Shown here piece after piece: positions 1-33,596 of a stretch of 33,596 bases of DNA. Source of the DNA: a virus; IMG/VR virus record IMGVR_UViG_3300005264_000030, positions 1 to 33,596 of that record. One strand, 5' to 3'. A model generated the notes under the pieces. The model was not told where the DNA came from, did not search any database, and saw only the letters and a program-made list of their open reading frames with translations. The position numbers and the translations under genes are program-made. Every line of letters starts with the position of its first letter. The first letter of the stretch is position 1.

Positions 1-140
1 GTTCCCCATAACTTATCATCATTATCATCGTACTTACCATAGTCTTTGATTACCTTTTTTGCTTCCTTCCAATATTTTTCAAGTTTCTCTATTGGGATTT
101 TATACTTGTCTGCAAGAGACTTGACGTAAGCTGCTGGCAT
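1..140 (-). CDS. Small conserved phage protein, 3' part cut off by the window edge
   Basis: The reading frame opens with ATG at 140-138 and stays open to the window edge, giving 46 residues that start MPAAYVKSLADKYK. The lysine-rich helical pattern (SLADKYKIPIEKLEKYWKEAKK) resembles a family of short proteins common in phages, with an N-terminal MPxxYVKxLAxK and a Trp in the helix (xxVEKxEKxW). I recall that family only as uncharacterised. It lies 3 bases downstream of the stop of the next minus-strand gene, so it belongs to the same transcription unit. It lacks the FK..LxE leader of its upstream neighbours. No function is assigned. Confidence 0.6.
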   Translation of the reverse strand, partial: MPAAYVKSLADKYKIPIEKLEKYWKEAKKVIKDYGKYDDNDDKLWG

Positions 141-143
141 GGT

Positions 144-371
144 TTATCCTAACGTATTTCTTCTTGACCAACTAGCGGCACAATCATTAATCCATTTCAT
201 GTCTTTTTTTGTCAACAAGTTTAAATTATTTTTCATTTGTTTTGCTTTTTTATAATCTGAATGTTTTTTACCCGCTGAAGAAAGTATTATATCAAGATTG
301 TGCTTAATATTTTCTTTTGGTGTTAATTTTTTAATTAATTTACTTTCTAACAATCGCTTAAAGTTATTCAT
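144..371 (-). CDS. Small protein with capsid-targeting leader (putative internal head protein)
   Basis: This is a 75-residue basic protein. It starts with MNNFKRLLE, which fits the T4 capsid targeting sequence pattern and ends in an L-L-E prohead-protease-type site after residue 9. A strong ribosome binding site (AAGGAG, 7 bases upstream) supports the start. The remainder is Lys-rich (KLIKKLTPKENIKHNL) with no recognised domain. A small, basic body behind a cleavable leader is what T4 internal proteins IPI-IPIII look like, so an injected internal protein is the best guess. It sits 10 bases downstream of the ligase-like gene in the same operon. The leader is seen; packaging is inferred. Confidence 0.7.
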   Translation of the reverse strand: MNNFKRLLESKLIKKLTPKENIKHNLDIILSSAGKKHSDYKKAKQMKNNLNLLTKKDMKWINDCAASWSRRNTLG

Positions 372-381
372 ATTTCTCCTT

Positions 382-1590
382 TTATTTAAATGTTCCCATT
401 ATATTGTTCATGATATTCAATGGTGCGAATGTCCCTGTAAGTTTCATGAACTGATTTTTCCAAAAAAAGGTAATTCCTTCTTCGCCTGCAATCTTATCGA
501 TACCACCAGCACCTTCAAGTCTTTTAAGTTCATGTGAGAGTTTTTTAAGAGCTTCAGGATTTTTAGTATTTTCTATATCTTTTAAAGTTTTCACATAGTT
601 GGCTCGAAGTTTCTGAACAGTTTTGTCTGGATTCAACACCATAAACTGCTTTAAGTTCTTTAAGATATTTGCTCCAAGTCTTAGTATAATAACTTCTATG
701 TCTAACATCATCTCTTTAACATGTTCTTTGAGGTTCTTTTCAAATGACTCAATAAACTTAAGGTTTTTACCACTATAATCTTTTTTGATCATTTTAATAT
801 TAACACTTTTATCACCGATACCCCATCTTCTTGCGAGTCTTTCATCTTCTATCCCATTCTTCTTTAAAACGTTTCTCATGAAAGCAATTCGATAATCGTT
901 AAGGTTATCATTGTCTTTCAATTTAAACTGCTTTTGGACGTTTTTAACCATGTTTAAGAGGTCTTTTTTCTGCTTATCTAAATCTGGAAGTGGCTCTAAT
1001 TTAACTGCTTGTAGTGGTTGAATATCATAAGTATTAGGACGAACAGGAGAGTTTTCGATCCATTTAGCAAGTATGTCTCCGTCAGACTGATTATCTTCAC
1101 CTATAGGTTTTCCATCAATCCCATATTCTTTAGTACCATGAAATCTTAGCTGATTACTTCCATATGATATAAGATTCTCAGCTTCAGTGTGCATTACCTC
1201 TACAGACATGAATTTCTTACCGTTTTTGAACATCTTATCAATTTTATCTTGTGAAACACCTGTAAAAGTAGTTTGAAGGTCGTTAACCGCTTGAACATAA
1301 GCGTCTCCAATACCTCTACCACTGAACTTAGTTGCTAATTCATTGACGGTAAGAGACTCTTGTCCATAATTCTTTAAGTGTTTAGGACTTCGAGCAACAC
1401 GGACTCTACCATTAATTACAGTAAAAAGGAGATTTGCACCATCGGTCTTTAACTTAACTCTCTCTAATTTACCTGTCAGAGCGTCGTTAATGAAGTCCTT
1501 AATATCCTTAAAGGAATAATTAAGTTCATAAAAATTTGCAAGGTGTCCGTAACCGCCACCTTCTGTAAGGAATTGTTTGAATCGTAACAT
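382..1590 (-). CDS. KxDG-motif ligase/nucleotidyltransferase-fold protein with capsid-targeting leader
   Basis: The 402-residue protein starts at ATG 1590, not at the upstream in-frame ATG at 1617. The 1590 start puts MLRFKQFLTE at the N-terminus, matching the leader of its neighbours, and gives a one-base gap to the preceding stop instead of an overlap. Residues 48-51 are KTDG in KLKTDGANLLF, the motif I pattern of covalent nucleotidyltransferases (DNA/RNA ligases, capping enzymes). A central VEVMHTEAENL segment may be motif III. The C-terminal EEGITFFWKNQFMKLTG may be motifs IV-V (EG..F and K-L). T4-like phages carry a family with a GGxxGHxxxxxE start and a TGTFAPLN C-terminus, which this resembles. 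I infer an RNA or DNA end-joining/adenylylating enzyme that is packaged and injected. Substrate unknown. Confidence 0.7.
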   Translation of the reverse strand: MLRFKQFLTEGGGYGHLANFYELNYSFKDIKDFINDALTGKLERVKLKTDGANLLFTVINGRVRVARSPKHLKNYGQESLTVNELATKFSGRGIGDAYVQAVNDLQTTFTGVSQDKIDKMFKNGKKFMSVEVMHTEAENLISYGSNQLRFHGTKEYGIDGKPIGEDNQSDGDILAKWIENSPVRPNTYDIQPLQAVKLEPLPDLDKQKKDLLNMVKNVQKQFKLKDNDNLNDYRIAFMRNVLKKNGIEDERLARRWGIGDKSVNIKMIKKDYSGKNLKFIESFEKNLKEHVKEMMLDIEVIILRLGANILKNLKQFMVLNPDKTVQKLRANYVKTLKDIENTKNPEALKKLSHELKRLEGAGGIDKIAGEEGITFFWKNQFMKLTGTFAPLNIMNNIMGTFK

Positions 1591-1591
1591 T

Positions 1592-2047
1592 TTAATAATC
1601 GTTTTTTTGAATTGCAAATTTATCAGTCTTTAGTATTTTTTTACAGAAGTCTTCAATATCAGCTTCATATCCAATACCAGTTATAAAATTATAAAGTGTA
1701 TCGTTATCATCAATAAAACTATTAGCATGTCTTCTTAAATTTTTAAGTTGATTTAAATCAACCCAACCAAGATCTACTTCCCACCATTTTTTAGTTTTAT
1801 TATCATGAACTAAAAGACCAGAATTTATAAAAAGATTATAATCGTATGCTTTTTGTTGTAATTTTCTTTCATCTTCAGGTGATATTTCTTTATACGGTGC
1901 TGCAAAATGATATTTTCCTGATATTTCATCATTATCCAAAACAACACTCTTAAAATAATTAACAGCTTTAGAAACCGTCTTTTTAAACTTCTTTCCAATT
2001 GTCGCTTCATTTAAATCTTGTTCTAACAACCTTTTAAAATTGTTCAT
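1592..2047 (-). CDS. Unknown protein with capsid-targeting leader
   Basis: This 151-residue protein begins MNNFKRLLE followed by QDLNEA, so there are two possible (L/I)-x-E cleavage sites, after residue 9 and at LNE. The leader is nearly the same as that of the 75-residue protein at 144-371. The body is a mixed alpha/beta-looking sequence with KKWWEVDLGWVDL and FITGIGYEADIEDF segments. I do not recognise a family or catalytic motif. It lies 7 bases after the Pol-beta nucleotidyltransferase stop and one base before the ligase-like start, so it may be translationally coupled to both. Packaging is inferred from the leader only. Confidence 0.7.
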   Translation of the reverse strand: MNNFKRLLEQDLNEATIGKKFKKTVSKAVNYFKSVVLDNDEISGKYHFAAPYKEISPEDERKLQQKAYDYNLFINSGLLVHDNKTKKWWEVDLGWVDLNQLKNLRRHANSFIDDNDTLYNFITGIGYEADIEDFCKKILKTDKFAIQKNDY

Positions 2048-2054
2048 ATTAATC

Positions 2055-2957
2055 CTATATATACTGTTTAAGTTCTTTAGGGACCATCATACCAGCTTCT
2101 TTACATAATTCTACTACTCTCTTAAATATTTCTTTTTTCTTATCTTTGTGAATAAAGTCTTTAGAATTATTTATAATTTCGTAAAGTGTCTCAAAAGAAT
2201 ATGCATGACCTACGTTAAACTTTGGACCGAGTAACATCGTTATGATTTCATCTGGCACTTTAGTAATAATTTTAGATTCGATAGTCTTATGGTTCTTAAG
2301 GACTTGACCCTTTTTACCTATTTTACTTTGCATACCTCTCATTAATCCTTTACTTAAGTCAAAGAAATTCTTTTTCCATATGACAGATACTTCAATTCCT
2401 TCTTTATCTAAACGTTTTTCTACAACTCTTACATCCATTACATTAGCGATTGCAATTAATAAAAAGTTTCTGTAAGTACCTTTATAGTTACTTCTCCAAC
2501 TCTCTGGACTCCAATAGACAAACTTCGAGTACTCAAGATCTTGAACGAGCATCAAGTCAAGTTGAACATATTCAGCTCTTTGTAGTTCATCAACGTTCTT
2601 TATAGGCCACGCTACTGAAATGATACGAAAACCTTTAGACGTTGAATAATCTGTAATAATATCAATATCTTCAACAACACTTTCAACATATTTAATCATA
2701 TCATCTTCAGTATTAATTTGAGGTAGTGTAAAAAGAGCAGATACGTCTATTGCAAGATCAATATCACCTGAAGTCTCACCTGAACGTTTCTTACCAGTAG
2801 ATCCAAGAACTGCAACCGCTTCTTTAGGTATGTTAAGAGCTGGAAGGAGTTTCTTATAGATGTCTTTTAAAGTCTCTTTAACATTATCTTGATTTATTGG
2901 AACTGTTGAAGATACTGCATGACCTCCTTCAAAAATATATTGTTTAAATCTTTTCAT
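2055..2957 (-). CDS. Pol-beta superfamily nucleotidyltransferase with capsid-targeting leader
   Basis: The 300-residue protein starts MKRFKQYIFE, a leader ending in I-F-E, and has a Shine-Dalgarno (AAAGGA) upstream. Residues 51-70 contain LGSTGKKRSG and GDIDLAI, the GS..DxD signature of minimal nucleotidyltransferases of the Pol-beta fold (G52-S53, D65, D67). A third acidic residue probably lies in YVQLDLMLVQD. Known families with this signature add nucleotides to RNA or proteins, or make oligonucleotide signals. The C-terminal half is helical and unrecognised. The start overlaps the end of the cytidylyltransferase gene by 14 bases. With a ligase-fold protein and a CCA-enzyme-like protein in the same block, RNA end repair is an attractive but unproven role. 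Confidence 0.75.
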   Translation of the reverse strand: MKRFKQYIFEGGHAVSSTVPINQDNVKETLKDIYKKLLPALNIPKEAVAVLGSTGKKRSGETSGDIDLAIDVSALFTLPQINTEDDMIKYVESVVEDIDIITDYSTSKGFRIISVAWPIKNVDELQRAEYVQLDLMLVQDLEYSKFVYWSPESWRSNYKGTYRNFLLIAIANVMDVRVVEKRLDKEGIEVSVIWKKNFFDLSKGLMRGMQSKIGKKGQVLKNHKTIESKIITKVPDEIITMLLGPKFNVGHAYSFETLYEIINNSKDFIHKDKKKEIFKRVVELCKEAGMMVPKELKQYI

Positions 2958-3531
2958 ATTTTCCTTTAAATAGTTTGAGAATTTTAGGTTCTATCTTACC
3001 ATAAATCTTCTTGAATGCTTCTTCTATGTCACCTTGAAGTAGTTCACGAACTTTAGTTCCACTGAAAGGTTTCCCATCAAGGAGATTTTTAGTGTTCTTA
3101 GGTATCACAAACACGTACCCTCGTTCTCTAAAAGGTTCAGTTGCTTTACCTCTCTTATATATTTCAAAATATTTGCCTTTTACAAGTCTGTCAGCATCTT
3201 TTTTTCCAACTCCAGTTACTATAGAAGTGTCATTAGAAAACTTAGAGGTTATTTCTTTAGGACTATAAGGGTTTTTAACTTGTACTATATTGTCTTTAGG
3301 AATGTCAGGAAACATAGTAATGATAATCTTCTTTTTCTCTTTAAAATTAAAAGGTGATTTATCATTGTCAGTACTATTAGAAGTACCTATATATACGTTA
3401 TCTTTACCAAATTCTTTAACAAGTTCACTATAAGATTCATAATGTCCTGGATGAAAAGGTTGAAATCTTCCTGAATATATTGAGACGATTCTATGTTTTT
3501 TTTCAAATATAAATTTTTTAAATTTTTTCAT
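2944..3531 (-). CDS. HxGH cytidylyltransferase/NMN adenylyltransferase-like enzyme with capsid-targeting leader
   Basis: After the leader MKKFKKFIFE, the 195-residue protein has SIYSGRFQPFHPGHYESY with HPGH at residues 27-30, the HxGH nucleotide-binding motif of the class I cytidylyltransferase superfamily (NMNAT, PPAT, FAD synthase, glycerol-3-phosphate cytidylyltransferase). A C-terminal SGTKVRELL near residue 158 is the matching (S/T)xTxxR motif. The GRFQPFHxGH form is typical of NMNAT/NadM-like proteins, so NMN or a related mononucleotide is the most likely substrate. I cannot exclude another one. An injected NMNAT would act on host NAD+ metabolism at the start of infection. It overlaps its downstream neighbour by 14 bases. 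Confidence 0.8.
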   Translation of the reverse strand: MKKFKKFIFEKKHRIVSIYSGRFQPFHPGHYESYSELVKEFGKDNVYIGTSNSTDNDKSPFNFKEKKKIIITMFPDIPKDNIVQVKNPYSPKEITSKFSNDTSIVTGVGKKDADRLVKGKYFEIYKRGKATEPFRERGYVFVIPKNTKNLLDGKPFSGTKVRELLQGDIEEAFKKIYGKIEPKILKLFKGKYEKI

Positions 3532-3532
3532 A

Positions 3533-4312
3533 TTATTCTTTTATTTTATCAAATTCATAAGAAAATATTTCTGTTATTGGAACATTTTTAAATTTTTTAT
3601 CACTAAGAAAATCAAACAGTTTATGTCTTTTAAGATAATTATCGTTATCTTTAATTATGTAAATGTGCTTTATTTTGATTTTATTAATAACTAATTCATT
3701 ATAAGTAGAATCTTTAATATATGATCTAGAAATGCCCATAATAAAATTAAAAACCGTTTTATAGTATTTTTTAGACATTTCTTCAATAACATCAAAGAAT
3801 ATTTTAATTAATTTATTCTTATCTTTTTTATTTTCAAGTTCTTGAAATTTTGTCCATTGGAAATCATCTTGTAACTCATTACTAGTAAATTTCTTAAAAG
3901 CTACTTTTCTTACATTTTTAATAAATTTAATCATATCATCACGATCATTAAGATAACCTAAATCTATCCATCTTCTTCCATGATCATCAACATTGCTATA
4001 TATATCATAATCACCTTTAGCAAGTAAATTACCAGATATTTTTACGACCAAACCACCAGTAGACTCTATCCCAAATTTAATATTAGAACTATTTGCTTTT
4101 GTAAAAACACTTATACTTTTTTTAGATCCTTCGATTTTAAACAGATTATTTAAATATTTTGGACTTGTTATATGATAAGCAATTACTCTGGGTAATTCCT
4201 TAAATATCCTTTCTAACATTGGAGTTGATAGCGGATAATTATAACTATTGAATATATAATCATTTACAGAAACTCCTATATATTCTTTTAAATGTTGTTT
4301 AAAGGATTTCAT
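3533..4312 (-). CDS. Putative ADP-ribosyltransferase-like protein with capsid-targeting leader
   Basis: The 259-residue protein begins MKSFKQHLKE (L-K-E site). Residues 43-49 read VIAYHIT, followed by SKKSISVFTKA (66-73) and, in the C-terminal third, DSTYNELVI before a beta-strand-like KIKIKHIYII. This order, an aromatic-His strand, an S/T-rich strand and an N-E-L-V-I strand, resembles the three motifs of ADP-ribosyltransferase-fold enzymes. A central GGLVVKISGNLL and DHGRRWIDL also recur in my memory of phage proteins of this shape. The assignment is weak and rests on motif order only. T4 packages the ADP-ribosyltransferase Alt the same way, which makes the reading plausible. Confidence 0.5.
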   Translation of the reverse strand: MKSFKQHLKEYIGVSVNDYIFNSYNYPLSTPMLERIFKELPRVIAYHITSPKYLNNLFKIEGSKKSISVFTKANSSNIKFGIESTGGLVVKISGNLLAKGDYDIYSNVDDHGRRWIDLGYLNDRDDMIKFIKNVRKVAFKKFTSNELQDDFQWTKFQELENKKDKNKLIKIFFDVIEEMSKKYYKTVFNFIMGISRSYIKDSTYNELVINKIKIKHIYIIKDNDNYLKRHKLFDFLSDKKFKNVPITEIFSYEFDKIKE

Positions 4313-4318
4313 ATTTTT

Positions 4319-6475
4319 TCATATATTAATAGTTCCAGCAACATCTCCTGTTAATTCAAATCCAATCATTTCCAGCATATAACTTAATCCGTTTTTAGCA
4401 TAAGATTTGATTATATTTATAACTTTAAATAAAATAATCTTAATTATATCAAACCACGATACTGCAACATCTTTAACTTTTTTAATTCCGTTTTTAATAT
4501 CAGTTATAATTCCTTCATTCAATAGATTTTCTTTATATTCTTGAATTGTTTCAGTTATAACATTATTAACGTCATTTTCAAAAGTAGTTGTTTTATTACC
4601 ATTTAAAATTGTATCTAACAAATAACTGTATTTATTACAATTTTCAGGAAGCATTCTAAATGCTGTTGCTGAGAAATTTCCAGAACTTTTAGTACTAACA
4701 TTAATTTTTACTCCTTTATAATTTTTTTCAGCCCACGCTATATCAATTGTAGGATTAGAAGTAAATTTACCTATATAGTTTCCTGATTTACCTTGAATAT
4801 CAAATTTTAAGAATTGTGAAGCGATGGCCCATTTATTAATATTGAATAAGAGTTGGCTTTCAATATCTATAGATGTTGAATGTTTGTCAATAATCTCTCC
4901 ACCGAATTTATAACATCCACTAGCCGCTTCAAAAACTGCATATTTTTTTAATTCATTTGAACTTTCTATTAATCTAATAAATTCGTCTCGAACCTTTCTA
5001 TTGTTCAAAACAAATTCAATAACTTTAGCAGTTTCTTGTCTAATATCATCTTCTTTTATAGTTGATATATATTCTTTTACATAATCTTCACTATTTAATA
5101 AAACATTTAGTCCTTTAATCCCTTTAAGTAAAGTTACATGTTTTTGGGATAATTTTTTTATATTCCAAACGAAATTTTTAGGTTTTTTTTGTGTTAATTT
5201 AACTTCTCCACCTTGATATTTAATATGTTTTAATAACTCATTTTGAAATAATTTATCCATTATTGAGACTTCTTTAGTTTTTTGTGTTCCATCTTTTTTA
5301 GGTTTACCTACATTTATGATTACTGAATTTAGTCCATTGTCATTTAATTCTTGAATTAATTCAACCATTCTTTTTTCATAAAACCAGTTATCAAACGTTT
5401 TTGAAACTTTTCCAACACCTATACCTGCTTTACTTAAAGTGTCAAGTTTAATAGTTTTAAAATTTTTATCTATAGAATCTATTATCTGTTTTGTTAAATT
5501 CGTTATTTTATCAGTTCTATCTTCTAAACTAATCAATTGTAATGCACCATAAAAAACTCCTCTAGTATCATTCTCAAGACCACTCATAAGTTGTGATCCT
5601 CCTTCTTTTTTCATTGAGAATTTATATTTTCCATTTTCTTTAATATATACATCAGTTTTTGGAGTTCCATCTTTGTATGGATTAACAGAATTTACACTAT
5701 CCGATCCTGTATGTATGAAAGTTCCTTTCAATCCAGCAGATTGCATTTCTTTAACAATTTTAATACCTGCTTCTCTTATCAAAGGTTCAAATAACATGAA
5801 TTTATTTAATTGAGCACCTTTCACTCCACCTTTACTCATAGCTTCATTTAAATGATTGACTGTAATATTTTCAGGACTGTCTATTAATTTAGGATCTAAA
5901 TTAGAATACACAACAATAGCCAATTCCCAATCAGCACCAGTTGGTTCTCCGCTAACTTGACCGCCAAAGGATTCATCTTTTTGAATTGAATTAATACCTA
6001 TTAAACCAATGTTCGTATTAAATAATCGTTTATTTTGATTACCGTCAGATCCAATTTTTATAACTAAATCATTTAAAATTTCTTTCGATGGATTGTTAAA
6101 ATAATCATTAATTACATTAAAAACGTCGTCTATAGTGTAAGTTGGATCACTTTTCTTTTTCCCAGGAAAACTAGTATTACCGTTAATTAAATATTTTTCA
6201 AGATTTTTTGAAGATAAAATCGCTTTAGCAATATCTTCATCTTTGTTTTCAATCCACAATTCTAACATACGATGAAGAATAGATGTAATTGTAGGATTAT
6301 CATTGAGATATGTTAATATACCACCTTTATCATTTTTTAAAGGTTTTCCCTCTTTAATAAATTGTAATATCGATAACGCTCGTTTTTTACCTTCATTCGG
6401 ACCTTTTTTAAAATTTTTATTAACCAGACTAAAATTTATAGTAGATTCATTTAAATATTGCTTAAATCTTTTCAT
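4319..6475 (-). CDS. Large protein with capsid-targeting leader and possible PD-(D/E)xK-like motif
   Basis: At 718 residues this is the largest product of the block. It begins MKRFKQYLNE (L-N-E site) behind a good Shine-Dalgarno (GGGAG), with the start 14 bases inside the end of the hydrolase gene. Residues 178-190 (PTGADWELAIVVY), 273-278 (KTDVYI) and 285-291 (KFSMKKE) have the spacing of an E...D...(S/E)xK nuclease core, and GGSQLMSG follows. This is a suggestion, not a family assignment. The C-terminus (roughly 665-710) is hydrophobic and amphipathic (WFDIIKIILFKVINIIKSY), which could be a membrane-active or packing helix. If packaged, it would be by mass the dominant internal protein encoded here. 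Confidence 0.65.
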   Translation of the reverse strand: MKRFKQYLNESTINFSLVNKNFKKGPNEGKKRALSILQFIKEGKPLKNDKGGILTYLNDNPTITSILHRMLELWIENKDEDIAKAILSSKNLEKYLINGNTSFPGKKKSDPTYTIDDVFNVINDYFNNPSKEILNDLVIKIGSDGNQNKRLFNTNIGLIGINSIQKDESFGGQVSGEPTGADWELAIVVYSNLDPKLIDSPENITVNHLNEAMSKGGVKGAQLNKFMLFEPLIREAGIKIVKEMQSAGLKGTFIHTGSDSVNSVNPYKDGTPKTDVYIKENGKYKFSMKKEGGSQLMSGLENDTRGVFYGALQLISLEDRTDKITNLTKQIIDSIDKNFKTIKLDTLSKAGIGVGKVSKTFDNWFYEKRMVELIQELNDNGLNSVIINVGKPKKDGTQKTKEVSIMDKLFQNELLKHIKYQGGEVKLTQKKPKNFVWNIKKLSQKHVTLLKGIKGLNVLLNSEDYVKEYISTIKEDDIRQETAKVIEFVLNNRKVRDEFIRLIESSNELKKYAVFEAASGCYKFGGEIIDKHSTSIDIESQLLFNINKWAIASQFLKFDIQGKSGNYIGKFTSNPTIDIAWAEKNYKGVKINVSTKSSGNFSATAFRMLPENCNKYSYLLDTILNGNKTTTFENDVNNVITETIQEYKENLLNEGIITDIKNGIKKVKDVAVSWFDIIKIILFKVINIIKSYAKNGLSYMLEMIGFELTGDVAGTINI

Positions 6476-7013
6476 TTTTCTCCCATATTTTTAAATGTGT
6501 GACTATTTCAGATATTAACGCTTTTTTATCTTTGTTTAAGGATCTGTTAAGGTTATTCAAGATATAGAAGGTTTCGTCAATATATTTTTTTCTAAATTTT
6601 TCTGAAGCAAATCTAAAATCACTGACATTATCTAATCTATCAGCAAGTTTGATAAATAAAGCACTGTCGGACATTGAGTTCATTTTCTTCAATAGATATT
6701 TTGCTTTACCTATCTTAACTTGATTTTTTTTAACAGAGGTGAGTTCTTTAACTAAACTTGCTACTCTAGGTCCGAAAGTAGCTTCAAGTTCTTTAAAAGA
6801 AGTTTTAGTATCTTCGCAAGTATCGTGCAAATATCCAGCGGCTATTATTTCTTCGTCTTTGGTAAATCGTCGTAAAATATCTGCTACTCTAGACGGATGT
6901 TTAAAATAAGGTTCGTTAGAAAATTTACGATGTTGATAAAAATGTTTATCTTGAGCAACTGACGCTGCATGTTGTGAAAGTGTCATTTCTAATAATTGTT
7001 TAAAAGATCTCAC
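6462..7013 (-). CDS. MESH1/SpoT-like HD-domain (p)ppGpp hydrolase with capsid-targeting leader
   Basis: I start this gene at GTG 7013 and not at the upstream ATG 7031. The GTG has AGAGGAAG just upstream, makes a GTGA overlap with the preceding endonuclease stop, and yields MRSFKQLLE, the same leader as the neighbours. The 183-residue product has the HD hydrolase set of RelA/SpoT-type enzymes: H28-R, KHP at 38-40, the LHDTCEDT motif with H63-D64 and E67-D68, and LADRLDNV with D125. There is no synthetase or TGS domain, and the length matches single-domain small alarmone hydrolases. Expected role: removing (p)ppGpp or related alarmones in the host. Delivery with the DNA is inferred from the leader. 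Confidence 0.85.
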   Translation of the reverse strand: MRSFKQLLEMTLSQHAASVAQDKHFYQHRKFSNEPYFKHPSRVADILRRFTKDEEIIAAGYLHDTCEDTKTSFKELEATFGPRVASLVKELTSVKKNQVKIGKAKYLLKKMNSMSDSALFIKLADRLDNVSDFRFASEKFRKKYIDETFYILNNLNRSLNKDKKALISEIVTHLKIWEKNEKI

Positions 7014-7858
7014 AGTCTTCCTCTTTTCCATTTTGCATTATTTGGATTTTTATAACTTAATATAGATTTTTGTCCATTATTCCACCAATGTTTACCTTTA
7101 TTTTGTTTATTATCAACTGTTTTTTGTAATTTTCCTTTCTTCCATGGACCTTCATATTCTTTAATGATATTTGGGTTATCATAACCTAAATAATTTATTT
7201 TACCATTATTCCAATATTTTTTACCTTTGTTAAAACAGTGTTTTTTATATAATTCTAGTTTAGTTAATTTTTTATTATTTTGTTTTCTAGATATGGCTGC
7301 CTTTTCAGCACGATTTTGTGCATTTGTTTTTCCATTTTTTTCAATTTTTCTTAAATTAATTTTTAATTTTAATGATGCGTTTTCTTGTATTGTAAGTCCA
7401 TTTTCTTGTATTGTGTTTTGAACAGTTTTTATTTTTTTAATAATAGCATTTTCACGTATTGAAAGTCCATTATCCAATATCGTGTTTTTTGCGGTTTTTG
7501 CACCTTTTAAAGATTTATTTTTCAACCAATTAACTCTTTCTTGTTTAGACATTGCGGAATAAATTACACTATAATCATTTCCACCAGGAATCATATTATA
7601 ATATTCATTAGATTCTACGGCTTTATTATACCAAATATGAAAAATTTCAGCTAAATTTAAATCATATGAATCTTGACACCATTCTAAAAGTTTAACTTTA
7701 AAATTTTCTTTTCCATATTTTTTAATTGCGTTTTTTAAATGTTTTCCTGAACCCAAATATGTTTCATTGAAAAAATTGCATTTCTTTTGCCCTATATATT
7801 TTTTATTATTAACAACATTTTCAGTTATATAAACATATCCATATTTAAACGATTCCAT
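7010..7858 (-). CDS. GIY-YIG homing endonuclease (Seg-like, free-standing)
   Basis: The 282-residue protein has an N-terminal GIY-YIG nuclease: YGYVYITENVVNNKKYIGQ at 6-24, then YLGSGKHLKNAIKKYGKENF. Next come repeated N-G-L-(S/T)-I-x-E-N-A helical units and two C-terminal copies of a W-N-N-G-x repeat (GKKYWNNGKINYLGYDNPN and GKHWWNNGQKSILSYKNPN), probable DNA-binding modules. Such genes are mobile and cut at or near their own insertion point. Its stop overlaps the GTG start of the (p)ppGpp hydrolase gene, so it was inserted right at that gene's 5' end and may be translationally coupled to it. Its own start MESFK is discussed in the findings. Confidence 0.9.
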   Translation of the reverse strand: MESFKYGYVYITENVVNNKKYIGQKKCNFFNETYLGSGKHLKNAIKKYGKENFKVKLLEWCQDSYDLNLAEIFHIWYNKAVESNEYYNMIPGGNDYSVIYSAMSKQERVNWLKNKSLKGAKTAKNTILDNGLSIRENAIIKKIKTVQNTIQENGLTIQENASLKLKINLRKIEKNGKTNAQNRAEKAAISRKQNNKKLTKLELYKKHCFNKGKKYWNNGKINYLGYDNPNIIKEYEGPWKKGKLQKTVDNKQNKGKHWWNNGQKSILSYKNPNNAKWKRGRL

Positions 7859-7966
7859 ATTATTTTAAAGAACTTTTATTTATTTCATCTAGTTTTATGT
7901 ATTTATGATTATCAATTTCTTTCGTTTCAATTAACCCTTTACGATTTCATTATTTTTTAAAAAAAT
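7859..7966. other. Intergenic spacer with possible late promoter and gene remnant
   Basis: This 108-base AT-rich gap lies between the membrane protein gene and the endonuclease gene. On the minus strand, an AATAAATA at 7884-7877 sits about 20 bases upstream of the endonuclease start, close to the spacing seen for the clear late promoter at 11802-11795. A short minus-strand open stretch (GLIETKEIDNHKYIKLDE...) ends near 7864 and has no start codon. It could be the tail of a gene lost when the endonuclease inserted. Both readings are weak. Confidence 0.3.
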
Positions 7967-8284
7967 TTATATTTCGTCTTCTACCCATTTTTTAAAATTT
8001 CTATATTCTTTAATATCAACTTTAGATTTATCTAAGTTATTAAGTTTTTTATGTAACATATCAATCTCTCGTATATGTAGTAATGATTGTTCTTCAAGAG
8101 CTTCATTGATAGATTCAAGTTCTTTTGTATTATTTTGAATTTGAAGTTGATAAATAACACCTGTAGAGACTATTACTGCAACTACTATAATTATTCTTAT
8201 TACCGTACTTATTCCAAATTCTAATTTAGTAACGTCAACTCTTCTATCTTCGCCTTTATATTCTTCCGTTTTGATATTTTTCAC
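7967..8284 (-). CDS. Single-pass membrane protein with coiled coil
   Basis: The start is GTG at 8284-8282, preceded by GGAG, and forms a GTGA overlap with the stop of the CCA-enzyme-like gene. The 105-residue protein has a charged N-terminal region (KTEEYKGEDRRVD), one hydrophobic helix at about 24-46 (GISTVIRIIIVVAVIVSTGV) and a C-terminal coiled coil rich in Glu/Leu/Lys. This layout is seen in inner-membrane spanins and other small phage membrane proteins, but no partner gene is visible. It has no capsid-targeting leader. The function is unknown, and a lysis or envelope role is only a guess. Confidence 0.65.
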   Translation of the reverse strand: MKNIKTEEYKGEDRRVDVTKLEFGISTVIRIIIVVAVIVSTGVIYQLQIQNNTKELESINEALEEQSLLHIREIDMLHKKLNNLDKSKVDIKEYRNFKKWVEDEI

Positions 8285-9720
8285 AGTATCTCCTTAATAT
8301 ATTTGTAGATTTTTTTTGTATCTTTAGGATTAATATTATTATCTAAAATCCACGTTATAGTATTATTTATAACATTTCCCAATTCTTTTGAAGGTTTTAA
8401 GCCCGTAAGTTTCATTATAATTTTACCATTAACAACTTTACGTAACTCTTCTTGGGCTTTTTTGTCTTTATACTTTAAAGTTAATTCTTCAACTTTCTTT
8501 AAGATATTTTTCCATACGTTTTTATCATATAAATGTTTTCGAGCTTTATCATCAACCATAGCAACATTATATAGAACATCCCAATTATCATCTTGAATTA
8601 ATTTCATAATTTTACTGTTAGACATATTGAAGAAATCGTGCATTTTCATATGATTACCGGCAGCAAATATAAGAGCTTTACGAGTTTTATTATCTAATTT
8701 AAGTCTATCAGCAATAGAATCAATAATATTCATAGATTCTTTCGCATGACCATGATATGTATGTTTACCTTTATCGTCTAGAGCATATGTATTAATTTTT
8801 CCCGCATCATGTAAAAGAACTCCAAGGTTAATTATAGGATCTTTTAGTTTATTTGCTTTAAGAGCTGCAATAGTGTGATCAAATACTGTTCCTTCTTTAC
8901 CATCTTTAGATCCTTCAGGATGATCAGATATTGAATGAAAAAAGTCTTTTTGTTTTACTATTTCTGGAAGAATGATCTCTAACAGTCCCGATTGATCTAA
9001 TTTTATAATAGCATCTGCAAATTTAGTACCGGATTGACTAGCCATTTTTACAAGTTCTTGAGTTATTCTTTCAGCTGCAACTTTAGAAATATTGCCGGAA
9101 CCTTTCTTAATTGCTTGCATAGTTTTTTCATCTATATCAAAACCTAAACGACTTGAGAACCTTATAGCTCTAAGCATACGAAGGTAGTCTTCAGAAAACC
9201 TCTTTTCAGGATCGCCTACAGTCTTTATTACTTTATCTTTAATTGCTTTCATTCCTTCAAAGTGATCTATAATATTACCTTCAGAGTCTATTGCCATTGC
9301 GTTTATTTGTAAATCTCTTCTACTTGCATCATCTTTAAAATTACTTACAATAACTACAGAGTTTGCTCCTTTACCCTGAAGTTCTGTTTGGTAAGAATCT
9401 TTCCGAAATTGAGCAACCTCGAAGTCGAATCCTTGGTGTTTAACAACGACTATTCCAAAATCTTTGTTATTTCCGATATCAAATGTTTTAAAAAGGTCTT
9501 CAATCTTACTTATAGGAATATTGGTAGCTATATCAATATCTTTAGGGTCTTGTCCAAGTATAATATCACGTACAGCACCACCAACTATATAAACATCTCC
9601 ATATTTTTCAAGTTTCTTTAAAATATTAATTGCTGCTTTAAGCATAGGTATTCTGTTTACATAAGACTTAAAATCTTTAAGTTGACTTGCTTCTACTAAA
9701 TATTGCTTGAATGTTTTCAT
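8281..9720 (-). CDS. CCA-adding enzyme/poly(A) polymerase family nucleotidyltransferase with HD domain and capsid-targeting leader
   Basis: The 479-residue protein starts MKTFKQYLVE (L-V-E site). The class II tRNA nucleotidyltransferase head is clear: VYIVGGAVRD at 43-52, DIDIAT at 61-66 (catalytic D61/D63), and the RNA-binding signature EDYLRMLRAIRF near residue 180. An HD phosphohydrolase domain follows (LLHDAGKINTY, HGHAKESMN, FAAGNHMKMHD). The architecture is that of bacterial CCA-adding enzymes with an HD domain (2',3'-cyclic phosphodiesterase/phosphatase activities in E. coli Cca). A packaged copy could repair host or phage tRNA ends early in infection. That role is inferred, but the enzyme family is well supported. 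Confidence 0.88.
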   Translation of the reverse strand: MKTFKQYLVEASQLKDFKSYVNRIPMLKAAINILKKLEKYGDVYIVGGAVRDIILGQDPKDIDIATNIPISKIEDLFKTFDIGNNKDFGIVVVKHQGFDFEVAQFRKDSYQTELQGKGANSVVIVSNFKDDASRRDLQINAMAIDSEGNIIDHFEGMKAIKDKVIKTVGDPEKRFSEDYLRMLRAIRFSSRLGFDIDEKTMQAIKKGSGNISKVAAERITQELVKMASQSGTKFADAIIKLDQSGLLEIILPEIVKQKDFFHSISDHPEGSKDGKEGTVFDHTIAALKANKLKDPIINLGVLLHDAGKINTYALDDKGKHTYHGHAKESMNIIDSIADRLKLDNKTRKALIFAAGNHMKMHDFFNMSNSKIMKLIQDDNWDVLYNVAMVDDKARKHLYDKNVWKNILKKVEELTLKYKDKKAQEELRKVVNGKIIMKLTGLKPSKELGNVINNTITWILDNNINPKDTKKIYKYIKEIL

Positions 9721-9764
9721 ATTTTTAAGTAAAGAAATTCTCTAAGAATTATTCATATTATTTC

Positions 9765-10340
9765 TTAATATTTAAGTGTTTTAAGAAAGTTTTTAACTTC
9801 AAGATCTGTCATATCTCCAAGGTCGTTATAATGTTCAGGAACAGTATATGATACATCTCCAAGTTTTGCTAATTTCCTTTCCGCTTTATCATTGTCATAT
9901 ATCACTATCTTTTTTTGAGTTAATATAGACAACCAAGGCTTGATTCATTTAGGGTTGTTGGCAAAAACGGCAATACCTGGAAGTCCTTGATTGTGAATTT
10001 TAATAATATCAAAAATACCTTCAGTAATGAAAAGAACTTTATCGGTATGTTTAACAGTTTCAAGTTCCCATACAGCAATTTCGTTTATCTTATCTTGTTT
10101 AGTTACGTAAGAAAAATATCTCATCATTGCTTTCATTTCATCAGTCGTCATTTTCTTTGCTTGATCTGTTTTTTGATGAAATGCCTTATCAACTTGAGGA
10201 TTGTAGTTAACATATCCTACTAGTTTTCCCGATAAATTGTAAAGTAAAAAACTAGTATAATTGTGTTCTTTATCAATAACTGCTTTAGTTTTTTCAAGAT
10301 CCACTCCTCGAGTCTTTAAACGTAATATGATATCGTTCAT
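9765..10340 (-). pseudogene. Toprim-domain protein interrupted by one in-frame TGA
   Basis: The frame opens at ATG 10340 and runs 131 codons to a TGA at 9947-9945 (..FANNPK-stop). The same frame then continues without a break for about 60 codons (IKPWLSILTQKKIVIYDNDKAERKLAK..) to TAA at 9767-9765. The first part holds the Toprim glutamate motif (VLFITEGIFD), and the part after the TGA holds the D-x-D motif (IYDNDKAERKL). A truncated protein would therefore lack the metal site. Changing the TGA to TGG (Trp) would restore a 191-residue protein. Nonsense mutation, readthrough and sequencing error are all possible. Other genes here use TGG for Trp and TGA as a stop, so a recoded genetic code is unlikely. 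Confidence 0.7.
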
Positions 10341-10373
10341 TTCATTCTCGAAAACATATTTTTTTAAAAGTTT

Positions 10374-10538
10374 TCATTTTATAACTTTTTTAAGTTTCTT
10401 TTTAACTTCCTCTTCAATTGTTGACATAACTACATTTTCTACTTCTTTTGCAACCTTATCAGTTACTTCTTTTTGTATTTCTTCAATTAAATTTTCGGTA
10501 GATTTTTTAAAAAACAATTTTTTAATAAATTTAAACAT
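10374..10538 (-). CDS. Small amphipathic, charged protein
   Basis: A 54-residue frame has a strong ribosome binding site (AAGGAG, 6 bases before ATG 10538). It begins MFKFIKKLFFKKS and continues as a Glu/Lys/Val-rich helical stretch (IEEIQKEVTDKVAKEVENVV), probably a coiled coil or amphipathic helix. It ends 33 bases before the Toprim gene, in the same direction. The start has Phe and Lys but no (L/I)-x-E end, so I do not count it as a capsid-targeting protein. It was too short to be caught by a length filter, but the site and codon pattern support a real gene. Function unknown. Confidence 0.65.
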   Translation of the reverse strand: MFKFIKKLFFKKSTENLIEEIQKEVTDKVAKEVENVVMSTIEEEVKKKLKKVIK

Positions 10539-10601
10539 ATTTTCTCCTTTTTATAATGTTTTTAGGTCTTGGTTTTTTTAATAAACGTTATCTACTTATC
10601 T

Positions 10602-11108
10602 TTATTTTTTCATCCATCCTTTAATATATTTTTTATTAACATGTTTAGGTAATCTTATTTCAGTTATAGCATAATATTCCGAATCTGACAATCCTGAATT
10701 TAAGTAAAGATCTTTATTTGTTAATTTTTCTTTATATGATTTAACTTGACCTCGCATTTCAGCCATTTTAGGTAAGAAATCTTTTTGAGGTATTTTAAGT
10801 ACTATAACAATTCGATCTTCTGAAGGTACATGAATAGCTTTACTACCAGCAGATCTAAATGAAGTTTCTCCACCGCTCATTGACGCATATCCAAATGCTG
10901 TAAAAGGTTCTATTGCAAGTGATACCCAATTTTTAGTTGGTCCACTTGAAGGTGCATCTATCCCCTTTTTAAGAATACTTTTTAAATTATCCTTGTGAGT
11001 ACCGTGATAGAAAGTTACTGGATCTGAATCAAGCCACCATCCAATATTAGGATCATTGTTCCATAATATTTGTTTAGATTCATGAAGATATTCTTTAAGT
11101 GTTTTCAT
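10602..11108 (-). CDS. ADP-ribosyltransferase/PARP-like protein with capsid-targeting leader
   Basis: The 168-residue protein starts MKTLKEYLHE (L-H-E site). The motifs of the H-Y-[E] branch of ADP-ribosyltransferase-fold enzymes appear in order: VTFYHGTHKDNLKSIL with YHGT at 34-37 and LKKGI after it, WVSLAIEPFTAFGYA at 61-75 (candidate NAD-binding Tyr), and SEYYAITEIRLPKHV at 143-157 (candidate catalytic Glu). The same fold also covers RNA 2'-phosphotransferase (Tpt1/KptA), which shares the YHGT-type start, so that remains an alternative. Packaged ADP-ribosylation of host proteins would mirror T4 Alt. The gene overlaps the end of the upstream gene by 14 bases. Confidence 0.7.
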   Translation of the reverse strand: MKTLKEYLHESKQILWNNDPNIGWWLDSDPVTFYHGTHKDNLKSILKKGIDAPSSGPTKNWVSLAIEPFTAFGYASMSGGETSFRSAGSKAIHVPSEDRIVIVLKIPQKDFLPKMAEMRGQVKSYKEKLTNKDLYLNSGLSDSEYYAITEIRLPKHVNKKYIKGWMKK

Positions 11109-11775
11109 ATTTTATTTGATATTTTTTAAATTTTTTAATAATGTAATTCCAATCATCTATATTGTAATCATTGTTATCAGTCACTTTCCATTTTATTCTT
11201 GTATCTCCAATCATTTTTAAATCAACATCTACAAAAAGTGATTTAAGTAATTCTCTATTAAACCATGATTTTCTTAAAGATTTTTTTAAGATTAATGTTT
11301 CAATTTCACAATTATATTTTGGAGTTAATTTTGCTGAAAAAAGAGAATGTGTATTTGGATTGAAGTTTTTATTAGTATATTTATCAACTATTCCATCCAT
11401 TGTAGAACCTCTTACCCATATAACATCTCCATTAGTGAATATAGAAGAAAATGGATAAAATTCTGAAAGGGTTTCATTCATTATTCTAGCAAGACTTACT
11501 AAAAGGTTAAAGTGAGATTTTTGATAATTGTAAATAGATTTTCCTGCCGTATTTATTTTTCTTATTTTAATGTCAGTGTCATATGTACTGTAACCATCAA
11601 CGAATACAATGTAATTACCATAATCTTTATTCGTCAATCTTACTTGTCCTGCAATTCCATATTCATCAAATACATAATCACCTTTTTGTAATAATTTTTT
11701 TTCATCGGCACTAACATATCCTACTTTGGATATCCAGAAGTCACTAAATTTTGGTTTTGAATTTTCTATTAACAT
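11095..11775 (-). CDS. Unknown protein, first gene of the minus-strand late block
   Basis: This 226-residue protein is the first gene after the TATAAATA late promoter on the minus strand. It has no capsid-targeting leader (starts MLIENSKPKFSDFW). An early stretch, KGDYVFDEYGIAGQVRLTNKDYGNYIVFVDGY, looks like a small beta-barrel of SH3/KOW type. The rest is unrecognised. The stop lies 14 bases inside the ADP-ribosyltransferase-like gene, so the two are probably translated together. Function unknown. Confidence 0.65.
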   Translation of the reverse strand: MLIENSKPKFSDFWISKVGYVSADEKKLLQKGDYVFDEYGIAGQVRLTNKDYGNYIVFVDGYSTYDTDIKIRKINTAGKSIYNYQKSHFNLLVSLARIMNETLSEFYPFSSIFTNGDVIWVRGSTMDGIVDKYTNKNFNPNTHSLFSAKLTPKYNCEIETLILKKSLRKSWFNRELLKSLFVDVDLKMIGDTRIKWKVTDNNDYNIDDWNYIIKKFKKYQIKYENT

Positions 11776-11794
11776 TTTAATTTAAAGTTATATT

Positions 11795-11802
11795 TATTTA
11801 TA
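11795..11802 (-). promoter_or_regulatory. T4-type late promoter (TATAAATA) driving the minus-strand block
   Basis: Read on the minus strand, the sequence is a perfect TATAAATA, the T4 late promoter element recognised through gp55. It lies about 20 bases upstream of the ATG at 11775, so transcription would start just before the gene. A gp55 homologue is encoded at 14563-15039. Late timing fits proteins that must be present during head assembly. Confidence 0.7.
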
Positions 11803-11819
11803 TTATTAAGATTTTTTTT

Positions 11820-11827
11820 AATAAATA
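11820..11827 (+). promoter_or_regulatory. Possible variant late promoter upstream of uvsY
   Basis: AATAAATA lies 37 bases before the uvsY start. The same octamer, with T-rich flank, precedes both right-end endonuclease genes (29083-29090 and 32901-32908). It differs from the perfect element by one base. Weak on its own in such AT-rich DNA. Confidence 0.3.
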
Positions 11828-11863
11828 CAATAAAGAATCTAATATTATTTATAAAGAAAATTA

Positions 11864-12331
11864 ATGAAAATATATAATGAACCTGAATATCCTTCAGAAA
11901 TAGAAATAACGAGAGATAACGAACATCTTAAAAAGATTAGAGAAAAATGGAATGAATTAAGAGAAATAGCAAAAATTGATCTTAAAGACCCTCCTGAATT
12001 TGATTTCCATCTACCGTCAATAAATATGAAATGGCTTGGATATAGATCCGATTGGATTAATGCTCTATTAGATATTAAACAAAAAGCAAATAAGATAGAA
12101 AAAGATCTTACGTATTATTATCGAACAAATAGTGATATAGAAATGGATTATTCAACAGAAAAATTATTTATTAAAACAGATCCAAGATATATTAAAGTTC
12201 ATGATAAATGTAAGCGTATTGAAGGGCTTCTGCAATTTATTGAAGGTGTACTTAAAGCAATTGAAAATAAATATTATTTAATTAAAGAATATAATATAAG
12301 AGAAAGATATCTTAAAGGTTCTCTTGATTAA
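11864..12331 (+). CDS. uvsY: UvsY-like recombination mediator
   Basis: The 155-residue protein matches the layout of T4 UvsY. There is a central WINALLDIKQKANKIEKDLTYYY segment (T4: W-L-N...I-K-K...L-D-Y-Y), a KLFIKTDPRYIKV segment (T4 VLSADKDVLKV) and a C-terminal helix with LLQFIEGVLKAIENKYYLIKEY (T4 LLDFCSGALDAIKSRGFAIKH). UvsY loads UvsX recombinase onto gp32-coated single-stranded DNA. It is slightly longer than T4 UvsY (137 residues) because of an N-terminal extension. UvsX, UvsW, gp46 and gp47 homologues are in the same arm, so the whole recombination-dependent replication set is nearby. Confidence 0.85.
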   Translation: MKIYNEPEYPSEIEITRDNEHLKKIREKWNELREIAKIDLKDPPEFDFHLPSINMKWLGYRSDWINALLDIKQKANKIEKDLTYYYRTNSDIEMDYSTEKLFIKTDPRYIKVHDKCKRIEGLLQFIEGVLKAIENKYYLIKEYNIRERYLKGSLD

Positions 12332-12340
12332 AGATGCTTC

Positions 12341-12368
12341 AATTGCTTTAAATATTTTAAGTTATTAA
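12341..12368 (+). promoter_or_regulatory. Possible MotA-type middle promoter
   Basis: AATTGCTTTA at 12341-12350 matches the T4 MotA box (TTGCTTtA). TATTAA at 12363-12368 follows after 12 bases, about the T4 middle-promoter spacing. It lies upstream of the small ORF and uvsW. No motA gene is visible in the window, and the -10 match is partial. Confidence 0.3.
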
Positions 12369-12492
12369 AGGTGATGTTAAAGGTAATATTTATTATTCAT
12401 CTTTAATAATTAACGTAATTAAGAATCTTAAGTTTACTTTAAGACTTAAAGAAAAAATTTTATCATATTTTTTTAATTTTGTCAACGCTAAC

Positions 12493-12654
12493 ATGAAAAT
12501 AGAAGAAATAATAGGTGAATATCTACCAACAGAGACTATAGAAATACTTAATGAAAAATACAAAGAATATTTCAAGCAAAACTTAAAAATAATACATGAA
12601 AGACATAAGATTAATAAAGAAAAATGCAACGAAAATAGAAGTACAAACAAGTGA
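12493..12654 (+). CDS. Small ORF overlapping the uvsW start
   Basis: A 53-codon frame begins MKIEEIIGEYLPTETIEILNEKY, helical and charged, and ends in NENRSTNK. It overlaps the first 59 bases of uvsW. The uvsW ATG at 12596 has no ribosome binding site of its own, so translation coupled to this small ORF would explain how uvsW is expressed. No clear Shine-Dalgarno precedes the small ORF either, which lowers confidence. It occupies the place where T4-like phages carry small uvsY-associated ORFs, but I cannot show homology. Confidence 0.45.
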   Translation: MKIEEIIGEYLPTETIEILNEKYKEYFKQNLKIIHERHKINKEKCNENRSTNK

Positions 12655-13558
12655 AGAAATTTCAAAAGAACTAACTTTGAAATTTTCAACTAGACCAGAA
12701 GGATATACTTTCATGCCCACTTATAGACAAGGTGTATGGGACGGTTGGATTCGTTTTTATAAATCAAATTGTATACCTATTGGATTATATCATGAAGTAA
12801 TAAAATTTGCAAGAGATAAAAAATATTCAATCGATGTTAAGTTTGATGATTTGTTAGGTTTAAAGAAAGACGAATTTATTGAATTTATTAAATGTCTTGA
12901 TTTACCAGAGCATTTTGAAATGAGAGAGTATCAAATTGATGCAGCATACGATTGTATTAATGATACTAAAAAGTGTGTTAAAGCGAATACTGCTGCAGGG
13001 AAGTCTCTTATAATGTACTATATCATACGGTTTATGACTTTAGAAGAGAAAAAATCGTTGATTGTTGTTCCTACTACTTCTTTAGTTGAGCAATTGTATA
13101 AAGATTGGAAAGATTATGGATGGAAAAGTATAGATGATTATGTGACTAAAATATATTCAGGAAAATTTAAAGATTATACTAAATCTGTTACAATCGTTAC
13201 TTGGCAATCATTGATTAAAGATCTTAAAGTTCTTAAGTCTTTTGACACTTTAATGGTCGATGAGTGTTTAGATGGCGATACTTTAATTGAAACGCCGTTT
13301 GGCAAGAAAAAAATTAAATATTTAAAATCTGGAGATGATGTTATTTCTTATAATAGAAAAACTAAGAAATTTGAAAATGATAAAATTTTAGATGTTTATG
13401 AAAATTTAAATATTTCTGAGAATGAAGATATGTATAAATTAACTTTAAATGATCATTCTACAATAAAAATAACCGGCAATCATAAAGTTCTTACTAATAA
13501 CGGTTATGTAGAAGTTAAAAATTTAACTGAAAACGATGAAATAATTTCTTTTTTTTAA
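12596..13558 (+). CDS. uvsW: UvsW helicase, N-terminal half fused to N-intein (split gene)
   Basis: Residues 1-223 align with the T4 UvsW N-terminus: RPEGYTFMPTYRQGVWDGWIR corresponds to T4 ADGYRFNPRFRYGNWDGRIR, MREYQIDAAYDCI is the Q-motif region, NTAAGKS at 131-137 is Walker A, and VVPTTSLVEQL and VTWQSLIKDL follow. The protein reaches VDE of the DECH box (motif II) and then becomes an intein N-fragment from Cys224 (CLDGDTLIETP) to the stop. UvsW is an RNA-DNA/branched-DNA helicase that unwinds R-loops and controls late origin use. Residues 224-320 are the intein. The product must be trans-spliced to the protein at 13605-14525 for helicase function. Confidence 0.9.
   Translation: MKDIRLIKKNATKIEVQTSEEISKELTLKFSTRPEGYTFMPTYRQGVWDGWIRFYKSNCIPIGLYHEVIKFARDKKYSIDVKFDDLLGLKKDEFIEFIKCLDLPEHFEMREYQIDAAYDCINDTKKCVKANTAAGKSLIMYYIIRFMTLEEKKSLIVVPTTSLVEQLYKDWKDYGWKSIDDYVTKIYSGKFKDYTKSVTIVTWQSLIKDLKVLKSFDTLMVDECLDGDTLIETPFGKKKIKYLKSGDDVISYNRKTKKFENDKILDVYENLNISENEDMYKLTLNDHSTIKITGNHKVLTNNGYVEVKNLTENDEIISFF
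13265..13555 (+). other. Split intein N-fragment in UvsW (97 residues)
   Basis: It starts with Cys1 in CLDGDTLIETPFG (block A) and contains IKITGNHKVLT near residue 70, the block B TxxH/NH type motif. The stop TAA at 13556 lies in a T-rich run (eight T). The other two frames also stop within the next 50 bases, so a one-base sequencing slip would not restore a continuous intein. Confidence 0.88.
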
Positions 13559-13604
13559 ATAGTCACATATATCTAAAATAAAATATATCAATATGAGAAA
13601 ATAA

Positions 13605-13709
13605 ATGCGTATTATAAAAAAGAAAAAAATAGAAAAATCTCAGAGAGTTTATAATCTTCACGTTCAAAATAATAACAACTATATTGCAAGTGGTATAGTT
13701 GTTTCAAAT
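13605..13709 (+). other. Split intein C-fragment in UvsW (35 residues)
   Basis: MRIIKKKKIEKS is followed by RVYNLHVQNNNNYIASG and VVSN, then the +1 Cys (13710-13712). This is a standard block F/G layout and the same break point as DnaE-type split inteins. The penultimate residue is Ser rather than the usual His, which is uncommon and may slow or alter Asn cyclisation. Confidence 0.85.
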
Positions 13710-14525
13710 TGTCATACTGCAAAATCTAAATCACTTCAAACAATATCAAAACAATGTAATAATGCTAAATGGCGTTTAGGGTTTTCGGGTACTTATCCAC
13801 AACCTTATACTGTTGATTGGTTAAGTATTGTTGGAAGTCTTGGTCCAATTAAACAATATACAACGTACGATAGTCTCAATAAAGCTGGACAAGTAAGTAA
13901 TCTTAAAATTAATAATTTGTTTCTTAAATGGAATAGAGAAATATGCAAAAATAACATATTGCAAAATTATAAAGAATATTCTAATGAGAATAAGTATATT
14001 GAAGGATTAAGAGATCGAATTAAGTTTATTGTAAAACTTGCAGATAGAATAAACGGAAATACTATCGTGTTATTTACACGAATTAAATATGGTAAGAAAC
14101 TTTATGAAATAACAAAACAATTTTCTGATAAAAAATGTTATTATATTTCAGGAGAGACTAAAACTGATTACAGAGAATTAATTAGAAGTCGAATGGAAAA
14201 AAGAAATGATGTAGTACTTTTTGCTAGTTACGGTACATTTGCGGCGGGTGTGAATATACGGAATGTTCATAATCTTATAATGGCTTCAAATTATAAAAGT
14301 CTTATTAAAGTAGTTCAAGCAATTGGAAGGGCTATAAGAATTTTAGATAATAAAGATGTTGCGACAATATATAATTTAATCGATGATTTGACGTTTGAAA
14401 TGAAGAATGGAGAGATTTATAAGAATTATTCAGTAAAGCATCATATAAAACGATTAAAGATATATAAAGATGAAGGTTTTAAAAATGTGAAGAACGTTTG
14501 GATCAAATTTGACAAATTGTTTTAA
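13605..14525 (+). CDS. uvsW: UvsW helicase, C-terminal half preceded by C-intein (split gene)
   Basis: The protein starts with a 35-residue C-intein and continues at Cys36 as CHTAKSKSLQTI, completing the DECH box. The rest aligns with T4 UvsW: WRLGFSGTYPQPY (T4 FKFGLSGSLRDG), TIVLFTRIKYGKKL, YYISGETKTDYRE, VLFASYGTFAAGVNIRNVHNLI (T4 IIVASYGVFSTGISVKNLHHVV) and VQAIGRAIR (motif VI). Joined to the N-half without the intein, the helicase would be 223 + 271 = 494 residues, close to T4 UvsW. Start ATG 13605 has only a weak purine stretch (GAGAAAA) upstream. No homing endonuclease lies between the halves. Confidence 0.9.
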   Translation: MRIIKKKKIEKSQRVYNLHVQNNNNYIASGIVVSNCHTAKSKSLQTISKQCNNAKWRLGFSGTYPQPYTVDWLSIVGSLGPIKQYTTYDSLNKAGQVSNLKINNLFLKWNREICKNNILQNYKEYSNENKYIEGLRDRIKFIVKLADRINGNTIVLFTRIKYGKKLYEITKQFSDKKCYYISGETKTDYRELIRSRMEKRNDVVLFASYGTFAAGVNIRNVHNLIMASNYKSLIKVVQAIGRAIRILDNKDVATIYNLIDDLTFEMKNGEIYKNYSVKHHIKRLKIYKDEGFKNVKNVWIKFDKLF

Positions 14526-14537
14526 TAATGTTATTAT
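14509..14537 (+). promoter_or_regulatory. Sigma70-type promoter upstream of the gp55 gene
   Basis: TTGACA at 14509-14514 and TATTAT at 14532-14537 are separated by 17 bases (an overlapping TATAAT at 14535-14540 gives 20). The -35 lies in the end of uvsW. A perfect AAAGGTGAT ribosome site and the gp55 ATG at 14563 follow. Early host-polymerase transcription of the late sigma gene would make sense. Confidence 0.55.
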
Positions 14538-14562
14538 AATAATAAATTATTAAAGGTGATTT

Positions 14563-15039
14563 ATGACAAAAAGAAAAAAATATATAAATAAGAAACTGTT
14601 TCATTTATCTATAGTTGAATGGATAGATAAAGGAAGACCTGATAAAATCGATGATGAAATAATTGAAAATTTATTTAAACTTGTTGATAGAATAGGAACG
14701 AGAAGAAATTTTAGAAATTACGTTTTTCTTGAAGATATGAAAGGTGAAGCAATTATTCACTGTATTAAGGCTTTAAAACATACATATTCGAAAGATAAAG
14801 ATAATCCGTATGGATATTTTACAACATGTATTCATAACGCTTATGTTCAATATATAAAGAAAGAAAAGGATTTAGCAGATTTTAAATTTCATTTGATTCA
14901 GGACGAAATTGATACAGAAATGAAGTTAGATAGAAGTTATATAGTAGGTAGTAATAGAAATAATAAAGGTGATGTAGTTGACGAAAACGGAAACATTTTA
15001 ACCTCAGTAAAAGATTTAAGAGAGAAGGGTATATATTAG
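14563..15039 (+). CDS. 55: gp55-like late-transcription sigma factor
   Basis: The 158-residue protein resembles T4 gp55. Shared features are LSIVEWIDKGRPD near the start, FLEDMKGEAIIHCIKALKHTY (T4 [21 protein letters not shown]), NPYGYFTTCIHNAYVQYIKKEKD (T4 [23 protein letters not shown]) and a C-terminal acidic tail. This matches the region-2-like core that contacts RNA polymerase and the late -10 element. The presence of TATAAATA promoters at 11795 and 18851 in the same window supports the assignment. It is preceded by an optimal ribosome binding site. Confidence 0.85.
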   Translation: MTKRKKYINKKLFHLSIVEWIDKGRPDKIDDEIIENLFKLVDRIGTRRNFRNYVFLEDMKGEAIIHCIKALKHTYSKDKDNPYGYFTTCIHNAYVQYIKKEKDLADFKFHLIQDEIDTEMKLDRSYIVGSNRNNKGDVVDENGNILTSVKDLREKGIY

Positions 15040-15142
15040 AGATTAGTATTAAGAAAGTAATTTTTCAGTCTTGAATCTAAAAGAAATGGATCTAAGGTGT
15101 TAATCTTATTTTCTCTTCTAAACTATTTGTTAATGTGAGTTC

Positions 15143-16009
15143 ATGAAAAAATATACTTATATATACGGACTTAAAGATTCTAGAAAAGAATATGATTGTA
15201 TACGTTATATTGGAAAATCAGATAATCCTGAGAAACGTTTAATTTCTCATTTAAGATATGATTCGAAAAAGAAAAAAACATATAAAATTAATTGGATAAA
15301 AAAATTAGTAAAAGAGAATTTAAAACCTGAATTGGTTATTATTGAAAAAGTGTTAGATGATGAATGGGAAAATAGAGAAAAATATTGGATAAAATATTAT
15401 AGAAAAAAATATGGAAAACTAATAACTAATACATGTGATGGTGGAGGTAGAAATGTTTATTCTGGAGAAAATCATCCAATGTATGGAAAAAAACATACTG
15501 TTGAAGCTAAAAAGAAAATAGGAATTGCTTCAAAAAATAGAGAAAATATAGGTGATTGGTCTTTAGGTAAAAAAGGTAAACTAAATAATTGTTCTAAAAA
15601 TTTTTTATTTATATTAGAAGATGGAAGAAGATGTTTAGTTGAAGGAGAAATGCAAAAAGTTATTAAGAATGGTAAAATATCTTGGAGTATTTTAAATGAA
15701 ATTCGTAATTTTAAAAGAAAGAATTATAGAAAAATTTTATATATTTTAGACACTTATAATAGTGATAAATTATTTAATTTAATATCTATAGATGAGTTAA
15801 TATGTGCAATTACGTCTAAAAACCCATCAACTAAACCTTTAAGAAAACGTTACATTGTTTTTTTTAAAAATGGCAAAACGTTAAAAATATCAAATCTTAA
15901 AAGTTTTGCAAAAAATAATAATTTATCTTACGATTTATTATTGAAAATTAAAAATAATATAAAAGTCAAAAATAATAAAATATTAAAAATAGATAAAATA
16001 AATGAATGA
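15143..16009 (+). CDS. GIY-YIG homing endonuclease
   Basis: The 288-residue protein has the nuclease core YTYIYGLKD..IRYIGKSDNPEKRLISHL and WENREKYWIKYY. A NUMOD3-like segment (GENHPMYGKKHTVEAKKKI) follows, then a basic C-terminal region ending in SLKSFAKNNNLSYDLLLK, a helix-turn-helix-like NUMOD1 element. It is inserted between the gp55 and gp47 genes, and its last 8 bases overlap the gp47 start, so it disrupts nothing but probably couples its translation to gp47. A 103-base spacer before it shows no clear promoter. Confidence 0.88.
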   Translation: MKKYTYIYGLKDSRKEYDCIRYIGKSDNPEKRLISHLRYDSKKKKTYKINWIKKLVKENLKPELVIIEKVLDDEWENREKYWIKYYRKKYGKLITNTCDGGGRNVYSGENHPMYGKKHTVEAKKKIGIASKNRENIGDWSLGKKGKLNNCSKNFLFILEDGRRCLVEGEMQKVIKNGKISWSILNEIRNFKRKNYRKILYILDTYNSDKLFNLISIDELICAITSKNPSTKPLRKRYIVFFKNGKTLKISNLKSFAKNNNLSYDLLLKIKNNIKVKNNKILKIDKINE

Positions 16010-17120
16010 AATATTAATTGTAGCAGATATACATTTAGGTCATAAAAATTTTGCAAAAAATGTATTTCTTAAGGATATTTCGTATTTTGAAGAAATAGTT
16101 TTTCCTTATATATTAAAAAATAAAATAAAACACGTTATAATGTGTGGTGATTTGATCCATAATAGAGATCTTTCAAGTAACTATATTATTCAAGAATCAA
16201 AAAAAAGATTTTTTAGTTGGTTTGATAAAAATGGAGTTGAATTTCACGTTCTTATTGGAAATCATGATCTGCTATATAAAAATAGATCAGATTATAATTG
16301 GCCCAAAACAAATCTTAAAGAATTTGAATATATAACTGTTTATGAAGAACCTAAAATAGTTACTATAGAAGATTATAGATTTGGATTCCTCCCTTGGCAA
16401 GTTTCAAAAGTAGACATTCCAAAAATAATTAATCCTTCTGAAATTGATATACTTGTAGCACATATAGATATTAACAATGCTTTGATGCAAGGTAGTACTA
16501 GATCTTTTAATGGTTTTGATGTACAAACTTTTAAAGATTATAAACAAGTTATAGTAGGTCATTATCATGCAACGAGTGACTTTCACAATGTTAAGTATAT
16601 AGGTGCTCCTTATCAGATGAGTTATAGAGATTATAATAATAAGAAAGGATACTGGATACTTAAATCTGATATTAAGTTTGAATATTTTGAAAATACTTAC
16701 AGTCCTAAATATTTGAAGATATTTTACATTGAAAATGAAGGAGATTTTAAGTTATATATAGGTGGAATTAAAGAAGATAAAATTGAAGTTACAGTAGAAG
16801 AAGCGGTTGAATATGTCAAAAATAACTATTGTAAATTTATAGTAAAAGATTTTAAGCAAGAGAAATTACTTCAAGAAGTGTTTATAAAAATTACTGAAAA
16901 GACATATGATAGGATTGATTTAATTAATGAAGTATCATCTATTGCAGATTTTGATATAGAGAGTTTTGAAAGTGAAATTGATAGTAATGTTGAACTTATT
17001 GATATATTTGAAAGTTATGTTGAAAGTATAACGTTTAGAGATAAAAGAATGAGTAAAAAGAAAATTATTAAATATTTGAAAGAATGTTATAAGAAAACAA
17101 AGATTGGGAGTGATGAATGA
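16002..17120 (+). CDS. 47: gp47-like recombination nuclease subunit (SbcD/Mre11 family)
   Basis: The 372-residue metallophosphoesterase has the Mre11 motifs in order: ADIHLGH at 8-14, CGDLIHNRD at 48-56, IGNHDL at 85-90 and GHYHA at 186-190. Together with gp46 it forms the DNA end-resection complex that feeds UvsX-dependent recombination and degrades host DNA. The stop overlaps the gp46 start by four bases (ATGA), the usual translational coupling for this pair. Its length is close to T4 gp47 (339). Confidence 0.93.
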   Translation: MNEILIVADIHLGHKNFAKNVFLKDISYFEEIVFPYILKNKIKHVIMCGDLIHNRDLSSNYIIQESKKRFFSWFDKNGVEFHVLIGNHDLLYKNRSDYNWPKTNLKEFEYITVYEEPKIVTIEDYRFGFLPWQVSKVDIPKIINPSEIDILVAHIDINNALMQGSTRSFNGFDVQTFKDYKQVIVGHYHATSDFHNVKYIGAPYQMSYRDYNNKKGYWILKSDIKFEYFENTYSPKYLKIFYIENEGDFKLYIGGIKEDKIEVTVEEAVEYVKNNYCKFIVKDFKQEKLLQEVFIKITEKTYDRIDLINEVSSIADFDIESFESEIDSNVELIDIFESYVESITFRDKRMSKKKIIKYLKECYKKTKIGSDE

Positions 17121-18838
17121 TTACTTTGCAAAAAGTTAGATTTAAAAATTTCCTTAGTTATGGTAATAAATTTACAGAATATAATTTTACAAGGGGTATT
17201 ACTAGAATTACTGGATTGAATGGGCATGGAAAGTCTGTTATTGTTGACGTTATAAATTACTCTCTTTTTGGTAAACCTTTTAGAAAGTCTACATTACCCA
17301 ATTTAGTTAATACTACTAACAAAAGAAAACTTGTTACTGAGATTTATTTTGAATGTGATTCTAAAAACTATAAAATTGTAAGAGGTATAAAACCTAACAG
17401 GTTTGAAATTTATTGTGGACCAGAAAATGAATTACTTAATCAAGATTCGCATAAAAAAGATTATCAAAAATACTTAGAAGACGAAGTATTTAAATTTAAT
17501 GAGAGTATATTTCATCAAACAGTTATAAAATCTTTAACGAAATATGAATCTTTTTTAACACTTCCAAAAAATAAAAAACGCCATATCATTGAAGAGTTGT
17601 TTGAAATTACTGTTATTTCAGAAATGTTTGAGATTAATAAGTTTAAGAAGACTGACCTAGAGAGTAGGTTATATGACTTAAAAATTAATTTAAATCATAA
17701 AAATGAAATGATTGAACAGGAATTATCAAATATTGAAAAACTTAAGACTATACAAAAGCAACTTAAAGAAGAAAGTGAAGAAGAAAAAATAAAAATAAAT
17801 GAAACTATAAGTTCTTTAGAGTTTGTTATTGACGAATTACTTACAGGGTTGAAATTAATTAAAAAATATGAAAATGCAAATAAAATTGCAGTTAAAGAAT
17901 ATGATTTATTATTGAATAATTTAAATAATCTTAATAGAAAAAAAAGTGATATTGAGACGAAACTTAGAGTTTTTAAAGAGAAAATTGTTTGGCTTAAAAC
18001 TCAATGTCCGGTTTGTCTTAGAGTAGATGAAATCGAATTAGATGATAAAGATGCTAATATAGATAAAAAAGAATCGATTAATTTGGATGAACAAATTATT
18101 AAATTAAATAAAAAAATTGCTAAATTAAATAAAAAAATTGAAGATAACAAAACTATAATAAATAAAAAGACATTATTTAATCAAAAGATAAATAATAATA
18201 GGAAGCAAATAGTAGAGTTAAATGGTAAGATAAAAAAAATTAAAAAGGACTTTGAAGTTGACGAGTCTAAATATGAATCTCTTATACATGAATTTAAATA
18301 TATAGATAAGAAATGTAAAAATACTGAAAATGATTTAAAGTATGTTGATGTAATCTATAATTTACTTCAAGACGAGGGTATAAAAGCATATATTATTAAA
18401 AAATATCTTCCATTACTAAATAAGTTATTGAATACATATCTACAAAAATTTGCTTTAGATTTTGAACTAGAATTTACATATAATTTTGATGTTGATATCA
18501 AAAATAAATTTAAAAATAATTTAACATATGAGAATTTTAGTCAAGGTGAGAAAAAGCGAGTAGATGCTTCAGTTATGTTCTGTTTTCTAGAATTTTGTAA
18601 ACTTAAATATAATACAGCAAAAATAAATTTGTTAGCGTTTGATGAGTTTACAGTAGGACTTGATCCAGAAGGTGAAAGTACTTTTTATGAGATTTTAAAA
18701 GATATTTCAAAAAGAGATGAAGTTGAAATAATTACAGTATCTCATAGTTCTCTTATAGATCCTGATAAAATTGATAATATATACTCCGCAGAGGTGAGGT
18801 CAGGGTTTAGTAATTTGACGAAAATAGACGAAAGTTAA
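17117..18838 (+). CDS. 46: gp46-like recombination ATPase (SbcC/Rad50 family)
   Basis: The 573-residue protein has Walker A GLNGHGKS at 33-40, a long coiled coil with a CPVC zinc hook at 297-300, the ABC signature FSQGEKKRVD near 474, Walker B NLLAFDEFTVGLD and a D-loop/H-loop ending VSHSS. This is the Rad50-type architecture, of T4 gp46 size (560). It is directly coupled to gp47. A T4-type late promoter starts the next unit 13 bases after its stop. Confidence 0.93.
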   Translation: MITLQKVRFKNFLSYGNKFTEYNFTRGITRITGLNGHGKSVIVDVINYSLFGKPFRKSTLPNLVNTTNKRKLVTEIYFECDSKNYKIVRGIKPNRFEIYCGPENELLNQDSHKKDYQKYLEDEVFKFNESIFHQTVIKSLTKYESFLTLPKNKKRHIIEELFEITVISEMFEINKFKKTDLESRLYDLKINLNHKNEMIEQELSNIEKLKTIQKQLKEESEEEKIKINETISSLEFVIDELLTGLKLIKKYENANKIAVKEYDLLLNNLNNLNRKKSDIETKLRVFKEKIVWLKTQCPVCLRVDEIELDDKDANIDKKESINLDEQIIKLNKKIAKLNKKIEDNKTIINKKTLFNQKINNNRKQIVELNGKIKKIKKDFEVDESKYESLIHEFKYIDKKCKNTENDLKYVDVIYNLLQDEGIKAYIIKKYLPLLNKLLNTYLQKFALDFELEFTYNFDVDIKNKFKNNLTYENFSQGEKKRVDASVMFCFLEFCKLKYNTAKINLLAFDEFTVGLDPEGESTFYEILKDISKRDEVEIITVSHSSLIDPDKIDNIYSAEVRSGFSNLTKIDES

Positions 18839-18850
18839 AATGATAAATAT

Positions 18851-18858
18851 TATAAATA
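18851..18858 (+). promoter_or_regulatory. T4-type late promoter (TATAAATA) for the virion protein genes
   Basis: A perfect TATAAATA lies 22 bases before the ATG at 18881, with AGAGGG as ribosome binding site between. The spacing gives a leader of about 15 bases. This marks the next two genes as late, structural-type genes set inside a replication cluster. Confidence 0.8.
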
Positions 18859-18880
18859 ATTCATATTTTAAAGAGGGTTT

Positions 18881-21460
18881 ATGAAAGTAAAAATAGCAGG
18901 AGAAAAAATTGTTACATTAACACAGGCAATGACTGAATATACACCAACAGCCGATGCTCAAGAAACTGATATTACTTGTGTTGCCGATGTTGATGGAAAT
19001 CTAGCTGGTAAATATTTTAAATTATATGCTGCGAATAATTCAACAAAACATTGTTTTTATTATACTATACCAACCGCAGCACAAGTTTCAACTTATACGA
19101 CAATTGCTAATAGTTCTAGTAGTTTGAGTGGTAAATATTTTAGTTTTTATGATAATGATGGTAAGTCTTACGTTCCTTGGTTTAATGTAGGAGAAAAAGA
19201 GATTAACACACTGTCATGTGGAACTGCAGCACAAACGGATATGACAGGAGAGAAGGAAAAAAACACGTTAACGTGTGGAACTGCAGCACAAACGGATATG
19301 ACAGGAGAGAAGGAAAAAAACACGTTAACGTGTGGAACTGCAGCACAAACGGATATGACTGGTACAAAAGAAGTGAACACGATTGTTGCCGAAGCAGACG
19401 TATCAGGAAGTTTAAATAACACTACTTTTCATTTCTTTTCACTTGATGGAAATAATGGAACAAAAAGTGAATATTATGTTTGGTTTAACGTAGATTCAGG
19501 TGGTGCAGATCCACAAGAACCTTTAGGAACTCCTATTGAAGTTGCTATTAGTGCAAATGACGTTGCAAATGACGTTGCAACAGCTGTTCGAAGTGCTATT
19601 AATACATATGGGGCTGACGTAATAGTGTCTGGTTCATCAGCAGATATCGTTATCACCAGTGATTATTTTGGAGTTGCTGAAGCCGCTGCTGATGGTTGGG
19701 CATCACCTACTGGATGGTCTTCTTTTACAAGAACAGTATCTGGAGTTGATATAACAGCGGGTGAGTATTTTACATTTACGGTGGGTGTTGAAACACCAGT
19801 TAATTATTATGCATGGTTTAATGCTACAGGTGGTTCTGCAGCAGATACAGCTCCTTCATTAGAACCAACGGTATCTGGAACAGGTATTCAGGTAGATCAT
19901 GCTTTTGATGCTACAAATGCTAATATGGGTTTGGCTTTAAGAACTGCATTAGACACATTACTTGGTTCGGGTGGTTTAGATACAGCTACTATTACTGGAG
20001 CAACAACTGATTGTATTATTGAAGATAATGAATATGGTTTAGGTGTTGCAGCTGCTGAACATTTTACTGATGTAAATTTTTCGGTTGCTAGAACTAATAC
20101 AGGAGTTGATATAACTGATGGAGAATATTTTACATTTGTTAGCGATGGTACTACGTACTACGCATGGTTTAATGCTACCGGTGGTTCTTCAGATAATGAA
20201 GCACCTTCAAGTGATCCTTCAATACCCGCTGCTACAGGTATTCAAGTAGATCATGCTTTCGATGCTACAAATGCTAATATGGGTTTGGCTTTAAGAACTG
20301 CTATTGATGCAGCAGTTTCTACTGTAACTGTTACTGGAGCAACAACTGATTGTATTATTGAAGAAAATTCCTATGGTTTAGGAACAGCTGCAACAGAAAG
20401 TTTTACTAATGCAAATTTTACAGTTGCTGAAACTAATGCTGGTGTAGCAGTAACTGCCGGTGAATATTTCATATTTTATAGTGGACTTTCAGCTAGTGCT
20501 ACAAAATATTATGCATGGTTTAATGCTACGGGTGGTTCTTCAGATGACGAAGCACCTTCAAGTGATCCTAGTGTTGCAGCTGCTACCGGTATTCAAGTAG
20601 ATCATGCTTTTGATGCTAATGCAGAAGCAATGGGGTTGGCTTTAAGAACAGCACTTTCTGCTGCAGGTCTTGATGGAGTCGTTATTTCTGGTGCTACAAC
20701 TGATTGTATAGTAACTAATAGTGTTAATGGAGAAGGAATAGCTGCAACAGAACATTTTACAGATGTTAATTTTACAGTTGCTAGAACTAATACTGGAGTT
20801 ACTGGAAGTTCACAACCTACCGGTTTTCCAAGTGGTACTACATATATTGAAGTTGATTTAAATACTGACGATACGGATACGGCGGTGGGAGCTGCTTGTA
20901 GAACAGCATTAAACGCTGTTAGTGATGTTACTGATAAATTTACTATTACCGGTTCTACTACAAGTATTATTATTACATGCGATATAACAGGTGCTTTAAA
21001 AACAGCAACTGTAGGAGATTCTGGTTTTTCTGTAGACGAGACAGTTTCAGGTTGGACTGGAAATGATAACGATGATCCTAATATTTCAGGTTGGACTAGT
21101 CATGCGGTTACAATTCTTCCTAATGATAATTCAACGACGGGAGTAACAGAAAAAACTAAAGATGTTATTCATGCAGTTTCAGATTTTTCTGCAACTAGAA
21201 GTACTTCGACGATTAGTGTTGTAAATGCTGCAAATGGTGAATGTAGTGATCCAGAAGTATGTAATAGTGGATTTACAATGAGTGTTACTACAAACGGAGT
21301 TACAGGAATTGTTTCTCCATCGGGTTATAAGATTTTTGAAATTGTAGGAACACAACCAGATTTGACTTATTATAACGGAGGACCAATCGTAGGAAAAACA
21401 AAGAACGTATCTTTTGTTGTTCCTGAAGAAGATATAGAATATATACAGGAGGGATTCTAA
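18881..21460 (+). CDS. Repetitive virion-type protein (putative surface/decoration or fibre protein)
   Basis: The 859-residue protein is rich in Ala, Thr, Gly and Ser and made of repeats. Three 57-base (19-residue) units lie at 19190-19360. At least three consecutive 117-residue units carry YYAWFNATGG, TGIQVDHAFDA, MGLALRTA and TGATTDCIIE. Related but more divergent copies lie on either side (VWFNVDSGG.., ...FPSGTTYIEVDLN). The unit, a DVSGSLNxKYFxL strand, xWxNV and a 'D..A..l..al' helix, occurs once in the next gene. The C-terminal block ends in VGKTKNVSFVVPEEDIEY. No signal peptide or enzyme motif is seen. Late promoter control and the beta-rich repeats point to a virion surface protein. 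The exact place in the particle is unknown. Confidence 0.75.
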   Translation: MKVKIAGEKIVTLTQAMTEYTPTADAQETDITCVADVDGNLAGKYFKLYAANNSTKHCFYYTIPTAAQVSTYTTIANSSSSLSGKYFSFYDNDGKSYVPWFNVGEKEINTLSCGTAAQTDMTGEKEKNTLTCGTAAQTDMTGEKEKNTLTCGTAAQTDMTGTKEVNTIVAEADVSGSLNNTTFHFFSLDGNNGTKSEYYVWFNVDSGGADPQEPLGTPIEVAISANDVANDVATAVRSAINTYGADVIVSGSSADIVITSDYFGVAEAAADGWASPTGWSSFTRTVSGVDITAGEYFTFTVGVETPVNYYAWFNATGGSAADTAPSLEPTVSGTGIQVDHAFDATNANMGLALRTALDTLLGSGGLDTATITGATTDCIIEDNEYGLGVAAAEHFTDVNFSVARTNTGVDITDGEYFTFVSDGTTYYAWFNATGGSSDNEAPSSDPSIPAATGIQVDHAFDATNANMGLALRTAIDAAVSTVTVTGATTDCIIEENSYGLGTAATESFTNANFTVAETNAGVAVTAGEYFIFYSGLSASATKYYAWFNATGGSSDDEAPSSDPSVAAATGIQVDHAFDANAEAMGLALRTALSAAGLDGVVISGATTDCIVTNSVNGEGIAATEHFTDVNFTVARTNTGVTGSSQPTGFPSGTTYIEVDLNTDDTDTAVGAACRTALNAVSDVTDKFTITGSTTSIIITCDITGALKTATVGDSGFSVDETVSGWTGNDNDDPNISGWTSHAVTILPNDNSTTGVTEKTKDVIHAVSDFSATRSTSTISVVNAANGECSDPEVCNSGFTMSVTTNGVTGIVSPSGYKIFEIVGTQPDLTYYNGGPIVGKTKNVSFVVPEEDIEYIQEGF
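19190..19360 (+). repeat. Three in-frame 57-bp tandem repeats
   Basis: Units at 19190-19246, 19247-19303 and 19304-19360 encode GEKExNTLxCGTAAQTDMT. Units 2 and 3 are almost identical over the full 57 bases, whereas unit 1 has several changes. The shared unit contains the 12-base palindrome CACGTTAACGTG. Recent in-frame expansion is likely, and copy number may vary between isolates. Confidence 0.9.
19741..20812 (+). repeat. Tandem ~351-bp coding repeats
   Basis: The marker GCATGGTTTA occurs at 19811, 20162 and 20513, exactly 351 bases (117 codons) apart. Flanking sequence is conserved but not identical (GCTACAGG, GCTACCGG, GCTACGGG). The repeats code for the same domain, and their divergence at third positions shows an older duplication than the 57-bp repeats. 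Confidence 0.85.
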
Positions 21461-22074
21461 TGATTGTAAATGTTTACGGATATGCACCAATTATTGCATC
21501 GTCTATGATAACATATGCATCTTCTGATGCAGCTCATGTTCAGAAGATTACTGCAGTTGCGGATGTTTCGGGAAGTTTGAATAATAAGTATTTTATTCTT
21601 CCTACAGCAAACTGTACTACTATTTACGTTGTTTGGATGAATGTAAATAGTGCAGGGACTAAACCAATTTTAGGATCTAACGTGACTTACGTAGAGATTG
21701 TAATTGCTACAAATGCGACTGCAAATACTATAGGTGGTCAACTTAGAACTGATCTTGGAGCACTTAGTGAGTTTTCATCATCCGGTACAAATGCCGATTG
21801 TACTTTAACGGATGGAACAGATGGTGCAGCTCCTATTGCACATGACGATCTTAATGATTCTACTACTTCTACTGGATTTACCTTTTCTGAAACAACACCC
21901 GGGACTAATGCAGTTCCTTCTAATTTGTTTGTTAAGATTGTGGGTAAAATTATGGTGGATAAAGTTGCTTTTGACGCTAGTGTTACTGGAACTTTAACTA
22001 ATATTAAATATGCAAGTGAAGATATTACTTTGATAGTTCCGGTTCAACAAATCTTAAGTATTACAGAGAATTGA
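21460..22074 (+). CDS. Single-domain relative of the repetitive virion-type protein
   Basis: The 204-residue protein overlaps the previous stop by one base and is co-transcribed. It contains one copy of the repeat domain (ITAVADVSGSLNNKYFILP, VVWMNVNSAG, ANTIGGQLRTDL, NADCTLTDG) followed by a C-terminal block (VKIVGKIMVDKVAF..ITLIVPVQQI) similar to the C-terminus of the 859-residue protein (FEIVGTQ..VSFVVPEEDI). The two probably share a partner or assembly site. The start ATGATTGTAAATG follows AGGAGG. Function unknown, probably structural. Confidence 0.75.
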   Translation: MIVNVYGYAPIIASSMITYASSDAAHVQKITAVADVSGSLNNKYFILPTANCTTIYVVWMNVNSAGTKPILGSNVTYVEIVIATNATANTIGGQLRTDLGALSEFSSSGTNADCTLTDGTDGAAPIAHDDLNDSTTSTGFTFSETTPGTNAVPSNLFVKIVGKIMVDKVAFDASVTGTLTNIKYASEDITLIVPVQQILSITEN

Positions 22075-22081
22075 TGGATTG

Positions 22082-22111
22082 TTGACATAAATAGTTTTGA
22101 TATGATATACT
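22082..22111 (+). promoter_or_regulatory. Sigma70-type promoter with extended -10 upstream of uvsX
   Basis: TTGACA (22082-22087) and TATACT (22106-22111) are spaced by 18 bases, with TG one base before the -10 (extended -10). It lies directly after the late structural genes, so uvsX can be made early, independently of them. Confidence 0.75.
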
Positions 22112-22151
22112 ATCTTCGTATACAATAATTTTAATATGGAGATAGTATGTC
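22104..22151 (+). promoter_or_regulatory. Inverted repeat that could hide the uvsX start in read-through RNA
   Basis: GATATACTATC (22104-22114) can pair with GATAGTATGTC (22141-22151) as 11 base pairs with one G-U. The right arm holds the last base of the GGAG ribosome site and the ATG (22147). The left arm overlaps the promoter -10, so RNA starting at that promoter would lack it. Confidence 0.45.
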
Positions 22152-23214
22152 AAAAAATACCGATTTAATTTCACGTTATCTTTCTAAAACCAAGTCTGAA
22201 GCATATCTACTTAAAGATAATAAATTCCCTATCAAATATTGGATCAATTCAGGAAATTATTTACTTAATGCCTTGTTAAGTGGATATCATGATCGTGGAT
22301 ATCCTTCTGGTCGATTTACGCAAATGACTGGACCAAATTCTGTTGGAAAAACTTACCTTTTTACTCAAGCAATGACTGAAGCTCAGAAGGATGATTTTTT
22401 AATATATGTTGTCGATTCTGAATTTGGTGGAGATATGGATAATTTTATTAAAAGAGGTCTTGACCCAAATTTACTCATTCACAGTCCATTACAACACATT
22501 AAAACGATTACAGGTGAACTTTTATCGTTTTTAGATGAAGTTCATGAAGACGATAAAGTAATTGTGGTTATTGATTCCGTAGGTAATTTAAGTTCTAATA
22601 AAGAAACTGAAGATATGAGGAATTTTAGTGATAAAAGAGATATGACAAGAGCACAAGAACTTAAAGCAATGTTTAGACAGTTAGTAGTTCCTGCAGGTAA
22701 GAAAAATGTACCTTTCTTTATTGTGAATCATGAATACGACAGTCCTGATATGTTTTCAAGGAAGATTCAAGGGGGCGGTGGTGGTCCAGCATATGGTTCA
22801 TCTATTATTATATCGATGACAAAATCTCAAGAGAAAGATGGTACAGAACATATAGGTACTGGACTTACTTGTACAAATACTAAAAATAGATTTGCAAGAG
22901 AAAAGGAAAAAGTTCGAATTGTTATTAATTATGATGAAGGTCTTAATAAATATTCTGGGCTATTTGAGGTTGCTAAAGAATTAGAGTATTTGAAAAGTTC
23001 TGGTGGGTCTTGGTGGTCTTTTAAGGGATCAGATGATAAATTTTATAAAAAAGATGTTGAGTTTAATTCTGATTTTTGGGAAAAACAACTTAAAGGTGAA
23101 TTTGGAATAGCATTAAATAATAAATTTAGATATCAATCACATGCTATTGATGTTCTAGAGGAACCTGAAAAACCTAAAAAAACAGAAAGTAAAAAATCTA
23201 AGAAGAAAAAATAG
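22147..23214 (+). CDS. uvsX: UvsX-like RecA-family recombinase
   Basis: The 355-residue protein has the T4 UvsX/RecA core: Walker A GPNSVGKT at 62-69, YVVDSEFGG, Walker B-like VIVVIDSVGNL, the VNHEYDSPDMFSRKIQGGGGGPAYGSS loop region and FAREKEKVRI. A Lys-rich tail (KKTESKKSKKKK) ends the protein. UvsX forms filaments on single-stranded DNA with UvsY and drives strand invasion and recombination-dependent replication. GGAG is 5 bases before the ATG. The length is slightly under T4 UvsX (391). Confidence 0.93.
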   Translation: MSKNTDLISRYLSKTKSEAYLLKDNKFPIKYWINSGNYLLNALLSGYHDRGYPSGRFTQMTGPNSVGKTYLFTQAMTEAQKDDFLIYVVDSEFGGDMDNFIKRGLDPNLLIHSPLQHIKTITGELLSFLDEVHEDDKVIVVIDSVGNLSSNKETEDMRNFSDKRDMTRAQELKAMFRQLVVPAGKKNVPFFIVNHEYDSPDMFSRKIQGGGGGPAYGSSIIISMTKSQEKDGTEHIGTGLTCTNTKNRFAREKEKVRIVINYDEGLNKYSGLFEVAKELEYLKSSGGSWWSFKGSDDKFYKKDVEFNSDFWEKQLKGEFGIALNNKFRYQSHAIDVLEEPEKPKKTESKKSKKKK

Positions 23215-23222
23215 GAGATAAG

Positions 23223-23525
23223 ATGTTTAAAGACGTTGAGACATTATATCAGAGTATTAAAGAATATTTTAAGAAGTATGTTTTCATTGAAGTTAACTTA
23301 AATAATGTTATTTTAGATGAATCGAATTTAAAATATACTATAACTATAAGAAGTACTAGGGAATACGCATCTATTGAAACATCTTTTAAAATTGATGAAG
23401 ATCATAATTTAAGAGATTTAGAAAATAATATAATTGACTTTTCTGACATTTGGAGGTATCTTTATAATGAAAGTATGAAATGTTATGATCTAGCAATGAA
23501 ACGGTTATTAAAAATGGAGAATTAA
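23223..23525 (+). CDS. Unknown small protein between uvsX and gp41
   Basis: The 100-residue acidic protein starts 8 bases after uvsX and its stop overlaps the gp41 start (TAATG). It has alternating strand-like segments (VFIEVNLNNVIL, KYTITIRST, SIETSFKI) and a C-terminal helix (YNESMKCYDLAMKRLLKM). In T4-like phages small unassigned ORFs often occupy this position. No motif is recognised. Its tight packing suggests co-translation with the helicase. Confidence 0.65.
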   Translation: MFKDVETLYQSIKEYFKKYVFIEVNLNNVILDESNLKYTITIRSTREYASIETSFKIDEDHNLRDLENNIIDFSDIWRYLYNESMKCYDLAMKRLLKMEN

Positions 23526-24214
23526 TGCTTATTGAGAGTATTTTCAAATATGTGTTTGACAATAATGATTTTTATAATTTAGTATATCCGAAACTTAGAG
23601 AAGAATTTTTCATAGATATAGAACTACGAGAGATTTATAAAAAGATGAAAATATGCGTAAACGAATATTTATCCAGACCTTCAATGAAGGATGTTGCATT
23701 ACTTATAGATACTGATTCAGAGTTATCAGAAGAAGATTCAAAAAATGTCTTGACAAAACTTAAAGAAGTTAGTAATATAAAGGTTACAGATAATTTTGAT
23801 TTAATGAAAACTGAAACAGAAAAGTGGTTGTTACATAGAGCTTGTGAACTTGCAGTTTTAGAGTCTGCGAAGATTCTTGAATTAAATAAACCAAAAGGAA
23901 AAATGGTTGAATTAATGAAAGAAGCAGTCATGATGTCTTTAACAACTAATTTAGGTTATGAATATGCAATAGATGCAGAAAAGCAATATGAATTTTATAC
24001 AAGAACTGAAGAAGTGATGAAAACAGGTCTTGTGTCCTTAGACGATCTGTTAGGTGGAGGTTTCAGACGTAAAGCTCTTTACATGTTGGTTGGAAAAACA
24101 AATGTTGGTAAGTGTGTTCTTCAATCATCTCAAATACTTATAAGAAATAAGAAAACCGGAAAGAAAGAAAAAATTGCCATAGGTAAATTTTTTTCACGTT
24201 TCTTAAATAAGTAA
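23525..24214 (+). CDS. 41: gp41 replicative helicase, N-terminal half fused to short N-intein (split gene)
   Basis: The first 196 residues are the N-terminal domain and start of the RecA-like domain of a DnaB-family helicase of T4 gp41 type, ending in LDDLLGGGFRRKALYMLVGKTNVGK at Walker A. From Cys197 the sequence is an intein N-fragment of only 33 residues (CVLQSSQILIRNKKTGKKEK..), then TAA. The helicase drives fork unwinding with primase gp61. It can be functional only after trans-splicing to the product of 24353-25516, which begins after its C-intein with TLWLCHIAAS and completes GKTNVGKT. Confidence 0.9.
   Translation: MLIESIFKYVFDNNDFYNLVYPKLREEFFIDIELREIYKKMKICVNEYLSRPSMKDVALLIDTDSELSEEDSKNVLTKLKEVSNIKVTDNFDLMKTETEKWLLHRACELAVLESAKILELNKPKGKMVELMKEAVMMSLTTNLGYEYAIDAEKQYEFYTRTEEVMKTGLVSLDDLLGGGFRRKALYMLVGKTNVGKCVLQSSQILIRNKKTGKKEKIAIGKFFSRFLNK
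24113..24211 (+). other. Atypical split intein N-fragment in gp41 (33 residues)
   Basis: Cys1 and the VLQSSQILIRNKKTGKKEKI segment fit block A of DnaB/TerL-type inteins, whose consensus is C..x-T/S-x-I-x-(V/I)-R-N-K-x-T-G. The break falls between blocks A and B, far earlier than in DnaE-type split inteins. Confidence 0.85.
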
Positions 24215-24352
24215 AATTATTATAGAAAAGCGAGGTTATTTATGAAATAAAAAAATATGTGTATTCAGATTTTTCACGTTAAAGAAAGAGATTATAAAGA
24301 AGATCTTCAAAGAGAGATTGAACGATGTTTAGAATTTTTAAGGAGTTAATAA
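24215..24352 (+). other. Linker between the gp41 halves, in frame with both intein parts
   Basis: The 138 bases lie in the same reading frame as the N- and C-intein parts but contain TAA at 24212, 24248, 24347 and 24350. Between stops, a 30-codon ORF (24257-24349, MCIQIFHVKERDYKEDLQRE..) is open. It may be a leftover of the uninterrupted intein or a tiny gene. AAGGAG at 24340-24345 is a strong ribosome site for the C-half. TTTTTCACGTT occurs twice (24190-24200, 24270-24280). Confidence 0.55.
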
Positions 24353-24703
24353 ATGGTAGAAAGGAAATTTGAAGAAGTTTATGATATTGAAGATTATGAA
24401 ATTTGGACTGACAGTGGATGGGAAGACGTTAAACGGATAGGTAAAACAGTTCCTTATACTGTTTGGATTTTAAAACTTGAAGATAGTTATGATCTTGAAT
24501 GTGCAGATACACATATAGTTTTTGATGAGAGTTATGAAGAGGTTTTTGTTAAAGATCTTAAAGAAAGTGATTTAATTCAAACACTGAAAGGAGTTAAGAA
24601 AGTTTTAGATGTAAAAAAGACAAATAGAATAGAAAGTATGTATGATATTGAACTTCAAGAAGGTAATAGACGATATTTTACAAATGGTATTTTATCTCAT
24701 AAC
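24353..24703 (+). other. Atypical split intein C-fragment in gp41 (117 residues)
   Basis: It contains IEDYEIWTDSGWEDVKRIGKT, block B DLECADTHIVF near 48-57, block F SMYDIELQEGNRRYFTNG and the C-terminal SHN before the +1 Thr. All catalytic blocks except A are on this fragment. The canonical His-Asn pair is intact. No endonuclease domain is present. Confidence 0.87.
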
Positions 24704-25516
24704 ACTCTTTGGTTATGTCACATTGCAGCATCTTTAGTTCAAAAAGGTTTTAATGTTGCTTATTATACAGCAGAAATGGCTGAAGAGTCGATTACAAAAA
24801 GACTTGATTCAAACATTTTGGAACTTCAAATGAGACAGTTGGGTATTAATCTCAATAAAGGAGTTTATTTGGATAAAGTTAATAAATTTATCAAGATGTC
24901 TGAAAAAGGTAGATTATTTGTTAAAGAATATCCTACTGGTTTTGGAACAAGAGATAATATATTGCAACATCTTGAAGATTTGAAACTGAAAGAAGGTTTT
25001 GTTCCTGATGCAATTGTAGTTGATTCAGTTAATATATTTGCTTCAAGTCGATTGCCAAATTCACTTTTAGGAAATAGTTACATTTATCAAAAGGCTGTTG
25101 CAGAAGAATTTAGAGCTATTGGAGTAGAGAAGGATCTGTCAGTTATTTCAGCAACGCAACTTAATCGGGAATCGGCAAATAAAACCGCAGACAATATGGA
25201 TACTACAGGAACTTCGGATTCTTGGGGTATTCCAGCAACAGCAGATTGGATGGGAGCTATAATTCAACCTCAAGAAATGTATGAACAAGGTAAGTATTTA
25301 TTGAAAAATATTAAAACAAGATTTGACGAAACGTTATATCAAGTTGAAACTGTCGGAGTCGATAGAAGTCATATGAGATTATTTGATGTTGATGAAAGTG
25401 AAAAAGATATTCCAATTGCTTTAAAAGATAAAATGGAAGCAAAGGATAAATTAAGAACTAGTAATATGATTAAAGAAGATGATACCGTTTTTTTATTTGA
25501 CGAGGATTTTGAATGA
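24353..25516 (+). CDS. 41: gp41 replicative helicase, C-terminal half preceded by long C-intein (split gene)
   Basis: A 117-residue C-intein is followed, from Thr118, by the rest of the helicase: TLWLCHIAASLVQKGFNVAYYTAEMAEE (T4 LGLCSLAADYLQLGHNVLYISMEMAEE), VKEYPTGFGTRDNI, DAIVVDSVNIF (Walker B), SATQLNRESANKTADNMD and GIPATADWMGAIIQ (T4 GLPATADFMLAVIE). After splicing, the helicase would be 196 + 270 = 466 residues, against 475 in T4. The ATG has a strong AAGGAG ribosome site, so both halves should be made from one mRNA. RNase H and primase genes follow. Confidence 0.92.
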   Translation: MVERKFEEVYDIEDYEIWTDSGWEDVKRIGKTVPYTVWILKLEDSYDLECADTHIVFDESYEEVFVKDLKESDLIQTLKGVKKVLDVKKTNRIESMYDIELQEGNRRYFTNGILSHNTLWLCHIAASLVQKGFNVAYYTAEMAEESITKRLDSNILELQMRQLGINLNKGVYLDKVNKFIKMSEKGRLFVKEYPTGFGTRDNILQHLEDLKLKEGFVPDAIVVDSVNIFASSRLPNSLLGNSYIYQKAVAEEFRAIGVEKDLSVISATQLNRESANKTADNMDTTGTSDSWGIPATADWMGAIIQPQEMYEQGKYLLKNIKTRFDETLYQVETVGVDRSHMRLFDVDESEKDIPIALKDKMEAKDKLRTSNMIKEDDTVFLFDEDFE

Positions 25517-25544
25517 TTGTAAACATTTAATAAAAGAGGAATGA

Positions 25545-26435
25545 ATGATTGTAGTTTCAGATTTTTCAGTAATGTATTATAGAATGCTTTTTGGGAGTAA
25601 AACAGCAGTAATTGAGAATACAGACTATTTTTCACATCTTTTAATGACTGCTCTTTTGCAGAATGTTCGTCAGTTTGAATTAGATAAAGAGAATCGATTG
25701 ATACTTGCAGTTGATTGTAGAAAGAAAAATAACTGGAGGACCGAATATTATGAAAAAAACTCAAAGGGTTTTGAAGAGTATAAAAAACCGATTAGACAAA
25801 CATATAAAGGTAATAGAGTTAAAGATAATACGATTCCCTGGGATAAGATTTTTGAAATTCTTGAAGACTTTTTAGAGACAATAAAGAATTATAGTGATAT
25901 TCAGGTAATACAGCATAAAAGAGCAGAAGCGGATGATGTAATTGCAACAGTAGTTAGGTTATATGAGATGAATAAAGAGATTTGTATTGTTTCAAATGAT
26001 AGGGACTTTCATCAACTTATAACACCTAACGTTAGAGTATATGATCCATTGAAGAAGAAGGAAATTAAGATAGAAAAGTCGAGAACATTATTATTAGAAC
26101 ATATATTAACAGGACAAAAAAGGAAAGATAATATATTTCCTGTAAGATCTAAAACCGGACCGGCCAAAGCTCAGAAAATGATGAAAGAACTTAAAGGTTT
26201 ATTAAAGATTGATAAAGATCTTGCAGAAAGGTTTGAGTTTAACAAGAAATTAATTGATTTGGATTGTTGTCCAAATGATATTAAACGGGAAATTGAAGAG
26301 ATGCTTGAAGAGAGACAATTTAATTTTAATCACAGTGGTTTAATAAGTTTTTGTCAGAGATATGGATTAAGACAGCATATGGATAATATGTTTAAATTAA
26401 GACTTTCTGATAGTAATAAAAGTTCTTTGTGGTAA
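25545..26435 (+). CDS. rnh: T4 RNase H-like 5'-nuclease (FEN family)
   Basis: The 296-residue protein starts MIVVSDFSVMYYRML with the first catalytic Asp at residue 6, then LAVDCRKKNNWRTEYY, YKGNRV, the HKRAEADDVIATVV acidic cluster and CIVSNDRDFHQL, and ends in a helical region with a Cys-Cys pair. This is the FEN/5'-nuclease fold of T4 RNase H, which removes RNA primers and adjacent DNA at the lagging strand. It follows gp41 by 28 bases and has AGAGGA upstream. Its size is close to T4 RNase H (305). Confidence 0.9.
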   Translation: MIVVSDFSVMYYRMLFGSKTAVIENTDYFSHLLMTALLQNVRQFELDKENRLILAVDCRKKNNWRTEYYEKNSKGFEEYKKPIRQTYKGNRVKDNTIPWDKIFEILEDFLETIKNYSDIQVIQHKRAEADDVIATVVRLYEMNKEICIVSNDRDFHQLITPNVRVYDPLKKKEIKIEKSRTLLLEHILTGQKRKDNIFPVRSKTGPAKAQKMMKELKGLLKIDKDLAERFEFNKKLIDLDCCPNDIKREIEEMLEERQFNFNHSGLISFCQRYGLRQHMDNMFKLRLSDSNKSSLW

Positions 26436-26461
26436 ATTTTAATAATTAATGGAGATAATAA

Positions 26462-26716
26462 ATGAAAGAAAGAAAAGTGAAGTATGTGCAGACCAGTATT
26501 AAAAGATGTGTAGCAAAGATTCGACCATCGTATTGTTTTTATGAAGGAAATCCTTGCTGTTTTTCATGTGATAAGAATACTGAATGTATGGAAGTTGCAT
26601 TAAGAGATAGGTTGATGAAACCTTGTAGAGTTAATATACCGGTTCAGATGAAAGATGGGACTTTAGAATCGGTTAATTTATTTGATCAGACTGACTTATG
26701 TGAATTTTCTATTTAA
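26462..26716 (+). CDS. Cys-rich, probably zinc-binding small protein
   Basis: The 84-residue protein has eight Cys, most clustered as CFYEGNPCCFSCDKNTEC, and a GGAG ribosome site. The cluster suggests a zinc or other metal site. It lies 26 bases after RNase H and 9 before the primase gene, in the replisome operon. No family recognised. A role with primase or helicase is guessed from place only. Confidence 0.65.
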   Translation: MKERKVKYVQTSIKRCVAKIRPSYCFYEGNPCCFSCDKNTECMEVALRDRLMKPCRVNIPVQMKDGTLESVNLFDQTDLCEFSI

Positions 26717-26725
26717 GGGGTTTAA

Positions 26726-27742
26726 GTGCTTAGTAAGATTGATGAGTTTGAATTTGTTCAAAGGATTCATTTACCTAAAAAAACTAAGCATCCGATAGGT
26801 TATAATTTTGAGTGTCCTATATGTGATGAAGGTAAATCTAAGGGCAAGAAGAAGCGAGGTTTTATTTTATCAACTTCAAACAAATTAGATTGTACGTGGT
26901 ATTATTGTCAGAATTGTGGAGCATCTTTTCCTTTTAGGACTTTTTTAAAAGATTATGACTTCAGTCTTTATGAAGAATATCTTGAAAAAGAACGAAAGAT
27001 ATTTATAGAAAAGATTAAAGAAAAGAATATACCCAAATCATCTCAAATTCGTCCAATAAAGCCGGCTAAAAATGAAGAAAAAAGTATTATTAAGTATTAT
27101 CATCTTAATGAATCAGATGGCTTTATACCTGTAGCAAATAGTCTTTCAGCAACTAAATATTGTTTGAAGAGAAAGATACCAATTGAAGCAGCTAGAAGAT
27201 TTTACTTTAATGAAAAAATAACAGTAGAAAGTGATGGTAAGAAGTTTTACTATCACGATATGTTAGTAATGCCATTTTACAACGGAGATAAGATTTATGG
27301 ATATCAAGCTCGGTGTATTAAAAATAAAACATTCTACACCTTTAGTCAAGAAGGTTATAAAATCTACAATTTCTTCAATGTGGATAAAAATTCTAACGTT
27401 TATATCTTTGAAAGTATTATCGATTCTCTTTTCGTTCCTAACTCTATTGCTATGGTTGGTTCTTCAATTCAAATGATATATGTTAACCAACTTAAAAATC
27501 CTATATTTGTGTTTGACAACGATCAGGTAGATGATACATATAATAGAATGTTAAAAAAAATTAAAAAAGGTTATGACATTGTTATATGGCCAGATACTTT
27601 TAAATATAAGGATGTTAATGAAGCTATTTGTGATGGAGTGACAAAAGAAGAAAATTATGATATAATAAAAAATAATATATTTAAAGAAACACAAGCAAAA
27701 ATAAGATTGAGCGTTTTGAAAAGTAGAAAAAGGAAGAAATGA
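26726..27742 (+). CDS. 61: gp61-like DNA primase
   Basis: Translation starts at GTG 26726 with AAGGGG upstream. The 338-residue protein has an N-terminal zinc finger (C30-P-I-C33, C61-Q-N-C64) and a Toprim region with VYIFESIIDSLFV (Glu motif) and FVFDNDQVDDT (D-x-D motif), with FYYHDMLVMPFYNGDKIYGYQARC between. This is T4 gp61 layout and length (342). It makes RNA primers for the lagging strand on the gp41 helicase. The stop overlaps the next start (ATGA). Confidence 0.9.
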   Translation: MLSKIDEFEFVQRIHLPKKTKHPIGYNFECPICDEGKSKGKKKRGFILSTSNKLDCTWYYCQNCGASFPFRTFLKDYDFSLYEEYLEKERKIFIEKIKEKNIPKSSQIRPIKPAKNEEKSIIKYYHLNESDGFIPVANSLSATKYCLKRKIPIEAARRFYFNEKITVESDGKKFYYHDMLVMPFYNGDKIYGYQARCIKNKTFYTFSQEGYKIYNFFNVDKNSNVYIFESIIDSLFVPNSIAMVGSSIQMIYVNQLKNPIFVFDNDQVDDTYNRMLKKIKKGYDIVIWPDTFKYKDVNEAICDGVTKEENYDIIKNNIFKETQAKIRLSVLKSRKRKK

Positions 27743-29079
27743 ATATTGAAGAAGAAATGGATAAAGCAGTGTTAGATCATATAGATCCCGACACTAAGTT
27801 AATATATTTTACACCAGAACAATGGGAGACTTGTTTAAAAAAGTTTAATTGCTCAAAACCTGGACCCGAGAAGGATCAATGGTTGCTTGCAATGGCAGAC
27901 TATATAATTGATAACAAGATTCCATTTCCACGTAAAAAATCCATTACAGATCAAAGTTTTGTAGATAACATGTTTTTTAAATTTTGTAGAGAAGATGAAA
28001 ATAAATGGGTTAAAGATCCTAAAAGTTATCATACTGTTCTTGAAAAATATGATGATTACAAAAAACCTTTCAAAAACTGGGGTATTGCAATAATAAATGC
28101 TCCAATTACCTATAACATGATTAGTGATTATTATACTTATGAAGATCGCATGTCATGTCCCTATCACGCTTCAGCAGCTCCTTTAGAAGTTTGGTATGAT
28201 CGAAAAAAGCTTTCAAAGATTTTAAGTTATTTTTACAGAAAGCCTTCATGGCAGGATGGTGGTGGAGTTCTTAACAAACAAAGTTGGTTAGGCGCCTTTA
28301 GTCTTGGAACATATCAAGCGAGTAACTTTAAACCTACTGTAGTCAAGACTATATATTACCTTACAAGAGCAAAAAAGGTTTTGGACACTTCTAGCGGTTG
28401 GGGAGATCGTCTTGCAGGATTTTATGGTTCTTTTAATACTAAAGAATATGTTGGAACTGATCCAAATATTACTGTATGGAGAAAGTATCAGTTAATGTGT
28501 AAGAATTACGAACGACTTTTAGGTTGTGAAGATCCTAAAATAGAAGTCTTTGAAGATCGTTTTACATGTACGGGAAAAAAGAAGGTTACAATATATAACA
28601 TAGGTGCAGAATCGTTGCCTTGGGAGACTTTTGAAAGAGATTTTGATTGTGCTTTTACTTCACCTCCATATTTCTCTACTGAACTGTACGCACAAGGACT
28701 TGAAGGAGAAGAAAATCAATCATGGAAAAAGTTTGATACTTATGAGTCTTGGGAGAGAGATTTCTTTATTCCAGTATCTGAGTGGAGTTATAAGGTACTT
28801 GGAGAAGGTAAACATTTTTTATGTAATATTATGGACCCTACAGTTAAAGGTAAAAGACGTTATAGTTCTGATGCGATGATAGACTATATGGAAGATAAAT
28901 ACCCCGGGTGTTTTATTGGACAAATCGGAATGAAATTTACACATCGAGCATCTACATTTACAAAAACTAAAGAAGATTTTGATCATTGGTGGGTTGAGAA
29001 TATATGGACGTTTAGGAAAGGTGTGAAGAAATTTGACTTAATGGATATTAACAAAACTTCGTTAAGTGATTTTTTTTAA
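27739..29079 (+). CDS. SAM-dependent methyltransferase with TSPPY motif
   Basis: The 446-residue protein has a Rossmann motif I-like LDTSSGWGDRLAGF (215-228), YVGTDPN and the catalytic FTSPPYF with SPPY at 308-311, typical of amino-methylating DNA methyltransferases (N6-adenine or N4-cytosine). A large N-terminal region (about 200 residues, with CSKPGPEKDQWLLAM and MSCPYHASAAPLEVWYD) is unlike classical restriction-system enzymes and may bind the target. No restriction enzyme gene is next to it. It heads a cluster with a thymidylate-synthase-like protein, an amidotransferase and a PLP enzyme, so it may be part of a base-modification pathway. DNA as substrate is likely but not shown. Confidence 0.8.
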   Translation: MNIEEEMDKAVLDHIDPDTKLIYFTPEQWETCLKKFNCSKPGPEKDQWLLAMADYIIDNKIPFPRKKSITDQSFVDNMFFKFCREDENKWVKDPKSYHTVLEKYDDYKKPFKNWGIAIINAPITYNMISDYYTYEDRMSCPYHASAAPLEVWYDRKKLSKILSYFYRKPSWQDGGGVLNKQSWLGAFSLGTYQASNFKPTVVKTIYYLTRAKKVLDTSSGWGDRLAGFYGSFNTKEYVGTDPNITVWRKYQLMCKNYERLLGCEDPKIEVFEDRFTCTGKKKVTIYNIGAESLPWETFERDFDCAFTSPPYFSTELYAQGLEGEENQSWKKFDTYESWERDFFIPVSEWSYKVLGEGKHFLCNIMDPTVKGKRRYSSDAMIDYMEDKYPGCFIGQIGMKFTHRASTFTKTKEDFDHWWVENIWTFRKGVKKFDLMDINKTSLSDFF

Positions 29080-29082
29080 TTT

Positions 29083-29168
29083 AATAAATATTAGTATACA
29101 AGTGTTGAGGTGCAACCAACACCTCAACACTCTAATCACAAACCTTTCTATAAGGAGAAACGGCTTAT
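29083..29168 (+). promoter_or_regulatory. Structured leader of the first right-end endonuclease: late-like promoter, 12-bp hairpin, conserved tail
   Basis: AATAAATA (29083-29090) is followed 10 bases later by a perfect 12-bp hairpin (arms 29101-29112 and 29120-29131, loop CAACCAA). A conserved tail from 29132 includes CACAAACCTTTCTAT and GGAGAAACGGCTTAT. A second copy at 32901-32987 has the same layout with a different stem. Confidence 0.75.
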
Positions 29169-29877
29169 AACTATTACTATTTATTCTGAAGAAAATCCAA
29201 TTGGTAAAATTTATTTAACAACTAATATTGTCAATGGAATGCAATATGTTGGACAAACAATACAACTTAATAATAAATCTTATAAAGGTTCTGGAAATTT
29301 ATTAAAAGAGGCGTTCGAAGAATTTGGTAAAGAAAATTTTATTGTTGAAGATTTGGAATATGTTTATTGTCGTTCAGAACTAGATCGAAGAGAAATTTAT
29401 TGGATTAATAAAAAAAATACTTTAAAACCTAATGGTTATAATATAACAAATGGGGGTTCTGGAGCGTATGTTCCAACTGAAAAAGTAAAAAAGAAAATTA
29501 GTAAATCACTAAAGGGAAGAATATTTTCAAAAGAGACTTTAAAAAAGAAAAGTGAAATTCAAAAGGGTGAGAAAAATTCATTTTATGGAAAAAAACATTC
29601 TAAGGAAACTATATTATTAATTAAAGAAAAATTAAAAAATAAACATCCTTGGTTAGGAAGAAAACATTCTGAAGAGTCTAAAAGAAAAATAAGTAAGACT
29701 GCAAAAGGTAGAAAACCTTCATTAAAAACTAGAATAAAAATGAAGCAATCTGCTAAAATTAGGAAATTCAAAAAAACTGGACCGCAAAAAATAATTACAT
29801 GTCCATATTGTAATCAGAGTGGTGGATATAATAATATTGTCAGATATCATTTTAATAATTGTAAACAAAAGGAGAAT
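29110..29877 (+). CDS. GIY-YIG homing endonuclease, in frame with the next gene
   Basis: The nuclease begins IGKIYLTTNIVNGMQYVGQTIQL, followed by YKGSGNLLKEAFEEFGKENF, several NUMOD3-like repeats (KISKSLKGRIFSKET, FYGKKHSKET, WLGRKHSEESKRKISKTAKG) and a C-terminal zinc finger CPYCNQSGG..RYHFNNC. The frame has no stop before the thymidylate-synthase-like ATG at 29878, so a fused 484-residue protein (29110-30564) is possible. The start is unclear. GTG 29110 lies inside the leader hairpin. The position matching the second copy's ATG is ATA (29167). Expression may therefore be low. The relative at 32986 is broken. Confidence 0.85.
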
Positions 29878-30564
29878 ATGCACGTAATAGAAGCTAAGAA
29901 CCCCGCTGACGGATGGATAAGAGTAGTTAATTATCTTTTAGAGAATGGAGAGAAACGTGGAGGACTTATAGAGTTGCTTAATGTTGGAATTGAAATAAAT
30001 TCTCCTGACATTGATGAAAATTTTGATAAAAGGTTTCGTGAAGTGTTTGGAGATGATCGAATAGATTATGCAGCCAGTGTTACGTTTGTAGAACCCAAAC
30101 AAGGTAAGAACTTGTTTGGAGAAGAATTGATATATCAACAAAATGATCCAAGTGCTAAATGGAATCGCAGTTATTGGGGAAGACTTATATCATGGAATGG
30201 AGAGTTTAATCAAGTTGAACAGACTATAAAAAGACTTAAAAAGAATCAAGAGTCAAAGACAATTGTAATGTCTGTATATAATCCTAAGACTGATGGTAAG
30301 TTGACGATGGGTTTACCTTGTATGTTGACTATTGATTGTAAGCCACGAAATGGAAAATTGCATGTTACTGCAAATTTACGTTCAAACGCGGTGAGTAAAT
30401 CTGGTTATGCCGATTATTGGGCGATTGCTCAGATGACTAAATTTCTTGCAGAACAATCAGGTTGTCTTGAATTTGGTACTGCTACAGTATTTGCACATTC
30501 AAGTCACTTAAGGAGTGAAAACAACGAATTAAAAAATACTAAAAAATTATTAGGAATGTTGTGA
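29878..30564 (+). CDS. Thymidylate-synthase/pyrimidine-hydroxymethylase-like protein
   Basis: Its own ATG (29878) has AAGGAG just upstream, giving 228 residues. The ThyA fold is seen from WNRSYWGRLISW (YGxxxR region), the nucleophile loop GLPCMLT with Cys148, GKLHVTANLRSNAV with R168 and YADYWAIAQMTKFLAEQSG for the FNIA..L....G helix. The usual Asp after RS (RSxD) is replaced (RSNA). The residue that selects uracil (Asn) or cytosine (Asp in T4 gp42) reads as Ala in my alignment. It may therefore act on an unusual pyrimidine nucleotide or be a dUMP/dCMP hydroxymethylase variant. Its amidotransferase and PLP neighbours fit a hypermodified base pathway. Confidence 0.7.
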   Translation: MHVIEAKNPADGWIRVVNYLLENGEKRGGLIELLNVGIEINSPDIDENFDKRFREVFGDDRIDYAASVTFVEPKQGKNLFGEELIYQQNDPSAKWNRSYWGRLISWNGEFNQVEQTIKRLKKNQESKTIVMSVYNPKTDGKLTMGLPCMLTIDCKPRNGKLHVTANLRSNAVSKSGYADYWAIAQMTKFLAEQSGCLEFGTATVFAHSSHLRSENNELKNTKKLLGML

Positions 30565-32084
30565 TGTGTGGAATTGTAACAGTAGTAGGTAAAGAAAAAA
30601 ATAAAGTTACTGAAAATTGTCAAAATATCCTTAAAAAATTAAAGCATAGAGGTGAGGATTATAGTTGTGTTGAGTTTTATAAATTTGATAATTGTGCTGT
30701 ATCTATAGGACACAATAGATTATCCATTAACGATCTTTCAGAATCTGGAAATCAACCAATGCATTATGAATATTTAAGGTTGATAGTTAACGGTGAAATT
30801 TGGAATTATAAGGAATTTAAAGAACGATATAAGAAAAAATATACTTTTCAATCTAACTCTGATAGTGAAGTTATTTTATTTGCTTATCTAGAAGATGATT
30901 TGAAAAAACTTGATGGGATGTTTTCATTTGTTTTACTAGATATGTCACTGAATAAATTAATTGTTTCAAGAGATTGGGTAGGTAAAGTTCCTTTATATAT
31001 GTCAGTCACTTCTAACATTTATATATCCTCAGAGTTACAATCGTTTCCTAAAGAATTACAGAAAACATGTAAATTTGTTCCTAGAAATTCTTTAATAGAA
31101 ATAGATTTAAAGGATTTGTCGTTAGATGTTAAAGATGATTATTATTTTAAATTTGATTCTTCTAAACAATATGAAGGAATATCACATAATTTAGTTGCTT
31201 TTAACACATATGAGTTACTTGACAATGCTGTTCAAAAGAGACTTATGTCAGATGTTCCTATTGCGACTTTAAATTCTGGAGGTATTGATAGTTCTATCAT
31301 AACTTATTTATCGTCTAAGTATATAACAGATGTTACAAGTTATACCGTCCATTTTGATGAAGAGTCAAAAGACCTTGAAATGGCTCGGTTACTTGCAGAT
31401 AAAACTGGAATAAATCTTGTAGAGGTTAAAGTTCCTAAAGATGATGAATTGATTAAGGAAAGATTTCTTGAAGTGATTAAAGTCATCGGATATCCATTAA
31501 CAGTACAGGTAGAAGTGGGTATTTTATGTTCGTTTATGGCAGAAAAGATTAAAGAAGATGGTTTTAAAGTAGTTCTTTCAGGTGAAGGTGCAGACGAGGC
31601 ATATGGATCTTACGGAATGTTGAGAATGTATGCTAATAAACCCGACTGGAGTGATATTCGTAAAGAGTTGTTCGAGAAACAGTATTATGGAAATCTTCTC
31701 AGAGGTAATAACATCTTTATGAAGTATGGAACAATTGAATTAAGGACACCTTTTTTTGATAAATATTTCTTGAATTATACGTTAAATTTGAGTAATAAAT
31801 ATACTAGTCAGAAGTCAATATGGAAGTTACCATTAGTTAACGCTTTCAAGGGTTTACTTCCAGACGAGATACTCACACAATCTAAAAGAGCCTTTCAGAA
31901 AGGAACCAATTTTAAAGATTATTTTGAAGAATTAATACTTGATGATACTGATATAAATTTTAATAGAAGGAGTTCAGTTCTTCATGTAATTAATGATCAA
32001 TTTAAGGAAGAATTTGGAATAACTGCAAAACAGTTAAGAAAACCTATTAAAACAACTAATGAAGGATTATCAAAATGGTTTTAA
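30564..32084 (+). CDS. AsnB-type glutamine-hydrolysing amidotransferase
   Basis: I start at ATG 30564, one codon after an in-frame GTG, because this exposes Cys2 as the Ntn nucleophile (MCGIVTVVG). The 506-residue protein has the glutaminase domain (HRGEDYS, GHNRLSI, VNGEIWNYKE) and the synthetase domain with the PP-loop LNSGGIDSS, LSGEGADEAYGSY and ELRTPFFDKYF. Both active sites look intact. In cells, AsnB makes asparagine. In a phage operon with a ThyA-like and a PLP enzyme, it more likely amidates or transfers nitrogen to a nucleotide or base intermediate, but plain asparagine synthesis cannot be excluded. The start overlaps the previous stop (TGATG). Confidence 0.85.
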   Translation: MCGIVTVVGKEKNKVTENCQNILKKLKHRGEDYSCVEFYKFDNCAVSIGHNRLSINDLSESGNQPMHYEYLRLIVNGEIWNYKEFKERYKKKYTFQSNSDSEVILFAYLEDDLKKLDGMFSFVLLDMSLNKLIVSRDWVGKVPLYMSVTSNIYISSELQSFPKELQKTCKFVPRNSLIEIDLKDLSLDVKDDYYFKFDSSKQYEGISHNLVAFNTYELLDNAVQKRLMSDVPIATLNSGGIDSSIITYLSSKYITDVTSYTVHFDEESKDLEMARLLADKTGINLVEVKVPKDDELIKERFLEVIKVIGYPLTVQVEVGILCSFMAEKIKEDGFKVVLSGEGADEAYGSYGMLRMYANKPDWSDIRKELFEKQYYGNLLRGNNIFMKYGTIELRTPFFDKYFLNYTLNLSNKYTSQKSIWKLPLVNAFKGLLPDEILTQSKRAFQKGTNFKDYFEELILDDTDINFNRRSSVLHVINDQFKEEFGITAKQLRKPIKTTNEGLSKWF

Positions 32085-32896
32085 AAATTGACGAAAATAC
32101 ACCCGTTATATCTTATGAACTTGAAGGCCGAGAAATATTTGTTAAAAGAGACGATTTAATGGGCGATAACATCACTTTACCGCCTTGGGGTAAACTGGCA
32201 GCAATTAAGATGCTTTTTGAATACGAAACACCTTTAGGTATGCCGTATATTGAGAAGAGTAAACCTGTCACTTACTTATGTCTTCGTAGTTCTTGGAGTG
32301 GTTGGGCTTTAGGAGAGATTGGTACTAAATTGGGATTTGATATACGTGTAGGTTTCCCGAATTCTAAAAACTACCCTAAAGAAATGTTAGAGAGAATTGA
32401 AGCTACTGGAGCAACTTTAGTACCTGTAAAACCCAATATGCTTAAAGTATGTTTAGCAATTTTGAAGAAGAAGGCGAGAGACGAAGGTTGGCAGGAATTT
32501 CCATATGCTTTCGAAACTCCACAATACTTGAAGCACTTTGCTAATCGTATAAGTGAATATAACGACACTTACGATAATCTTGTGTGTATTGGTGGGACTC
32601 CATGTACTGCTATAGGACTTTCACAAGGTTTTAAAGGAAAAAATATTCATATGGTTCTTACGTGTTCTGAAGATAGTGCAAAAAATCAATTAAAGAAATA
32701 TGGACTAGATAAGGATAAGCGAATAAAATTACATACGACACCTTACGATTTTTACGATGAATTAGAATGGCTTGATATACCTTTTGATGCTAACAGGCAT
32801 TGGGAGTCAAAATCGTGGTGGTGGTTGACTAAAAATATCGATAAAATTGAAGGTTCAGTGCTCTACTGGAACCTTGGCGGCGCTATTAATTTTTAA
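32075..32896 (+). CDS. Fold-type II PLP-dependent enzyme (ACC deaminase/D-cysteine desulfhydrase-like)
   Basis: The 273-residue protein resembles the tryptophan-synthase-beta superfamily branch that includes ACC deaminase and D-cysteine desulfhydrase: REIFVKRDDLMGDN, PPWGKLAAI with the likely PLP-binding Lys, LCLRSSWSGWALGEIGTKLG, ATGATLVPV and the phosphate-binding CIGGTPCTAIGLSQG. At 273 residues it is shorter than usual (about 330). The start overlaps the AsnB-like stop by 10 bases, so the two are translationally coupled. A PLP enzyme acting on an amino acid attached to a modified thymidine is known from hypermodified phages, and this one may play a similar part. Substrate unknown. Confidence 0.78.
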   Translation: MVLKIDENTPVISYELEGREIFVKRDDLMGDNITLPPWGKLAAIKMLFEYETPLGMPYIEKSKPVTYLCLRSSWSGWALGEIGTKLGFDIRVGFPNSKNYPKEMLERIEATGATLVPVKPNMLKVCLAILKKKARDEGWQEFPYAFETPQYLKHFANRISEYNDTYDNLVCIGGTPCTAIGLSQGFKGKNIHMVLTCSEDSAKNQLKKYGLDKDKRIKLHTTPYDFYDELEWLDIPFDANRHWESKSWWWLTKNIDKIEGSVLYWNLGGAINF

Positions 32897-32900
32897 ATTT

Positions 32901-32987
32901 AATAAATACTAGTAGAACAAGAGTATAAATGCTTCCAACATTTATACTCTCTAATCACAAACCTTTCTATGTGGAGAAACGGCTTAT
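32901..32987 (+). promoter_or_regulatory. Structured leader of the second right-end endonuclease, with a different but fully paired stem
   Basis: AATAAATA (32901-32908) and, 11 bases later, a perfect 12-bp hairpin (arms 32920-32931 and 32939-32950, loop CTTCCAA) precede a tail nearly identical to that at 29132-29168. About seven stem pairs differ from the first copy, and every one keeps pairing. Confidence 0.75.
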
Positions 32988-33449
32988 GACTACTAATATT
33001 TATTCAGATAAAAAACCTATTGGTAAAATTTACTTGACGACTAATATTGTTAATGGTATGCAATATGTGGGACAAACTATAAGACTTAATGATAAATCAT
33101 ATAAAGGTTCTGGTAATTTAATAAAAGAAGCATTTAAAGAATTTGGTAAAGATAATTTTATTGTAGAAACATTAGAATTAATTTATGATTATAGAGATAT
33201 TAATTCTTTAGAGGTGTTATGGATTGAAAAACTTAATACATTATACCCAATGTAAGAAATAAAATTAGAGAGTCTTGTAAAGGTAAAATAGTGAGTGAGG
33301 AAACTAGAAAAAAATTAAGTCAATTGGCAAAAAGAAAAGATGAAAAAGTAAAATGTCCTCATTGTGGTTTAATAGGTGGTATTAGAGCAATGAAAAGATA
33401 TCATTTCGATAATTGTAAATTAAATCCAAATAATAAAAAAGGAGTAAAA
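32986..33449 (+). pseudogene. Degenerate GIY-YIG homing endonuclease
   Basis: It starts at ATG 32986 with GGAG upstream and encodes IGKIYLTTNIVNGMQYVGQTIRL..KGSGNLIKEAFKEFGKDNF, very close to the endonuclease at 29110. It stops at 33253-33255 after LNTLYPM. Relative to the other copy, roughly 250 bases holding most NUMOD3 repeats are missing and the frame changes. The frame then resumes from about 33255 (NKIRESCKGKIVSEETRKK..) to a zinc finger CPHCGLIGG..RYHFDNC. This C-terminal piece is in frame with the next gene. The nuclease core is mostly present but the DNA-binding part is lost, so mobility is doubtful. Confidence 0.75.
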
Positions 33450-33596
33450 ATGCCCTGTATTGAATATCAATGTATTAATGAAAAATGCAAACATATTGAA
33501 GAGTTTATTCTTAAATTTGTTGATGTTAAAGAAACTGAAATTTGTCCTGTATGTGGAAGTATAATGAGAAAGACTATTAATGTACCACTTTGGTAT
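33450..33596 (+). CDS. FmdB-like zinc-ribbon protein, cut off by the window edge
   Basis: ATG 33450 has AAAAGGAG upstream and opens a frame of 49 codons to the edge. MPCIEYQCINEKCKHIEEF and EICPVCGSIMRK are the two Cys pairs of a FmdB-type zinc ribbon (MPxYEYxCxxCxHxFE..CPxCG), a small putative regulator family often found in phages. Here the first pair has an extra two residues (CINEKC). The upstream endonuclease remnant is in frame with it. Confidence 0.65.
   Translation, partial: MPCIEYQCINEKCKHIEEFILKFVDVKETEICPVCGSIMRKTINVPLWY

Follow-up and report, generated by a model that had tools for sequence, protein, structure and literature searches.

Why do ten proteins with different bodies, encoded together by an uncultured T4-like phage, all begin with the same 9–10 residues? 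The window analyzed here is the whole 33,596-nt stretch of IMG/VR record IMGVR_UViG_3300005264_000030, which has a G+C content of 28.7% and encodes a gp55 homologue. No capsid genes were found within the 33.6-kb window, an Rfam search gave no match, and searches of IMG/VR with the proteins 1590, 6475, and UvsX revealed no close relatives. The ten genes, named here by their start positions (371–11108), lie on the minus strand and are grouped in a single block of ~11 kb. All ten start positions given in the original prediction hold, including that of 7013, where a GTG start codon is accompanied by a good Shine-Dalgarno sequence.

The leader and the proteins that carry it

The leaders follow the consensus M-x-x-(F/L)-K-x-(Y/F/L/H)-(L/I)-x-E, and (L/I)-x-E closes the leader in all ten proteins. 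Residue 4 is Phe in nine of them and Leu in one; residue 7 is Tyr, Phe, or Leu, with a single His in 4312. The bodies behind this common leader are unrelated in family searches, as had been predicted. The features of the block are the following.

144–371, minus: leader protein, 75 residues, MNNFKRLLE (open reading frame and leader rule)
382–1590, minus: leader protein, 402 residues, MLRFKQFLTE; KTDG motif, remote likeness to DUF6267 (homologues in three phages)
1592–2047, minus: leader protein, 151 residues, MNNFKRLLE (open reading frame and family searches)
2055–2957, minus: leader protein, 300 residues, MKRFKQYIFE; nucleotidyltransferase-like motif GS..DIDLAID (motif by eye only)
2944–3531, minus: leader protein, 195 residues, MKKFKKFIFE; NMN adenylyltransferase (NMNAT)-like or cytidylyltransferase-like (Pfam, PDB)
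3533–4312, minus: leader protein, 259 residues, MKSFKQHLKE; perhaps an ADP-ribosyltransferase fold, weak (model, homologues)
4319–6475, minus: leader protein, 718 residues, MKRFKQYLNE; PD-(D/E)xK-like by eye (partial likeness to an L082 protein)
6462–7013, minus: leader protein, 183 residues, GTG start, (V)RSFKQLLE; HD domain like small alarmone (ppGpp) hydrolases
7010–7858, minus: untagged GIY-YIG homing endonuclease, inserted in the block (domain by eye)
7967–8284, minus: untagged small membrane-type protein, 105 residues (open reading frame call)
8281–9720, minus: leader protein, 479 residues, MKTFKQYLVE; tRNA CCA-adding-type nucleotidyltransferase with HD domain
9765–10377, minus: toprim-like open reading frame behind an eleventh leader, which reads MKTFKKYVFE when one A of an A7 run is skipped
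10374–10538, minus: untagged open reading frame, 54 residues (open reading frame call)
10602–11108, minus: leader protein, 168 residues, MKTLKEYLHE; perhaps ADP-ribosyltransferase-like (YHGT...L.SI...GI), weak
11095–11775, minus: first gene of the block, 226 residues, without leader or family (open reading frame call, family searches)
11795–11802, minus: TATAAATA, resembles a late promoter, no commoner than chance predicts in a window this AT-rich

The frame of the 10377 open reading frame is broken by a 1-base shift, followed by one in-frame TGA downstream, and its leader ends in V-F-E, unlike the (L/I)-x-E of the ten. Because the block also includes untagged genes, and a homing endonuclease, among the leader genes, the earlier description of the block as a dedicated packaging island was overstated. 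A perfect late promoter had also been reported in front of the block. The sequence is indeed present, with a second TATAAATA copy at 11846–11853, but the window contains nine such sites where 10.6 are expected. The sequence alone is therefore no evidence, and the late promoter was dropped as support for packaging, as it carries no statistical weight.

Protein 3531 matches Pfam PF01467 at 1.8e-8 and Protein Data Bank entry 2qjt at 1e-6, and its sequence shows an HxGH nucleotidyltransferase fold with NMNAT relatives and a predicted substrate. Protein 7013 contains an HD_4 domain like the hydrolase domains of MESH1 and RelA, with a predicted activity. Class II head and RNA-binding domains are recognizable in 9720, for which the addition of CCA rather than poly(A) is putative. 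These three belong to solid cellular families, but about half of the bodies have no firm function. Protein 1590 showed no Pfam match to DUF6267 (PF19782), with weak profile similarity only, and was therefore not assigned to that family; its predicted fold was set aside (pLDDT 32, thin alignment). The resemblance of 6475 to an L082 protein is partial, around TPKTD..KK.GGSQ.MS. The 4312 family carries the leader in four further contigs, and no relatives were found among isolated phages. A Foldseek search with its predicted fold (pLDDT 69) gave nothing significant, with ADP-ribosyltransferases numerous among the top matches. For both 4312 and 11108, the assignment as ADP-ribosyltransferase is a weak leaning, as no match by sequence or fold reached significance.

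Fit to the T4 rules and spread among phages

When one loose pattern rule was applied, the block contained 10 leader matches where 0.14 are expected (Poisson tail 7e-16). None of the 22 genes in the remainder of the window match, and the count for plus-strand genes is zero. As a control, the rule found ipII and ipIII in T4 and missed ipI, with two probable chance matches in 50 kb. This confirms that the leader on unrelated genes of the block is real.

In T4, the first 10 residues of IPIII are sufficient for targeting, with residues 4 and 7 serving targeting and residues 8 and 10 serving cleavage, and the gp21 cleavage site is L/I-x-E (PMC9026906). The leader agrees with the T4 capsid-targeting sequence at these four mutationally defined residues, and the N terminus of T4 IPI reads MKTFKEF. 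The leader is also a detachable 10-residue prefix, and leaderless homologues begin at the predicted gp21-type cut. The homologues of 2957 in Lak and immuto phages are leaderless; the junction MKRFKQYIFE/GGHAVSSTVPI of the window corresponds to M/GGNVFSSTAPI in the immuto homologue. Similarly, FLTE/GGGYGHL of 1590 aligns with LILE/GGSYGHL of LR756500. A cassette of DUF6267 and NMNAT genes is tagged in Melnitz-3 and occurs without the leader in Syn1 and P-HM2.

Diverse bodies bear the same leader in no fewer than 119 viral stretches, and clusters of such proteins occur in L035, L080, and L065. A gp21 family protein is encoded in 6 of 14 leader-bearing contigs, the three longest included. For the 33.6-kb fragment itself, searches for a gp21-type protease or T4-type core gave no match, and neither did the search controls. 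In one contig (G006), two leader genes are situated between gp21 and gp22, and one of the two matches a PHROG family annotated as internal virion protein from residue 1. The number of such genes had been contrasted with the handful in T4. Possession of many is not unique: the T-even group as a whole has at least ten known genes for internal proteins according to PMC12373910, which cites Repoila 1994.

Virion proteomes and alternative explanations

Mass spectrometry by others has detected tagged NMNAT-like proteins in virions of S-CREM2, S-SCSM1, and S-SZBM1, and S-CREM2 virions also contain a tagged kinase, a tagged SAM hydrolase, and the tagged ORF13. These data on other phages support the presence of tagged enzymes in virions; the authors of the proteomes allowed that such enzymes could be carry-over. 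In S-CREM2, the leader rule matches 4 of 28 non-structural virion proteins and 3 of 157 undetected genes (Fisher p = 0.011). The other 24 of the 28 are untagged, and the tag is therefore not the sole route into the virion. Nor does the leader predict virion presence without fail, because the published lists lack some small tagged proteins (S-SZBM1 191 and 192, and the S-SCSM1 gene at 44215). Neither a leader nor targeting is mentioned in the S-SCSM1 paper, a literature search turned up no publication with such leaders spelled out, and no account of cut N termini on the tagged virion proteins was seen.

The residue match, the junctions at Glu, gp21 in leader-bearing contigs, and the published proteomes support the T4-style capsid-targeting reading, which is very probably correct: well supported, short of proof. 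We consider it highly likely that the leader works as a capsid-targeting sequence of the T4 type and loads the tagged proteins into the head for delivery to the host. An improbable alternative is that it leads to the prohead core, where most of the proteins assist the core or scaffold and are then degraded or lost, never reaching the host. The small proteins missing from virion lists, the position of the G006 leader genes beside gp21 and gp22, and the likewise gp21-cut core proteins of T4 (PMC9026906) would fit this. However, solid cellular enzyme families account for several of the bodies, which have no evident scaffold use, and tagged NMNAT, kinase, and SAM hydrolase remain in mature virions.

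Targeting elsewhere, to the membrane, the tail, or a host compartment, is less probable still. A short N-terminal stretch, predicted to be helical in 4312, could act as a generic targeting helix. Against this stand the fit of the leader to the residues for capsid targeting and to the gp21 site, the position of the junctions at Glu, and the match of one leader protein to a family of internal virion proteins. It is very unlikely that the common start reflects a nucleic acid signal for translation or recombination, or shared gene ancestry, with no working peptide. The genes are adjacent and have common start codons and A-rich surroundings. Nevertheless, the leader codons differ synonymously (TTT/TTC, AAA/AAG, TTA/CTT/TTG) while the residues stay constant, which indicates conservation at the protein level. 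In addition, the bodies are unrelated, the DNA upstream of the tagged genes is dissimilar between genes, and the 4312 family retains its leader at a body identity of 24–32%. Chance, aided by the AT-rich, lysine-rich composition, has a negligible likelihood and is already refuted by the counts given above.

Proposed role and comparison with known systems

The best reading is that of a T4-type set of packaged proteins, unusually rich in enzymes. As the head is assembled, the ~10 leader residues would attach to the prohead core by way of the hydrophobic positions 4 and 7. The (L/I)-x-E site would then be cleaved behind Glu-10 (or Glu-9) by a gp21-type protease, releasing the native protein inside the head, and at infection the packaged proteins would pass into the host together with the DNA. 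The tag sits on at least ten individual genes of the block, and probably on eleven, most of them for enzymes. The cargo would include an NMNAT-like protein, a CCA-adding enzyme, a small alarmone hydrolase, and further proteins, some with a suspected activity. These proteins would probably act ahead of any phage gene expression and may restore NAD, repair tRNA ends, lower alarmone, and counter host defences.

We lean slightly toward a broader proposal: that the portable tag is a general loading code of T4-like phages, marine and beyond, by which the gene of any enzyme can be converted to virion cargo, whose cargo can be read from sequence, and which here delivers a kit for NAD synthesis, tRNA end repair, alarmone removal, and possibly ADP-ribosylation and nuclease action before phage transcription. 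If true, a ten-residue tag would predict the virion cargo of many uncultured T4-like phages. Enzymes now listed as auxiliary metabolic or hypothetical (NMNAT, CCA-adding enzyme, alarmone hydrolase, kinases, and nucleases) would be injected agents of the first minutes of infection, and the recurrent NMNAT-like enzymes in cyanophage virions would be explained. There would also be a direct test for injected counter-defence and a natural tag set for loading proteins into phage heads.

Among known systems, the Methylophilales phage Melnitz-3 EXVC039M has adjacent tagged DUF6267 and NMNAT genes like 1590 and 3531, and its complete genome encodes gp21; it has fewer tagged genes in another order, and no virion proteome of it was found in the literature. 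The ejection proteins of the phiKZ/SPN3US type are alike in being numerous head proteins that a gp21-like protease cleaves behind Glu, but differ by A/S-x-E motifs and mostly much longer propeptides (PMC5694885, PMC9026906). The NMNAT/cytidylyltransferases seen in S-CREM2, S-SCSM1, and S-SZBM1 virions share the enzyme class and leader type of 3531, whereas each of these phages has one or a few tagged genes, unlike the block. T4 IPI, IPII, IPIII, and Alt are similar in that unrelated bodies follow a ~10-residue leader with hydrophobic residues at 4 and 7 and (L/I)-x-E at 8–10. The T4 cargo consists of small inhibitors and Alt, in contrast to the ten or eleven proteins encoded in 11 kb by this phage, which include metabolic and RNA enzymes and are predicted to be packaged.

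A shared leader in a minus-strand block

The window is a linear viral contig from IMG/VR (33,596 bases, 28.7% G+C) with the T4-type genes UvsY, UvsW, gp55, gp47, gp46, UvsX and gp61 primase on its plus strand. The best isolated-phage match to its UvsX is only ~34% identical, indicating that the phage is a deep branch. The original prediction of ten proteins with a common N-terminal leader in the minus-strand block (144–11775) was correct for all ten starts and leaders. By start position (all minus strand), the leader genes are as follows.

371 and 2047: bodies without assigned function
1590: possibly DUF6267-related (KTDG motif, weak profile similarity)
2957: putative nucleotidyltransferase, from a motif only
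3531: NMN adenylyltransferase-like (NMNAT), a prediction firm by family
4312 and 11108: possible ADP-ribosyltransferases of the T4 Alt kind, for which searches gave no significant match
6475: possibly nuclease-like, by eye
7013: small alarmone hydrolase-type HD protein, predicted firmly by family (4yf1, 1e-18)
9720: CCA-adding-type enzyme, predicted firmly by family (PDB 1miv, 2e-42)
10377: an eleventh leader, MKTFKKYVFE, separated by a one-base frame shift in a seven-A run from its toprim-like body, which also contains one in-frame TGA; the damage is either a contig error or a real lesion

Position 4 of the window leaders is F, with one L, and position 7 is Y, F, L or H. L or I occupies position 8 and E position 10 (7 and 9 in the short form). 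The leader codons differ synonymously among the genes, which indicates that selection acts on the peptide. A loose rule was formulated (residue 4 hydrophobic, residue 7 hydrophobic or His, (L/I/V/M)-x-E at 8–10, or a form one residue shorter), and the expected number of matches was derived from internal positions of the same block proteins. The rule matches 10 of the 16 called block genes against 0.14 expected, and none of the 22 called genes in the rest of the window. When applied to 50 kb of T4 as a control, it picks up ipII and ipIII plus two probable chance matches, and misses ipI (start MKTFKEFTSTTT).

Other features of the window were observed.

12596–14525 (+): UvsW helicase gene, broken within an intein; the N-part stops at 13558, the C-part carries a separate ATG (13605) and stops close all frames near the gap, which looks like a naturally split intein, not a single frameshift
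18881–22074 (+), between gp46 and UvsX: a repetitive protein of 859 residues, with repeats EKEKNTLTCGTAAQTDMTG, and a 204-residue protein related to it
23525–25516 (+): DnaB-type helicase gene, also with an intein, the middle of which is broken by four in-frame TAA (~24212–24352)
29110–30564 (+): thymidylate synthase gene with a GIY-YIG domain that by eye seems fused or inserted
7010–7858, 15143–16009 and 32929–33255: more GIY-YIG reading frames, by eye
30561–32896 (+), window end: asparagine-synthetase-like gene, then a PLP-enzyme-like gene, by eye

The leader as a detachable prefix

The strongest new evidence, drawn from sequence comparison, is that the leader is a clean prefix. In the 2957 protein, MKRFKQYIFE precedes GGHAVSSTVPINQDNV, and in its Flavobacterium phage homologue only M precedes GGNVFSSTAPIKKEHI; alignments with Lak phage homologues likewise start at residue 11 or 12. 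The 1590 protein (FLTE/GGGYGHL, the slash marking the junction) corresponds to LILE/GGSYGHL in LR756500, whose leader differs. In Mel-JY01 and LR756508 a cytidylyltransferase and the 1590 domain are fused in a single protein, joined in Mel-JY01 at IIAE/GGLGGHM; in the window they are two genes with one leader apiece. The DUF6267 gene of cyanophages Syn1, P-HM2 and S-PRM1 and the NMNAT gene of Syn1 and P-HM2 are without leader. In Melnitz-3 both genes are tagged (MINFSKYITE/DKGGKNLHLEH and MKKFSEIIE/ARGDTAVFTFGR), so the same enzymes occur with and without the tag.

Different N-termini were also seen. In IMG/VR contigs L001–L017 (marine, T4-like), the tRNA nucleotidyltransferases related to the CCA-adding enzyme mostly start with the ten residues MRINEVILHE, ending in L-x-E, perhaps an alternative leader. 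Several late-region proteins of Flavobacterium phage immuto (L023, 6071–17723) have another common start, like MKKSQLRxIIKEAL, which may be a further packaging leader.

At least 119 IMG/VR stretches match a DNA pattern encoding MK-x-FKQY(L/F)xE. The bodies behind it are varied (5'-nucleotidase-like, cytidylyltransferases, adenylate kinase, DUF6267, the 4312 family and many unknowns), and three to five tagged genes cluster in each of L035, L080, L108, L065 and L133. The 4312 family is tagged in L035, L047 (twice), L080 and L108, with bodies only 24–32% identical to that of the window. An L082 protein resembles part of the 6475 protein (E 5e-9), and by eye the GGSQLMSG motif of these two proteins also lies behind a leader in L102.

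Tagged proteins in virions and near head genes

CsCl-purified cyanophage virions contain NMNAT-like or cytidylyltransferase proteins, for which the reason was left open (PMC10665884, PMC9602691, PMC9146016). Their N-termini are MKNFSSFLTE (S-CREM2 ORF154), MKSFLQFLKE (S-SCSM1 ORF91) and MRFRQFIIE (S-SZBM1_140). Other tagged S-CREM2 virion proteins are a SAM hydrolase (MKDFDSFLEE), an APH-like kinase (MKRFDAFLTE) and ORF13 (MKDLHSFLTE). The rule was run on the entire S-CREM2 genome, and S-SCSM1 and S-SZBM1 were scanned in part. In S-CREM2 it matches 4/28 non-structural virion proteins, 1/24 structural proteins and 3/157 undetected genes (Fisher p=0.011), the last three having a non-canonical leader form. 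Most virion proteins are untagged, and thus other routes into the virion exist. Tagged S-SZBM1 140 was detected in virions; the adjoining leaderless DUF6267 gene 141 was undetected. Tagged S-SZBM1 191 and 192 and a tagged 106-residue S-SCSM1 protein are absent from the published virion protein lists; they may have been missed as small, or the tag may be insufficient.

A small tagged family, MKxFKxF(L/M)SESVNISGDFNGNLY, is common to two cyanophages (L190, 37311–38125, S-SZBM1 191 and 192; L183, 14215–14535) and is missing from the virion lists published for both. S-CREM2 ORF12 (L181, 7704–10313), a Cas9-like nuclease present in virions, has a leader-like LRFASFMAE ~16 residues into the annotated protein; possibly the start is misannotated and this nuclease is tagged cargo.

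The gp21 prohead protease family is encoded in 6 of 14 leader-bearing contigs, among them the three longest (138–167 kb); its absence from fragmentary contigs is uninformative. The protease is also encoded by S-CREM2, S-SCSM1 and S-SZBM1. In viral stretch G006, leader genes 59354 and 59667 sit between gp21 (58725) and the head genes gp22 and gp23 (60552, 61349), and gene 59354 matches PHROG 4363 'internal virion protein', starting at residue 1.

Comparison with T4

The ten N-terminal residues of T4 IPIII are enough for packaging, with residues 4 and 7 serving targeting and residues 8 and 10 cleavage, which gp21 performs after L/I-x-E; foreign proteins fused to the leader are packaged at 20–200 copies and delivered (PMC9026906). 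The leader is the sole common part of IP1–3, which each block a distinct type IV restriction enzyme (PMC12373910). The fit to these rules, the clean prefix, the gp21-bearing contigs and the tagged virion proteins together support well both the tag and the capsid-targeting nature first proposed for it; for the window phage, we infer packaging, cleavage, injection and the functions of the cargo. The tagged proteins could form a kit acting in the first minutes, ahead of phage gene expression, which would restore NAD, mend tRNA 3' ends and lower alarmone. This kind of system is already known from T4. What is new is the enzyme-rich load and the wide spread of the leader, a spread apparently unremarked in the literature found.
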